Assembly (NCBI RefSeq): GCF_002165255.2 | Contig: NZ_CP028561.1 | Coordinates: 2,666,001 to 2,730,000, forward strand | Reading direction: 5' to 3' | DNA: 64,000 nucleotides | Source: Acinetobacter sp. WCHA45 | Lineage (GTDB): Bacteria > Pseudomonadota > Gammaproteobacteria > Pseudomonadales > Moraxellaceae | Shown here: piece by piece, positions 1 to 64,000 of the stretch | How positions within the stretch are numbered: position 1 is the stretch's first letter | How the letters are laid out: each line of letters begins with the position of its first letter | Translations under genes and position numbers: made by a program | The notes under the pieces: generated by a model | Database searches by the model: none | What the model saw: the letters and a program-made list of their open reading frames with translations, nothing else | What the model was told of the DNA's origin: nothing

Positions 1-502
1 TATGACCAGCCTGCTCGATTTCCCCGTGCATGTCTACTCAGAATTAGGTAAAGGTTCTTGCTTTATGATCGAAGTCCCGCTCGCCGAAGCACCAAAAATT
101 CAAGCGACTACAACGCATGTGACCGCACTGCAACATACTGCATATAAAGTGCTTTGTTTAGACAATGATGAAACTATTTTACAAGGTATGCGGACTTTAT
201 TAAGCAAATGGGGCTATCAAATTTTTACCGCGACTGAACCGTCGGAAGCACTAAAACTAATTGAACAAGAAGATATTCAAGTGTGGTTAATCGATCAGCA
301 TTTAAATCATGATCAACGGGGATTAGATTTTATTGAACAATATCGCCCTGCACACATTCCAGTCGCATTAATTACAGCAGATTCTGATCCTGAGTTGCCT
401 CAATATTTGAAACAGCAAAATATTGTTCTATTGAAAAAACCGCTCAAACCTGCGGGTTTACGTGCGTGGCTTTCTGCTTTAAAAATTATGCCAATGAGCT
501 AA
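1..502 (+). CDS. Hybrid sensor histidine kinase/response regulator, C-terminal part (5' end outside window)
   Basis: This is the tail of a membrane or cytosolic two-component hybrid kinase whose start lies left of the window. The first ~27 visible residues (SELGKGSCFMIEVPL) are the last glycine-rich ATP-lid strand of a HATPase domain. Residues ~48-160, counted from the first visible Met, form a receiver domain: acidic pair D54/D56, phospho-acceptor D98 (in VWLIDQH), Thr125 (LITAD) and the conserved Lys-Pro at 146-147. The kinase would autophosphorylate on His and pass phosphate to this Asp. No DNA-binding output domain follows, because the frame stops directly after the receiver. The signal sensed cannot be told from this fragment. 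Confidence 0.85.
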   Translation, partial: MTSLLDFPVHVYSELGKGSCFMIEVPLAEAPKIQATTTHVTALQHTAYKVLCLDNDETILQGMRTLLSKWGYQIFTATEPSEALKLIEQEDIQVWLIDQHLNHDQRGLDFIEQYRPAHIPVALITADSDPELPQYLKQQNIVLLKKPLKPAGLRAWLSALKIMPMS

Positions 503-604
503 ATGGCAAAATATTTTGAAACATAGGCAAAAACCATCAAAAAAAGCGCATTAAAATGACAATAAATTGACCAAAATGCTCAAAAATTTATTGGCTATGG
601 CAAA

Positions 605-630
605 AACGTTCACTTACACTAGTGAACGTT
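605..630. repeat. 10-bp inverted repeat (AACGTTCACT/AGTGAACGTT) in the 502-816 gap
   Basis: Two perfect 10-base arms, at 605-614 and 621-630, flank a 6-base spacer. No T-run follows, so an ordinary intrinsic terminator is unlikely. A dyad operator for a regulator of the next gene, or an RNA hairpin ending the kinase transcript, are the two readings. The rest of the 502-816 gap is AT-rich and holds no gene I can see. Confidence 0.5.
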
Positions 631-815
631 TGTACACTTACTTACAATTAATTAAGATATTGTTTTTGTTAATAAATATTACCACAAAAAACACATATAC
701 AACTTTAGTCGTATTCTACTTGTTTTCTGAATCACGCATAAATTGATCAAAATGATAGGAACCGATGTCTTTACTGTTTTAGGTTTCTAACACAATCGCC
801 ATAAAGGACATGATC

Positions 816-1577
816 ATGAATAGCAATCAAGCCACTTCAGAACATAACGAGTTACAGTTTTATCGCCAATACAGTGCAAATGCATTATTACCAGAGCTCA
901 ACTGGCAGGATATTTTTGTACAGAGCAACTTAGATGATACTCATCTAAAAGCATTGAATACACTTTATCAAGCAGCCGTCCCCCTTGCCCTCAATGTATT
1001 CCATGAGCTGAATTTTGATGTATTTGCACCAGCAGCTTATCAACCACAAGGTCTAGGACTATTTGAAAAACTAGCGTTACAAGAACAAAAATTCTTGGAT
1101 GTATTAGAAACAGAATCCGCTCATTTGGATCATGAAACTCGTCATCAAATGTGGAGTATGCTACTTCGTGGTGGTGCCGTGTTGGTCTTTAAAGCATGGT
1201 TAGCTCATGTCAAAGATGGCGAAAATCAACTGGATAAAAGTCAGTTCGATGAACTATCAGATTTATTATTTATTAAAACTCGCCCAGAGCAATTAGCACA
1301 ACGTTTAAACGTAGATGCCAATGCAGAACTGACACACATTTTTTTGATGCATGAAAACGATGTATTTTTAGATCATTTCAATAGCTTGGAAACAGCGGCT
1401 TTATTTGTAGATTTAGGTGTTTATGACGCTGCTTTCTTAAGTTTACGTGATGATCGAGTCGCCGAATATCTCATCGCAAAAAACTATGTAACTCAAGAAC
1501 AAATTGATGATTTACAGTGCGCACTAAATCCATTGTATTGCGATAGCTTAATGCCAAAACAAGACTGTTTGGCTTAA
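816..1577 (+). CDS. Hypothetical cytosolic protein, 253 aa
   Basis: I do not recognise a family with certainty. The product is soluble and mostly helical in appearance, without signal peptide or membrane segments, and rather acidic. The start is placed at the second ATG (816) because the ribosome-binding site AAAGGA at 803-808 is 7 nt from it; the ATG at 810 would be only 1 nt away. The gene stands alone: about 310 bp separate it from the kinase and a strong bidirectional terminator follows 8 nt after its stop. No catalytic motif or Cys/His cluster stands out. Confidence 0.75.
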   Translation: MNSNQATSEHNELQFYRQYSANALLPELNWQDIFVQSNLDDTHLKALNTLYQAAVPLALNVFHELNFDVFAPAAYQPQGLGLFEKLALQEQKFLDVLETESAHLDHETRHQMWSMLLRGGAVLVFKAWLAHVKDGENQLDKSQFDELSDLLFIKTRPEQLAQRLNVDANAELTHIFLMHENDVFLDHFNSLETAALFVDLGVYDAAFLSLRDDRVAEYLIAKNYVTQEQIDDLQCALNPLYCDSLMPKQDCLA

Positions 1578-1584
1578 ACTCAGA

Positions 1585-1616
1585 AAAAACAAGGTGGCTC
1601 AGCCACCTTGTTTTTT
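1585..1616. terminator. Bidirectional intrinsic terminator
   Basis: The stem AAGGTGGCT/AGCCACCTT is flanked by A-tract and T-tract, so it can stop transcripts from both sides. It separates the gene ending at 1577 from the convergent TonB receptor gene ending at 1622. Confidence 0.9.
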
Positions 1617-1621
1617 GTTAA

Positions 1622-3712
1622 TTAGAACTTCATGCTCATCCGCATCCAGTAATTACGTCCAATATTATTAAACTGCTCAGTTGCAGCATAACCAAACATA
1701 GACGCACCCGCTTTATTTAAGTGCTCTGTATAAGCCTTATCTAAAACGTTATCAATCCCGACTGAAACATCGACTGCATTAGTTAGCTTATAAGTTCCAT
1801 TTACAGCTAGGGTATCGAATGCTTTACTTTCATTCATGTCATAACCCACTACATTACCCTCATTCAAACTGATACGATTTTGTTTTGCAACAGCACGCCA
1901 CAATAGACCTAAGCTATATTTTTCATCAACATAGCGTAAATTTAGTCGACCCTCTAAAGGTGCAATTTGCGGTAATGCGCGATGATCCGAAGTATTTTCT
2001 CCCCAAGCGTACATGGTTGAAAGATCCGCTTGGAAATGATCATTAAATTGATAACCCACCCCGACCTCTGCCCCAGCAATTGTGGCATCTACATTACGCG
2101 CAAGTGGTTTTCTTTTATCTGGTGTATTGTATTCAAGTAGGATGAAATCTTTGATTAATCCAGCATAAACTGATGCCCAAGCACTCCATGCACCATGCTC
2201 TGCTTGCAAACCGAGATCCAATTGTGCAGTGCGTTCATTGTTCAGATTGTCTAGATTATCCACCATTTTATATGTGGTTTTACCCATCATATCTGTGGAA
2301 CCTACACCATGATCTGTCGTGGTGCTATACAACTCCCAAAAGTCAGGTGTACGTTCCACATATCCCAAACCTAGATAAGTCTTTAAACCATGTTCTGGGA
2401 GACTCTTTTCCAAGCGTACAAAACCACTTGGTAAAGTATCTTTACGATTTTTCGCATTTTGCAGATTGTCTATTTTGACTTGATCGACACGCGCTCCTGC
2501 TACGACTTTTTGATCTTGATCAATCGCATAAGTCCACTCACTAAATGCACCATAAGATTGAAATTTCAAATCTTCAGCATAAGGCGAATTCATTGATGGC
2601 ATAGCATACATGACCATATCACCACCATGCTTATTCTGCTGCGTATCTACACCTGAAATGACGCTAAATTTATCCCAATCTGTCGTTACAGCTAAACGGG
2701 TATTTAAAGTACGACGATCAACCCGCATCGACATTTTATTTGGCACAGTCATATTCATTCCGTGCATATTCATGGTCGTCATTGGCGGCGTACGTAAGCT
2801 AAAATTATCCATGATATGATCGTTATAGCTGTAGTCCACTTGGGCTTCAACTTTCTTGATCACCTCTGTAATATTTTTCTGTTCAGCGTGTAGACCAAGG
2901 CTTTCTCGTTTAAATTGCGAACCATCCATGCTACGACCAGCATATGCCGCTTCGCCATCTGCTTTACCCGCACGAAACTCTAGCCAAGAATCTTCTGAAG
3001 GCTTCCAGCCTAAGGCAAGATCGGCATTCCAGCGCTCCCAATTTGAATGAATGCTTTTATCGTTGCCATCTTTATAATCATCTGCAACAGATCGATTGGC
3101 ATTTAAACGAGCATATTTGGTTTCATCGCCAATTGCCGCTTCAATATTATGATCTAGACGACCATATGAACCCATCAAAATACTGGCTTGGCCACGATAA
3201 GGCTGTTCTTTGCTAAGATTTTCAGGTTGACGCTGAAAAATGACAGTTGCAGCCGAACCAGGCGTTGCGTACTGAACAGTTTGCGGCCCTTTAATCACCG
3301 TAATTTTATCGAAGCTTTCTGGCTGAATATAAGAAGTTGGTGCATCCATACGATTCGGGCACGCACCTAAATTTTCACTACCATCAACCAACATTTTAAT
3401 ACGTGAACCAAACATGCCACGAAAGGTGACATCGCCATTGGTTCCACCATTTTTAATGGCACTAAATCCCATAATGTTTTGCAAATAATCTGCACCGTCT
3501 GTTGCGGGAATAGGTTGAATTGCTTGCTTAGGATCAGCGTGAATAATCAATCCATTTGCATCATTTGGCTGCTGTGCTGTAACGACAATAGGTGCTAATA
3601 CAACAGGGGTTTTATCGGACTGGACATCCATATTTGCCCATAATAATGTGCTATTTGAGGCAGCAAGAATCGCAACCGTAAGGGGCTGTAATAAAAATTT
3701 AGGTTGAGCCAT
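1622..3712 (-). CDS. TonB-dependent outer-membrane copper receptor (OprC/NosA family)
   Basis: This is a 696-residue outer-membrane beta-barrel that takes up its ligand with TonB/ExbB/ExbD energy. A signal peptide covers roughly residues 1-26. The plug domain follows, with the family-typical segment GACPNRMDAPTSYI (Cys118 in CPN) and VIKGPQTVQYATPG, then a 22-strand-type barrel ending in an aromatic residue (Phe696), as outer-membrane proteins do. A methionine/histidine-rich stretch at residues 311-329 (MTTMNMHGMNM) is the sort of loop used to bind Cu(I). The CPN motif and Met-rich loop point to copper rather than iron siderophores. It lies upstream of, and on the same strand as, the gene for its usual DUF2946 companion, arranged as a metal-handling pair. 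Confidence 0.9.
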   Translation of the reverse strand: MAQPKFLLQPLTVAILAASNSTLLWANMDVQSDKTPVVLAPIVVTAQQPNDANGLIIHADPKQAIQPIPATDGADYLQNIMGFSAIKNGGTNGDVTFRGMFGSRIKMLVDGSENLGACPNRMDAPTSYIQPESFDKITVIKGPQTVQYATPGSAATVIFQRQPENLSKEQPYRGQASILMGSYGRLDHNIEAAIGDETKYARLNANRSVADDYKDGNDKSIHSNWERWNADLALGWKPSEDSWLEFRAGKADGEAAYAGRSMDGSQFKRESLGLHAEQKNITEVIKKVEAQVDYSYNDHIMDNFSLRTPPMTTMNMHGMNMTVPNKMSMRVDRRTLNTRLAVTTDWDKFSVISGVDTQQNKHGGDMVMYAMPSMNSPYAEDLKFQSYGAFSEWTYAIDQDQKVVAGARVDQVKIDNLQNAKNRKDTLPSGFVRLEKSLPEHGLKTYLGLGYVERTPDFWELYSTTTDHGVGSTDMMGKTTYKMVDNLDNLNNERTAQLDLGLQAEHGAWSAWASVYAGLIKDFILLEYNTPDKRKPLARNVDATIAGAEVGVGYQFNDHFQADLSTMYAWGENTSDHRALPQIAPLEGRLNLRYVDEKYSLGLLWRAVAKQNRISLNEGNVVGYDMNESKAFDTLAVNGTYKLTNAVDVSVGIDNVLDKAYTEHLNKAGASMFGYAATEQFNNIGRNYWMRMSMKF

Positions 3713-3785
3713 GATCGGTCTCTCTTAAAACATAAGTAAAACTAGGCTAGAGTTTTGAAAACCCCAATGAAATTGACGTTTTAAT

Positions 3786-4223
3786 TTATGCAAAGAGTGG
3801 CGGTGCTCGCCCTTGAGGTAATAAGAATAGCCGTTGCAGTGCAAAATAAACATGCTTAAATGCCTGTTGATACGCGACTAAACGGATTTGGATTCGAACT
3901 AAAACCTCTTTCACGCCGAATTCAGGCGGTAATACCAAATTGGCATACACCGTACAGTATTGACACTGGTGATTTGGATCGTGATGATCATGTTTCGACA
4001 TCAAGCTTTGATGTTGTTCAAGCTGATGTGAATGATGACGCATATTGTGCGATACAGACTGCTGTTCAGCTTTTAATTTGGGCAACAATAACGCTTGGGT
4101 AATCGTTTCACAGACAGGTGCAATCTGATATTGCTTCGGCAGCAGTGGCTGCAAAAACACCGCAATCTGTAAACAGACTGCGGTGAATGCAAGCATTAAA
4201 CCACTACGAAACAATAAGGGCAC
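3786..4223 (-). CDS. DUF2946 family protein, likely copper-related
   Basis: A 145-aa protein with an N-terminal hydrophobic segment (residues ~5-28), a His-rich middle (MRHHSH, KHDHHDPNHQ), a C87-x-x-C90 pair (CQYC) and the characteristic Arg-Ala-Pro-Pro end (QGRAPPLFA). This is the DUF2946 pattern, commonly found beside OprC-type copper receptors. The gene is upstream of the receptor on the same strand with a gap of about 70 bp, so co-transcription is likely. It is probably a periplasmic or membrane-anchored metal-binding protein. The biochemical role of the family is not established. Confidence 0.8.
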   Translation of the reverse strand: MPLLFRSGLMLAFTAVCLQIAVFLQPLLPKQYQIAPVCETITQALLLPKLKAEQQSVSHNMRHHSHQLEQHQSLMSKHDHHDPNHQCQYCTVYANLVLPPEFGVKEVLVRIQIRLVAYQQAFKHVYFALQRLFLLPQGRAPPLFA

Positions 4224-4246
4224 TTTTAATAACCGAAAAACATTTG

Positions 4247-4777
4247 TTAACGTTTAACCGCAACTTTTTCTTTATCGCGTTGACGTACAACTTTTTCAAC
4301 TTTCTCACGTGCACGCTGACGTTTTAATGGCGATAAATAATCAACAAAAAGTTTGCCATTTAAGTGATCCATTTCATGTTGGATACAAACTGCGAGAAGT
4401 TCGTCAGCTTCTAACTCAAATGCTTGACCATCAAGGTTAATTGCCTCGATTTTTACACGTGACGGACGCGCAACTTTGTCGTATATTTGAGGCACAGAGA
4501 GACAGCCTTCTTCGTACGGCTGAGTCTCTTGAGTCAGTGGAGTAACTTTGGGGTTGATGAACACCATCGGTTGATTTTTCTCTTCAGAAAGGTCCATGAC
4601 AATAAGCTGAATATGATGATCAACCTGAGTTGCCGCTAAACCTATACCCGGTGCCTCGTACATGGTTTCTAACATATCTGCTGCAAGCTGACGAATATCA
4701 TCAGTGACTTCTTCGACTGGCTTAGCAATGGTACGAAGACGGGGATCAGGAAAACTTAAAATAGGTAATAAGGCCAT
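4247..4777 (-). CDS. def: Peptide deformylase
   Basis: It removes the N-formyl group from nascent proteins using a bound metal (Fe2+ or Ni2+). All three family motifs are present: GIGLAATQ at residues 44-51, EGCLSVP at 90-96 with metal ligand Cys92, and QHEMDH at 133-138 with ligands His134 and His138 and catalytic Glu135. I use the ATG at 4777 (176 aa, the usual length); a GAGGAA ribosome-binding site lies just upstream, and the in-frame ATG 12 nt earlier would add residues not typical of the family. It is divergent from the LysM-dprA-tsaC set, an arrangement seen in many gammaproteobacteria. Confidence 0.97.
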
Positions 4778-4897
4778 ACCGTTCCTCATTTATGCCATTG
4801 ATCAGGAAACCAACTGAAGGGAATGCTTGATCAAAAAATTGTGTGTAAAGTCGTTATTATAACGCAACTACACAGATAATTTTTAGGAATTATGATA

Positions 4898-6049
4898 ATG
4901 AAAAAGGTTTTAAACGGCATACCATCATTTCATGCCTTGGGGTTAAAAAAACAACTGATTGCTGCTGCAATTTGTGCAGGATTAGGCATGAGCATAAACC
5001 TTACTCATGCAGCAAGCCCTAACGCAAACCCACCATCCTTAAAAGCGGGTGCACCACATGTCTATGTGGTGAAAAAAGGCGATACACTTTGGGATATTTC
5101 AGGCAAATTTTTAAGCAAGCCTTGGCGCTGGCCTGAAATTTGGGCAAGCAATAAACATGTCAAGAATCCACATTGGATTTATCCTGGTGATCGCTTGCTA
5201 CTTTGTAGTTTGAACGGTAAGCCACTGATTGGTAAAGATGAAGGTGATGGTTGTGACGGTATCATTCGTCGTTACTCTGGCAATACTTCTACTTTACGTC
5301 CAAAAGTTCGTATTGAAGCTTTGAACAATAGCGTCCCTGTTATTCCATTAGCTGATATTCAACAATGGTTAGAGCGAACTTCTGTACTTCCAGCGAGTGC
5401 GATTGCAAATACCCCATATGTCTTGGGTACAGCGGATAATCGTGTACTTGCAGGCAAAGGTCAGATCATCTATGTACGTGGTCAAGGTATCGAAAATGGT
5501 CAACGTTATGGCGTATACCGTGAAGGTGAACCATATATCGTGCTTGATGAAACAGGGAAGAAACAAAATCTAGGTGTTGAGCTCACGCAAGTCGCTTCTG
5601 GTGTTGCGATTACCAATGAAAATGACATTACAACCTTTGAATTAACCGATAGTTATAATGGTGAAGTACGTCGTGGTGATCGTGTTATGCTTGAACAAGA
5701 TGCCATGTTACCTACTTTATTCTACCCAACTGAACCAAATCAGGTGAAAGATGGCGGTAAAGTCATCCGTGTCATGGGGTCTATAGGTACAGCTGCGAAA
5801 AATGGTGTCGTCACTGTTGACCGTGGTACAGCAGATGGTATTGAAATCGGACAAGTTTTTAGTACGTACCAAGATGGCGAAACTGTTCGTGATCCAAAGA
5901 CCAAAGAAAGTATAAAGTTACCAGGTCAATATGTTGGTAGTATTATGATTTTCAAAAGTTTTGATCGCATCAGCTACGGCTATGTTTTAGAGAGTGAGTT
6001 GCCAATTAAAATTGGTTCAAATATCAAGCCGCCTCGTCTTGATAACTAA
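4898..6049 (+). CDS. LysM peptidoglycan-binding domain protein
   Basis: About 383 aa, with an N-terminal hydrophobic export signal (residues ~18-40, ending in an Ala-rich cleavage region). One LysM domain follows at ~53-105 (YVVKKGDTLWDISGKFL ... NPHWIYPGDRLLL), then a long beta-rich region of unknown function. It should bind peptidoglycan in the periplasm. An AGGA at 4885-4888 suits the ATG at 4898 (9 nt) better than the ATG at 4892 (3 nt). dprA starts 13 nt after the stop, so the two are probably co-transcribed; this LysM-dprA pair recurs across gammaproteobacteria. Confidence 0.9.
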   Translation: MKKVLNGIPSFHALGLKKQLIAAAICAGLGMSINLTHAASPNANPPSLKAGAPHVYVVKKGDTLWDISGKFLSKPWRWPEIWASNKHVKNPHWIYPGDRLLLCSLNGKPLIGKDEGDGCDGIIRRYSGNTSTLRPKVRIEALNNSVPVIPLADIQQWLERTSVLPASAIANTPYVLGTADNRVLAGKGQIIYVRGQGIENGQRYGVYREGEPYIVLDETGKKQNLGVELTQVASGVAITNENDITTFELTDSYNGEVRRGDRVMLEQDAMLPTLFYPTEPNQVKDGGKVIRVMGSIGTAAKNGVVTVDRGTADGIEIGQVFSTYQDGETVRDPKTKESIKLPGQYVGSIMIFKSFDRISYGYVLESELPIKIGSNIKPPRLDN

Positions 6050-6062
6050 TCTCTAATTAGAA

Positions 6063-7193
6063 ATGTTGAATCAGCTATCGCCCCATCATTATCATACTGT
6101 GTTGGTGTGGTACTTGGTTCAACACTCGCTTTCTAGTTTTCAAAAAATTCGAAACTATTTCGGTAATTGTGCGGAAGCAGTCCAAACACATCGACTTTCT
6201 GAATGGCAACAGCTCGGTTTACACAAAAATCATTTAAAACGTCTAGAAGAATTCCAAACCCCGCACGGAAAGCAGCAATTTGACCACATGGTGCAATTGA
6301 TTTGTAAGCATACCGATTTTATTTTAACCCCTGAAGATATCGACTACCCTACTCAACTTTTACCTTATTCTGATCACCCTCCTATTTTATTTGGTCAAGG
6401 CCAGCTACAAGCATTATTACAGCCCCAGATTGCTATGGTTGGAAGTCGAAAGCCGAGTCCTCATGGACGACAAGTTGCCTATGATTTTGCGTATTATTTA
6501 AGTGAAAAAGGATTTTACATCAGCAGCGGTTTAGCCCACGGAATTGATGAAGCGGCTCATCGTGGCGGTTTAGCCCATCATCGGACAATCGCGGTGACTG
6601 GAACAGGTTTAGACACAGTTTATCCATCGCAAAATAACAAACTAGCCCAAGAAATTATTCAAACAGGCGCTCTTGTCACTGAGTTTCTTCCGACTACCCT
6701 ACCTTTACAGCAGCATTTTCCACGCCGTAATCGTATCGTTAGTGGTCTAAGTCTTGGGGTTTTGGTTGTAGAAGCCGCTTTGAAAAGTGGTTCACTGATC
6801 ACAGCAAATGAAGCAGCCAATCAAGGGAAAATGGTATTTGCCATTCCTGGACATATTTACAGTGAGTATCATCAAGGCTGTCATCAATTAATTCGTGAAG
6901 GTGCAACTTTAGTTGATCATCCAGAACAAATTATTGAAGATCTAGCCTTACCTACACAATGGCAAGTACAACAACAAATTCCAGAAGAACATGTAACCAT
7001 CACACCAAGCTTACCAACACATTTGATTGCTCTTTATCAAAGTCTCGACTGGGTTGGACAAGACTTGGATGAACTTGCTCAACGTCATCCAATTCCGATC
7101 GCAGAACTTACAGCTCAATTGATGGAATTAGAATTACTTGGTTTCTGTATACAACAGGGCGGTCGCTATTTACGTTGTCGTCCAATTCATTAA
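6063..7193 (+). CDS. dprA: DNA-processing protein DprA
   Basis: DprA receives incoming single-stranded DNA during natural transformation and loads RecA on it in the cytoplasm. The 376-residue protein has an N-terminal helical (SAM-like) part. A Rossmann-type fold follows with the family signatures GSRKPSPHGR, SSGLAHGIDEAAHRG, TVYPSQN, FPRRNRIVSGLS and AALKSGSLITA, and a C-terminal winged-helix-like domain from about residue 310. It sits between the LysM gene (13 nt upstream) and tsaC (33 nt downstream), forming an apparent operon. Its intactness is consistent with the competence common in Acinetobacter. Confidence 0.96.
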   Translation: MLNQLSPHHYHTVLVWYLVQHSLSSFQKIRNYFGNCAEAVQTHRLSEWQQLGLHKNHLKRLEEFQTPHGKQQFDHMVQLICKHTDFILTPEDIDYPTQLLPYSDHPPILFGQGQLQALLQPQIAMVGSRKPSPHGRQVAYDFAYYLSEKGFYISSGLAHGIDEAAHRGGLAHHRTIAVTGTGLDTVYPSQNNKLAQEIIQTGALVTEFLPTTLPLQQHFPRRNRIVSGLSLGVLVVEAALKSGSLITANEAANQGKMVFAIPGHIYSEYHQGCHQLIREGATLVDHPEQIIEDLALPTQWQVQQQIPEEHVTITPSLPTHLIALYQSLDWVGQDLDELAQRHPIPIAELTAQLMELELLGFCIQQGGRYLRCRPIH

Positions 7194-7226
7194 AATAACC
7201 CTATCTTTGTCGCTAAATATAATCCC

Positions 7227-7796
7227 ATGATTACCTCATCAATTTCGGAAGCAGCACAGCTTTTGAAGCTAGGACAAGTTCTTGCTTATCCAACAGAAGC
7301 TGTTTGGGGCTTAGGCTGCGATCCATTCAATCAACAAGCTTTTCAAAACATTCTTGAGCTAAAACATCGCCCAATTGAAAAAGGAGTCATTTTATTAGCA
7401 GGTCACTTAGGGCAAGTTGAGCATTTGTTACAAAGCTTATCCCCAAAGATACGTAAGCAAGTGATTGATAGTTGGACGGATCGTGTAGCAACTGAAAGAG
7501 CAACTACGTGGTTACTTCCCGCTGATGAGCACATTCCTATTTGGATTAAAGGTCAACATCCATTGGTTGCTGTACGTGTAACCACGCATCCTTTGTGCGT
7601 CGAACTTTGTAATGCCTTTGGCGGCTTTATTGTATCGACCAGTGCCAATCCTGCCGGACTAAACCCAGCACAAAATTTAGAACAAGCTCAAGGTTATTTT
7701 GGTGCATCCCTGAATTATTTGGAGGGCGATTTAGGACTTAGCCAAGAACCTAGTCGAATTCTCAACGCATTAACAGGTGAAGTAATTCGCGCTTGA
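7227..7796 (+). CDS. tsaC: Threonylcarbamoyl-AMP synthase (Sua5/YciO/YrdC family)
   Basis: It makes threonylcarbamoyl-AMP from threonine, bicarbonate and ATP, the first step of the t6A37 modification of ANN-decoding tRNAs. The 189-aa single-domain form shows YPTEAVWGLGCDP near the N-terminus, the KHRP...KG motif and STSANPAG near residue 135, all in the TsaC order. The short length (no Sua5 C-terminal domain) supports TsaC rather than Sua5. It is the third gene of the LysM-dprA-tsaC run. Confidence 0.93.
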   Translation: MITSSISEAAQLLKLGQVLAYPTEAVWGLGCDPFNQQAFQNILELKHRPIEKGVILLAGHLGQVEHLLQSLSPKIRKQVIDSWTDRVATERATTWLLPADEHIPIWIKGQHPLVAVRVTTHPLCVELCNAFGGFIVSTSANPAGLNPAQNLEQAQGYFGASLNYLEGDLGLSQEPSRILNALTGEVIRA

Positions 7797-7813
7797 TTAT
7801 GTAAATAGTGAAT

Positions 7814-7952
7814 AAAAAAAAGCTCAGTTATATAGGGATAACTGAGCATAAAAAGGATGTGTATAATCACATCCAGAGGGTCTGCAAATTGGTTGAGTAT
7901 ATTCATCATTAAAAATGAATCTAGCTACTCTGAAAGCTATTATGGATCAATC
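7814..7952 (-). ncRNA. Candidate small RNA, minus strand, ~135 nt
   Basis: In the ~400-bp gap between tsaC and the EamA gene, the minus strand carries TTGTTA (7982-7987) and TATAAA (7959-7964) at exactly 17-bp spacing. A start near 7952 would give an RNA with a hairpin GGATGTG/CACATCC (7855-7874). It would end in a second hairpin, GCTCAGTTAT/ATAACTGAGC (7822-7847), followed on the minus strand by eight U. The terminator is in the wrong orientation for tsaC and lies ~350 nt beyond the EamA stop. A terminator for read-through EamA transcript is the alternative. The 8050-8200 stretch is AT-rich with nothing visible. Confidence 0.35.
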
Positions 7953-8199
7953 ATTTGATTTATACAAATATATTATTTCTCTAACAAAAAATGTGAAAAG
8001 CGTACCATTTTTGTCAGTTTTAAAATTTCAATAAAATTATATTTCTATTTTTATTGAAATTTTTTTGGTCACAAACTTGGTAAATATCTAAAATATATTT
8101 GAAAATCATATAGAAATAATCTTCATTAAATAAAAATTTTGATGTGTTTGTCGCTATTTCAACCAATTTTATACGATCATTTCATATTTAAGTGGCGCT

Positions 8200-9108
8200 T
8201 TAAATCAATTCTACAGGTGCTTTTTCCGTTTTCTTTTGCGCTAAAATGATACCGACCAAAATCGTCACACCGCCTAAGGTATGGTAGATCGTCCAATGCT
8301 CAGATAGCCATACACTTGCAATAATTGCAGTAAATACAGGTATCAAATTCATAAAAATACTAGTACGGTTTGGACCAATGCTTTGTACAGCAATCATCCA
8401 TAATAAAGGTGCGATCAACAATGGAAAAATACCTGCATACAATACACTTGCTACATTATCTACATTAATTGCATCTAAGCCCAACCAAAGTAGAAATGGA
8501 AGATGGTATAGCAACGCAAAAGCGATTTGGATATAGAGACTGGTCATCAATGGCAATTGTACTTGCCATTTTTTTAGAAAGACGCCATAAAATGCATAAA
8601 AACCTACAGCCAAGACCATAACAGCATCTCCCCAATGACCTCCTTGATCAAATAAGCGAGAGAAATGCCCTTGGCTCATTACATAAAGTAGGCCGAAAAA
8701 TGATAGGAAACTGCCAAAAATCGCAAATCGATTTGGCTTATCTTTTAAAATAATATAAGAGATAAAAATGGTAAAAACTGGAACAAAGGCATTTACAATA
8801 CCCATATTTGTTGCAGTGGTATAATGTGCTGCTGTATAAGAAAGCCCTTGATATAAAACCATTCCAAAAGCGCTCAGAACTGCTAATTTAGGAATATATG
8901 GGCGAATCAAAGCTCGCTGTTTCCATACTTTGGGCAACATAAATGGTGTCAAAATGAGAAAGGCAACAAACCAGCGATAAAAACTAATACTGACGGGTGA
9001 AATATAGTCCGCAACATAACGAGTCACTGCAATATTTAACGACCAAATTAAGACTGCTATCAATGGCAGTACAAATGCCCATTTTTGGTATCTACTTAAC
9101 TGAGTCAT
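8200..9108 (-). CDS. EamA/DMT-family inner-membrane transporter
   Basis: Two EamA halves make about ten hydrophobic helices over 302 residues (e.g. WAFVLPLIAVLIWSLN, VMVLAVGFYAFYGVF, HTLGGVTILVGIILA), typical of drug/metabolite exporters of the RhaT/YdcZ type. Substrate cannot be inferred. I prefer the ATG at 9108; a GTG 12 nt upstream is possible. It is divergent from the broken AraC-type regulator gene, which would be its natural regulator. Confidence 0.88.
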   Translation of the reverse strand: MTQLSRYQKWAFVLPLIAVLIWSLNIAVTRYVADYISPVSISFYRWFVAFLILTPFMLPKVWKQRALIRPYIPKLAVLSAFGMVLYQGLSYTAAHYTTATNMGIVNAFVPVFTIFISYIILKDKPNRFAIFGSFLSFFGLLYVMSQGHFSRLFDQGGHWGDAVMVLAVGFYAFYGVFLKKWQVQLPLMTSLYIQIAFALLYHLPFLLWLGLDAINVDNVASVLYAGIFPLLIAPLLWMIAVQSIGPNRTSIFMNLIPVFTAIIASVWLSEHWTIYHTLGGVTILVGIILAQKKTEKAPVELI

Positions 9109-9196
9109 CAGCCATCTCACAATATTTCTAGATTAGGATTATTCTGAAAGATGTCTAAAATAATTGAAATATCGTATTTCAGACATTTATACCGCT

Positions 9197-9373
9197 ATGT
9201 CGACATCAAATCTAAAAGCAGATCCAATTTTACAACTTAAGACTTATACGCTTGATCACTTCAATAAAAATATCTTAATTTATGCTGTAATCAGCTTTAT
9301 TACCTCCGTCTGTATCCATCTTTTCACCTTAGCAAAAGGTTTGAACAATTCCAAAGTCACTTGTGAAAATTAA
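9197..9373 (+). CDS. Small hypothetical protein, one predicted membrane helix
   Basis: A 58-aa open frame with one hydrophobic segment (ILIYAVISFITSVCIHLF) lies between the EamA gene and the regulator remnant. No convincing ribosome-binding site is visible and I recognise no family. It may be a genuine small membrane protein, a remnant of a decayed gene, or chance. Confidence 0.3.
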   Translation: MSTSNLKADPILQLKTYTLDHFNKNILIYAVISFITSVCIHLFTLAKGLNNSKVTCEN

Positions 9374-9386
9374 ATGAGAACCCTGA

Positions 9387-10159
9387 ATGAAGTATGATGA
9401 GACTGAAAAATTATCTTTTTTAAATGGTATCGAAGTACATGAATTTCTTTATCAGAAAGATGATATTGTCAGCCCTCATTCTTCACTTTGGGGGGATTTT
9501 AACTTCAGTCTCAATGGCACTTTAGAATTTGATATTGAAGGAAAATATTATTTATCACCGCCAAGCTATGGGCTATGGCTACCACCACGCACAGAACACC
9601 AATCACTGCCTGTTGAACATGAAATTCATTATATTTGCATCCGACTTCATCCTCGTTTCGGAGATGCATTAGGCGATGTCTGCCGCTGTTTTAGTATTCA
9701 ACCTTTTTTCGCTCTTTGGTCATTCAAATTCTAGAGCAACAAAAGCAAAATCTTGCGCCTGAATATCTTGAACATTTATTACAAGTGTTATTCGATCAAC
9801 TAAAGCAAGCCCCAGCATATACACATTATTTACCGCAAAGCACGCATCCAACCTTAGCTCCGATCCTCGATCAACTTGCGAATCCTGAATTATTTCATAT
9901 GAGCCTACAACAAGTATTGTATAACTTTACGGTCAGTGAGCGCCATGTGTTACGGCTGAGCCAACAAGAATTGCAACTCTCCCTGTCAGAATGGCGCAAT
10001 CGAGCCAAAATTATTTTTGCAATCAATCAAATTCGTCAAGGCACGACCATTAAACAATTGGCATATACTTTAGGTTATCACCATAGCTCTAGCTTTATTG
10101 AATTCTTCAAGCGCTATACAGGACAAACTCCTATTCAACTCAAAAATGCCTCGATATAA
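9387..10159 (+). pseudogene. AraC-family transcriptional regulator, frameshifted
   Basis: The N-terminal part (9387 to about 9708) encodes a cupin-like effector domain (SPPSYGLWLPPRTEHQS, IHYICIRLHP). From about 9703 a second frame encodes the rest, including a C-terminal AraC HTH (IRQGTTIKQLAYTLGYHHSSSFIEFFKRYTGQTP). The switch is at a run of six T (9704-9709). One extra T would restore an uninterrupted ~257-aa protein reading ...IQPFFRSLVIQILEQQ. As written, translation stops at 9734 and the DNA-binding domain is lost. It is divergent from the EamA exporter gene it probably regulated. A sequencing error or a slippage-prone on/off switch are alternatives to simple decay. Confidence 0.85.
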
Positions 10160-10275
10160 ATCCAAGACGTACTTTTGCTCATAATTTGTATGGATTCATA
10201 TCAAGAGGATTGCACTGTACGAAATTAGCAGTTAAAACAAACAAGTCTTGTCACAACAACATTAGGACGTATTCC

Positions 10276-10821
10276 ATGAGCCAGTCGGTTTATCACATTC
10301 CAGTTAAAGATATTAAAGGTCAAGACGTTGATCTTGATCAATATCAGGGTAAAGTTCTACTAATTGTTAACGTAGCCTCAAAATGTGGCTTAACACCACA
10401 GTACGAAGGCCTAGAAAAACTTTATCAAGCGAAAAAAAATCAGGGCTTAGAAATTTTAGGCTTCCCTGCAAATAACTTCTTAGAGCAAGAACCAGGGACA
10501 AATGATGAAATCGAACAATTCTGTTCACTCAACTATGACGTCCACTTCCCTTTATTTGCAAAAATCTCTGTTGCAGGTGAAGACAAACATCCTTTATATC
10601 AAACACTCACACAAGCAATTCCAGAACGTATTGGTGAAGGACCTTGGTGGAAAGACCTCGTTGATTATGGCTTAACACCAAACAATCCACCTGAAGTACT
10701 ATGGAATTTTGAGAAATTCTTAGTCAATAAAAATGGGGAAATCGTAGCGCGTTTTGCACCTGACATTACCGCAGATGATGAACGTATCGTCAGTGCGATT
10801 GAAGCTGAATTAGCAAAATAA
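10276..10821 (+). CDS. Glutathione peroxidase family protein (Cys-type)
   Basis: A 181-aa thioredoxin-fold peroxidase that reduces hydrogen or organic peroxides with thiols. The peroxidatic Cys is residue 37 in NVASKCGLTPQYEG, encoded by a Cys codon, so this is not a selenoprotein. The family block around the glutamine reads GFPANNFLEQEPGT rather than the more usual FPCNQF, so that Cys is absent. The Trp motif WNFEKFLV is present. The ATG at 10276 has AGGA 9 nt upstream; an open extension to 10186 is not family-like. A hairpin terminator follows. Confidence 0.93.
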   Translation: MSQSVYHIPVKDIKGQDVDLDQYQGKVLLIVNVASKCGLTPQYEGLEKLYQAKKNQGLEILGFPANNFLEQEPGTNDEIEQFCSLNYDVHFPLFAKISVAGEDKHPLYQTLTQAIPERIGEGPWWKDLVDYGLTPNNPPEVLWNFEKFLVNKNGEIVARFAPDITADDERIVSAIEAELAK

Positions 10822-10835
10822 ATTTTATAAGTTTA

Positions 10836-10871
10836 TAGAAAAGAATAGCTTATCTTATCTATTCTTTTCTA
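10836..10871 (+). terminator. Terminator-like hairpin after the peroxidase gene
   Basis: A perfect 13-bp stem, TAGAAAAGAATAG with its complement, spans a 10-base loop just 15 nt after the stop codon. It is followed by a T-rich stretch. Confidence 0.7.
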
Positions 10872-10999
10872 TTTTAAATATTAAATCCAATTTCTATAGG
10901 TTTCATCTCGCAAAAATGTTGGTCAATTGCAACAATCATTTTTTTCTTCATTTTTTATCATTATAGTGCTCGCTTCTCATAAGCTATTATATTTTTGCC

Positions 11000-11602
11000 A
11001 TGATGGAAAATTTATCTATCAAAGCCACTCTCTCAACCATAACACTTTTGGCAGCATCGTTTTTACTTACAGCTTGCGATCAGACTCCACCAGAAAATAG
11101 CTATTTAGAAAAAAATAGTGAATTCGAGCAACCATCAGTGCGAGATGGAGAAAAAGAGATGATGAGTAAGGCTACAATTTCAGAAGAAGAAAATTTAAGT
11201 AATGGCAATATGCTGAATATTGCTCGAGATATCGCAAAATTACAGCTTGAGACCGATGATTATGTGGCCCTATTAAAACAGTCGCAAAGCAGTCTTGAAC
11301 AGGCGATTCAGGAACAAAATGTTGAGCAACTGCAAAATACCACAGGTGAGCTTAAACAGGAATTATACGGACTGCATGACACTTTACTTTCACTAAACCT
11401 AAAAAGTGATGAGGTTGACCAGATTCGCCAGAGTCTACTTACAGCCAACCAGCAACTTCTGAGCATGCCTTTGCTGCATGGTCAACTGGACATTGCCCAG
11501 CTAGATTTTGCAAAAATTGAAAAGCAGTTCAACGCCATTCAAATGGATATGGTGAAACTGGCAACCTTAGTACTCGGCAATAAAGATGATTCAAACGCTT
11601 AA
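11000..11602 (+). CDS. Hypothetical lipoprotein, 200 aa
   Basis: A signal peptide with lipobox LTAC (LLAASFLLTACDQ) predicts a lipid-anchored protein with Cys27 (counting from the first ATG) as the modified residue. The mature part is acidic and helical, probably coiled coil (LEQAIQEQNVEQLQNTTGELKQEL), ~175 residues, with no known domain that I recognise. The start may be 11000 or the adjacent ATG at 11003. No strong Shine-Dalgarno is visible. It is convergent with the atp operon. Confidence 0.75.
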   Translation: MMENLSIKATLSTITLLAASFLLTACDQTPPENSYLEKNSEFEQPSVRDGEKEMMSKATISEEENLSNGNMLNIARDIAKLQLETDDYVALLKQSQSSLEQAIQEQNVEQLQNTTGELKQELYGLHDTLLSLNLKSDEVDQIRQSLLTANQQLLSMPLLHGQLDIAQLDFAKIEKQFNAIQMDMVKLATLVLGNKDDSNA

Positions 11603-11635
11603 AGTCCGTTTATTTTAATTTTCGATCCCATATAA

Positions 11636-11660
11636 AAAAGCCACCTTTCGGTGGCTTTCT
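11636..11660 (-). terminator. Terminator of the atp operon
   Basis: The stem GCCACC/GGTGGC around a TTTC loop is followed on the minus strand by six U. It can also act weakly on the plus strand for the lipoprotein gene. Confidence 0.88.
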
Positions 11661-11677
11661 CAATCTTAAATCTGCAA

Positions 11678-12097
11678 TTACATTGCACGATTCTTGATTT
11701 TACGGATGGTTTCAAGCTGAGCCGCAGTTTCGGCAAGCGCAGCAAGAGCAGCAGCCGAGTCCAAATCACTCTTTTGATTTGCTAACAATTGTTCAGCTTG
11801 TTTACGAGCTTCCATAATTGCAGCTTCATCTAAGTTGTCAGCACGGATTGCAGTATCTGCAAGCACAGTAACAACATGAGGTTGAACTTCTAACACACCG
11901 CCTGATACATACACGATTTCTTCTGTACCATTTTCCAACTGAACACGGATCGGTCCCGGTTGGAGTAAAGTTACAAGTGGCGCATGCCCTGGTAAAATAC
12001 CTAGCTCACCACCCGCACCTTTTGCGATTAACATCGTAACTTGTCCAGAGTAAATAGACTCTTTAACACTTACGACATCACATTGCATAGTCGCCAT
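11678..12097 (-). CDS. atpC: ATP synthase F1 subunit epsilon
   Basis: The 139-aa rotor-stalk subunit couples gamma/c-ring rotation to the F1 head and can inhibit ATP hydrolysis. It has the N-terminal beta-sandwich (MQCDVVSVKESIYSGQ, GELGILPGHAPLVTLLQPG) and the C-terminal helical hairpin rich in Ala, Glu and Gln. Last gene of the operon, 17 nt after atpD and just before the operon terminator. Confidence 0.98.
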   Translation of the reverse strand: MATMQCDVVSVKESIYSGQVTMLIAKGAGGELGILPGHAPLVTLLQPGPIRVQLENGTEEIVYVSGGVLEVQPHVVTVLADTAIRADNLDEAAIMEARKQAEQLLANQKSDLDSAAALAALAETAAQLETIRKIKNRAM

Positions 12098-12114
12098 GAG
12101 ATGATCTCCTTAAA

Positions 12115-13524
<1,410 letters not shown>

Positions 13525-13539
13525 TCAAACTTAATAATG

Positions 13540-14409
13540 TTAAACGGCAGCGGCACCGCCAACGATCTCGGAAATTTCCTGAGTAATCGCGGCTTGACGC
13601 AGCTTGTTGTAAATGAGTTGTAGGTCTTTAATCAATTGGCCTGCGTTGTCTGTCGCTGCTTTCATTGCGACCATACGAGCAGACTGCTCACATGCAACGT
13701 TTTCAATCACACCTTGATAAACCATAGACTCGATGTAGCGAACCAACAAACCATTTAACAATTCTTCTGCTTCTGGTTCGTAGATATAGTCCCAACCATA
13801 AGTACGGTTGAGATCATCGCCTGCTTGCGCTGGTGCTAAAGGAACAAGTTGTTCTACTTTAGGCTGTTGAGTCATCGCATTGACGAAACCATTTGAAACG
13901 AGGTAGATACGATCTAATTCGCCTTTATCAAATGCATCAAGCATAACTTGTACAGAGCCAGTTAACTGTTCCAAACTCGGCGCGTCGCCAAGTTGGGTCG
14001 TTGCACCAAGCACTTTACCGCCGTAATTCTTAAAAAACGAAACCGCTTTTTGACCAATCAAAGCAAATTCAACTTCAATTGACTGCTCTTGTTGTGCTTT
14101 GACATGCTGCACAACTTTCTTGAACAAGTTAATGTTCAAGCCACCTGCCAAGCCGCGATCTGAAGACACCACGATATAGCCAACGCGCTTAACAGGGCGA
14201 TCAACCATATAACGGTGTTTATATTCAGGATTTGCTTGAACTAAGTGAGCAATTACACGGCGCATATTATCGGCATACGGACGGCCTTGAGCCATGCGCT
14301 CTTGCGCACGACGCATTTTAGAAGCAGCTACCATTTGCATCGCGCGAGTAATTTTCTGCGTGCTTTTGATACTAGCTACTTTGGCGCGAATTTCTTTTAA
14401 ATTTGCCAT
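13540..14409 (-). CDS. atpG: ATP synthase F1 subunit gamma
   Basis: The 289-aa central shaft begins with the conserved long helix ([36 protein letters not shown]). It ends with the matching C-terminal helix ([45 protein letters not shown] in part). A Rossmann-like middle lies between, with [10 protein letters not shown]. Rotation of this coiled coil inside alpha3beta3 drives catalysis. About 77 bp separate it from atpA. Confidence 0.98.
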
Positions 14410-14486
14410 ACGCTTAACCTAGTATTCGAAAGCTCTTTCGAGCTTCCGAAGGTTGATCCGTGAACCAAACTTAACTAAAGATAAAC

Positions 14487-16031
14487 TTAGTAAGTTTGAG
14501 TCGCTTTGAAGCTCTCAATACCTGCTTTGAATGCTGCTTCGATGTCTTTGTTATAATCACCAGTTTCATCGATCTGTTGCATTAACGCAGCATGTTCTGA
14601 ACGGAAGTAAGCAATTAACGCAGCATCAAAGTCTACGATTTTCTTCACTTCAACGTCAGCCATGTAGCCTTCGTTAGATGCATAAACAGATACAGCTTGG
14701 TCAGCAATTGAGTAAGGAGCATATTGTTTCTGCTTCATTAACTCAGTTACACGTTGACCATGCTCAAGTTGCTTACGTGTTGCTTCATCAAGATCAGAAG
14801 CAAACTGAGCAAACGCAGCCAATTCACGGTATTGTGCTAAAGCAGTACGGATACCACCAGACAATTTTTTGATGATCTTAGTTTGAGCAGAACCACCAAC
14901 ACGCGATACAGAGATACCCGCGTTCACTGCAGGACGAATACCTGCGTTGAATAATGATGTTTCTAAGAAGATCTGACCGTCAGTAATCGAAATTACGTTC
15001 GTTGGTACGAATGCAGATACGTCACCCGCTTGAGTTTCAATGATCGGTAACGCAGTTAAAGAACCAGTTTGACCAGTTACTGCACCGTTCGTGAACTTCT
15101 CAACATAGTCAGCTGAAACGCGCGAAGCACGCTCAAGAAGACGTGAGTGAAGATAGAATACGTCACCTGGATACGCTTCACGACCTGGTGGACGACGTAA
15201 TAACAATGAAATTTGACGGTAAGCAACAGCTTGCTTAGACAAATCATCATAAATAATTAACGCATCTTCACCGCGGTCACGGAAGTATTCACCCATTGTA
15301 CAGCCTGAGTACGGAGCTAAATACTGCATAGCTGCAGGATCAGCTGCCGCAGCTGCGACAACAGTTGTATACGCCATAGCGCCAGTTTCTTCTAGCTTAC
15401 GTACAACGTTTGCAATTGTTGATTGTTTTTGACCAATCGCAACGTATACACATTTAATGCCAGAGTTTTTCTGAGCGATGATCGCATCGATCGCCATTGC
15501 TGTTTTACCAGTTTGACGGTCACCAATGATCAACTCACGCTGACCACGACCTACAGGGATCATGGTATCAACTGATTTATAACCAGTTTGAACAGGTTCG
15601 TCGACAGATTGACGCCAAATTACACCTGGTGCTACTTTTTCAACAGCATCAGTTAGTTTTGCATCAATAGGGCCTTTACCATCAATTGGGTTACCCAAAG
15701 CGTCTACGACACGGCCAAGAAGTTCAGGACCTACCGGCACTTCTAATACACGACCTGTACAACGAGCTTTTTGACCTTCTTGAAGGCTTAGGTAGTTACC
15801 TAAAACAACGGCACCCACTGAATCCTGTTCTAGGTTCAGTGCCATACCAAATAAGCCGCCGTCGAATTCGATCATTTCACCGTACATTGCATCCGCAAGA
15901 CCGTGAATACGCACGATACCGTCAGATACCATGACGATGGTACCTTCATTCTTAGCGGTCGCGCTGGTGTCCAGATCGCCGATACGCTGTTTAATGAGCG
16001 CACTGATCTCGGATGGATTCAGTTGTTGCAT
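14487..16031 (-). CDS. atpA: ATP synthase F1 subunit alpha
   Basis: The 514-aa non-catalytic nucleotide-binding subunit has Walker A GDRQTGKT, the Arg-finger region and the [21 protein letters not shown] signature. The ATG at 16031 follows GAGGAATAGCGCA, a clear ribosome-binding site, and gives the standard N-terminus [17 protein letters not shown]. The five-codon in-frame upstream extension is not family-like. It sits between atpH and atpG. Confidence 0.98.
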
Positions 16032-16073
16032 TGCGCTATTCCTCAATCTTTTTTAAGTTCAGTCTTTTTGCTG

Positions 16074-16610
16074 TTACGCAAGAAGACGAGTCCGCATTTT
16101 TTCAAGCTTGTTAAGCGCAGAGTCATCTATCACTTGGTCGCCTGCACGAATCACAACACCTGCGATTAACGCCGGATTAACGCTAACAGTCACATGTACA
16201 GTTCTGTTAAAACGTTTTTCAAGCGCATGAGCTAAAATATGCTCTTGTGTCGCATCCATTGGAAAAGCAGATTCAATCTCCACTTCCAACGTGTTGTTGT
16301 TCTGCGATTTAAGTAATTCGTATTCTGCAGCAATTTCAGGCAATAAAACTAAACGATCGTTATCTGCAAGAAGTGTCAAAAAGTTAGACACTGATTGAGA
16401 TTGATCTTCACCTAAAACTTTCGCAAAAAGACCTACTTGTTCCGCAGGAGTCAGCTCAGGGCGATTTAAATAAGCGGAAAATGCTTCGTCTTGCACCGCA
16501 GCACTGAGCAGTTGTAACGCATTTGACCAAGCGTCAGTTGCATTCTGCTCAGATGCATAAGCAAATGCTGCTTTGGCGTACGGGCGTGCTAACGTCAAGA
16601 GTTCAGCCAT
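16074..16610 (-). CDS. atpH: ATP synthase F1 subunit delta
   Basis: The 178-aa peripheral-stalk subunit links the top of F1 to the b-dimer. It is recognised by the N-terminal helical domain ([15 protein letters not shown]), the [22 protein letters not shown] segment and the C-terminal [21 protein letters not shown] motif. It lies between atpF (13-nt gap) and atpA. Confidence 0.97.
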
Positions 16611-16622
16611 ATTTCGCCTCGC

Positions 16623-17093
16623 TTATAGTTTAGCAGCCAGCTGAGTCAGCATGGCATTATGAGCTTCTGCGTCAACTTGTTGGTTCAGAATTTTTTCTGC
16701 GCCAGCAACTGCCAAAGCAGCAACTTGTTGACGTAATTCTTCGCGAGCAGCATTGATGTCTTGATCAACAGTTTCTTTCGCCTGTTGACGGATACGCTCA
16801 CCTTCAGCCGCAGCCTGGGTACGCGCTTCTTCTACCAATTGTGCTGCACGACGGTTCGCTTGTTCGATCAATTGAGCCGCTTGTGCTTTCGCTGCATCTA
16901 ATTCTGCCTTAACTTGTGCTTGCGCATCAGCAAGGTCAGCTTTAGCTTTTTCAGCAGCGTTTAAGCCATCAGCGATTTTACGCTGACGCTCACTAATCGC
17001 ATTGATTAGTGGTGGCCAAACAAACTTCATGCAGAATGCGACGAACATCGCAAATGCAATTGCTTGACCAATCAATGTGAGGTTGATATTCAT
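16623..17093 (-). CDS. atpF: ATP synthase Fo subunit b
   Basis: The 156-aa peripheral-stalk subunit has the same length as in E. coli. One N-terminal membrane helix ([22 protein letters not shown]) is followed by a long charged amphipathic helix rich in Ala, Gln, Lys and Glu that dimerises as a right-handed coiled coil. The ATG at 17093 is preceded by GAGGAATAGCGAA. The in-frame ATG five codons upstream would add MRNSE, which overlaps that ribosome-binding site. Confidence 0.97.
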
Positions 17094-17132
17094 TTCGCTA
17101 TTCCTCAATATGTGGATTTAGGAATTAAGCTA

Positions 17133-17411
<279 letters not shown>

Positions 17412-17460
17412 TTAAACTAAAATTTAAGCCTAACCATCGATTGATAATTAGGCAATACCA

Positions 17461-18339
<879 letters not shown>

Positions 18340-18435
18340 TCACACCTGGTCAATGTCAATCATTAAAAAGAAGCGAAGCGAATTCTGCGAACTGCAATAA
18401 TCTCACTCACACTTCCAAAAAATCTTAAATGTGTT

Positions 18436-18834
18436 TTAAACTCGTTTTTGTAGACGTGACACCCAAAATGGCGCGACCCACGACATGGCCTGAACGAGGA
18501 TAAATCCACAAAACAACGCAACCGCTGACAACGGCTTGACATTGCTCAAAATTAAAATAAAACCCACGATCACGATTGCAAACTTACCCAGCATCCCTCG
18601 ATACATGTTCAGCATGACTTGTTTTGATGCTCTTGCGCCTGCCGTTCTAAACGACTGCCAGGCAAAATAACAATGCGCCAACCAACAAACCAGCGCTCCA
18701 AGCGCAGCACTCAGGGCAGCAGTAGTGTCTTTTATCACCCATGCAAGCAAAGCTGCAACAGGAATCATACACGCCTGTAAGAAGACCAAAGCTTTTGCTA
18801 ATCGTCGGTCAATCAAGCGACTAGTTCGGCTCAT
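18436..18834 (-). CDS. atpI: ATP synthase subunit I
   Basis: The 132-aa first gene of the operon has four hydrophobic segments (FLQACMIPVAALLAWVI, LSAALGALVCWLAHCYFA, FAIVIVGFILILS, FCGFILVQAMSWVAPFW). AtpI is an accessory membrane protein thought to help c-ring assembly and is not part of the final enzyme. It is preceded by the operon promoter about 65 bp upstream. Confidence 0.92.
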   Translation of the reverse strand: MSRTSRLIDRRLAKALVFLQACMIPVAALLAWVIKDTTAALSAALGALVCWLAHCYFAWQSFRTAGARASKQVMLNMYRGMLGKFAIVIVGFILILSNVKPLSAVALFCGFILVQAMSWVAPFWVSRLQKRV

Positions 18835-18898
18835 TTTTTACCCACTTACAGCATAACTGCTTGACAAGTTTTAATCATGATTGTTTCGAATCGCAGGC

Positions 18899-18927
18899 AT
18901 TATAGAGTTACACCCATGAACATGCAA
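18899..18927 (-). promoter_or_regulatory. Sigma-70 promoter of the atp operon
   Basis: On the minus strand TTGCAT (18922-18927) and a perfect TATAAT (18899-18904) are separated by 17 bp. Transcription would begin near 18892, leaving a ~58-nt leader before atpI. Confidence 0.75.
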
Positions 18928-19005
18928 TCTTTTCTCGACTTAAGTCTGTTTTTTTCGCTGGTCCATTTTTTGACGATAGAGTCAACTGGTTTTTTATTTT
19001 TCTCA

Positions 19006-19845
19006 TCAATTTTGTGTACTTAATACGCATTTATCAGTTTTTGTAGCCAATTTTTTCCATGCCGCAACAAAATTATCTTGACCACGCATACTTTCATCAA
19101 CTGGTTGGAACACGACTGGATTTAGCTTTTGATATTGACCACGACTTGCTGATGTTTCAGCCAACAAGCACATTTGTGTTTTAGGGCGACTATCTTTTAA
19201 GAATTTAATTTGAGCTACTGTAGGTGCAATATGAGGATCATCAGTCAATGCTCCAGCAAATTTCAAATTGAGTGCTCTTTCTAAATATTGATAGGCATCA
19301 TGATAAGACCAATAAGGTTTTGCTTTATTGGAACTTTCATATTGCTGTGAAACCTGCAGCATTTGTTGCGAAAACTCTTTTGCATTCGCCATGTATTTGG
19401 CTTTATTTTCTGGATATTGTTGTGAACGTAAAGTTGCAATAAAGAAAGCGATTCGCACTGCATTGTTTGGCTCTAACCAGACATGACTATCTACGGTGTT
19501 TGCCAATGCAGCACCACGCAAACTACGCTGCGGTAAAATCGTCAAAATACCAGAATCTAAAAGTGCAATTGCTTTAGGGTTTTGATTAAGCAACTTATCT
19601 AAAGGCGCTTCATGTACTTTACCTAGCCACAATACCAGCGAAGCATCTTGAATCGCCTTACGATGAGCGGGTGTGAGTTGTACATCATGTCCTGTTTGAT
19701 CGCCAAGTAAAAGAACAGGCTCTTCTATGCCTGCTGTAACCTCTTTAGCAATTAAATAAATTGGATGCGTTGAAACAACTAAACTTTGAGTCCATCCCCA
19801 TGTGCTTAACATTGAAAAGAAAACAAATACTATTAGGCGGGACAT
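19006..19845 (-). CDS. znuA: Zinc ABC transporter, periplasmic substrate-binding protein
   Basis: ZnuA captures Zn2+ in the periplasm and delivers it to ZnuB. The 279-aa form from the ATG at 19845 starts with a typical Sec signal peptide (LIVFVFFSMLSTWGWTQS); longer in-frame starts would place non-signal residues in front and run across the Zur box. Candidate zinc ligands are the His in STHPIYLIA, the His in DSHVWLEP and the His in YWSYHDAYQYLE. The usual long His-rich loop of ZnuA is missing; only a short GDQTGHDVQL segment is there. It is divergent from zur-znuC-znuB. Confidence 0.93.
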   Translation of the reverse strand: MSRLIVFVFFSMLSTWGWTQSLVVSTHPIYLIAKEVTAGIEEPVLLLGDQTGHDVQLTPAHRKAIQDASLVLWLGKVHEAPLDKLLNQNPKAIALLDSGILTILPQRSLRGAALANTVDSHVWLEPNNAVRIAFFIATLRSQQYPENKAKYMANAKEFSQQMLQVSQQYESSNKAKPYWSYHDAYQYLERALNLKFAGALTDDPHIAPTVAQIKFLKDSRPKTQMCLLAETSASRGQYQKLNPVVFQPVDESMRGQDNFVAAWKKLATKTDKCVLSTQN

Positions 19846-19872
19846 CACAACATTACTCAACTCAGCGAAGCG

Positions 19873-19887
19873 TGTTATATTATAACA
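19873..19887. promoter_or_regulatory. Zur box upstream of znuA
   Basis: A perfect dyad TGTTATA-T-TATAACA lies 28 bp upstream of the znuA ATG. It matches the TGTTATA..TATAACA core of proteobacterial Zur operators. Confidence 0.8.
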
Positions 19888-19974
19888 AAAGTTAAAAAAC
19901 ACCTATGTCTTTTTTAGATTTGTCGCGCTCGCCTGCCGAGCTTCAACTTATATAGATGGTTATATTGAATTGCA

Positions 19975-19987
19975 TGTTATGATAATG
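19975..19987. promoter_or_regulatory. Second, weaker Zur-box-like site for zur-znuCB
   Basis: TGTTATGATAATG keeps the left arm of the dyad and an imperfect right arm, about 75 bp upstream of zur. It would give zinc autoregulation of the zur-znuC-znuB operon. Confidence 0.5.
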
Positions 19988-20061
19988 GGTCTATTGCAAT
20001 ATCATAAAGCCGATGAGCGAATGAAAAGCAATAGATTCTACAAAAACAATGAGGTCTACCT

Positions 20062-20559
20062 ATGAGTTCTTGTTCACATGAACATAACAATGCTTTACAT
20101 GGTGTTCACGGTCATCACGATATTAAGGCTCGCATTGCTGAAGCAGAAATTTTGTGTACTGCAGTTGGCGCTCGCTTAACACCTTTACGTAAAGAAGTGC
20201 TTGAACTCATTCTAAATGCTTCTGCTCCAATGGGCGCTTACGATTTACTGGCTAAAATCAAAGGTCAAGCAGACCGCCCTGCTGCCCCACCTACAGTTTA
20301 TAGAACTTTAGACTTCTTATTAGAAAAAGGTCTAATTCATCGACTGACCTCAATTAATGCCTATATTCCTTGTTGCCACCCACGTGAAGGGCATCAAGCT
20401 GCTTTTCTGATCTGCACTGAATGTCATTCAGTGAAAGAGGCTTCAGCACAGGGATTAATTCAACAGCTCGATCAACTTGCTGCTTCTGACCAATTTGCTG
20501 CCCAACACAGCATTATTGAAATTTCTGGAAAATGTCATCAGTGCAACACACGCCAATAA
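20062..20559 (+). CDS. zur: Zinc uptake regulator Zur (Fur family)
   Basis: The 165-aa DNA-binding repressor acts when zinc is bound. It has an N-terminal winged helix with PPTVYRTLDFLLEKGLIHRL and a C-terminal metal domain with the two structural Cys pairs CTEC and CHQC. A His-rich N-terminus (CSHEHNNALHGVHGHHD) precedes the fold and is longer than in many Fur proteins. Its operon position with znuC and znuB, plus the Zur boxes upstream, separates it from Fur. It overlaps znuC by 28 nt. Confidence 0.95.
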   Translation: MSSCSHEHNNALHGVHGHHDIKARIAEAEILCTAVGARLTPLRKEVLELILNASAPMGAYDLLAKIKGQADRPAAPPTVYRTLDFLLEKGLIHRLTSINAYIPCCHPREGHQAAFLICTECHSVKEASAQGLIQQLDQLAASDQFAAQHSIIEISGKCHQCNTRQ

Positions 20560-21320
20560 GCGCTCCACTTATTCAGTTGGAGAATATTTCTGTTCGACGT
20601 GACGAACGAGATATTTTAAGAAATATTGATTTTGCATTACAGGCAAAAGAAATTGTGACGCTAATTGGTCCAAATGGTGCAGGTAAATCAACTTTAATTA
20701 AAGTACTGCTTGGCATCATGGCACCCAATAAAGGCAAGGTGCTCTTTTCCAAGAAATTAAAACTCGCTTACGTTCCACAGAAATTCAACCCTTCTGCCAG
20801 TCTTCCATTACGGGTTCAAGATTTACTGGATCTAGAAGTTTGTGCCGCTGATTTACGCGAAGAAATTATCCGGGATACGGGCATTCAAAAATTACAAGCC
20901 TCTAAAGTACAACAACTTTCAGGTGGCGAACGACAACGGGTTTTACTGGCACGTGCACTACTCCGCCAACCCGATATCCTAGTGCTTGATGAACCCATGC
21001 AAGGTTTGGATATTCAATCCGAAGCTGAGCTTTACGACTATGTGAGAAGCCTTCCTGAACGCTACGGTTGTGCAGTATTGATGGTGTCACATGATTTACA
21101 ATGGGTAATGCAAGGCACGCATCGCGTTGTTTGTCTGAATAAACACATTTGTTGTAGTGGTTTACCTGAAAGTATTCAGCAGCATCCTGAATACCAAGCG
21201 ATTTTTGGTACGCAACGGATGTTCTATCAGCACCATCACAATCATTGTGGACATAGCGATCATGCGGAACCCTGTTCTCATGATCCACGTCCACACATTC
21301 ACCCTGAACCGAAGGTCTAA
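20532..21320 (+). CDS. znuC: Zinc ABC transporter ATP-binding protein
   Basis: The 262-aa ATPase powers zinc import through ZnuB. It has Walker A GPNGAGKS, signature LSGGERQR, Walker B DILVLDEP and the switch His in MVSHD. The C-terminal ~30 residues form a tail rich in His (YQHHHNHCGHSDH, CSHDPRPHIHPE) that probably binds or buffers zinc. The chosen ATG lies inside the end of zur, so translation is likely coupled; a GTG at 20541 is an alternative. Confidence 0.95.
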   Translation: MSSVQHTPISAPLIQLENISVRRDERDILRNIDFALQAKEIVTLIGPNGAGKSTLIKVLLGIMAPNKGKVLFSKKLKLAYVPQKFNPSASLPLRVQDLLDLEVCAADLREEIIRDTGIQKLQASKVQQLSGGERQRVLLARALLRQPDILVLDEPMQGLDIQSEAELYDYVRSLPERYGCAVLMVSHDLQWVMQGTHRVVCLNKHICCSGLPESIQQHPEYQAIFGTQRMFYQHHHNHCGHSDHAEPCSHDPRPHIHPEPKV

Positions 21321-21323
21321 GCG

Positions 21324-22133
21324 ATGATGGAATGGTTACAACTGCTATTACCTGCTTGGATCATGGGGTCACTTTTGGTATTTCTGACAGCACCACTCGG
21401 CTGTCTGATGCTTTGGCGCAGAATGTCTTTTTTTGCTGATACCATGGCACATGGCACGCTATTAGGCGTCGCTATTGCAGCCTTACTACATCTACCCTTT
21501 TGGTTAGGGGTCGCTTTTCTGGCTGCTTTACTGGTTGGTATTTTATGGGTACTGCATGACTCCCGCCTCCCTAATGATGCCTTACTCGCATTAAGTTCAG
21601 CGACATTACTGTGCTCTGGTTTGTTATTAATTCAGCATATTCCGAGTTTACGCCCCGAATTATTAAGCTACTTATTTGGCGATCTTCTTAGTATTGAATG
21701 GTCTGATTTACCCATGTTTGCGGTCGTGATTGTAGGTTCGCTTATCGTTTTGTATCGTTCATGGTCTGCACAAATTCAAATTGCAATTGATCCCGATATT
21801 GCAATGAGTGAAGGGGTGAGAGCCAATTGGCAACGCTTGATTTTCATGCTGTTATTGGCGCTATTTACAGTACTTGCGCTCCGTGCTGTTGGCTCACTCC
21901 TTATGGGTGCATTACTGGTGATTCCTGCACTAAGCGCACGCTTACTTGCACATTCACCTAAACAAATGGTGATTTGGGCATTCTTACTGGCTCAATTGGC
22001 TGTGACGGTTGGCTTATGGTCTAGTGCGGCGTTAAATATTGCCACAGGTCTCAGTATCGTTTTATGTATGGCGCTTTGCTTTGCCGTTATTTTTGCAGTA
22101 CAAAAATTCTTACCGAATTTTAAAACCAATTAA
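21324..22133 (+). CDS. znuB: Zinc ABC transporter permease
   Basis: The 269-aa inner-membrane channel subunit has about eight hydrophobic helices and the family segment MSFFADTMAHGTLLGVAIAAL near the N-terminus. It starts 3 nt after the znuC stop (ATG at 21324 or the adjacent one at 21327). Last gene of zur-znuC-znuB. Confidence 0.94.
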   Translation: MMEWLQLLLPAWIMGSLLVFLTAPLGCLMLWRRMSFFADTMAHGTLLGVAIAALLHLPFWLGVAFLAALLVGILWVLHDSRLPNDALLALSSATLLCSGLLLIQHIPSLRPELLSYLFGDLLSIEWSDLPMFAVVIVGSLIVLYRSWSAQIQIAIDPDIAMSEGVRANWQRLIFMLLLALFTVLALRAVGSLLMGALLVIPALSARLLAHSPKQMVIWAFLLAQLAVTVGLWSSAALNIATGLSIVLCMALCFAVIFAVQKFLPNFKTN

Positions 22134-22297
22134 ATGTTTCCAATCTTAGCATTCAATACTTGGATGCTATGTCGACTATTATTTTAACGATCACCAATAT
22201 CGTAAAAATCGTCAAAAAATAAGCTATTAAGCACTGCTCACATCGGGCAAAATCATCTCTTTGTATCATTTAAAAATAACGAACCAAGGAGAGCTTC

Positions 22298-23218
22298 ATG
22301 ACTGCTCAATCCGTCATTCTTCCATTACCATCTGATCATGCTCGTTTTATTGTTTTGCGTTTAAAAGATTTAAGCATATCTGAACTCAAACAGCAGATTG
22401 AAGCTCTGCTCTCAACCCGTGATCGTCTGATTACCCAACACCCTAACGATCAAATTAAAACAGCGATTGCCTTTGGTCCTGAGCTTTGGTCAAAGCTTTA
22501 TTCTCAGACACCTGAGGACTTTAGACAGCTTGACCCGCAACATGGGGCTTTTGACATGCCTGTGGTTCCCGCGGATGTATTTATACACATTGCGAGTGCT
22601 CGTGCTGATATCTGCTTTGCGATCAGTCAAGCTTTCTTCAATGGTATTCAAAGCAAAGTTGATGTTTTAGATGAGCGTGCTTGCTTCCGTTTCTTTGATG
22701 GTCGCGATATGACAGGCTTTATTGATGGTACAGAAAACCCTCAGTTCCCAGATGACCGTGCTGAAGCTGCGCTCCTTGCAGAAACAGCAGGGGCTTTTGC
22801 AGATGGCAGCTTTATTTTTGCACAGCGCTATATTCATAATTTAGCAAAATGGCAACAACTCAAAGTCGATGCTCAAGAACATGTTTTTGGACGTACCAAA
22901 CTTGAATCTATTGAACTTGATGATGACATCAAACCCCAAAATTCACATGTCGCACGTACTGTGGTAGAAGATGAGGATGGCGAAGAAATGGAAATCTTGC
23001 GTCACAGTTTGCCTTATGGTGATGGTAAAGGTGAACAAGGTCTATTTTTTGTTGCCTATACCAATAATTTGAGCATTATTGATGCCATGTTAAAACGAAT
23101 GTTCGGTACCACAGGTGATGGTATTCATGACCGTTTATTGCATTTCACTACTGCGATTGATGGGGCATATTATTTCGCACCAAGTGATGAATTACTCGAA
23201 GAAGTTATTGAATTATAA
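22298..23218 (+). CDS. Dyp-type (dye-decolorising) heme peroxidase
   Basis: The 306-aa cytosolic peroxidase oxidises phenolic and dye substrates with H2O2. The diagnostic GxxDG motif is present as MTGFIDGTENPQ, with the distal Asp. The region after the proximal His (VARTVVEDEDGEEMEILRHSLPYG) and the distal Arg follow as in the YfeX-like group. A good AAGGAG site precedes the ATG. It stands alone, so the natural substrate is not shown by context. Confidence 0.93.
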   Translation: MTAQSVILPLPSDHARFIVLRLKDLSISELKQQIEALLSTRDRLITQHPNDQIKTAIAFGPELWSKLYSQTPEDFRQLDPQHGAFDMPVVPADVFIHIASARADICFAISQAFFNGIQSKVDVLDERACFRFFDGRDMTGFIDGTENPQFPDDRAEAALLAETAGAFADGSFIFAQRYIHNLAKWQQLKVDAQEHVFGRTKLESIELDDDIKPQNSHVARTVVEDEDGEEMEILRHSLPYGDGKGEQGLFFVAYTNNLSIIDAMLKRMFGTTGDGIHDRLLHFTTAIDGAYYFAPSDELLEEVIEL

Positions 23219-23263
23219 AATTTAGAATTGAAAAGAATAAAATTTCTTCAATATAATAAAAAA

Positions 23264-23309
23264 CTTTGCAGCATAAATAGTATCTAACTCAATCTAATAT
23301 GCTGCAAAG
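23264..23309. repeat. 12-bp hairpin between the Dyp peroxidase and M48 genes
   Basis: The arms CTTTGCAGCATA and TATGCTGCAAAG are separated by 22 bases. No clear T-run follows. It may end the peroxidase transcript or be a dyad site ~38 bp before the next ATG. Confidence 0.5.
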
Positions 23310-23346
23310 AGAATTATTTAAATCATAATCAGTTTAAAGAAAAAAT

Positions 23347-25224
23347 ATGAACAATACGCAATATTCAGAAAATGAAAGATTTGAAAAGCTCATTCTCCAG
23401 CTACAAGAGAAAATCAAAAAAAATCCTAAAACCTATCAATTAAAAGTATTTATGCTGGCTATTTTAGGAAATTTATATATAGGAATCATGATTTTATTCT
23501 TATTAGCCCTCATTCCCTTATTACTGATGTCGATTCTATTTTTAAAAGCTTTTGCAATTAAACTCATTCTAATCGTTGGTTTTTTTATTTGGGTCATTTT
23601 ACGATCTTTGTGGGTTAAGCAAATACCACCTCAGGGTTATGCAATTACTGCTACGGATGCTCCTGAATTATTTGAGATTATTCATAAATTACAACAACAG
23701 CTCAATGCACCTGATTTTCATAAAGTGCTTATCGTAGAAGACTTAAATGCTGGCGTTGTTCAAATCCCTCGTTTTCTAGGTTTAGGCTCTTCTCAAAATT
23801 ATTTATTGTTAGGGTTGCCATTACTTAAGTCCTTAACCGTAGCACAATTTACTGCGGTTCTAGCTCATGAGTTTGGTCATCTCGCAAAAAATCATGCACA
23901 ATTTTCAAACTGGATTTATCGTCAACGTATTCGTTGGACGCAGTTAGTCGAGGTATTAGAACAGAACCAAAGTCGAGGAGACTTCTTATTTAGACCTTTT
24001 CTCAATCGCTTTGTCCCATACTTTACGGCTTATTCTTTCCCTCTTGCACAGGCAAATGAATATGAAGCAGATGCCATCGCGGTTCAACTAACCTCTTCGC
24101 AATCTACAGCCGAGGCATTAACCACTGTGAGTATTATTAGCCAATATCTTGATGAAAAATATTGGACTGAAATTTATAAACATGCGGATGATATGCCACA
24201 ACCTGTGATGACACCGTTCTTTAATCTCACCCATGCTCTGACACATGAATTAGAGAAAGAAAATACTACAGCATGGTTGTCAGTGTCGATGCAACAAATG
24301 ACAACGCATCTTGATACGCATCCATCATTACAAGATCGTTTAAAAGCAATTGGGGTAGTTCCTGAGTTTAAATACCCTTCTGCTGAACAACGTGCAGATC
24401 GCCTACTTGGTAAGCAACTCGAAAAAGTGACCGCCAATTTTGACCAAATGTGGCAAAGTAATATTTCTTCTTCGTGGCAAGAAAGATACCAGTTCATCCA
24501 AGGTGGCAAACAGCGCCTTATAGAACTTGATCAAAAACAACAGAGCGATGATTTGAATATTGATGAAGCATTTGAACGTGCTCAACTCACGCTCTTTATT
24601 GCCAAACAAACAGAGCAAGCATGTCAACAATTGGCAGCACTTCATGAAAAAGCACCAGAACATGCTGAAATTTGTTTGGAATATGGCAGAGCATTATTAG
24701 AAAAAAATGATGATCAAGGTTGTGTCTACATGATTCGTGCCGCAGAACTGAATGAATTTATGAAGACAACTTGCTATGAAAGACTACGTGATTTTTATTG
24801 GCAACAAGGACAACCAGATCAAGCTCAACATTATCACCACTTACTTGTAGAGCGTCTTGAATTAGAGAGTCTTGCACAACAAGAGCGAAATCAGCTTCAC
24901 TTAAACAATAAGTTCACCCCACATGATTTAAGTTCAATCGAGTTACAACAGCTCACAGATGCATTGAGCAAAATCAAGGATTTAAAGAAAGCATATTTCG
25001 TCAAAAAGAAAGTTGATTATTTGACACATTTACCCTGTTATGTCTTGGCATTTTCAACGACTCGTTGGTACCAATTCACCAATAAAAAGCGAATTGAGGA
25101 TGTTTTACAAGAAATTCAAAATAATATGCCATTAAATCAAGCCGTCTTAATTTTAAGTATTGAGGGAGATAATTATAAATTTGGCCGCAAAATGCGATGG
25201 ATTAAAGGTTCTCGTATTTTTTAA
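23347..25224 (+). CDS. Membrane M48-family zinc metallopeptidase with TPR-like C-terminus
   Basis: A 625-aa protein with two N-terminal membrane segments (about residues 35-66 and 68-86), then an M48 peptidase domain. The zinc motif HEFGH is at 174-178, and the third ligand is the Glu of NEYEAD at about 238. Residues ~400-520 look like helical repeats (TPR-type) and the end is charged. It is longer than HtpX and belongs to the general M48 group. A role in membrane-protein or envelope quality control is inferred only. The gene is monocistronic in appearance. Confidence 0.85.
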   Translation: MNNTQYSENERFEKLILQLQEKIKKNPKTYQLKVFMLAILGNLYIGIMILFLLALIPLLLMSILFLKAFAIKLILIVGFFIWVILRSLWVKQIPPQGYAITATDAPELFEIIHKLQQQLNAPDFHKVLIVEDLNAGVVQIPRFLGLGSSQNYLLLGLPLLKSLTVAQFTAVLAHEFGHLAKNHAQFSNWIYRQRIRWTQLVEVLEQNQSRGDFLFRPFLNRFVPYFTAYSFPLAQANEYEADAIAVQLTSSQSTAEALTTVSIISQYLDEKYWTEIYKHADDMPQPVMTPFFNLTHALTHELEKENTTAWLSVSMQQMTTHLDTHPSLQDRLKAIGVVPEFKYPSAEQRADRLLGKQLEKVTANFDQMWQSNISSSWQERYQFIQGGKQRLIELDQKQQSDDLNIDEAFERAQLTLFIAKQTEQACQQLAALHEKAPEHAEICLEYGRALLEKNDDQGCVYMIRAAELNEFMKTTCYERLRDFYWQQGQPDQAQHYHHLLVERLELESLAQQERNQLHLNNKFTPHDLSSIELQQLTDALSKIKDLKKAYFVKKKVDYLTHLPCYVLAFSTTRWYQFTNKKRIEDVLQEIQNNMPLNQAVLILSIEGDNYKFGRKMRWIKGSRIF

Positions 25225-25240
25225 TCTATAACACAAGAGA

Positions 25241-25266
25241 AGAGATGTTGTAAGCACAGCATCTCT
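25241..25266 (+). terminator. Hairpin after the M48 gene
   Basis: AGAGATG/CATCTCT with an inner TGT/ACA forms a stem 17 nt after the stop codon. It lacks a strong T-run, so termination activity is uncertain. Confidence 0.4.
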
Positions 25267-25383
25267 AATCAATAAACTCGAAAGATTTATATGAATATGT
25301 TAATTCCACTTCAATCACTCTCCCCTTAAGCTGCTAAAATTTGCTATATTTGACGTTTTTCTGCGACATTTATTTCGGTAACT

Positions 25384-27183
25384 ATGAATACGGCAATACA
25401 AGCAGCTCTTGATCATGCGGTACAATCCCTTCAACAACAAGGGGTACTTCCTTCAGATTGGACAAACACGAGCCATTTAACCCGTACCAAAGACCGAAGT
25501 CACGGTGACTTTGCATCCAATATTGCTATGATCGGCTCTAAAGCTGCTGGTATGAAACCACGTGATTTAGCTGAAAAAATCTTAGCAGCACTACCTGAAG
25601 TCGCTGACATTACAAAAGCAGAAATCGCAGGGCCTGGTTTTATTAACTTCTTTCTAAACGCAGACCAACGCTTCGCTGTACTTGATCAAATTCAAGCACA
25701 AAAAGACCAATATGGACGCAGCCAAGCCAATGCAGCTAAAAAAATCCAAGTCGAATTTGTTTCTGCAAACCCAACATCTAGTCTGCATGTGGGACATGGT
25801 CGTGGTGCAGCTTACGGCATGACTGTTGCCAACCTTTTAGAAGCAACAGGTGCACAAGTTGACCGTGAATACTATGTCAATGATGCAGGACGCCAAATGG
25901 ATATTTTGGCAACATCAACTTATTTACGTTATTTAGAATTGACTGGGCAAACGCTTGTTTTCCCTAAAAATGCCTATCAAGGCGACTATGTTAAAGAAAT
26001 CGCACAAAGCATTATTGATCAAGATGGCGATGCACACGTTCGTCCAGTTGCTGACATTTACAACGATGTGCCTGAAGATGTTCAATATGCTGAAGAACTC
26101 GATGCCGAAGGCAATAAAGTTATTCTGTCTGGTGATAAAGAAAAACACATTGATGGCTTAATCGCCAATTCACAACAACAGTTAGGTGCGGGCTATCGCG
26201 TATTTCACCAAGCGGCTTTACATGCCATTTTGGATGATATCAAAGATGACCTTGCTGACTTTGGCGTGACTTTTGATGAATGGTTTAGCGAAGCTTCGCT
26301 AACCGAAAAAATTGATGAAGCACTTGCGACGCTTGATCAACGTGGCTTTCTCTATGAAAAAGATGGCAATATTTGGTTTAAATCAACTGAATTTGGCGAT
26401 GAGAAAGACCGTGTGGTCAAACGTCGTAATGGTCAAACCACTTATTTTGCATCTGACATTGCTTACCATTTGAATAAACTGCAACGTGGTTATACTGACT
26501 TGATTGATATTTGGGGTTCAGATCACCACGGTTATATTTCACGTGTAAAAGCTGCGATTGATGCAATGGGTTACGACTCTAAAAAACTGACTGTTCTTTT
26601 AGTTCAGTTCGTGAGTTTATGGCGTGGTGGCGAGATGGTACAAATGTCATCTCGTTCAGGTCAATTCGTGACTTTACGTGATCTACGTAAAGAAGTCGGC
26701 AACGATGCGGCGCGTTTCTACTACGTGATGCGTAAATCAGAACAACATATCGACTTTGATTTAGACCTTGCCGTTTCTCAAAGCAAAGACAATGCGGTGT
26801 ACTACATTCAGTATGCCCATGCACGTGTAAATAGTATTTTGAACCGCGCAAAAGAGAAAGGCATTACGTTTGATGTCGCATCTGCTCGCCAAGTTGCTAA
26901 TCTGTTAGCATTAGAGACTGAAACAGAGATTCTCGCTAAATTAGCAGCTTATCCTGAAATTTTGATTCGTGCTGCAAATGTCTACGAACCACATCAAATT
27001 GGTAATTATCTAAAAGACTTAGCTGCGCTATTTCATGGATGGTATGCTCAAGATGGCGTTAAATTTGTTGATGAAACAAATATTCCTTTATCACAAGCGC
27101 GTTTATTACTTTCAATTAACGTACAACAAGTTTTACGTAATGGCTTAGAGTTACTGGGTGTATCTGCTCCTGAAGCGATGTAA
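25384..27183 (+). CDS. argS: Arginyl-tRNA synthetase
   Basis: It charges tRNA-Arg with arginine in the cytoplasm. The 599-aa class I enzyme has the N-terminal Add-1 domain (GDFASNIAMIGSKAAG), the HIGH motif as HVGH at residues 135-138 (NPTSSLHVGHGRGAAYG) and the region replacing KMSKS as MVQMSSRSGQFVTL. The C-terminal anticodon-binding helical domain contains DLDLAVSQSKDNAVYYIQYAHARV. It is followed by a strong terminator. Confidence 0.98.
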   Translation: MNTAIQAALDHAVQSLQQQGVLPSDWTNTSHLTRTKDRSHGDFASNIAMIGSKAAGMKPRDLAEKILAALPEVADITKAEIAGPGFINFFLNADQRFAVLDQIQAQKDQYGRSQANAAKKIQVEFVSANPTSSLHVGHGRGAAYGMTVANLLEATGAQVDREYYVNDAGRQMDILATSTYLRYLELTGQTLVFPKNAYQGDYVKEIAQSIIDQDGDAHVRPVADIYNDVPEDVQYAEELDAEGNKVILSGDKEKHIDGLIANSQQQLGAGYRVFHQAALHAILDDIKDDLADFGVTFDEWFSEASLTEKIDEALATLDQRGFLYEKDGNIWFKSTEFGDEKDRVVKRRNGQTTYFASDIAYHLNKLQRGYTDLIDIWGSDHHGYISRVKAAIDAMGYDSKKLTVLLVQFVSLWRGGEMVQMSSRSGQFVTLRDLRKEVGNDAARFYYVMRKSEQHIDFDLDLAVSQSKDNAVYYIQYAHARVNSILNRAKEKGITFDVASARQVANLLALETETEILAKLAAYPEILIRAANVYEPHQIGNYLKDLAALFHGWYAQDGVKFVDETNIPLSQARLLLSINVQQVLRNGLELLGVSAPEAM

Positions 27184-27288
27184 TCAATACACAGTTGCAA
27201 TAAAAAGTTTGAATCTGAAATATTGTTGTTAACAACGCTATACAGATCTACTTTTAAACTTAGCCTATCATTGGTCGGCAATATCTTA

Positions 27289-27325
27289 AACAAAGCATTA
27301 TTTTCAAACATAATGCTTTGTTTTT
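27289..27325 (+). terminator. Terminator of argS
   Basis: A 12-bp stem AACAAAGCATTA with its complement and a 10-base loop is followed by TTT. It lies ~105 nt after the stop codon. Confidence 0.85.
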
Positions 27326-27374
27326 AACCAGATTCAAGTTACAAATAATCTAATAGAATCAAGAGGAATTTCAG

Positions 27375-27980
27375 GTGTTTGGAAAAACGCAACGTGGTGT
27401 ATCTGAACGACCAAACAAACCCAAAAAACCACTCATTCCAAAATGGTTGGGAATGCTTGTCGCGATTCTTGCGATTCTATGTGTTGGTGTCATGCTCATG
27501 CTATGGCAACCATGGCAACCTGTTCCAGCAAAAAATCAGGTAACCTCCGATCATTATCAAGAAGAAGATACCAACAAAGATTATCGTTTCTACGATTTGT
27601 TGCCACAACAACAAGTTACTCCAATCCCTGAACAGGCTGTCCCTGAAACCAAACAACAAGGTAATGTCGTGATTATTGAATCACCAAAACCTGAAACGAC
27701 CACTGAAGATCCAATAACGATCACCTCGACTGAACCAACTGCACCAGATCAAGCCAGTTATATCTTACAAGTACGTAGCTATCCTGATCCTGACAGTGCT
27801 GATGCACGTCGTGCAGAAATTATTCTGAATGGTTTATCTGCCGATGTTATAAAAACGGTTGAAAATGGGCAAACATGGTATCGTGTTTTCTCTGGTCCTT
27901 ATGATAGCCAAGATGCAGCACTTGCTGCTCAACAAACCCTGCAACATAGCGGCATTGATTCAATTGTAATTAAACGATAA
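27375..27980 (+). CDS. SPOR-domain membrane protein
   Basis: A 201-aa bitopic protein: short basic cytoplasmic start (RGVSERPNKPKKPLIPK), one membrane helix (WLGMLVAILAILCVGVMLMLW), a Pro/Thr/Glu-rich linker, and a C-terminal SPOR domain from about residue 128 (ASYILQVRSYPDPDSADARRAEIILNG in part). SPOR domains bind denuded septal peptidoglycan, so a cell-division role (FtsN-like) is likely. GTG start at 27375 with AAGAGGAA upstream. Its position right after argS is the same as in related gammaproteobacteria. Confidence 0.88.
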   Translation: MFGKTQRGVSERPNKPKKPLIPKWLGMLVAILAILCVGVMLMLWQPWQPVPAKNQVTSDHYQEEDTNKDYRFYDLLPQQQVTPIPEQAVPETKQQGNVVIIESPKPETTTEDPITITSTEPTAPDQASYILQVRSYPDPDSADARRAEIILNGLSADVIKTVENGQTWYRVFSGPYDSQDAALAAQQTLQHSGIDSIVIKR

Positions 27981-27994
27981 AAATCTTCATGAAT

Positions 27995-28028
27995 GAAAAA
28001 AGGGAGAACCAGTTGTTCTCCCTTTTTT
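27995..28028. terminator. Bidirectional terminator between the SPOR and GST genes
   Basis: A stem GGGAGAAC/GTTCTCCC is flanked by an A-tract and a T-tract, so it serves both convergent genes. Confidence 0.92.
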
Positions 28029-28041
28029 CATGTTTGAAAAT

Positions 28042-28695
28042 TTATGCGCACTGTGAATTTAAACTTTTCTGCTCAGCTCGCTGAAACGCTGGACGCTGCT
28101 GAATACGCTGGACAAAAGCCTGAATGTTGGGATATTTCCCGTGTAGTCGATTTTGAATTGCAATCAGTGGAAATGCCATTTGAATATCTGCAAAAGAAAA
28201 AGCTCCAGCAAAATAATCATGCTCTCCCAAATACTGCTCCAGATATAGCATATGTTCTTTCATTCGAGGGCGAACAAAGCCAGCTTTCACGCCATCGGTA
28301 ATTTTTTCAGCAACAGGTCGAATAATCCACGGAACATGCTTACTCACATTATTGATGACGAGAGTCATCACCAATAAAGGCATGAGAGAGCCTTCAGCGT
28401 AGTGCATCCAATACGAGTATTGGAGCTGATCTTTGAATTGCTGCGGTTTGAACTGTTGTTTAACATCATACTGCTGTTGCAGATAATCTAAAATAACAGC
28501 CGACTCCACAATGACATTCTCATCATCCACCAGAATTGGTGCTTTACCTAGCGGATGAATCTGTTTCAAACTTTCAGGAGCTGCGTAGCTAGGTAATCTC
28601 TGATAATACTCAACTTGGTAGTCCATACCAAGCTCTTCTAATGCCCACAAAATACGGAACGAACGTGAGCATTGTAGGTAATGTAAGGTAATCAT
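28042..28695 (-). CDS. Glutathione S-transferase family protein
   Basis: A 217-aa cytosolic GST-like protein. The N-terminal thioredoxin-fold domain contains YLQCSRSFRILWALEELGMDY, the cis-Pro loop GKAPILVDD and the Glu-Ser glutathione contact VIVESAVILDYL. The C-terminal domain is all-helical (FAGAFSFADIQMAFPL). The start at 28695 gives the standard MITLHYLQCSRS beginning; the open frame extends 33 codons further but that part is not GST-like. Substrate unknown. Confidence 0.9.
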   Translation of the reverse strand: MITLHYLQCSRSFRILWALEELGMDYQVEYYQRLPSYAAPESLKQIHPLGKAPILVDDENVIVESAVILDYLQQQYDVKQQFKPQQFKDQLQYSYWMHYAEGSLMPLLVMTLVINNVSKHVPWIIRPVAEKITDGVKAGFVRPRMKEHMLYLEQYLGEHDYFAGAFSFADIQMAFPLIAIQNRLHGKYPNIQAFVQRIQQRPAFQRAEQKSLNSQCA

Positions 28696-28790
28696 TTTTG
28701 TGCCTGCTTTGTCTACGCAACTGCTGTATGAATCCCTCTCACAGTTACGTTTAGAATTATGATTTGCCCAAGCACAATAGCATTTTAGTC

Positions 28791-29200
28791 TCAAACAATC
28801 ACGGTTTGTATGTCTAAACTGCGTAACAAAGTTTTCGTCACCGGTGTTTTACTACATACATTCAGCAGCTTTTCTTGTAACACTTGTGATGGAATCTGCT
28901 CAAATATAATACGATGTGTCATCTTTTCTTGCTGTTCGCGGTTGGTATGAAAATCAACTTCAACACTGAAAATCACCCAAGTTTATTTGCTTATGCTGCG
29001 CATACATGCCTAAGGTAATCATGGTACATGATGCTAAACTTGCAGTCAGAAAATCATAAGGTGCAGGTCCCGTGTCATGTCCACCAAAAGATTCGGGTTT
29101 ATCTGTTAGAAATTGGTGTGAGCCACTTATCACCTCTCTTTTCCACTCCTTTCCACGGTTCGGCTAAAACTTGAACTTTTGCACTCGCAATCACACTCAT
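28791..29200 (-). pseudogene. OsmC-family peroxiredoxin, broken by frameshifts
   Basis: Three reading frames together spell an OsmC-type protein. It opens [21 protein letters not shown] (start 29198-29200), shifts to a frame with [32 protein letters not shown] including the first redox Cys, and shifts again near 28970 to [10 protein letters not shown]...LLNVCSKTPVTKTLL with the second Cys. At least two indels and an early stop (33 codons in) make a working product unlikely. The ATG overlaps the pirin stop codon (ATGA), so it was once translationally coupled to pirin. Sequencing error is a possible but less likely explanation for two separate shifts. Confidence 0.8.
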
Positions 29201-30144
29201 TTTGAAGCCCTCATTTGCTCAGGCAGTACAGGTGCTTCGAGACGCTTCCCTTGATAATCAGGAATTTCACCAAAACGGGCATCATGATTGATCCAATCTT
29301 CTCGTGCTTGTTGCAAATCTTGCATCGTACGCCCAACAAAATTCCACCACAGCAAAATTGGTGATTCAAACGGTTCACCCCCGATGAGTAACACACGATG
29401 ACCTTCAGTCAGTTCAACTTCGATTTCAGTCAGCCCCGTTTCCAACACCACCATATTATCGGCATTGAGTTCATGCCCATTGACCTGAGCAATGCCTTCA
29501 AGTGCCATAAAAGCATATTCAAAGTTTGGATTGAGTGGAATACGGGTTTTAGTATTCGCTTGTGCGGTTAAGTCCACACCAACCAAAGGTGTATGTACTT
29601 GCACAGGAGAAACCATATCAAGAAAATCCCCCACTAAAATGGTAAATTCAACCTGATCCTTACTGACCACCGGTAGTTCTGGATAATGCTCAAACTTTGG
29701 CTCCATATTGCGCTTGTCATCAGGCAAAGCAATCCAAAGCTGTGCTGCATGCATTTTAGTTTCAGTATCAGGTGCAACTTCGGTATGCGAAATTCCTCGC
29801 CCCGCCGTCATTAAATTCACTTGCTTAGGACGAATCAGTTGTTTTGAACCAAGACTATCGGTGTGCATCATGGTGCCTTCAATCATCCATGTAAAAGTCT
29901 GCAAACCAATATGTGGATGCGGTCCTACATCCAAACCATCTCCAGCGGGAAAACTCACTGGCCCTGCATGATCCAGAAAACACCATGCCCCCACCAAACG
30001 CTTTTGACGACTCGGCAAGGCTCGCTTAATGATTGTGCCCTTACCAATTTCTGCCGAGCGAATCGTAAATTCTTGAATAAACTGATTGATATAAGTTTCA
30101 CAATCTTTTGAATCAGAAATATCGTAATTGTTATTATTACTCAT
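29197..30144 (-). CDS. Pirin family protein
   Basis: A 315-aa bicupin protein. The N-terminal cupin has the pirin metal site DVGPHPHIGLQTFTWMIEG with His residues and the following HTDSLGS and MTAGRGISHTE motifs. The C-terminal cupin holds the VLLIGGEPFESPILLWWNFVGRT block. Pirins are iron-binding cupins, some with quercetinase activity; the function here is not shown by context. Downstream, with a 4-nt overlap, lies the OsmC pseudogene. Confidence 0.93.
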   Translation of the reverse strand: MSNNNNYDISDSKDCETYINQFIQEFTIRSAEIGKGTIIKRALPSRQKRLVGAWCFLDHAGPVSFPAGDGLDVGPHPHIGLQTFTWMIEGTMMHTDSLGSKQLIRPKQVNLMTAGRGISHTEVAPDTETKMHAAQLWIALPDDKRNMEPKFEHYPELPVVSKDQVEFTILVGDFLDMVSPVQVHTPLVGVDLTAQANTKTRIPLNPNFEYAFMALEGIAQVNGHELNADNMVVLETGLTEIEVELTEGHRVLLIGGEPFESPILLWWNFVGRTMQDLQQAREDWINHDARFGEIPDYQGKRLEAPVLPEQMRASK

Positions 30145-30339
30145 GATATTACTCTCTTTTACCTATGCTATTGCAATGAGTTGTTTTATTGATCTTAACA
30201 ATATCAACAGTATTCAATATAGTCTTTTGGTAATACACAGAGTGCTATGCATGAGACAATCTGTATTATTATTCAACTTTTGCGGGTAATTTAGTAAAGA
30301 AATTCTTCTTTGTTTGTTGTATGCCATTTGTCCCCATAC

Positions 30340-30645
30340 TCATTCAGCCTGTTTCTTTACATGTTGCTTTAGATTCTTCATAAATTGACCGAACTGTGGC
30401 AAGAATTCTTCGAATAGTGGATGATCTTTATTTTCCAGCATCACTTCGCTGAAAAGTTTTAAACCCACCGCAAAAGCTTTCGTGGTTTGATCATCAAAAA
30501 ATTCAGCACTATTTAAACGTTCAACGATCTGAAAAATATCATCATGATTTCCAGTATAAAATTCTAAACGTTCGGTGTAAGTTGATGCTTGCCCTTTCGC
30601 ATCTTTTAAATGTTGTACGGTGACATGGTATTGATGTTGTTTCAT
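30340..30645 (-). CDS. DUF3861 family protein
   Basis: A 101-aa soluble acidic protein beginning MKQHQYHVTVQHLKDAKGQ and with FAVGLKLFSEVMLENKDHPLFEEF, which I recognise as the DUF3861 pattern. No catalytic residues are evident. It starts 33 nt after the PadR-type repressor gene and is likely in its operon, so it may be controlled by the twin operator upstream. Confidence 0.75.
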   Translation of the reverse strand: MKQHQYHVTVQHLKDAKGQASTYTERLEFYTGNHDDIFQIVERLNSAEFFDDQTTKAFAVGLKLFSEVMLENKDHPLFEEFLPQFGQFMKNLKQHVKKQAE

Positions 30646-30678
30646 AAGTTTTCTCTAAATTAATATTGGATAAGGTGT

Positions 30679-31206
30679 TTATAAACGTCCAATCGCAATT
30701 GCGGCTTGATCAATCTTTTCAGCAATTTGATAAATTTGTTCTTGCTGTAGATCGGCGATATTGAGTTTTAATCGTAATGCTGTTTTTAGATTTTCCATTG
30801 CTCGATGGATCTCTATCAGTTGATCGTTGTTATGGATTTCACGTCTAATCCGTAGTTTTTCCAATAAGGCTGTCAACATTTCTTGCTGATCTTTCAGGTA
30901 CGTTTCGCCATATTCAGTGACTTGGTATTGTTTACGCTCGGCATCGAGCAAAGAAATATAATTCATTTCTTCTAAACTGGTGAGAGTTGGATAAATTGTT
31001 CCTGCACTTGGTATATAGCCATCACCCACTAACTCACTAATTCCTTTAATAATTTCATAACCATGTTTGGGATTTTGCTGAATTAAATGCAGCACTAACA
31101 GTTTCATTCGCCCTGATTCAAATAAGCGACCGCGACGACCTGAACGGTGATGCTCTCGATGATGTGTATCATGTTCATTTTCACGATGATCTGATTGATG
31201 TCTCAT
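30679..31206 (-). CDS. PadR-family repressor, YqjI-like with His-rich N-terminus
   Basis: A 175-aa transcription factor from the ATG at 31206. Residues 1-30 are rich in His and Arg (HQSDHRENEHDTHHREHHRSGRRGRLF in part), followed by a PadR winged helix (LVLHLIQQNPKHGYEIIKGISEL, SAGTIYPTLTSLEEMNYI) and a C-terminal helical dimerisation part. The layout matches E. coli YqjI, whose His-rich N-terminus senses nickel, so metal-responsive repression is inferred. Two perfect palindromes directly upstream are its probable operators. It precedes the DUF3861 gene. Confidence 0.85.
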   Translation of the reverse strand: MRHQSDHRENEHDTHHREHHRSGRRGRLFESGRMKLLVLHLIQQNPKHGYEIIKGISELVGDGYIPSAGTIYPTLTSLEEMNYISLLDAERKQYQVTEYGETYLKDQQEMLTALLEKLRIRREIHNNDQLIEIHRAMENLKTALRLKLNIADLQQEQIYQIAEKIDQAAIAIGRL

Positions 31207-31240
31207 CTTTATTTTTCTCATATTGCACAATTTATGCATA

Positions 31241-31289
31241 TTAAGATATATCTTAATTATTCTTACAGCAAGTTAAGATATATCTTTAA
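31241..31289. promoter_or_regulatory. Twin PadR/YqjI-type operators
   Basis: TTAAGATATATCTTAA (31241-31256) and TTAAGATATATCTTTAA (31273-31289) share a 14-bp core. Their dyad centres are 32 bp apart, about three helical turns. They lie 35-83 bp upstream of the repressor's start codon. Autoregulation is inferred. Confidence 0.7.
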
Positions 31290-31350
31290 TTTTTATAATT
31301 TTGATATTTAATGATTTATTAATTTTTTATAGAGAAATTTTATAAAGTTA

Positions 31351-31444
31351 AGTAATAAAAAAGAGCGACGGAGCGCTCTTGTTATTGGCAATAGATATTA
31401 GATATGTTTACAAAATAATCAAGTTGTTTCAAACACAACTATTC
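31351..31444 (-). ncRNA. Candidate small RNA with intrinsic terminator, minus strand
   Basis: A stem AAGAGCG/CGCTCTT (31361-31380) is followed on the minus strand by six U but ends no known gene. Upstream on that strand TTGTTA (31474-31479) and TTATAA (31451-31456) sit at 17-bp spacing, giving a predicted ~90-nt RNA with a second stem AGTTGT/ACAACT near 31420. It could instead insulate the PadR operon from antisense transcription. Confidence 0.3.
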
Positions 31445-31477
31445 TACCTTTTATAAAATGCCAACAAAATCCTTAAC

Positions 31478-31505
31478 AATTTAAAAAGTTTAAACTTTTT
31501 AAATT
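31478..31505. repeat. Perfect 28-bp palindrome before the orphan protease gene
   Basis: The 14-base half AATTTAAAAAGTTT is followed with no spacer by its exact reverse complement. It ends 21 bp before the ATG at 31527. It could be an operator, a cruciform or an RNA stem limiting translation. Confidence 0.7.
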
Positions 31506-31526
31506 TAATTTCATATAACGCTCATT

Positions 31527-32549
31527 ATGTTAAATGGGGACATAATCAAGTTTATAAATTGGTTTTCATATAAAATCATTAACAATCTAGATAAACCATT
31601 AATATATATGATTACATTTGGAATATTAGAACTAATCTTGGGCTCTTCAAATGATCCTGTCACTAAATCTAGTAGACGACTACTTAAAGTCCACTCGGAT
31701 GGCGGAATGGAAGGTCGTTATAAACCTACAGCTGTTGGATCTCATGTATCAGGAATATTAATCTGGTTTAATTACAAATATTTTTTCCTTACAGCAAGAC
31801 ACTGTTTACAAAAATTTAGAGATGATATAGGCGATGAAATACAATTAAACAATTTTTATAATCATTCACCTTATTGGATTAATAAGTCAGATAGCTTTTC
31901 AGATTCACTTCTTGATTTTCTTTACGTAAGAAAAATATGGTTTATTGGAGAAATATTCAAACTAAGAGTATTTGAAACTGCTGAAGGAATTGATTTAGAA
32001 GATTTATGCTTACTAGAAATATATTACCCAATGCAGCCAGTTAAAAACTATGTGAATTTAAATAACTTAAACAATGTTGTGAAATCTAAGTCTGAAGTAA
32101 ATAATAGTCTTATGGGATTTAGTGGCTATCCTGCAGAAAAAAATCCCTATTTTTGGGAGGACAATGATGTAGTTCCTATCACAGGAACTGCCACACATAG
32201 TACCTTATTTACCAGATGGTATGATTACGGCATCAATATAGGAAATAGTAATTGTATTCAGTTACTTAGACCACGTCGATTTGATTACTCAGGAATGTGT
32301 GGTGGAACTGTATTTACAATAAATGAATCGGAGATCAAATGGGCAGGAATGTATATTTCGGGTTCAGATGATAAAGCTCGATACATTCCAAGCTATTTAA
32401 TTTTAGATGTAATTTTAAATTATCGAGAGTCTAGGTCCTTAACTATTGATCAGGATGCGGAAATCTGTGGTGGGGCTAATTACGTATCCAATAAAGAATA
32501 TAGGAAGGCAGTTCAGAGAATGGAAAAGATGTTTAAATCTTGGATATAA
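31527..32549 (+). CDS. Trypsin-fold (PA-clan) protease-like protein with Cys in place of the nucleophile Ser
   Basis: A 340-aa protein, not close to any named gene I know. It has a short hydrophobic segment near residues 25-38 and then a chymotrypsin-like layout. His92 lies in FFLTARHC, an acidic residue at 158-159 in IDLEDLCLLEI, and Cys258 in YSGMCGGTVF, where serine proteases have GxSGG. A Cys at that place is the arrangement of picornavirus 3C-like proteases. The later WAGMYISG strand fits the S1 wall. The gene is markedly AT-rich with many Ile/Asn codons, stands alone between a palindrome and a terminator, and looks acquired. Activity and substrate are unknown. Confidence 0.6.
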   Translation: MLNGDIIKFINWFSYKIINNLDKPLIYMITFGILELILGSSNDPVTKSSRRLLKVHSDGGMEGRYKPTAVGSHVSGILIWFNYKYFFLTARHCLQKFRDDIGDEIQLNNFYNHSPYWINKSDSFSDSLLDFLYVRKIWFIGEIFKLRVFETAEGIDLEDLCLLEIYYPMQPVKNYVNLNNLNNVVKSKSEVNNSLMGFSGYPAEKNPYFWEDNDVVPITGTATHSTLFTRWYDYGINIGNSNCIQLLRPRRFDYSGMCGGTVFTINESEIKWAGMYISGSDDKARYIPSYLILDVILNYRESRSLTIDQDAEICGGANYVSNKEYRKAVQRMEKMFKSWI

Positions 32550-32658
32550 GAACTTTATTAAGTAGTTTCTCTGAAATTAACATAATACGGCTTATGCGAA
32601 ATTAAATTAGAGTATCTAAGGAAAATCAAGTATTTAAGATTTAATTTATCGTAAACAC

Positions 32659-32690
32659 CAAAAAGCCGACTTTTCCAAGTCGGCTTTTTT
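32659..32690. terminator. Bidirectional terminator
   Basis: The stem AAGCCGACTT/AAGTCGGCTT with loop TTCC is flanked by A5 and T6. It ends both the protease gene (plus strand) and guaA (minus strand). Confidence 0.92.
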
Positions 32691-32750
32691 GATCTATTTT
32701 AAAAGTTTTTCAAATACCCTAAGCCTACTGCCTCGCGCAGAGCGCTTGGC

Positions 32751-32794
32751 GTAAAACTGGCAAGCAGCGTTGCTGCTTGAAACCCCAGTTTTAC
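32751..32794. repeat. Extended nested hairpin overlapping the guaA stop
   Basis: The outer arms GTAAAACTGG/CCAGTTTTAC enclose an inner stem CAAGCAGC/GCTGCTTG. The outer right arm covers the guaA stop codon. The structure lacks a U-run and may protect the mRNA 3' end or be a REP-like element. Confidence 0.55.
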
Positions 32795-34359
32795 TCCCAT
32801 TCAATCGTAGCTGGTGGCTTAGATGACACGTCATATACAACACGTGAAACATCTTTGATTTCGTTCATGATACGCGTTGAGATTTTATCTACAAGATCAT
32901 AAGGGAGATGTGCAAAACGCGCTGTCATAAAGTCAACTGTTTCAACCGCACGAAGCGCAATCACCCATGCATAACGGCGACCATCACCAACAACACCCAC
33001 CGATTTTACAGGTTGGAATACTGCAAATGCTTGCGCAGTTTTATCATACCAACCGCTTGCACGAAGCTCTTGCATAAAGATGTCATCCGCAAGACGAAGA
33101 ATATCCGCATATTCTTTTTTCACTTCACCTAAAATACGCACGCCCAAACCTGGACCTGGGAATGGGTGACGATAAAGCATTTCATGTGGTAAACCTAAAG
33201 TTGTACCTAGACGGCGTACTTCATCTTTAAACAAATCACGAATCGGCTCAACCAATTCAAAAGCTAAGTCATCTGGTAAACCGCCCACATTGTGGTGTGA
33301 TTTAATCACATGTGCCTTACCATTTTTGGTTGCAGCAGATTCGATCACGTCTGGGTAAATCGTACCTTGTGCAAGGAAATTTACGCCATCAAGTTTACGT
33401 GCTTCTTCAGCAAAAACTTCGATGAATTCACGCCCAATAATTTTACGTTTTTTCTCAGGATCAACTTCACCCGCTAACGCAGTTAAGAAGCGCTGTTCAG
33501 CATCGGCACGAATCACACGGATACCCATGTTTTTCGCAAACATGTCCATCACTTGTTCACCTTCGTTTAAACGAAGTAAACCATTGTCTACAAATACGCA
33601 AGTCAACTGATCGCCAATCGCACGGTGTAAAAGTGCAGCAACAACAGAAGAATCCACACCACCAGAAAGACCTAACAGAACTTTTTGATCACCAATTTGC
33701 TCACGTAATTGTTCAACACGCAAGTCGATGATATTTTCAGAATTCCAGAGATTACGGCATCCACAAATCCCATGCACAAAGTTCGATAATAACTCTGCAC
33801 CTTTCGCTGTATGGGTCACTTCAGGGTGGAATTGAACACCATAGAAACGACGTGCTTCATCACTTACCGCGGCAAATGGACAGCTTGGTGTGCTTGCAGT
33901 AACAGAGAAACCTTCAGGAATCACACTGACTTTATCGCCATGACTCATCCAAACATTAAGCTTGTCGTCACCATCATTGAGATCACCCAACAATTGATCG
34001 CGTACCAACACATCAACAGCTGCATAACCAAATTCGTGAACTGTACCTGGTTCTACTTTACCACCAAGCTGTTCAGACATGGTTTGTAAGCCATAGCAAA
34101 TACCCAATACTGGTATACCAAGTTCAAATACAACTTGTGGCGCACGTGGACTACCTTCTTCATGTACGCTCTCAGGACCACCTGACAAAATAATCCCGTT
34201 CGGATTAAACGCACGAATGTCTTCTTCAGACATATCGAAAGCATACATTTCAGAATAAACACCCGCTTCACGTACGCGACGTGCAATCAGCTGGCTATAT
34301 TGAGAGCCGAAATCCAAAATAAGGATACGATCTTCAGTAATTTGAGTATTGGTCGTCAT
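32791..34359 (-). CDS. guaA: GMP synthase (glutamine-hydrolysing)
   Basis: It converts XMP to GMP using glutamine and ATP in the cytoplasm. The 522-aa protein has the class I glutamine amidotransferase domain (catalytic Cys in LGICYGLQ, His/Glu in QFHPEVTHT). An ATP-pyrophosphatase domain follows with the P-loop LSGGVDSSV, and then the C-terminal dimerisation part ending [13 protein letters not shown]. Full length and intact. No upstream riboswitch-like structure is evident. Confidence 0.98.
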
Positions 34360-34453
34360 GGCTAAACATTAAAGGCAAATGAATTAAGCGCCATATTCTA
34401 ACATTTTTCACACTTTGGCGCACCGCAATTCATCATCTATCTTATTTTTTAGC

Positions 34454-34672
34454 ATGTATGATCAATTACGACTGATATTTAAACTAAAATTCCCCAAGCA
34501 CGTGTTGAAAAAGAGAATTAAATCAGCAATTCTTGCTGATTCCGATCAACAAAAAGCAAAAATTGGTGCTAAGATGATGAGTCGAAAATATGCATTACCA
34601 CGGAAAGGTATGCAGTCGGCATCATCGTTTCCTTTTTGTGCGACTGCACTATCCTTGGAAAGAGGAAAATAA
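34454..34672 (+). CDS. Weak small open frame in the guaA-DUF445 gap
   Basis: The ~430-bp gap at 34360-34788 holds a 72-codon basic frame starting MYDQLRLIFKLKFPKHVL, without a ribosome-binding site. An overlapping frame (around 34590-34760) also stays open past its stop. I recognise neither. The region may be the remains of a decayed gene, and nothing else is visible in it. Confidence 0.2.
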   Translation: MYDQLRLIFKLKFPKHVLKKRIKSAILADSDQQKAKIGAKMMSRKYALPRKGMQSASSFPFCATALSLERGK

Positions 34673-34788
34673 AAAGGTAACTAAAAGCCTAAAAGATATT
34701 GGCTCAGTCAATATTGTAAAATATTTCACTATCATCTATGGCTGCCCTATCACGAGCAACAATTAGGACTTGAAGGACCAATACAATA

Positions 34789-36027
34789 ATGTTTCAAGAA
34801 ATGATTGCGGATTTTCAACAGAATTTCTGGTTATATATTTCGATCCCATTTATTAGTGGCTTTATTGGCTATGTAACGAAAGTTATTGCCATTCAAATGA
34901 TGTTTGCACCACTTGAATTTAAGGGACTCAGGTTATTTGGTCTTCCAATCGGATGGCAAGGCATCGTCCCGCGAAAAGCTGAAAAAATGGCGACCATAGC
35001 TGTTGAGTTAATGACCTCAAAGTTAATTCAGCCCCAAGAAATTTTTGCCAGACTGGATCCCAAGCGTATTGCTCAGGAAATTGAAAAACCGTTAATGGCC
35101 TCTGCCGAGGATATTACTCGCGAAGTTGCACAGCAATATCAGCCTGGTTTATGGGAAGGTATGCCTGAGTTCGCACGCAAGAAATTAATTAAGCGAGTTC
35201 AAGCCAAAGCCCCTGAGATTGTTGAACATATCATGGGCGAAGTGCAAAAAGATGTGATCAAATACTTTGACATCAAACACATGGTGATTAGCAATCTCCT
35301 CAAAGATAAGCGTCTTCTCAACGAAATTTTCAAAAAAGTCGGTAAGCAAGAGTTTAGATTCTTTAGTAATGTCGGCTTTGTCTTTGGTTTTGCGATCGGT
35401 GTTGTACAAATGTTGTGTTGGGTGGTCACTCAAGGAAAATATCCTTGGATGCTGCCAATGTTCGGTGGCTTTGTCGGCTTTTTCAGTGACTGGATGGCTT
35501 TACAAATGATGTTTAGACCATTGTACCCAAAGAAGATTTTGGGCTACACATGGCAAGGTTTGTTCATCAAGCGTCAAAATGAAGTCGCGGCAGACTATGC
35601 AGCGCTCATTTCTAAACAATTACTCACATCCCGTAATATGATGGAAGAGCTTTTCTCTGGAACAAATTCAGATAAAGTCATCGAACTTGTCAGTCGCCAT
35701 GTCAAACAAGAAATTGACCTACAGGCAGGTATTGTTCGTCCATTGGTTGTTTATGCGATTGGTGGTGAAAAATATCAAAATCTGAAAGCAGAAGTTGCCG
35801 AACGTATTTTAAAACAACTCCCAGAGACGATGCGCTATGTAGAGTCTTATGCCGAAGATGCCATGGATGTTCGCACGACTTTAGTCGAACGAATGCAAAA
35901 ATTAAGCCCTGAAGAATTTGAAGGTATGCTCCGCCCTGCATTTAAAGAAGATGAATGGTCATTGATCATTGTTGGCGCAGTACTAGGTTTCCTTGTTGGG
36001 GAAATGCAAATTCACTTTATGCTCTAA
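34789..36027 (+). CDS. DUF445 family membrane protein
   Basis: A 412-aa protein with membrane segments at the start (YISIPFISGFIGYVTKVIAIQMMFAP), the middle (FFSNVGFVFGFAIGVVQMLCWVV and FGGFVGFFSDWMALQMMFRPL) and the end (LIIVGAVLGFLVGEMQ). The internal duplication of the GxxGxxTxxIAIQMMFxPL type block, here at residues ~20-45 and ~225-250, is characteristic of DUF445. Function is unknown in the family. Confidence 0.88.
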   Translation: MFQEMIADFQQNFWLYISIPFISGFIGYVTKVIAIQMMFAPLEFKGLRLFGLPIGWQGIVPRKAEKMATIAVELMTSKLIQPQEIFARLDPKRIAQEIEKPLMASAEDITREVAQQYQPGLWEGMPEFARKKLIKRVQAKAPEIVEHIMGEVQKDVIKYFDIKHMVISNLLKDKRLLNEIFKKVGKQEFRFFSNVGFVFGFAIGVVQMLCWVVTQGKYPWMLPMFGGFVGFFSDWMALQMMFRPLYPKKILGYTWQGLFIKRQNEVAADYAALISKQLLTSRNMMEELFSGTNSDKVIELVSRHVKQEIDLQAGIVRPLVVYAIGGEKYQNLKAEVAERILKQLPETMRYVESYAEDAMDVRTTLVERMQKLSPEEFEGMLRPAFKEDEWSLIIVGAVLGFLVGEMQIHFML

Positions 36028-36049
36028 AGCAATACCATCAGAATCAAAC

Positions 36050-36072
36050 AAGGAAGCTAAGGCTTCCTTTTT
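36050..36072 (+). terminator. Terminator after the DUF445 gene
   Basis: A stem AAGGAAGC/GCTTCCTT with a 4-base loop is followed by a T-run. It separates the gene from the convergent BOF-protein gene. Confidence 0.85.
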
Positions 36073-36077
36073 TATGC

Positions 36078-36446
36078 TTAATGCAAGTGTTTTTCTATTT
36101 TGATCACTTCAATGTCAGTGGGTTTATAGCGGTGGGTATCCACCTCTCCCACTAGCCGAACATGATCACCCACTTTCAAGCCTGCTTTACGCCAAATATC
36201 ATCATCAACTTCAATGCCAATCGTGCCACTCTGATCTTTAAATTCGTAATGATCACTTCGCAAATGTTTCGTAATTTGGCCTGTTAAAGTAACACCCATT
36301 TCATCAGCCAGTTGAGCAATCTGATTCACCATTACCACATTTTTTGCTGCTTCTTGCACAAGCACATGATCATCTTTACCTGCCCAAGTTGATGTTGATA
36401 AGCCAATTAAAATCGCTATTCCACAAGGCATCAAGATTTGTTTCAT
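36078..36446 (-). CDS. YgiW/YdeI-family periplasmic OB-fold protein (BOF)
   Basis: A 122-aa secreted protein: signal peptide with cleavage near STWA-G, then a small beta-barrel with VTLTGQITKHLRSDHYEFKDQSG, IEVDDDIW and VRLVGEVD. This is the pattern of the BOF family, which in E. coli is linked to stress tolerance. It is convergent with DUF445. Confidence 0.88.
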   Translation of the reverse strand: MKQILMPCGIAILIGLSTSTWAGKDDHVLVQEAAKNVVMVNQIAQLADEMGVTLTGQITKHLRSDHYEFKDQSGTIGIEVDDDIWRKAGLKVGDHVRLVGEVDTHRYKPTDIEVIKIEKHLH

Positions 36447-36592
36447 TGAATATCTCCTCCAGTTCTTCTCTTTATTATTATCTAAACAGAGATAAGCCGT
36501 TGCTTCAGCTTCTGTTTGTAATTAAGCATCAACTTTATCTGTATAAAAACCGATCCCCACTCACTAACGTAGGGATTGTTTTTAATGGCTCA

Positions 36593-37015
36593 TTATTTCT
36601 CAATCATATGATCTAAGCTCAAACGACCAGCACCATGCAACATTAAATAAAATAAACCACCAGACATAGCTAAGTTTTTCATAAAGTTGATTTGTTGCAT
36701 TTGATCATCTGCGCCGTGGAAAATGAATGCGGTAATAATGCTAAAAATACCTAAACCAAATGCAGCTAAACGGGCTTGAAAACCAAATAACAGCGCAAGT
36801 CCACCACCAAACTCAACCAAGATCGTTACTGGTAACAATGCGGCAGGCACACCCATCGATTCCATATAACCCGCTGTAGCGCCATAAGCACTGAGCTTGC
36901 CCCATCCTGCAATAATAAAAATATAGGCCATTAGGATACGAGCAACAAGCGTAACGATATTTTCTACACCTGACTGCGTTACCATATTTTTTACGATAAC
37001 ATTTGGATTAAACAT
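36593..37015 (-). CDS. DoxX family membrane protein
   Basis: About 140 aa with four hydrophobic helices (LVARILMAYIFIIAGWGKLSAY, LLPVTILVEFGGGLALLFG, LAAFGLGIFSIITAFIFH, LAMSGGLFYLMLHG). FIIAGWGKL and EFGGGLALLFG are typical of DoxX/YphA-like proteins. The ATG at 37015 has GGAA upstream. Likely an inner-membrane quinone- or redox-linked protein; the precise role is unknown. Confidence 0.87.
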   Translation of the reverse strand: MFNPNVIVKNMVTQSGVENIVTLVARILMAYIFIIAGWGKLSAYGATAGYMESMGVPAALLPVTILVEFGGGLALLFGFQARLAAFGLGIFSIITAFIFHGADDQMQQINFMKNLAMSGGLFYLMLHGAGRLSLDHMIEK

Positions 37016-37251
37016 AATTGATTCCACACTAGTTGTTTTTTAATACAGAAACAGTTTATGTGTGTTTTATTTTGCAATAAACGTTATATTAATTAATGCA
37101 TCGTTCTATATTTGCAACAAACATCATTATTCTAGATCAAAATTAATCATGTCGCTACTCAATGAATGTTACCAATTAAATTGGTTTTTATACTGACATT
37201 CTATAGTTGCACTGCTACGATTTAGCTCAAATTCATACTGTTAACAGCTTC

Positions 37252-37890
37252 ATGGAACTTATTGATTTTATTCTGCACGTTGATGAACACCTTTTAGAAT
37301 TTATTACCAATTATGGCGTATGGATTTATGCCATTTTATTTTTAATTATCTTCGTGGAAACGGGTCTCGTAGTGATGCCTTTTTTACCAGGAGATAGCTT
37401 ATTATTTGCTGCGGGTGCACTAGCAGCATCAACTGGTGCGATGGATCCGTGGGTACTCGGTATTTTATTATTTATTGCCGCAGTATTAGGTGATACCGTA
37501 AATTACCATATTGGGCGTTATATCGGCCCACGTGTATTCGAAATGAATTTACGATTCATCAATCAACAACATTTACTCAAAACACAGCAGTTCTTCCAAC
37601 GTCATGGCGGTAAAACCATTATTTTTGCCCGCTTTGTTCCATTTGCACGTACTTTTGCACCATTTGTGGCAGGTGCAGGCAGTATGAATTATAAATTTTT
37701 CCTCACCTATAACGTAATTGGTGCTTTTTGTTGGATCGCATCATTTATTACGTTAGGTTATATCTTTGGTAATATGCCAATCGTTAAAGATAACTTCACC
37801 CATTTAATTTTTGGCATTATTATCATCAGTATCTTGCCGGGCGTAATTGGTTTTGTTCGGCAAAAACTCAATGAGCGTAAAGCTCAATAA
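37252..37890 (+). CDS. DedA-family (VTT domain) membrane protein
   Basis: A 212-aa inner-membrane protein of the DedA family, some of whose members flip undecaprenyl phosphate or phospholipids. Visible marks are the ETGLVVMPFLPGDSLLFAAGALA block, GDTVNYHIGRYIG, FARFVPFARTFAPFVAGAG with its conserved Arg residues, and several membrane helices. The ATG at 37252 gives the typical MELIDFILHVDEHL start. The in-frame ATG at 37207 adds 15 non-conserved residues. Confidence 0.9.
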   Translation: MELIDFILHVDEHLLEFITNYGVWIYAILFLIIFVETGLVVMPFLPGDSLLFAAGALAASTGAMDPWVLGILLFIAAVLGDTVNYHIGRYIGPRVFEMNLRFINQQHLLKTQQFFQRHGGKTIIFARFVPFARTFAPFVAGAGSMNYKFFLTYNVIGAFCWIASFITLGYIFGNMPIVKDNFTHLIFGIIIISILPGVIGFVRQKLNERKAQ

Positions 37891-37891
37891 A

Positions 37892-38500
37892 TTAAAATAA
37901 TCGAAAAATCATAGGCAACATACAGATCAGTAATAACATTGCCGACCCTTTATATAAATGGTCGGCTGTAATTCCATTGAAACTCCCAACCAAAAGTGCT
38001 CGTCCGAAGTACATCCAAAAAATACTTACAGGGATTAAAATCACACTAAAAATCGCAAAAACCAGCACTGCATTTTCAATCGAATTCCATGTTTCAACAG
38101 GAAAAATACCTGCCGCTAAAAGCACTGTTTTTGGATTTTTTAAAGTAGCGCTAAACAATTTTGTCTTACGTATCTTCTGATGGCGTTGATCATATTTTTG
38201 CAAATGCGCACTTTTCCAAAGATGAAATGCCATCCAAAGTACCACTGCTAAACTCACCGTATGTAAAATCACATCTAAAGCTGGCCAAATCGGCTCAAAG
38301 AGATGAATAAATAATGCCCACAAACTTATGCCATATACATATCCCAACCATTCAATTGGAATGAAGATTATCGTCTTAAAAGCGCCTTGTTGATGAGTTG
38401 CACTGGCGAGCAATGCATTGGTTGGACCGGGTATTAATAACACCGCCAACATCGCCAAAACAAAAAACCAACTTTCAATCATAGACAGACCAGATGACAA
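37892..38500 (-). CDS. LysE-family amino-acid/metabolite exporter
   Basis: A 202-aa protein with about six membrane helices and the LysE family N-terminal motif LIPGPTNALLASATHQQG. It also has a central KNPKTVLLAAGIF segment matching the NPKxxLF-type block. The export substrate cannot be told. It ends 2 nt from the convergent DedA gene, with no terminator between them. Confidence 0.87.
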   Translation of the reverse strand: MSSGLSMIESWFFVLAMLAVLLIPGPTNALLASATHQQGAFKTIIFIPIEWLGYVYGISLWALFIHLFEPIWPALDVILHTVSLAVVLWMAFHLWKSAHLQKYDQRHQKIRKTKLFSATLKNPKTVLLAAGIFPVETWNSIENAVLVFAIFSVILIPVSIFWMYFGRALLVGSFNGITADHLYKGSAMLLLICMLPMIFRLF

Positions 38501-38650
38501 AATATGCTCGTCACCTTAAACGAATTTGAAGCAAAAAAACAAATTTAGAGGAGAAAATTAGGCTATAAAAATTAAAGAAATGAATATAAATATTATTAAG
38601 ATATTGTTTTATATATTTTTATCTTGAAATATTTTGCTAAAATTTAGTTA

Positions 38651-38680
38651 TTTATCACTGTAGTAAATTACAGTGATAAA
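38651..38680. repeat. 12-bp hairpin downstream of the 38.7-kb lipoprotein gene
   Basis: The perfect arms TTTATCACTGTA and TACAGTGATAAA enclose a 6-base loop. It lies 12 nt beyond the lipoprotein stop codon on the minus strand and probably ends that transcript, although the U-run is poor. Between it and the LysE gene only AT-rich sequence is visible. Confidence 0.6.
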
Positions 38681-38691
38681 TGAATTTCAAC

Positions 38692-39084
38692 TTATGATTT
38701 TGAACGTGGCTTGACCACAATTGCACAACCTTTGAACTGTGCAGCTTGCACAATTGCATCCTGCTGACCTAATAAGTTAGCGAGCTCGGTGTTCTTGGTG
38801 TTCATCGACTGGCCCATATTTAATGAGATTGTTGGCGAAATTCCCCAACCACCGCCTCTTGCCCAACCACCACCAAGTCCAATACCGACACCAACCCCAG
38901 TACGTTTAGGTGTCTGCACACCATTATCGATGTATTGTTGAATACGATTATATTCAGCTTGCAACTGTTGGCAGTTTAAAGCTTGGTACTGAGTTGGTGA
39001 AACATAAGACGGCTTAACCGTTGATGCGCAAGCACCTAATAACATACTGAGTGCTACCACAGGCATCCAATATAAGCGTTTCAT
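38692..39084 (-). CDS. Hypothetical lipoprotein with Gly-rich segment
   Basis: A 130-aa protein with lipobox LGAC (MLLGACAST), the motif LNCQQLQAEYNRI common in small envelope lipoproteins, a Gly-rich stretch (GVGVGIGLGGGWARGGGWG) at about 64-82, and a second Cys near the C-terminus. It is likely an outer-membrane lipoprotein. The Gly zipper-like segment could insert in a membrane. Follows the ParA-type gene after 9 nt. Confidence 0.75.
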   Translation of the reverse strand: MKRLYWMPVVALSMLLGACASTVKPSYVSPTQYQALNCQQLQAEYNRIQQYIDNGVQTPKRTGVGVGIGLGGGWARGGGWGISPTISLNMGQSMNTKNTELANLLGQQDAIVQAAQFKGCAIVVKPRSKS

Positions 39085-39093
39085 AAGATTCTC

Positions 39094-39936
39094 TTATTTT
39101 TTTGATTCAATCTCACCAAATAAAGTGACGTAAGCTAAGGTCAACTTATGTTCTGATGCCAAGTGAATCAAGGGTAAATTCTTTTGATGTGATTCTTTCA
39201 TCAACACGGATGGCGGTAACATGCTTTCTAAAACAGGCAAACCTTCATCTTTTAATTGCTGAACCACTTCACGCGGTAACTTTGCTTGAGACTGGAATTG
39301 ATTTACGACGATTCCTTCAATCTCCAAGCGATCATTATGATCATCTTGGGTTTCGAGTACATTTTCAATCAAAGTTTGTAACGCGCGTTTTGAGAAGACA
39401 TCACAATCGAAAGGAATCAATACTCGGTCTGCTGAAATTAATGCTGATAATGTAAAAAAGTTAAACGCTGGAGGAGTATCAATAAAAATACGGTCATAAC
39501 GCGCACTTAGTGATTGGATTGAGTCACGTAACTTATAAATTTTGTGCTTACTTTCTAATGCATGCTCCAAAGCACCAAGACTTGGACTTGCAGGAATCAC
39601 ATCTAAGTTTTCAAAAGATGAGCGATGAACGTAACTTTCTAAACCCTTACCACGTGGTGCTTTCAAAATGGAACCAATTGCATTACCAATCAGGCCCTTT
39701 TGCTGCGTGCTTCCCAAAATATCTTCAAAGAAATTTTCAATGTTTGGCTCTAGTGCTGCTTTGTCAGCAGAATATGTTGCATCTTCACCTAAAAGGTACT
39801 GGCTTGAATTTGCTTGTGGGTCAAGATCAATCACCAAAGTTCTTAAACCTTGCTTAGCACTAATTGCAGCTAAGTTGACTGTAATACTTGATTTCCCTAC
39901 ACCACCTTTTTGGTTAAATACCACACGAGTTAACAT
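39094..39936 (-). CDS. ParA-family ATPase
   Basis: A 280-aa deviant Walker ATPase: MLTRVVFNQKGGVGKSS at the N-terminus (signature Lys), DLDPQANSS and the Walker B-like IFIDTPP. Such proteins position DNA or large complexes on the nucleoid. No ParB gene or obvious parS is next to it, so it may be an orphan that partitions something other than the chromosome. It is co-directional with the lipoprotein gene. Confidence 0.88.
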   Translation of the reverse strand: MLTRVVFNQKGGVGKSSITVNLAAISAKQGLRTLVIDLDPQANSSQYLLGEDATYSADKAALEPNIENFFEDILGSTQQKGLIGNAIGSILKAPRGKGLESYVHRSSFENLDVIPASPSLGALEHALESKHKIYKLRDSIQSLSARYDRIFIDTPPAFNFFTLSALISADRVLIPFDCDVFSKRALQTLIENVLETQDDHNDRLEIEGIVVNQFQSQAKLPREVVQQLKDEGLPVLESMLPPSVLMKESHQKNLPLIHLASEHKLTLAYVTLFGEIESKK

Positions 39937-39990
39937 GATTTCCCTCTACAAGATTTTTGTAAACTGCACGCAGTTTAACCTAGTGCAAAA

Positions 39991-40042
39991 ACAATTACTA
40001 AAACAATGTCAAACAATTACTAAAACAATGTCAAACAATTAC
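39991..40042. repeat. 22-bp tandem repeat, 2.4 copies
   Basis: The unit ACAATTACTAAAACAATGTC+AA occurs at 39991-40012 and 40013-40034, with a partial third copy to 40042 that overlaps the sirB2 stop. It lies between ParA and sirB2, upstream of ParA, where binding sites for a partition partner might be expected. Confidence 0.7.
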
Positions 40043-40431
40043 GTAAAAACAGGTTTAATGATGACTAAGCCAATAATACCAACCAATGCCACTGTACCGA
40101 CCAACAAACCTGCACGGCGCTGTTGTAACAACACGCTGTTATCTTTTTTATAAATTTTGATTAAAGATGACCAAAGTACAAAAAAGAGAATCACTTTGGC
40201 ATAAAACCAAGGCGCAACCTCAAAGTTTTTCATCACCACTAAAATAGCACCTGTCACAATAATCAGCGTCAATGATAAATGTTGTAAGCCGACGAGTGCT
40301 TTAAATCCTTTTGGATTTGGCTGCTGATCCTGAACACCAACAAATAAAGTCGCTGCACGAAAAACAAAAGCAATAATCAGCAAACTTACAGCGGACATAT
40401 GAATAATTTTGGTGAGTAAATGTGCGTCCAT
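40039..40431 (-). CDS. SirB2-family membrane protein
   Basis: A 130-aa protein with four membrane helices. It begins MDAHLLTKIIHMSAVSLLII and includes GLQHLSLTLIIVTGAILV, as in the SirB2 (invasion gene up-regulator-like) family. The role in Acinetobacter is unknown. It lies 9 nt after the BolA-type gene on the same strand. Confidence 0.82.
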   Translation of the reverse strand: MDAHLLTKIIHMSAVSLLIIAFVFRAATLFVGVQDQQPNPKGFKALVGLQHLSLTLIIVTGAILVVMKNFEVAPWFYAKVILFFVLWSSLIKIYKKDNSVLLQQRRAGLLVGTVALVGIIGLVIIKPVFT

Positions 40432-40440
40432 GATCCATCC

Positions 40441-40794
40441 TTAATTTTTAGGTGCGTGTGCACATTCAGGACTGGCTGGCGCTTGACCTTCCCATTCACT
40501 AGCAACGTAAGCATGAATTGCTAAAGCATGAATTTTACCAGGACTCATTAGTTCAGCAGCCACAGCATAGACTTTTTGATGACGCTGTACTAAACGTAAA
40601 CCCTGAAACTCCTCACTAACCACAATCACTTTAAAATGTGATTCTTTTCCTGGGAAATAGCCTCCATGTCCAGCCGACTCATTCAGTACTTCCAAATGGG
40701 TCGGTATTAATGTTTGCAAACGCTCAATCAACTGTTGCTCTAATTTCATCAGCCACTCTATAAAGTCAGATTGTGATAGTGCCTTAGTATACAT
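40441..40794 (-). CDS. BolA-family protein
   Basis: About 117 aa. BolA proteins pair with monothiol glutaredoxins in iron-sulfur handling. The core SAGHGGYFPGKESHFKVIVVSEEFQGLRLVQRHQKVYAVA (conserved His and the HF..V..S..F pattern) is clear, and it ends with IHALAIHAY. I use the ATG at 40794, with AGGG 5 nt upstream. The in-frame extension to 40875 is basic and unlike the family, and a shorter start at the internal MKLEQQ is possible. Confidence 0.85.
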   Translation of the reverse strand: MYTKALSQSDFIEWLMKLEQQLIERLQTLIPTHLEVLNESAGHGGYFPGKESHFKVIVVSEEFQGLRLVQRHQKVYAVAAELMSPGKIHALAIHAYVASEWEGQAPASPECAHAPKN

Positions 40795-40901
40795 GACCCT
40801 AGATGAAGAGAAAATTTTGTACAAAATTTTGCCTTTTAACTTTTTTAATCGCAGAAATGCTTTAATTTTATGCAATTAATTAATTTATTTGCATAAAGTT
40901 G

Positions 40902-40929
40902 TTGACCCTTGTTTTGCTTAATGTATTAT
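40902..40929 (+). promoter_or_regulatory. Promoter of the tRNA-Gly genes
   Basis: TTGACC (40902-40907) and TATTAT (40924-40929) are 16 bp apart, with the -10 ending 9 bp before the first tRNA. Confidence 0.7.
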
Positions 40930-40938
40930 AAGCGGCAC

Positions 40939-41014
<76 letters not shown>

Positions 41015-41058
41015 GTTTGGTTTTTTAAGTGTAAGTTTTAGTAAAAACTGCTCAATAT

Positions 41059-41134
<76 letters not shown>

Positions 41135-41142
41135 AATTTAAA

Positions 41143-41172
41143 AGGCCCTAGTCGAAAGATTAGGGCTTTTTT
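41143..41172 (+). terminator. Terminator of the tRNA-Gly transcript
   Basis: The stem GCCCTA/TAGGGC, with further pairing around a GAAA loop, is followed by six T, starting 9 nt after the second tRNA. Confidence 0.9.
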
Positions 41173-41258
41173 CTTGTTGATTTTATTATATTTTTGAAAA
41201 TTCCGCCTTCCTTTGTGATTCAATTCAATAAAAAATATTCTTAATGTAATTTGTATTT

Positions 41259-41466
41259 TGTGACCAAGATGTGACCATGGCGTGCCCACGACAATAAAAA
41301 TGGTCTTAATTGATATCAAATGCTCTCATTTCATCACTACTTTTTAGCCCCCTCAGAGCTTTTTTGGCTGTAAAAAACACCAAACTCTTTTCAAAGCACA
41401 GTGTTTTTTACCAATCGTTCAATAATTTGTGACCATTTTACTTTTTGATGTGACCATTTGTGACCA
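41259..41466. repeat. Five direct copies of TGTGACCA
   Basis: Copies start at 41259, 41270, 41428, 41449 and 41459, all on the plus strand, between the tRNA and the repressor gene. The clustering near the putative att site suggests integrase arm-type or excisionase sites. The ~330-bp gap holds no gene; an antisense open frame over the tRNA is spurious. Confidence 0.7.
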
Positions 41467-41468
41467 AA

Positions 41469-41696
41469 CTAGTCATTATCATTTTGATTATTATCAATTT
41501 TCTTAAAAATCAATAAATCACCCACTCCCACATCTAATGCAATACAAATTTTATCAATGGTTTCAAAATCAATCCGTACAGATTCATCATTATAAAGTTT
41601 GTGCAAAGTAGATTTATTAATTCCAGTACTTCTTACCAAATCAGCAACCTTAAGTTTCCTTTCTGCTAATAAAACTGCCAAGTTTGAAATAATCAT
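41469..41696 (-). CDS. XRE-type helix-turn-helix regulator
   Basis: A 75-aa Cro/C1-type DNA-binding protein: LAVLLAERKLKVADLVRSTGINKSTLHKLYNDE is the HTH, followed by DFETIDKICIALDVGVGDLL. It is divergent from the excisionase-like gene, the normal place for a lysogeny repressor. Probable operators lie in the shared 112-bp gap. Confidence 0.88.
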   Translation of the reverse strand: MIISNLAVLLAERKLKVADLVRSTGINKSTLHKLYNDESVRIDFETIDKICIALDVGVGDLLIFKKIDNNQNDND

Positions 41697-41760
41697 AAAA
41701 TTTCCTACTTAAATCATAAAAAGTACTTGCAACAACATAAAAATATGATAATTTATGTCT

Positions 41761-41778
41761 TAGGAATAATTTTTCCTA
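41761..41778. promoter_or_regulatory. Dyad operator between repressor and excisionase-like gene
   Basis: TAGGAA and TTCCTA are separated by 6 bp, and a further TTTCCTA lies near 41701 close to the repressor start. Probable repressor binding sites. Confidence 0.45.
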
Positions 41779-41808
41779 GTTACCTAGTAAAAAATATGAG
41801 GCTCTATT

Positions 41809-42018
41809 ATGTCATATACCTATCTCACAGCCCAGCAACTGGCTGAAAAAATCCAGTACGACGCTCGTACTATTCGCAACCAGCTAAAGGACAGTGTCTT
41901 TATCGAAGGTGTTCACTACATCCGTCCTTTTGGTGGTCGCAAAATTCTTTTTGTTTGGGAACGCATTGAAACTGAAATGCTTAAATTCACTGGTTTAAGC
42001 ATGGATGCCCTGCAATAA
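41809..42018 (+). CDS. Excisionase-like small DNA-binding protein
   Basis: A 69-aa protein beginning MSYTYLTAQQLAEKIQYDARTIRNQLKDSVF, a MerR/excisionase-like winged-helix pattern, then GVHYIRPFGGRKILFVWERIE. This style is common immediately before tyrosine integrases of tRNA-targeting elements. It ends 19 nt before the integrase start. Confidence 0.75.
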   Translation: MSYTYLTAQQLAEKIQYDARTIRNQLKDSVFIEGVHYIRPFGGRKILFVWERIETEMLKFTGLSMDALQ

Positions 42019-42037
42019 GGCTTAGGAGGTTTAACTG

Positions 42038-43219
42038 ATGGCTACCATCCGAGAACGAAGTGGCAAACTGATTGCCGATTTTCGCTACATGGGCATTCGT
42101 TGCAGAGAAACAACTAGTCTTGAAGACAATGCCTATAATCGTCGTATTTTGAAAAAACGTCTCGAGCAGCTAGAGGCGGAAATTACTTTGGGAACCTTTG
42201 AATACGAAAAGTACTTTCCAAAAAGCAACCGTGTTGAGGAGTTTAAGGAAAAAAGAAGTCAGCAAATTGCTGTACAGACCAAAGTTCCTCTTTTTAAAGA
42301 GTTTACTGAATTGTGGTTAAAGCAGAAACAAGTTGAATGGAGAACCTCATACCAGCAAAAGGTTTCAATTGTGATCAAAAACTATTTGATTCCTGCTTTT
42401 GGTAATCAGGTTCTCTCGAAAATCAAGAAGTCAGACTTGCTGAACTTCCGTGCCTCTCTCGCCAAAGTGACTCACGGAAAAGATCAGACAAGTCTGAAAG
42501 CATCGAGAATCAATCAAATCATGACGCCTTTACGTATGATACTCAATGATGCGGCTGAACGATACGAGTTTGAGTCGCCTTATAAAAATATTAACAATCT
42601 GAAGGAAAGCAAGATTGAAGTCACACCTTTTTCTCTGGAAGAGGTGCATAAAATTCTTACCACAGTGCGTGAAGACTTCCGCCCCTATTACACCATTCGC
42701 TTTTTTACGGGTATGCGTACCAGTGAAATCGATGGTCTGCAATGGAAAAATATCGACTTACAGCGTCGTGAAATCCATATCAGAGAAGCGTTAGTGAATG
42801 GTGTGCTTGGCGGAACCAAAACTTATGGTTCTGACCGCACGATCCAGATGAATGACCGCGTTTACCAAGCTTTTCTGCAACAGAAAAGCTTAAATAACGG
42901 TAAATCAGAGTTTGTTTTCTGCAATCGTGATGGTGGACCTCTCGATTACCGTCTGGTGAATAAACGTGTCTGGCATCCGATCTTGCGCTTTCTAGGATTG
43001 AAGTCTAGAAGAGCCTACCAAACACGTCATACAGCAGCAACTCTATGGCTGTCAGCAGGAGAAAATCCGGAATGGATCGCACGTCAATTGGGACATTCAA
43101 CGACTGAAATGCTATTCCGGGTCTATAGCCGTTACATCCCCAATGTTACGCGCCGCGATGGCAGTGCATTTGAAGCCATGCTGGAAAAACTAAATACAGA
43201 GGAGCTTGCCCATGAATAG
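42038..43219 (+). CDS. Tyrosine recombinase / phage integrase
   Basis: A 393-aa site-specific recombinase. The N-terminal arm-binding domain (IRERSGKLIADFRYMGIRCRETT, the DUF3596 style) is followed by a SAM-like core-binding domain (~85-190) and the catalytic domain. Catalytic residues are Arg227 (TGMRTSEI), probable Lys261, box II as YQTRHT (Tyr where His is commonest), His353 (LGH) and nucleophile Tyr363 (RVYSRY). A perfect AGGAGG lies 9 nt before the ATG. It probably integrates at the adjacent tRNA-Gly. Confidence 0.93.
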   Translation: MATIRERSGKLIADFRYMGIRCRETTSLEDNAYNRRILKKRLEQLEAEITLGTFEYEKYFPKSNRVEEFKEKRSQQIAVQTKVPLFKEFTELWLKQKQVEWRTSYQQKVSIVIKNYLIPAFGNQVLSKIKKSDLLNFRASLAKVTHGKDQTSLKASRINQIMTPLRMILNDAAERYEFESPYKNINNLKESKIEVTPFSLEEVHKILTTVREDFRPYYTIRFFTGMRTSEIDGLQWKNIDLQRREIHIREALVNGVLGGTKTYGSDRTIQMNDRVYQAFLQQKSLNNGKSEFVFCNRDGGPLDYRLVNKRVWHPILRFLGLKSRRAYQTRHTAATLWLSAGENPEWIARQLGHSTTEMLFRVYSRYIPNVTRRDGSAFEAMLEKLNTEELAHE

Positions 43220-43463
43220 TAAAGCTTTCTTTGGTGGTGTGGTCGTCAGCCCTGAAGCAGATATGGTCGCTCGTGAATTAATCCATGAGCTACACATTCC
43301 CAAACTGCACAATCTGGCCTTTTTGCTGGAAATCAATAAATGCTTCGATGATCACCAAGCATTAAGACTCTGGCTACAGCGAATGCTGGATGAAGGGCAA
43401 GCTCATTACGATGACTTGGCTCAACAGGCCCGTCTCCGCTTAATGAGTCTCGCTCACTCATAA
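43212..43463 (+). CDS. Small hypothetical protein of the integrase element
   Basis: An 83-aa acidic helical protein (MNSKAFFGGVVVSPEADMVARELIHEL...). The ATG at 43212 overlaps the integrase stop by 8 nt and has AGAGGAG upstream, so translation is probably coupled. I recognise no family. A hairpin AAGGTCATC/GATGACCTT at 43475-43497 follows. Small proteins in this position are sometimes regulators or anti-defence factors, but nothing in the sequence shows this. Confidence 0.65.
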   Translation: MNSKAFFGGVVVSPEADMVARELIHELHIPKLHNLAFLLEINKCFDDHQALRLWLQRMLDEGQAHYDDLAQQARLRLMSLAHS

Positions 43464-43528
43464 AACGAACATAAAAGGTCATCAAATCGATGACCTTAGC
43501 CCCTTTATACCTATAAAAAGGTGAACAT

Positions 43529-44071
43529 ATGAATAAAGATATTTCAATTTGGATGCCACTCTATATTGGCGACCTACAGGCGAAATTTGCACGAATGACA
43601 GCAGAACAAATTGGTGCGGCACTGCTGTTAATGATGGATTTCTGGAAAAATGGTGCCATTCCTCATGATTTAGCAACAGTATGCAGCATCACGAAATTAC
43701 CGCAGCACACCAAGGCTAAAACTTTGTTAAATACGCTGATGGCCCTAGAATTGTTTGAAGTCGAGTCTGAGCAGATTCATTCAAATTTCTTAAGCAGTTT
43801 AAAAAGCCAGGCATTGCAAAATCAGCAAATGAAATCTGATAAAGCTAAAAATGCAGCTCAAGCACGTTGGGGGAAATCCGCTAGTAATGCTCAAGCATCA
43901 ACCAAGCAACGAAAAGTAAATGCTCAAGCAACTCCTGAGAAGAGCTCGAGTATTACTCAAGCCATGCTTGAATCATGCCCTTCATCTTCATCTTCATCTT
44001 CATCTTCATCTTCATCTTCAAATTTTGAAGAAAAAAATGAGAGTTTTTTAGAAAATTCAAAGTGGATTTAG
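43529..44071 (+). CDS. DUF1376 (YdaU-type) phage replication-region protein
   Basis: A 180-aa protein with the DUF1376 start MNKDISIWMPLYIGDLQAKFARMTAEQIGAALLL in its first third. DUF1376 proteins occur next to phage replication loaders. A basic, Ala/Gln-rich region follows (KNAAQARWGKSASNAQASTKQ), then a serine tract of 13 residues encoded by a TTCATC hexamer repeat, then an acidic end. It lies 10 nt before the DnaC-like gene. It likely recruits the loader to the element's origin. Confidence 0.8.
   Translation: MNKDISIWMPLYIGDLQAKFARMTAEQIGAALLLMMDFWKNGAIPHDLATVCSITKLPQHTKAKTLLNTLMALELFEVESEQIHSNFLSSLKSQALQNQQMKSDKAKNAAQARWGKSASNAQASTKQRKVNAQATPEKSSSITQAMLESCPSSSSSSSSSSSSSNFEEKNESFLENSKWI
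43981..44020 (+). repeat. TTCATC hexamer microsatellite inside the DUF1376 gene
   Basis: Six perfect tandem copies plus four bases encode a Ser tract. Changes of whole 6-bp units keep frame and would vary only the linker length. Confidence 0.9.
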
Positions 44072-44081
44072 GAGATCAGTC

Positions 44082-44828
44082 ATGAATACCATGCTTAAGA
44101 CACTCCAGTTTCGCGCAGAAACAACGGAAACACTTTGCGCTACCCATCATATACCCCTGATGGAAATTGCAGGTCACAGGCTCTGTAAATTGTGTGCCAA
44201 AGAAACCGTCCATCACTCAAATGTAGCCTATGAGGATGAACTGCAACAGCGATTGCTAGAACAGAAAATCAAAAACTCAGGGCTCAATAAACGCTATCTG
44301 GACCGTGGCTTCAAGAATTTTGTAGTTGCATGTCCTGCTCAAGACAATGCCATCAAACTATGTCAGGCTTTTGCGCAGCAGATTATTTCTGGTTACAATC
44401 CGAACATGTTGATGATTGGTACACCGGGTACAGGTAAAACCCATCTGAGCGCATCAATTATTCGCAACATTCTGCATAACAGTACAAAGTCTGCACGCTA
44501 CTATACCAGTGCAGAAATTGCTCAAAAAATGATGGATACCTGGTCAGATACTTCACGCTCTGAGAAAGAAGTCATCGACCATTTCTCCAGTTTTGATTTA
44601 TTAGTGATTGATGAATATGGCCTGCATGACCGGCATGAAAAACGCCTAGAGATGGTACATAAGGTTCTATATAGCCGTTATGACAATATGAAATCTACCC
44701 TGCTGATTTCCAATTTCACAGTCCAAAATATGCAGCGGGATTTAGGTGTAAGATTATGGTCTCGGTTACATGAGAACCATTTGATTGTAGTGCCGTGTTA
44801 TTGGGATGACCGACGAATTAGCGGATAA
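44082..44828 (+). CDS. DnaC-like AAA+ helicase loader
   Basis: A 248-aa ATPase that would load the host replicative helicase on the element's DNA. A zinc-binding N-terminus (C19-x-x-H22, C35-x-x-C38) precedes the AAA+ core with Walker A GTPGTGKT at 113-120, Walker B LLVIDEYG ending near 180, sensor LLISNF and the Arg-finger region RLWSRL. It is the last gene before the CRISPR array and is followed by a terminator 16 nt after its stop. Confidence 0.9.
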   Translation: MNTMLKTLQFRAETTETLCATHHIPLMEIAGHRLCKLCAKETVHHSNVAYEDELQQRLLEQKIKNSGLNKRYLDRGFKNFVVACPAQDNAIKLCQAFAQQIISGYNPNMLMIGTPGTGKTHLSASIIRNILHNSTKSARYYTSAEIAQKMMDTWSDTSRSEKEVIDHFSSFDLLVIDEYGLHDRHEKRLEMVHKVLYSRYDNMKSTLLISNFTVQNMQRDLGVRLWSRLHENHLIVVPCYWDDRRISG

Positions 44829-44843
44829 TCGCAACTCTCACTT

Positions 44844-44877
44844 AAGCCAATTATCTCACTGAAATAATTGGCTTTTA
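44844..44877 (+). terminator. Terminator of the element's early operon
   Basis: An 11-bp stem AAGCCAATTAT with its complement is followed by TTTT. The remaining 55 bp to the first CRISPR repeat show nothing else. Confidence 0.85.
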
Positions 44878-44932
44878 TTACAAGAATTACTTACAGAATA
44901 TCTCGCTTGCATAAGTATAACTGAAAATAATA

Positions 44933-47900
44933 CTTCTAAGCTGCCTATACGGCAGTGGACGGCATGTCTCAATCAGCATTAGCAAAAAAGGCTTTCTAAG
45001 CTGCCTATATGGCAGTGAACTTGTTGGTGTGTTATCAGGTGGAATAGTATCATTTCTAAGCTGCCTGTATGGCAGTGAACCTATACACCAGTAGAAACGT
45101 ATTATTCAGCATTTTCTAAGCTGCCTGTATGGCAGTGAACACAAAGCTGAGTTTAATTTTTCAGTATCAACTTTTCTAAGCTGCCTGTATGGCAGTGAAC
45201 ACTCACCATCTTTATGGAAGCCTGCAAACACATTTCTAAGCTGCCTGTATGGCAGTGAACTCAAAGAGCTTGCAAACTCGATCTGGTCGCAATTTCTAAG
45301 CTGCCTGTATGGCAGTGAACTTGGAAGCGATTGGGCATTACTTGTTGGGTAATTTCTAAGCTGCCTGTATGGCAGTGAACGATCAACCCATGTGCCATCT
45401 TCTAATTTTGTTTTTCTAAGCTGCCTGTATGGCAGTGAACAAGGTCTCGAAGTTGGGGTAGGGTGAGTTCTTTTTCTAAGCTGCCTGTATGGCAGTGAAC
45501 TGATGTTCGCAGTTTTCGGATTGCTATTTATCTTTCTAAGCTGCCTGTATGGCAGTGAACGAAAAGCATTTGCAGCTGAAACCAAAGCACGTTTTCTAAG
45601 CTGCCTGTATGGCAGTGAACTTTTAGTTTCAAGCCCTGATTTAACAGCAACATTTCTAAGCTGCCTGTATGGCAGTGAACCAGTTAATGCATATTTAGAG
45701 AATATTCGTTACTTTCTAAGCTGCCTGTATGGCAGTGAACGTGGGAAATGGTATTGGTTATTGCCAATACAATTTTCTAAGCTGCCTGTATGGCAGTGAA
45801 CACAACAGCCCGATAATTGGTATGGACCAGTGATTTCTAAGCTGCCTGTATGGCAGTGAACTGTTGCATTTGATTACTGGTACACCTGGTGCATTTCTAA
45901 GCTGCCTGTATGGCAGTGAACGGCTTTTTGCTGCATTAGAGCGACGATATTCATTTCTAAGCTGCCTGTATGGCAGTGAACAAATACTTTTTACAATCGG
46001 AACATATTTATTATTTCTAAGCTGCCTGTATGGCAGTGAACTTTACGAAAAAGATGGGAAGAAATTCGATATTTTTCTAAGCTGCCTGTATGGCAGTGAA
46101 CGTTTAAGACAATATTTAACACGAAATTTGTAATTTCTAAGCTGCCTGTATGGCAGTGAACAAGCTGAACATATCCGCGACCATAATATAAATTTTCTAA
46201 GCTGCCTGTATGGCAGTGAACAAAATGTGCGTCAATCTACACATGGATGAATTTTTCTAAGCTGCCTGTATGGCAGTGAACATGGCGCGTCAGTTTATCC
46301 GAATTGGTCAACATTTCTAAGCTGCCTGTATGGCAGTGAACCTGCTTTGCTTACAATTGTTTGTACTTTTTTATTTCTAAGCTGCCTGTATGGCAGTGAA
46401 CACTGGCGAACCAAGCCGCGGCGATGCGTAAGTTTTCTAAGCTGCCTGTATGGCAGTGAACGGCTTTAAAAAACTTGCATCATTAATCAAATATTTCTAA
46501 GCTGCCTGTATGGCAGTGAACACAACAAAATACGTATTTAATGCGATGGAAACTTTCTAAGCTGCCTGTATGGCAGTGAACAACCAGCACCACAGCCGAT
46601 CCGCACAATCAATTTTCTAAGCTGCCTGTATGGCAGTGAACATTTAGTTTTTCGTGGACCATCTTTAGACAAATTTCTAAGCTGCCTGTATGGCAGTGAA
46701 CGCGACTTTAACAAGGCTATTGGAAAGCTTGGTTTTCTAAGCTGCCTGTATGGCAGTGAACGTTTCATTTTTATTCCCTGTAGTTTCGGTAAATTTTCTA
46801 AGCTGCCTGTATGGCAGTGAACTGTATGGTCTTTCAGGTGGTTCAGGTTTTTTGTTTCTAAGCTGCCTGTATGGCAGTGAACCTGACCGTGAACTCGCCG
46901 TCGCCACTGGTCCCTTTCTAAGCTGCCTGTATGGCAGTGAACTATTATTCCAATCAATAGAGCCATTTTCAATTTTTCTAAGCTGCCTGTATGGCAGTGA
47001 ACTGCTCTAAATCGCTCTAGCTGCTTAATTGTAGTTTCTAAGCTGCCTGTATGGCAGTGAACCTGCTTTTCTTACAATTGTGTGTACTTTCTTAGTTTCT
47101 AAGCTGCCTGTATGGCAGTGAACGGATGCTCTAATTCTCCCGTTTATAATCATACTTTCTAAGCTGCCTGTATGGCAGTGAACCAGATATATCTTTAAGC
47201 TTCCCTGCTTTCTGTTTTCTAAGCTGCCTGTATGGCAGTGAACTCAAGCCAGCAATTATTGCATCTGCATATATTTTTCTAAGCTGCCTGTATGGCAGTG
47301 AATACCCAACTTATCTAGGCTTGTTAAGTATCTCATTTCTAAGCTGCCTGTATGGCAGTGAACTAATCCCTTTTTCTAGCTCCAATGTTTACATGTTTCT
47401 AAGCTGCCTGTATGGCAGTGAACATTTGTTGTGTAATTGTCCAACCGCCTAAAGATTTCTAAGCTGCCTGTATGGCAGTGAACATTAAAAACCTCAAAAA
47501 GTGCTCGGATGACGATTTCTAAGCTGCCTGTATGGCAGTGAACCCCCAAGGATCGGAGTCGTTACACGGCCATGCTTTCTAAGCTGCCTGTATGGCAGTG
47601 AACGTGGCTTTGACATAGCTTTTAGTATTGTTTTATTTCTAAGCTGCCTGTATGGCAGTGAACAAGCAAGTACCGATACAATGACAAGCTTTTTTTTTCT
47701 AAGCTGCCTGTATGGCAGTGAACATCGAGCCACAAAAAATCATAATCACTGATGATTTCTAAGCTGCCTGTATGGCAGTGAACACGCTAGCAGCTTGTGA
47801 ACCTACAACTTGATTTTTCTAAGCTGCCTGTATGGCAGTGAACTGGCTGGAGTTTTAGGCGGTGCAGCAATTACATTTCTAAGCTGCCTGTATGGCAGTG

Positions 47901-50900
47901 AACTGAAATTATGTCAGATTCACGACTGATCAACTTTTCTAAGCTGCCTGTATGGCAGTGAACTATTAGGAAATAGGGTATGAGATCAATGGTTATTTCT
48001 AAGCTGCCTGTATGGCAGTGAACGGGTAGAACAACTCACTATAAATGATTTGTTCTTTCTAAGCTGCCTGTATGGCAGTGAACAACAACCTCCCTCGCCT
48101 TATCAATACCATGCTTTTCTAAGCTGCCTGTATGGCAGTGAACAGTTGTTACCAGGTCGTAACGGTATTGATGAATTTCTAAGCTGCCTGTATGGCAGTG
48201 AACGTTGATTTTGGGATTGAGCAAAATAGTTAAACTTTCTAAGCTGCCTGTATGGCAGTGAACTATATCAAATCACTTTTACGACTGACGATGATTTTCT
48301 AAGCTGCCTGTATGGCAGTGAACTAAGTATTATGCATACACTCAACAAGGTACTATTTCTAAGCTGCCTGTATGGCAGTGAACTAAGACTTAGCAAAGCT
48401 ACTTTAAGACAATATTTTCTAAGCTGCCTGTATGGCAGTGAACAATCAGGTGCATTAAAAGCAGCAGCTCGTTTTTTTCTAAGCTGCCTGTATGGCAGTG
48501 AACTTTGTGATCGAAATGTTGCTCATGATATTCAATTTCTAAGCTGCCTGTATGGCAGTGAACTGCAGCCCAAGTCATTAGTTGCTGACCTGCATTTTCT
48601 AAGCTGCCTGTATGGCAGTGAACGGTCAGGTTTGCTTAGGGTGAATTGATAACCATTTCTAAGCTGCCTGTATGGCAGTGAACATTTGATGTAGGTGAAT
48701 CAACATTGATTGTTGTTTCTAAGCTGCCTGTATGGCAGTGAACGATCAATCGATATGATGTCGTAAAACTGACTTTTTCTAAGCTGCCTGTATGGCAGTG
48801 AACCAACATATGCAGGAAGTACAGCAACAGTTTTTTTTCTAAGCTGCCTGTATGGCAGTGAACGCTATGAAGCAAGAGACGACTACACACCCTTCTTTCT
48901 AAGCTGCCTGTATGGCAGTGAACATAAACAACCGCTAAAAACACGATGATTGACATTTCTAAGCTGCCTGTATGGCAGTGAACCCACCATATACATCTAG
49001 TCAATATTTTTGGTTTTTCTAAGCTGCCTGTATGGCAGTGAACCACAAACTTTGAAAGCCCATTCACAGAAGACATTTCTAAGCTGCCTGTATGGCAGTG
49101 AACTCAGCAATGTAACAAACAGTGCCCTCACTTGAGTTTCTAAGCTGCCTGTATGGCAGTGAACCTGCTTCAAATTCGATTGCACCAATACCTAAATTTC
49201 TAAGCTGCCTGTATGGCAGTGAACTACTTCGTAATCTTCCCGTAAATTACTTGATATTTCTAAGCTGCCTGTATGGCAGTGAACTAGCAGACTCGTAGTA
49301 TTGATACAGTCGTTTATTTCTAAGCTGCCTGTATGGCAGTGAACGGTTTTGAGCAAATGTTGTTTTACCCATTGATTTTCTAAGCTGCCTGTATGGCAGT
49401 GAACGATAAACAACAACTTGATACTTATCTTCCAGATTTCTAAGCTGCCTGTATGGCAGTGAACCTTCTTTTGGACAAGCAGTTGGGGAAACATTATTTC
49501 TAAGCTGCCTGTATGGCAGTGAACTTATTCCAAGTGATAAAGCCAAGCATTGGAAGTTTCTAAGCTGCCTGTATGGCAGTGAACATTGGGGCAATGTTCA
49601 GCGCTGCGGATCAATTTTTTCTAAGCTGCCTGTATGGCAGTGAACTGATCAATTTCCCTATCACTTTAACTGACTGGTTTTCTAAGCTGCCTGTATGGCA
49701 GTGAACTCATAGAACAAATAGATATAGGTAATCAGAGATTTCTAAGCTGCCTGTATGGCAGTGAACTGTTTGTTGCCGTTGGTGACGATTTCCATATCTT
49801 TCTAAGCTGCCTGTATGGCAGTGAACTTTAACCCTTTCAACGTAACCAATGTCGACAATTTCTAAGCTGCCTGTATGGCAGTGAACCAGCAGAAACGTTA
49901 GCAATATCCTGTCCCCAATTTCTAAGCTGCCTGTATGGCAGTGAACGCCTACATGGGTGATGAATATGCTAGCTATTTTTTCTAAGCTGCCTGTATGGCA
50001 GTGAACGGAAATAATTTATTTAATAAAATATCCAAAAATTTCTAAGCTGCCTGTATGGCAGTGAACAGATGTTGCGTTCTACTGGAGTCATTTCAATTTT
50101 TCTAAGCTGCCTGTATGGCAGTGAACAAGAAAGCTGCTTTGACCCACTTAAAGACAACTTTCTAAGCTGCCTGTATGGCAGTGAACCATAGGGATCAGTT
50201 TTATCACATTTAGGAGGATTTCTAAGCTGCCTGTATGGCAGTGAACACCTTCGCATCTATGAAGACATTGCACCTATATTTCTAAGCTGCCTGTATGGCA
50301 GTGAACCATCCTCAGTTTATTGGGGTTCAACATTTAAATTTCTAAGCTGCCTGTATGGCAGTGAACGTGTGCGCTGAATTTTGACATCCTCAATTTGATT
50401 TCTAAGCTGCCTGTATGGCAGTGAACTGCCTGCAACACGTTCTTGGTGGTCATTTAAATTTCTAAGCTGCCTGTATGGCAGTGAACTTGCCAAGCATGCC
50501 AACTGAACTTTTTATAAATTTCTAAGCTGCCTGTATGGCAGTGAACTCAATGCCAACGGTGAAAAAAAGATGATGTATTTTCTAAGCTGCCTGTATGGCA
50601 GTGAACACACCGTGGTTAAACTGGTCGAGTATTTTAAGTTTCTAAGCTGCCTGTATGGCAGTGAACCGTTTCGGTCGTGTTAATTCTGTTGCTCGTTGTT
50701 TCTAAGCTGCCTGTATGGCAGTGAACAATAATCGGGCTGTAACCCTCCAACATATACATTTCTAAGCTGCCTGTATGGCAGTGAACGGCAACGAAACCGA
50801 CTGCATTTTAATTTGTGATTTCTAAGCTGCCTGTATGGCAGTGAACTATATGACACTAACCAAAAACGTGCTTATGAATTTCTAAGCTGCCTGTATGGCA

Positions 50901-53900
50901 GTGAACCATTTTAGTTTTTACAAGTTTTTTAGCGCTCATTTCTAAGCTGCCTGTATGGCAGTGAACCGAGTGCGTCTACAGGCTTGAAATCAATCACTTT
51001 TCTAAGCTGCCTGTATGGCAGTGAACTTAATATTATTCAGCAGAAGCCTAAAGGCACTTTTCTAAGCTGCCTGTATGGCAGTGAACTACCTTAGCCATTT
51101 CAGGCGCAATACGGTCTATTTCTAAGCTGCCTGTATGGCAGTGAACAAAGCGATATTGCGGTACTCAATAAAGATCATTTTCTAAGCTGCCTGTATGGCA
51201 GTGAACGATAAATATCTAAGATGAGCCGATCCATTTGATTTCTAAGCTGCCTGTATGGCAGTGAACTGCTAACTCAATATTTAAGAGATTTTTTCGGGTT
51301 TCTAAGCTGCCTGTATGGCAGTGAACCTACAGATGGCACAACCGCAATTACTGCTGTTTTTCTAAGCTGCCTGTATGGCAGTGAACTTGGACCATACTTC
51401 CCATGAATCGACCATACATTTTCTAAGCTGCCTGTATGGCAGTGAACTCTTTGGTTTTGCATCCCCAAGCATAGACATATTTCTAAGCTGCCTGTATGGC
51501 AGTGAACATATTGATGTAGTCGCTATACAAAAAGAATTATTTCTAAGCTGCCTGTATGGCAGTGAACTTGAAGCATACGAAAAAGTTGCATTGGTTGAAT
51601 TTCTAAGCTGCCTGTATGGCAGTGAACCAGGATTGGTATCACTCCTTCCATTCGTGAATTTTCTAAGCTGCCTGTATGGCAGTGAACAGCCCAACGTCCC
51701 GCAGTTCCGCTACCGTTCGTTTCTAAGCTGCCTGTATGGCAGTGAACTGACGACCTTATTTATTTTTATGCTAGATCATTTTCTAAGCTGCCTGTATGGC
51801 AGTGAACCCGATGCTTCGTTCACAAACGAAAGGTTTTTATTTCTAAGCTGCCTGTATGGCAGTGAACTACCACCTAAGCGAATGGATTGCATGGTGATTT
51901 TTCTAAGCTGCCTGTATGGCAGTGAACACCGTGCTACCAATACAAGTGCTGCTATTGCATTTCTAAGCTGCCTGTATGGCAGTGAACGGGTTATAGGTAA
52001 CAGCTTGCATTCTATTATCGTTTCTAAGCTGCCTGTATGGCAGTGAACATTTCATCATCAAATGGTTTATTAGGGTTATATTTCTAAGCTGCCTGTATGG
52101 CAGTGAACCCTAACTTATGAAGTAACAGCAAAGCCAGTTTTTTCTAAGCTGCCTGTATGGCAGTGAACATAAAGACATAGAACAAAAAACCGATGAAGAA
52201 TTTCTAAGCTGCCTGTATGGCAGTGAACAATAAAGTATCTATAGGAAAGGCGCAGTAATGTTTCTAAGCTGCCTGTATGGCAGTGAACAAGTACAGCTTT
52301 TCAGAGGTGAGGGCGGTGTCTTTCTAAGCTGCCTGTATGGCAGTGAACATATTCAATATTCGGGGCACGATTGCCACACTTTTCTAAGCTGCCTGTATGG
52401 CAGTGAACCCTGATTAGGCTGCTGTCTGAAGTAGTCAAATTTTCTAAGCTGCCTGTATGGCAGTGAACCCTGATTAGGCTGCTGTCTGAAGTAGTCAAAT
52501 TTTCTAAGCTGCCTGTATGGCAGTGAACATTCAATATCCATCCTCCCCTCCGTTGTGGTCTTTCTAAGCTGCCTGTATGGCAGTGAACTACAGTGATAAG
52601 GCAAGGGATACAAATAAAGATTTCTAAGCTGCCTGTATGGCAGTGAACCCGCTCTTGAAAGGTTAATGTGTTCGATCCTATTTCTAAGCTGCCTGTATGG
52701 CAGTGAACCTTCGCAAGTTGCAAAAGTTCTTGCTCGTGGTTTTCTAAGCTGCCTGTATGGCAGTGAACTCTCTCTATAACATTTCCTATTTTCTGTAATT
52801 TTTCTAAGCTGCCTGTATGGCAGTGAACGGTAAACGCTTTTTGTGGGTATCAATAGTTGTTTTCTAAGCTGCCTGTATGGCAGTGAACTATGAAATTGGT
52901 TCAGGTCACGAATTAAAAACTTTCTAAGCTGCCTGTATGGCAGTGAACTAAGTGCAAACTTGCAAGCAGGCGCTCAAGTATTTCTAAGCTGCCTGTATGG
53001 CAGTGAACTTGCATCAATTGATGAAGCAGCATTAGCCATTTTTCTAAGCTGCCTGTATGGCAGTGAACCCATTTGAAACTCCAAAAACTAAGCCCCGTCA
53101 TTTCTAAGCTGCCTGTATGGCAGTGAACTTTCAAAAACTACTGCTCAGAGCATCCCGAATTTTCTAAGCTGCCTGTATGGCAGTGAACTACAGTGATAAG
53201 GCAAGGGATACAAATAAAGATTTCTAAGCTGCCTGTATGGCAGTGAACCCGCTCTTGAAAGGTTAATGTGTTCGATCCTATTTCTAAGCTGCCTGTATGG
53301 CAGTGAACTTTGCAGAAGTATTCGATGCTGAACTAGATAATTTCTAAGCTGCCTGTATGGCAGTGAACTTGTGAAGTCTGTAGCAGCTGCTGGCCAATCA
53401 TTTCTAAGCTGCCTGTATGGCAGTGAACGGTAGTACGGTTGAACCGCATGGGGGTAGTACTTTCTAAGCTGCCTGTATGGCAGTGAACGATAGAGGTTTT
53501 TCCTGTTGATTAAACTTGTGTTTCTAAGCTGCCTGTATGGCAGTGAACATTCTGAAAAAGAAAAAGAACAGGGCGCTATTTTTCTAAGCTGCCTGTATGG
53601 CAGTGAACGAGATCTGAACGACTGATTCACCGTTTACAACTTTCTAAGCTGCCTGTATGGCAGTGAACGTGTAACAAGAGAATCTCGAATGTATGAACTA
53701 TTTCTAAGCTGCCTGTATGGCAGTGAACCCAATATTCGTGGACATTCTGAATTAACAGATTTTCTAAGCTGCCTGTATGGCAGTGAACTGCTGATTTAAT
53801 CTTCATGCTTCGTAACAACGTTTCTAAGCTGCCTGTATGGCAGTGAACAATTTGAAATCGGGGAGTCCACGCTTTCTAATTTTCTAAGCTGCCTGTATGG

Positions 53901-56900
53901 CAGTGAACGTTGATAAACCTGATGGATAAGTCCGCATAACTTTCTAAGCTGCCTGTATGGCAGTGAACAGATTTATTTCATGCACTTCAACAAGTGTAAA
54001 TTTCTAAGCTGCCTGTATGGCAGTGAACCACCTTTGAAAGCTTTTGCTCTTTGAAGTAGTTTTCTAAGCTGCCTGTATGGCAGTGAACATTAGGACTGGT
54101 GTAATCTTCGGGATAGTCTATTTCTAAGCTGCCTGTATGGCAGTGAACACTGCCCCTCATATACAGGCGTTGCAGCAATATTTCTAAGCTGCCTGTATGG
54201 CAGTGAACTAAGATCCTAGCAGAGCAATATAACTTGATTATTTCTAAGCTGCCTGTATGGCAGTGAACTTGAGCGTCGTACAGATCAACGATTTGCAAGT
54301 TTTCTAAGCTGCCTGTATGGCAGTGAACAAGTGGAAAGGTGAATACTTTTGCATTCGCACTTTCTAAGCTGCCTGTATGGCAGTGAACCATCGGTGCAGC
54401 TGAACGCTTGGATGCTATGTTTTCTAAGCTGCCTGTATGGCAGTGAACAGGAAGAGGCTTTTAGAAGCGCATCTACAGTATTTCTAAGCTGCCTGTATGG
54501 CAGTGAACGAGCAATTGATGGGACTTTGATCGTTCAGCAATTTCTAAGCTGCCTGTATGGCAGTGAACACGACCTGTACTTGGATTTCAGCTATCAGTAC
54601 TTTCTAAGCTGCCTGTATGGCAGTGAACCAATGGCGGTTTTTTTATGTCTGGAGAAAATATTTCTAAGCTGCCTGTATGGCAGTGAACATTCTGAAGTAA
54701 TTAAAAAGCCCTCTGAGTGATTTCTAAGCTGCCTGTATGGCAGTGAACATGTTCACAAAAGCAACAGGGCTAAAAATTGATTTCTAAGCTGCCTGTATGG
54801 CAGTGAACGTCTTTTCTTGACTATGAAGATCGAGATTTATTTTCTAAGCTGCCTGTATGGCAGTGAACGTTACATTAATTCTCAAGTAATATCTCAAATG
54901 TTTCTAAGCTGCCTGTATGGCAGTGAACACGAAAACATACTTGCGAAATCACTGATAATGTTTCTAAGCTGCCTGTATGGCAGTGAACAGTGATCAATAT
55001 CAATCCTGATAATCGTGGATTTTCTAAGCTGCCTGTATGGCAGTGAACAAGCCGCAGATCCATAATTGAACCTGTCATAATTTCTAAGCTGCCTGTATGG
55101 CAGTGAACCCTTACGTTGGACCATACCTTGCACCCGTTATTTTCTAAGCTGCCTGTATGGCAGTGAACGCAGGGTTGAAGCAAATGGAATGGCTGATGCT
55201 TTTCTAAGCTGCCTGTATGGCAGTGAACATGAAAATGGCGATCCTGTTTTAAATGAAAATTTTCTAAGCTGCCTGTATGGCAGTGAACTTTAAGAAAATT
55301 ACACGTCATCACGACTATTTTTTCTAAGCTGCCTGTATGGCAGTGAACCTCCGCCAGCGAATGTTGTAGTTACTGCTAGATTTCTAAGCTGCCTGTATGG
55401 CAGTGAACGTTGTTTTGCCTGAAATGAAAGCAGATATGGATTTCTAAGCTGCCTGTATGGCAGTGAACGAAACATTCGGCAAATGATGTTTAACAAAGAT
55501 TTTCTAAGCTGCCTGTATGGCAGTGAACGTAAAACAGCTAGTGTTCAGACCGAGACAAATTTTCTAAGCTGCCTGTATGGCAGTGAACCTTTACTAGGTA
55601 AAGTGGTTAGCGCTTTACTATTTCTAAGCTGCCTGTATGGCAGTGAACTATTTAAAATTGCATATTCAGTGACATTTATTTTTCTAAGCTGCCTGTATGG
55701 CAGTGAACGCATTTCTTCAGTTGTTGAAGTAACCGAAATATTTCTAAGCTGCCTGTATGGCAGTGAACTTCTGTTTTGTAGGCGTTGTAGGCGTCTAATA
55801 TTTCTAAGCTGCCTGTATGGCAGTGAACGGCATACTCACTTTATGATCTGATCATTTGTATTTCTAAGCTGCCTGTATGGCAGTGAACATAATAACTGTT
55901 GCTTTGCCGATGGATAGCTTTTTCTAAGCTGCCTGTATGGCAGTGAACGGGTCGCATAGATTACCTTTTCTTTTTCTGTTTTTCTAAGCTGCCTGTATGG
56001 CAGTGAACATTTGGTGAATATAAGATTTTCATGTGGTACATTTCTAAGCTGCCTGTATGGCAGTGAACGTTTTAATTAATTTTTTGACTGCTTTGTACTA
56101 TTTCTAAGCTGCCTGTATGGCAGTGAACCCAGAGTGATAAATCACAAAGGTTTTTAAATCTTTCTAAGCTGCCTGTATGGCAGTGAACTAATTACTCGCA
56201 TTGCGAAGTGGTTAGAGCAATTTCTAAGCTGCCTGTATGGCAGTGAACGTTCAATCCATAATCCGTGAATCAAGCCGTTTTTTCTAAGCTGCCTGTATGG
56301 CAGTGAACAGCATGAGCAATGACAGGGTTTGGATTGATTTTTTCTAAGCTGCCTGTATGGCAGTGAACATCGATCAATTTTATGTCACGCCATTCTACTA
56401 TTTCTAAGCTGCCTGTATGGCAGTGAACTGAAATTATTTTATCTCTATATTTCCCGTTCATTTCTAAGCTGCCTGTATGGCAGTGAACAGCAACATCAAA
56501 CGATTGTTGATGGCGAAATATTTCTAAGCTGCCTGTATGGCAGTGAACTCTTTTCTCCAGATAATAAAAAACCGCCAAAATTTCTAAGCTGCCTGTATGG
56601 CAGTGAACCTGCATACGCCGCAGCATTTGCGATTCAAAAATTTCTAAGCTGCCTGTATGGCAGTGAACCGCAGAAGATTATCTGATGAGTATGGTCGGGA
56701 TTTCTAAGCTGCCTGTATGGCAGTGAACGTTGAATTATATAGTGGAGGATTTTGCCCATTTTTCTAAGCTGCCTGTATGGCAGTGAACGAATAAATCTGC
56801 GCAATTTATCCAAAAAGTAATTTCTAAGCTGCCTGTATGGCAGTGAACTCATTACCCTTTCGGCTGTTCTCACTAACAATTTTCTAAGCTGCCTGTATGG

Positions 56901-59900
56901 CAGTGAACATCAATAAGATAGAAGTCTTCATCATTAACTATTTCTAAGCTGCCTGTATGGCAGTGAACTTAGTTTTTTGGATTATGTCGACGATTACACT
57001 TTTCTAAGCTGCCTGTATGGCAGTGAACCTTTAACTGTTCAACTTTTGAAAGTGCTTTAATTTCTAAGCTGCCTGTATGGCAGTGAACTACCCATCTAAT
57101 ATAGCAGCTATAGTAAAGGATTTCTAAGCTGCCTGTATGGCAGTGAACTTATTGCAGCATCAATAGCACGTTTTTGGTATTTTCTAAGCTGCCTGTATGG
57201 CAGTGAACTTCTTTCATCATTCCTGACATCGAAACAATCTTTTCTAAGCTGCCTGTATGGCAGTGAACGGTTCACAAGAGTTTACAGTTCCATACATCAT
57301 TTTCTAAGCTGCCTGTATGGCAGTGAACTAAGCCGTTGATTGCTGCAAATGTATCAACTGTTTCTAAGCTGCCTGTATGGCAGTGAACCAGGATTGAAAG
57401 CAAAACTTGATGAACTTCTTTTTCTAAGCTGCCTGTATGGCAGTGAACTGTAACCAAATGCATTGATAAAAGTTTGAAGTTTTCTAAGCTGCCTGTATGG
57501 CAGTGAACTAATAAATGGGATAACTTGAGAGCATCTAATATTTCTAAGCTGCCTGTATGGCAGTGAACTTATTTTGTTTTGGTGTCTATCTAGCCATAAA
57601 TTTCTAAGCTGCCTGTATGGCAGTGAACGAGAAACGCAAGAATCTCAAATCTGCATCAATTTTCTAAGCTGCCTGTATGGCAGTGAACAATAACTATTGT
57701 TAATCTTGATGTTCGCAGGCTTTCTAAGCTGCCTGTATGGCAGTGAACTTTTAAGCTTGGTAAAATCAATGCCGTCCGTTTTTCTAAGCTGCCTGTATGG
57801 CAGTGAACAGCTGAACAGCTTAAAGACAATGCAACACAATTTTCTAAGCTGCCTGTATGGCAGTGAACTGAAGCACATCATGTTGCAGACCAAAACATGT
57901 TTTCTAAGCTGCCTGTATGGCAGTGAACTTAAAGATATTTTTCCTAATGCTCGTTTTATTTTTCTAAGCTGCCTGTATGGCAGTGAACTCAATGAAAACT
58001 GCCTTTTCTCCGTTCGGCTTTTTCTAAGCTGCCTGTATGGCAGTGAACAATGAAAACTGCCTTTTCTCCGTTCGGCTTTGTTTCTAAGCTGCCTGTATGG
58101 CAGTGAACAGGGTAAAACTGATTTTACAATCGACTCACTTTTTCTAAGCTGCCTGTATGGCAGTGAACGGTGCGGCGGATCAGTTTCCGCGATGGAATAA
58201 TTTCTAAGCTGCCTGTATGGCAGTGAACGAAGAAGCTAGAAGTGCGGCGGATGAGTGGGATTTCTAAGCTGCCTGTATGGCAGTGAACTGATCGAGTGAA
58301 TAGTGACATTGTGCTGAATTTTTCTAAGCTGCCTGTATGGCAGTGAACCCACTGAAACAAAATTAGCTGTCATTTATGGATTTCTAAGCTGCCTGTATGG
58401 CAGTGAACAAGGAAGCTGCAAAGGCTTCAATTGATGAAATTTTCTAAGCTGCCTGTATGGCAGTGAACTCAAGCATGTTACAGATACCACATATTTATGT
58501 TTTCTAAGCTGCCTGTATGGCAGTGAACTTTTCACCACAACTGGCATCACTTTTTGCAGATTTCTAAGCTGCCTGTATGGCAGTGAACTTTATACCGTTA
58601 CGCCTGAACAAATTGGAACATTTCTAAGCTGCCTGTATGGCAGTGAACACTTTTAAGAATAAGAATACCTATTCTGCATATTTCTAAGCTGCCTGTATGG
58701 CAGTGAACTATTCCTTACCAATGACCGCAACGGCGATACTTTTCTAAGCTGCCTGTATGGCAGTGAACCATAATAAAAATAATAATAAAGAGGTCAGTAT
58801 TTTCTAAGCTGCCTGTATGGCAGTGAACACTGTGACTCTTCTATAGCAGAGATCTATATATTTCTAAGCTGCCTGTATGGCAGTGAACCCCTTATGTCAT
58901 GGGCGCATCGTGTGAAGTTTTTTCTAAGCTGCCTGTATGGCAGTGAACTAAAACAACAGATAGTTACGACTCGAACAACTTTTCTAAGCTGCCTGTATGG
59001 CAGTGAACTTCCAGAGGAAGGGAGCTGGTGGCTCGATAAATTTCTAAGCTGCCTGTATGGCAGTGAACACCATTTTCCCCCGCGCCCGCTGCCGCTAAAT
59101 TTTCTAAGCTGCCTGTATGGCAGTGAACAAAAGTTTTAAGTTTGCTTTAAATTGCGCTTCTTTCTAAGCTGCCTGTATGGCAGTGAACGTTAATTGAATG
59201 AGCTGTGCAACCCGATAAGATTTCTAAGCTGCCTGTATGGCAGTGAACGCACTGTACCCGAAGCGACTGAGACAACGGATTTTCTAAGCTGCCTGTATGG
59301 CAGTGAACTGCGAGCGCAACTTGTTCTAGTGTTTCATTGTTTTCTAAGCTGCCTGTATGGCAGTGAACGCTTCTACAAGAAGTTTGGCTTTGAACATACA
59401 TTTCTAAGCTGCCTGTATGGCAGTGAACTATTCATCAGAACATTCAAAACTATTTGCTCTTTTCTAAGCTGCCTGTATGGCAGTGAACTTATCAACTTTG
59501 CCTTTAGTCTTGGTTTTTGATTTCTAAGCTGCCTGTATGGCAGTGAACCACTAAATAATCCAAGCTCAATGGCAGTAGGATTTCTAAGCTGCCTGTATGG
59601 CAGTGAACATTTGTACGAATCTCTCAATCCTACAGTGAATTTTCTAAGCTGCCTGTATGGCAGTGAACAATTCTGGGCAGAACTTGTCCTCAATGGAATC
59701 TTTCTAAGCTGCCTGTATGGCAGTGAACGTGCAGCCCGATGCCATATGTACTATAACCACTTTCTAAGCTGCCTGTATGGCAGTGAACTCAGGATTGAAG
59801 AGGGTTATGCACCGATTGAGTTTCTAAGCTGCCTGTATGGCAGTGAACCTTCTCGTATGGGTCGTATTCGTGATGCATTATTTCTAAGCTGCCTGTATGG

Positions 59901-60028
59901 CAGTGAACCGTTACACGGTGGCATAGTTCGCCTGCACGTTTTTCTAAGCTGCCTGTATGGCAGTGAACAGTCACCTCAAATCGCTGTAGGCTTGCGATAT
60001 TTTCTAAGCTGCCTGTATGGCAGTGAAC
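44933..60028 (-). CRISPR. Type I-F CRISPR array, 252 repeats and 251 spacers
   Basis: Repeats are 28 bp. On the minus (transcribed) strand they begin GTTCACTGCC, form the stem CTGCC/GGCAG around ATACA and end CTTAGAAA, as type I-F repeats do. The unit is 60 bp; eight units are 61 bp, which accounts exactly for the total span. By eye 249 repeats are identical. Exceptions are the first (44933-44960, four differences), the second (44993, one difference) and the one at 47276-47303 (last base on the plus strand T instead of C). The decayed repeats are at the left, so the leader end is the right, next to cas6f. Spacers are 32 bp, eight of 33 bp. Spacer duplications are at 52409/52469, 52589/53189 and 52649/53249. 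Confidence 0.99.
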
Positions 60029-60112
60029 AGCAATTTTAAAGCAAAAAATAAAGTTATAACAGTGATTTAACTCTTAAATCTCTCAAAAGACCCAAGTTTT
60101 AAACCACTATCA

Positions 60113-60125
60113 TAAGCTATTGATT
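60113..60125 (-). promoter_or_regulatory. IHF-consensus site in the leader
   Basis: AATCAATAGCTTA on the minus strand fits WATCAANNNNTTR at every fixed position. It lies 85 bp from the first repeat. IHF-bent leaders are known to direct integration in type I-E and I-F systems. Confidence 0.6.
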
Positions 60126-60134
60126 TTATTAAGC

Positions 60135-60146
60135 TGTTAAAGAGTG
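60135..60146 (-). promoter_or_regulatory. boxA-like antitermination element before the array
   Basis: CACTCTTTAACA on the minus strand matches the ribosomal boxA TGCTCTTTAACA at 10 of 12 bases, including the CTCTTTAACA core. It lies 14 nt after the cas6f stop and 107 nt before the first repeat. Confidence 0.5.
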
Positions 60147-60159
60147 AAAAAATATTGGG

Positions 60160-60774
60160 TTAAAATTCGGGTACAGATGACACCGAACTTAATCCGTAAG
60201 TGCTAAAAATCTGAGTTTCAGATTTTTCAGCAGATTGCTTTTCAATAAAAATTTTAAAAGCATGTTTCTGACTTAATGCTAAATCTTCAGATGTACTGTC
60301 ACTCAGCATATTGATATAGGGTAAATCAGTTGTTTGTACAAACTGACCATAATGTGCCAAGGCATTTTCAAAACTAAAGCGCCCTTTTCTCTCATCATGT
60401 CGTGCTAAACGGGCAGCACTACTCTTCACTTGTTTACGCTTATAGACTGCATAACCAGTAACTTTTTCTAAAGGTACTGCTTTTACAGAACTAATGTGTA
60501 CATAATCCAAATAACGACTGAGCCATTTTGGCACATCCAGTTGAATTAATTCCTGTTCACTTAAGCCAAAGATACGTAGCTTTTCGCCAATAAATCCCTT
60601 CCCTTTTTGAGGATCAAAACGATAATCAGGGAATGAAAAACCTATTTTCACCTTACTGCTTTCGTCTTTTAAACCAGCCAATGCAAGATGTAGCTGTTTA
60701 TAAATTTTAGACCATAAAAAGTTAATCGAGATTTCATCATCTGGCAGAAATTTTAATTCCAGATAATAATTCAT
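60160..60774 (-). CDS. cas6f: CRISPR pre-crRNA endoribonuclease Cas6f (Csy4)
   Basis: A 204-aa RNase that cuts each repeat at the base of its hairpin and stays bound to the crRNA 3' end. Catalytic His29 is conserved (KIYKQLHLAL). The Arg-rich helix that reads the hairpin major groove is visible at ~113-130 (KRKQVKSSAARLARHDERK). It starts inside the csy3 stop (TAATG overlap), and the leader follows its own stop. The predicted crRNA 5' handle from this repeat would be CUUAGAAA. Confidence 0.96.
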   Translation of the reverse strand: MNYYLELKFLPDDEISINFLWSKIYKQLHLALAGLKDESSKVKIGFSFPDYRFDPQKGKGFIGEKLRIFGLSEQELIQLDVPKWLSRYLDYVHISSVKAVPLEKVTGYAVYKRKQVKSSAARLARHDERKGRFSFENALAHYGQFVQTTDLPYINMLSDSTSEDLALSQKHAFKIFIEKQSAEKSETQIFSTYGLSSVSSVPEF

Positions 60775-61814
60775 TATTTATCACTCTCGCCAAATACACC
60801 ACCACGAACCAAAACCGCCATTACATAATGCTGCTGTTCAAGTTCAGGTACTTTATTGTAATTAACCCAAGCATCAAACAAACTATAAAAGTCTTGTTTT
60901 TCTTTAGGCTGACGATACGCCTTACCTTCTGAAGTCACTGAACCATACGGCTCAACTGCAATCGGTTTATCTGCATTTGGATACCATATATCAATTGTGC
61001 GTAGTGCATTACCAATTTTTTGAGAATGCATACCAGCTTCGTTGTTGCCAAATGAGTATAAAGTTTTGCTTTTAGCACCTTTGGAATTACTCGTATCTAA
61101 AATGAGTTCCTGTGATGGATAGACTTCTTGTCCCTCACCTAAACGAGAAAAACCTGTCACTTTAAGTAATACATGCTCATGACCACTTAAACCTGCTTCA
61201 ATCCAAGCTGAAAGCTGTTTAATTTCAGTTTGTTGATCTTGGTGTACAGTTGCTTCATTTAAACGATTTTGTAATGCATCAAAACTTAATTTTTCTGCGC
61301 TCTTACCATCAATTAAACGCTCAACTGTGACCGTAACATTTTCAGCGCCAATACGGTTACGCCATAAAAAACGACCATTGGCTAAATTCACAGCATAGCG
61401 ATTCGCAAGTTCACTAAACTTATTCGCTGTTTCATAGCCTGACACCGCCGCTTCAAGGCGTTCAGCAAATGCTGCATCATTACATGCAGATGGACGACCT
61501 ACATTTGGCAATACACGTAAGCTAAACGTCACGGCAACCGTATCTTTACCTTGTGGTAAAGCAGCAACATCAACCGTTTGTAAATTTGGTTTATTCACTG
61601 CTGCATTAATTGCTGCTTCATCAGTTTCTTTGCTATTTTTAGGGCGATTCGAAATCGTACCGCGCACAGATTTTGCTTGAATTAAAATTGGTGTATTACC
61701 TGTGCCTTGTGCAATCTCCACCCAATTTACGGCAAACATACGTCCATCTGATGCATCAAGATGACGGTTAAATGAAAGTACCGATGCTGTTTTTAATTTG
61801 TCATTCTTAGCCAT
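60774..61814 (-). CDS. csy3: Type I-F Cascade backbone protein Csy3 (Cas7f)
   Basis: A 346-aa protein, present in about six copies along the crRNA in the surveillance complex. Family traits are the N-terminus KTASVLSFNRHLDASDGRMFAVNW, GTISNR, LPNVGRPSACNDAAFAERLE and the FLWRNRIGAENVTV block. Length is standard. It lies 2 nt after csy2 and overlaps cas6f by one base, showing tight translational coupling. Confidence 0.97.
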   Translation of the reverse strand: MAKNDKLKTASVLSFNRHLDASDGRMFAVNWVEIAQGTGNTPILIQAKSVRGTISNRPKNSKETDEAAINAAVNKPNLQTVDVAALPQGKDTVAVTFSLRVLPNVGRPSACNDAAFAERLEAAVSGYETANKFSELANRYAVNLANGRFLWRNRIGAENVTVTVERLIDGKSAEKLSFDALQNRLNEATVHQDQQTEIKQLSAWIEAGLSGHEHVLLKVTGFSRLGEGQEVYPSQELILDTSNSKGAKSKTLYSFGNNEAGMHSQKIGNALRTIDIWYPNADKPIAVEPYGSVTSEGKAYRQPKEKQDFYSLFDAWVNYNKVPELEQQHYVMAVLVRGGVFGESDK

Positions 61815-61816
61815 GA

Positions 61817-62923
61817 TTAAAATTCCTCTTCTTCTATTTCAGATTCAAATTCAAATGATTGATGGGTGTCTTCGTGTGGTAATGACGTGTCGATATCTAA
61901 CTTCGGTGCAAATGGTTGAACGAGCTCATACAGCCCATTTTTAGGTTCAGTGTTGTAATTCCATAAAGTATCGACAATATTTTTAATACGATGTGGGCTT
62001 TGCCATTCACCTAAACTAATTAAGGTTTCGACAAAGGTGGCAGGATAGTCATCATGACGTAATCCTTTAATAACACCTTGAGGCTGTAAATCCGTTAAAG
62101 CTGCATAACCAATCGGTATCGGCACGAGCCAACCTTTTAAATGTTCAGGCCGTGGTCGTAACGTCCAAACACCGTCTACTGACTCTTGATCGACTGATGC
62201 TTCCTGTGCAGTACTGACAAAATTGAAGCGGTGAATGTCCAATAAAGTATCGAGTAAATCAGGACTATTTTTCTGAGTCGCTAAATATGTTGGATACTGA
62301 GCCAACCAATTTTGATGTGCCATCAAAAGCTCATGACGATGCTGTAAAGCAAAGCCTGGTAATACACTCCGACGTAGTATTTTGGTTTTATCTACCGCAT
62401 CATGTTCTGACCAATTGATCAATTTAGCTTTGACACGCTTATGTGGGAAAACAGAACCACCTGCCAAACGCATGTTATAGACCAAGTGATTTAATCGATC
62501 TAACAGGCTTTGTGTCTGAGTAGATAAATCTTCATCATTGGCAGATAGATGCGGATCAAGACCATCTCCCGCCAAACCAATCACTAAACTGACTTCAAAA
62601 TGTCCCTTGCCCTCTTCAATCATCGCTGGTGTAGAACCATCTGCTTTCAAGGGGTGACGAGCCAAATTCAGTTGATAAGGCGAATAGCGGAAACTATTGG
62701 TTTTGGTAATTTGTGGGTTAAATTGATGAGATATAATCCCGACACCACAACACTCAATAGATGCATATTCAGCAATTTGATTCAGCTGACGCTGTAAATG
62801 ATGCATAAATCCAGTGAATGCACTCGGTGCTGGGAAGCCCCACGTTAAATGACTACTGATAATAGATGCATTTTCAACATTTAAACGTACAACATACAAT
62901 GCTTTAGGATAAGTCCGATGCAT
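61817..62923 (-). CDS. csy2: Type I-F Cascade protein Csy2 (Cas5f)
   Basis: A 368-aa subunit that caps the 5' handle of the crRNA with Csy1. It begins with the RAMP-like strand ALYVVRLNVENASIISSHLTWGFPAPSAFTGFMHHLQR and contains GGSVFPHKRVKAKLI, both typical. The C-terminus is a Glu-rich tail (FEFESEIEEEEF). Its ATG overlaps the csy1 stop (TAATG). Confidence 0.96.
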   Translation of the reverse strand: MHRTYPKALYVVRLNVENASIISSHLTWGFPAPSAFTGFMHHLQRQLNQIAEYASIECCGVGIISHQFNPQITKTNSFRYSPYQLNLARHPLKADGSTPAMIEEGKGHFEVSLVIGLAGDGLDPHLSANDEDLSTQTQSLLDRLNHLVYNMRLAGGSVFPHKRVKAKLINWSEHDAVDKTKILRRSVLPGFALQHRHELLMAHQNWLAQYPTYLATQKNSPDLLDTLLDIHRFNFVSTAQEASVDQESVDGVWTLRPRPEHLKGWLVPIPIGYAALTDLQPQGVIKGLRHDDYPATFVETLISLGEWQSPHRIKNIVDTLWNYNTEPKNGLYELVQPFAPKLDIDTSLPHEDTHQSFEFESEIEEEEF

Positions 62924-64000
62924 TAGGCAAACTCCTCTTTCAGCAATTGTAATTTGTCACGTAAAATCAGAGACCAAGCACGGGCTTCATGATCATCTAA
63001 ATCCAAAATTTTTCCTTTTTGGGTGAGGATATCATTGAGCCATTTGCCAAAGTTATAACCCACTTCAGTATGCCAATCTCGTTCACGATAGGCCTGTAAC
63101 CACTCGGTTTCTTCTTCCGTCAATTCTTCGGCATCTTCTTTATCAAACAGTGCTTCTCGGTAGCCATAATCGAGCCAAAAGCTTTCTGCACGACTAAAAT
63201 TAGAATCCTGTGTCCAGCCTGATGGCGCACTTTGTTGTAGTTCAAAACTCATATCAATGATGCAATCCGCCAATTTAGAGACCAAATCATCACGCTGGGA
63301 ACGGAATTCATCATTATTACGACGATTTTCTTTACGATACAAAGCCACGATTTTATGCAACAAAGGCTTAATGTCTTTACGATTGCTTAAATAGGCTGTA
63401 AAAACCGAACCACGTTTTGGTAGTTCAATCTGCTGACCTTTCCAAGTTGGTGGAATAGACGGTAATAGCCACATAGAGCCACGACGGTCACTATTAAGCT
63501 GTGAAATATTTTGTGGTTTAGAACCACCAAAATTTTGTACCAATAGATTCGGGTATTCACGGCTTTCATGTGCATGATGTAATTTTTTAAACCGTGCTTC
63601 ATGTAGTGCTTTACTCTCATCGCTAAACCGATCATATGAGAGCTGTTGATACGCTCGATGAACCAATGAACTCGGATATAAAATCACCAAGGTATGATAT
63701 TCATCATCTTGCACAGGAAATAACACTTGTTTCGATAAACGTCCTGCATTGAGTTCTGTTGGCAACTGACTAAATGCTAAAAAACGCTCATAACGCAGTT
63801 GTGCCGTTTCAGATTTCACAGACAATGCTGTGATTAATTCCTGATCTGCATTTAACAAACGCTCTAGTAACGACGTACCTTGAAAAGATAAACGCAGCAT
63901 CTTAAAGACATCGAGTACAGCTGCATTACCAATGACATCCGCATCTAGTTTGATACCTTGGGAACCCACATAGTCATGTGTTTTATCCGTATTGCTATAA
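62923..64000 (-). CDS. csy1: Type I-F Cascade large subunit Csy1 (Cas8f), 5' end outside window
   Basis: The C-terminal ~359 residues are present and the frame is open to the window edge (…THDYVGSQGIKLDADVIGNAAVLDVFKMLRLSF). Csy1 recognises the PAM and helps hold the crRNA 5' end. The C-terminal half contains WLLPSIPPTWKG and a helical end (DLDDHEARAWSLILRDKL). It is separate from csy2, unlike the Cas8-Cas5 fusion of transposon-encoded I-F3 systems. Cas1 and the Cas2-3 fusion are expected upstream, beyond the right edge. Confidence 0.95.
   Translation of the reverse strand, partial: YSNTDKTHDYVGSQGIKLDADVIGNAAVLDVFKMLRLSFQGTSLLERLLNADQELITALSVKSETAQLRYERFLAFSQLPTELNAGRLSKQVLFPVQDDEYHTLVILYPSSLVHRAYQQLSYDRFSDESKALHEARFKKLHHAHESREYPNLLVQNFGGSKPQNISQLNSDRRGSMWLLPSIPPTWKGQQIELPKRGSVFTAYLSNRKDIKPLLHKIVALYRKENRRNNDEFRSQRDDLVSKLADCIIDMSFELQQSAPSGWTQDSNFSRAESFWLDYGYREALFDKEDAEELTEEETEWLQAYRERDWHTEVGYNFGKWLNDILTQKGKILDLDDHEARAWSLILRDKLQLLKEEFA

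What the first reader, a model, noticed from the sequence alone, without database searches (positions are those of the whole stretch)
44933..60028. Exceptionally long single type I-F array: 252 repeats, 251 spacers
One repeat per 60-bp unit can be followed without a gap across 15.1 kb, and 249 repeats appear identical. Most arrays have tens of spacers; arrays above 200 are rare. The homogeneous repeats and intact cas genes imply sustained recent acquisition with little deletion, which is unusual because long arrays normally recombine between repeats.
Basis: partly seen in the sequence, partly recalled or inferred. Interest (0 to 1): 0.75.

Follow-up and report, generated by a model that had tools for sequence, protein, structure and literature searches.

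The report
Very long type I-F CRISPR array
An Acinetobacter chromosome holds one unbroken CRISPR memory array of 251 phage and plasmid fragments beside complete immune genes and a known kind of small-RNA guard module; it is an extreme but ordinary member of a known kind.

Summary
It is a type I-F1 array; csy1-4 adjoin it, and open cas2-3 and cas1 lie just outside the window. In 31 fetched target stretches, 36 of 251 spacers match phage, prophage or plasmid DNA at up to 5 mismatches. 28 of these 36 have the I-F PAM (5' CC); reversed spacers give no match. Spacers against one element lie closer together than chance, as primed acquisition predicts. No self-target was seen. It is the longest single I-F array recognised in a 175-genome genus panel, but 17 of 175 have 100 or more repeat matches, and 587 spacers are on record elsewhere. 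Between cas3 and csy1, beyond the window, lies a homologue of the published Acinetobacter CreTA guide-toxin module. Related I-F1 loci keep such a guide-target pair with or without the toxin; mismatches concentrate at guide positions 6, 12 and 18. New member of a known kind.

The parts
44933..60028 (-). CRISPR array, 252 repeats and 251 spacers, type I-F; newest spacer at the 60028 end
44933..44960 (-). terminal, oldest repeat, 4 mismatches
44993..45020 (-). second-oldest repeat, 1 mismatch
47276..47303 (-). repeat 213, 1 mismatch at its first base
52409..53280 (-). stretch with the duplicated spacers 113-114 = 123-124 and 126 = 127
   Evidence: coordinates from the 60-bp register
60029..60159 (-). 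A+T-rich leader between csy4 and the first repeat
   Evidence: sequence printed; function inferred
60160..60774 (-). csy4 (cas6f), 204 aa
   Evidence: Pfam Cas_Csy4, E 8.5e-47
60774..61814 (-). csy3 (cas7f), 346 aa
   Evidence: Pfam Cas_Csy3, E 3.7e-134
61817..62923 (-). csy2 (cas5f), 368 aa
   Evidence: Pfam Cas_Csy2, E 3.1e-79
62923..64000 (-). csy1 (cas8f); the 444-aa frame runs 257 bp past the window end. Beyond it lie, at L006:6355-6387 (-) the creT mini-ORF, 6463-6482 the CreA target, 6573-6648 (+) the mini-CRISPR (creA), 6665-10150 (-) cas2-3 and 10147-11127 (-) cas1

Best explanation
A genuine single type I-F1 CRISPR array in an Acinetobacter chromosome. It grew at its csy4-side end by repeated, largely primed spacer uptake against Acinetobacter phages, prophages, phage-plasmids and plasmids, with only minor rearrangement visible. 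The locus reads cas1, cas2-3, CreTA module, csy1, csy2, csy3, csy4, leader, array. The CreTA module makes a crRNA-like guide (CreA) that leads the Csy complex to a CC-flanked, partly matching site upstream of a 33-bp toxin mini-ORF (creT), so that loss of Csy would release the toxin and the cell keeps its Csy genes. Because creT lies between that site and csy1 on the same strand, the guide probably tunes csy1-4 as well. Shown by sequence: array, genes, targets, PAM, guide, target, mini-ORF. Inferred: expression, interference, toxicity, repression, effect on csy1.
For: Array and genes. Foreign targets: 36 of 251 spacers at up to 5 mismatches, 28 of 36 with 5' CC, 0 matches for reversed spacers. 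Same-element spacers closer than 20,000 of 20,000 permutations. Nine of ten scanned target genes fall in phage families with a stated role. No self-target. CreTA anatomy: guide-target 17 of 20 with CC, 0 of 3000 shuffles as good, mini-ORF MFSTHLIRRV*, the same plan as the published modules (PMC10097628). Link to csy1: a terminator-like hairpin at the end of cas3 in the cas direction and none reported between creT and csy1; in four relatives without creT the target lies 38-52 nt upstream of csy1.
Against: 215 of 251 spacers have no match in the stretches examined. Of the seven multi-spacer target groups two are scattered along the array (spacers 19, 54, 63, 98, 199, 243; and 27, 97). No expression data. 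A promoter-like site between creT and csy1 exists (1 found against 2.0 expected in shuffles), so csy1 may have its own promoter.
Confidence: 0.8

Rival explanations
1. The assembly inflated the length by duplicating units.
For: Three spacer sequences occur twice, within a stretch of 15 units.
Against: 248 of 251 spacers are distinct; every unit is 60 or 61 bp; the array lies deep inside a 2.88-Mb contig.
Confidence: 0.04
2. Two arrays were fused, the older one making up roughly units 134-251.
For: All eight 33-nt spacers lie at positions 134-238 (Fisher p = 0.002, split chosen after looking). Some relatives have a second array.
Against: One repeat sequence throughout, no unit long enough to hide an inner leader; spacer G+C equal in both halves.
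Confidence: 0.06
3. The array is a long relic: once active, now silent.
For: No expression data; 215 of 251 spacers unmatched here.
Against: Open cas1, cas2-3 and csy1-4, identical repeats at the leader end, and perfect matches of young spacers 7, 11 and 27 to known plasmids.
Confidence: 0.1
4. The guard module causes the length: by addiction or by feedback on Csy it lets arrays grow.
For: Module present here with the longest array; guide and target co-vary in 11 of 11 relatives.
Against: Repeat totals do not differ: median 104.5 in 12 genomes with a module, 72 in 19 counted as without, p = 0.67 (for one of the 19, G166, the gap was not fetched). Long arrays occur in loci without the gap, such as G173 and G077.
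Confidence: 0.1

Closest known systems
Type I-F1 CRISPR-Cas of Acinetobacter sp. WCHA45, LoGeW2-3 and ANC 3789 (Wang et al. 2023, PMC10097628)
   Same: Same gene order, about 400-bp cas3-csy1 gap with mini-CRISPR, CC-flanked partial target and 33-bp mini-ORF; Csy1 92% identical to G117, whose contig has the length of the LoGeW2-3 plasmid
   Different: Array of 252 repeats against 78 in G117 and 17 plus 4 seen in G092; own spacer sequence in the guide; toxicity and repression not tested here
Haliangium ochraceum array of 587 spacers (PMC7145573, PMC8047081, passages)
   Same: Exceptionally long single array
   Different: More than twice as long; its subtype was not looked up
CreR, cas-regulating crRNA-like guides (PMC13131331 and PMC12737573, passages; Shmakov et al. 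2023, recalled only)
   Same: Partial, PAM-flanked complementarity of a mini-CRISPR guide to the region upstream of an effector gene
   Different: In this locus a toxin mini-ORF lies between target and csy1; the creT-less form is found only in relatives

Membership tests
Type I-F1 CRISPR-Cas | csy1, csy2, csy3, csy4 together | tested here: met
   Pfam matches to all four
Type I-F1 CRISPR-Cas | cas1 and a cas2-cas3 fusion | tested here: met
   Cas2 domain of I-F Cas3 at residues 1-78, Cas3 over the whole length, Cas1
Type I-F1 CRISPR-Cas | 28-bp repeat with 5-pair stem, about 32-nt spacers | tested here: met
Type I-F1 CRISPR-Cas | 5' CC PAM at targets | tested here: met
   28 of 36 best sites
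Type I-F1 CRISPR-Cas | crRNA production and interference | not testable with these tools
   needs RNA and plasmid or phage tests
Type I-F2 (I-Fv) | lacks csy1 and csy2 (recalled definition) | tested here: not met
   both present, although Cas1 scores best on the Cas1fv model
CreTA of Acinetobacter I-F loci | two degenerate repeats around a spacer in the cas3-csy1 gap, opposite to cas | tested here: met
CreTA of Acinetobacter I-F loci | guide partly matches a nearby CC-flanked site | tested here: met
   17 of 20, 0 of 3000 shuffles as good
CreTA of Acinetobacter I-F loci | 33-bp mini-ORF with SD downstream of the target, divergent from creA | tested here: met
   MFSTHLIRRV*, upstream GTAAGGGGGAAATA
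CreTA of Acinetobacter I-F loci | creT toxic, repressed by CreA with Csy | not testable with these tools
   needs a bench test
CreR-type cas autoregulator | guide target directly upstream of a cas gene, no toxin between | tested here: not met
   in this locus creT lies between; met in G174, G073, G099, G134 and G153

The most novel reading that the evidence does not exclude
In Acinetobacter I-F1 loci one crRNA-like guide does two jobs at one target: it silences the toxin creT and the csy1-4 operon behind it. creT is a passenger that comes and goes (3 changes on the Csy1 tree, 0% of 200 bootstrap trees with one) while guide and target co-evolve. The crRNA pool of a giant array would compete with this guide for Csy and so raise csy expression to match array size. 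Against the last step: array size does not differ with the module.
Probability: 0.25. Interest if true: 0.6.

Novelty: new member of a known kind. Interest (0 to 1): 0.38.

Why it matters
A 251-spacer array is a long, ordered record of the mobile elements met by one Acinetobacter lineage and a natural test of how a cell copes with dilution of each crRNA. The neighbouring module makes one idea directly testable: that array size and Csy supply are coupled by competition between crRNAs and a guide aimed upstream of csy1. The guide-target pairs of 27 loci also give an evolutionary read-out of Csy pairing: 0 of 135 mismatches at positions 1-5, and 61 of 81 at positions 6, 12 and 18.

Tried and rejected
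Array size against presence of the module: tested, no difference. Self-targeting spacers: none seen. Array carried by the tRNA-Gly element: the 32-nt tRNA-Gly end occurs, at up to 3 mismatches, only in the two tandem tRNAs and once far away, so no second att-like end flanks the locus. Fusion of two arrays: no unit could hide an inner leader. A type I-F cas-targeting guide as something new: first thought so, because the reviews read name I-B, I-E and V-A or only 'type I and V-A'; withdrawn when a reference list brought up Shmakov et al. 2023, whose abstract, as I recall it, reports such mini-arrays in type I and tests one from I-F1. That paper is not held. Paper searches made.

Weak points of the module survey: the list of seven 8-nt handles used was partly made after seeing some of the loci; the nine named non-Acinetobacter loci tested (of 18) were picked after seeing gaps or repeat-like sequence; p-values ignore shared descent; the csy1 start of G134 is uncertain.
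Full report
OBSERVATION. A scan of the window's minus strand finds 252 repeats in 44933-60028: 249 exact, two with one mismatch, the terminal one with four; 251 spacers, 243 of 32 nt and 8 of 33 nt. The whole-genome search on both strands agrees and shows one extra repeat on the opposite strand, 620 bp beyond the window end. The repeat GTTCACTGCCATACAGGCAGCTTAGAAA reads on the minus strand, so spacer 1, the newest, lies at 60028 beside csy4, and the oldest at 44933.

GENES. csy1-4 match Pfam Cas_Csy1 to Cas_Csy4; csy1 runs 257 bp past the window. Beyond it cas2-3 (1161 aa) and cas1 (326 aa) are open. The genus is Acinetobacter: panel genomes that the tool calls 'same genus' have contigs of the same length as named Acinetobacter records, for example G120:C41 and NZ_PJRJ01000032.1 (32,073 bp) and G117:C2 and NZ_CP024012.1 (179,399 bp).

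IS IT EXCEPTIONAL? With a pattern for this repeat family, 59 of 175 genus genomes match. With a broader I-F pattern this genome has 252 matches and G166 has 254, but G166's lie in two arrays, about 164 and 88 repeats by their coordinates. Next come G145 with 193 (two arrays), G077 with 171, G109 with 168 (two arrays) and G173 with 163. 17 of 175, this one included, have 100 or more matches; the reversed pattern gives at most 9 per strand. So this is the longest single I-F array recognised in that panel; broken assemblies and other repeat types are undercounted. The record that I read of is 587 spacers, and a typical bacterial array has fewer than 50 (passages of PMC7145573 and PMC8047081). Acinetobacter plasmids can carry long arrays too: the match in an A. 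lwoffii plasmid of 221 kb runs over 7.5 kb in one piece.

WHAT THE SPACERS TARGET. Both halves of the array were compared with phage records, plasmid records and the 175 genus genomes. 31 target stretches were fetched out of the many listed, so the count is a lower bound. In them 36 of 251 spacers match at up to 5 mismatches; the same spacers reversed give no match at up to 6. 28 of the 36 best sites have CC on the 5' side, the I-F PAM; the 3' side shows no comparable preference. Of ten target genes scanned, nine match phage families with a stated role: integrase (hit by five spacers), endolysin, Holliday junction resolvase (second-best family), RecT, replication initiator, tail, holin, major head, terminase; the tenth matches families of unknown function. 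Others lie on plasmids; spacer 23 matches 13 listed Acinetobacter plasmid records at a site without a listed gene, pOXA58_010005 among them. Spacers against one element lie closer in the array than chance: mean distance 42.7 units, 0 of 20,000 permutations as small. Tight groups are 50, 55, 61, 68, 71, 79; 140, 141, 143, 144; 7, 11, 20, 21; and 245, 248. Two groups are scattered (19, 54, 63, 98, 199, 243; and 27, 97). Spacers 33 and 34 come from one sequence shifted by 2 nt. This is what primed acquisition predicts. Self-targets: the older half has no match outside the array and the mini-CRISPR at E up to 0.01; the newer half has only five short or weak matches elsewhere, E 0.07 to 0.9; none at up to 6 mismatches in the rest of the window and L006.

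REARRANGEMENT. Spacers 113-114 recur as 123-124, and 126 as 127, so unequal exchange or slippage has occurred, though little is visible. Loss cannot be measured without sister strains. All eight 33-nt spacers lie at positions 134-238 (p = 0.002, split chosen after looking).

THE GUIDE MODULE BESIDE csy1. Between cas2-3 and csy1, outside the window, lies a mini-CRISPR on the opposite strand (L006:6573-6648): a repeat with 6 mismatches, a 20-nt spacer TAGTTCCTTTTATTCAATCT, and a repeat with 1 mismatch. The spacer matches a CC-flanked site in the same gap at 17 of 20 positions (mismatches at 6, 11 and 18); 0 of 3000 shuffled spacers do as well. Downstream of the site, on the csy strand, is a 33-bp mini-ORF (MFSTHLIRRV*) behind a purine run. 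This is the plan of the Acinetobacter CreTA of Wang et al. 2023 (PMC10097628; abstract, passages and section 6 read), in which guide and Csy repress a toxic RNA.

RELATIVES. 36 of 175 genus genomes have a Csy1 match; 30 loci were given. In the 11 whose Csy1 is at least 72% identical (ours included) a guide and a CC-flanked target were found in 11 of 11: seven with the mini-ORF and four without (G174, G073, G099, G134), where the target lies 38-52 nt upstream of the csy1 start used. Shuffled guides do as well in 0 of 2000 (G000, G117, G120, G092, G109), 10 of 2000 (G038), 83 of 2000 (G078, weak), 0 (G174), 11 (G073), 15 (G099) and 5 (G134) of 5000. Of the other 19 loci, 18 have a gap of 9-31 bp and no room for a module; G153, with Csy1 28% identical, has a 232-bp gap with a 17 of 20 pair (0 of 5000) and no creT. 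Each of the 11 guides fits its own target best or tied best; 0 of 20,000 re-pairings reach the observed sum. On a Csy1 tree creT needs 3 changes and 0% of 200 bootstrap trees need one, but well-supported branches alone force only one, and only 2 of 11 inner branches are well supported.

BEYOND THE GENUS. In a class-wide sample 32 of 369 genomes have Csy1; 29 loci besides ours were given. Four showed no cas3 end in the flank. Of the other 25, 11 have a gap of 80 bp or more; 8 of these 11 show a guide-target pair with at most 2 of 1000 null draws as good; two have no repeat-like handle and one has no pair (609 of 1000). Of 18 non-Acinetobacter loci, nine were tested, picked after seeing gaps or repeat-like sequence: seven positive (Stenotrophomonas mori weak, 22 of 2000; three Moraxella share one guide) and two negative. 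Pooled over the 27 positive loci (22 distinct guides), mismatches number 0 of 135 at positions 1-5, 61 of 81 at positions 6, 12 and 18 (75%, as chance would give), and 41 of 405 at the other positions of 1-18 (these include 1-5). For the 22 distinct guides the figures are 48 of 66 and 34 of 330. CC is strictly the best flanking dinucleotide in 23 of 27 and tied in 4. The score did not use position, so the period of six is separate evidence for pairing inside a Csy complex, where every sixth guide base is flipped out (recalled). The first repeat of 24 of the 27 was checked: 16 of 24 keep a full 5-pair stem at the canonical place, against 29 of 4800 shuffles.

IS THE MODULE NEW? CreR guides that repress cas promoters are listed for I-B, I-E and V-A (PMC13131331, one passage) or for type I and V-A (PMC12737573, passages). 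I recall, but could not read, Shmakov et al. 2023 (Nucleic Acids Res.), which reports conserved mini-arrays complementary to cas promoters in type I and tests one from I-F1. So no new kind is claimed. In the papers listed or read after searches I did not see the coming and going of the toxin on one guide-target pair, nor a link to array size; both are inferences here.

DOES THE MODULE EXPLAIN THE LENGTH? Not on these data: median repeat totals are 104.5 (12 genomes with the module) and 72 (19 counted as without, one of which, G166, was counted so without its gap being fetched), p = 0.67. That many crRNAs compete with the guide and so raise Csy remains open and testable.

VERDICT. Observation confirmed; interpretation partly supported. 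An extreme, well-formed and probably active member of a known kind, with a known type of guard module.

Noticed in passing
window 40939-44828: Two tandem tRNA-Gly genes, a phage-type integrase (42038-43219), a DUF1376 primosomal-like protein (43529-44071) and a DnaC-like helicase loader (44082-44828) directly beside the old end of the array: remains of a phage or satellite element.
   Followed up: partly
window 44933-60028, spacers 134-238: All eight 33-nt spacers lie in the older part of the array, none among the newest 133.
   Followed up: partly
NZ_CP046295.1:100773-108303: An A. lwoffii plasmid of 221 kb matches 7.5 kb of array in one piece, so a long array of this repeat type can sit on a plasmid.
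   Followed up: no
L006:11273-17250: Upstream of cas1 lie an HNH protein, a methyltransferase and a SNF2 helicase that scores on DpdE and ZorD models, then a YefM-YoeB pair at 17651-18179.
   Followed up: no
L006:10147-11127: Cas1 scores higher on PADLOC's Cas1fv model (631 bits) than on Cas1f (474), although the effector genes are I-F1.
   Followed up: no
L060:7192-7295: Spacer 110 has three perfect matches and one with 3 mismatches, 24 bp apart, inside a repeat in a phage replication-initiator gene.
   Followed up: no
L010:7292-7642: In Thauera sp. Sel9 the cas3-csy1 gap holds five repeat-like units at 60-bp spacing, a small array rather than a guide-target module.
   Followed up: partly
L006:6655-6679: A terminator-like hairpin overlaps the end of cas3 in the cas direction; relatives show similar inverted repeats there, not counted.
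   Followed up: no
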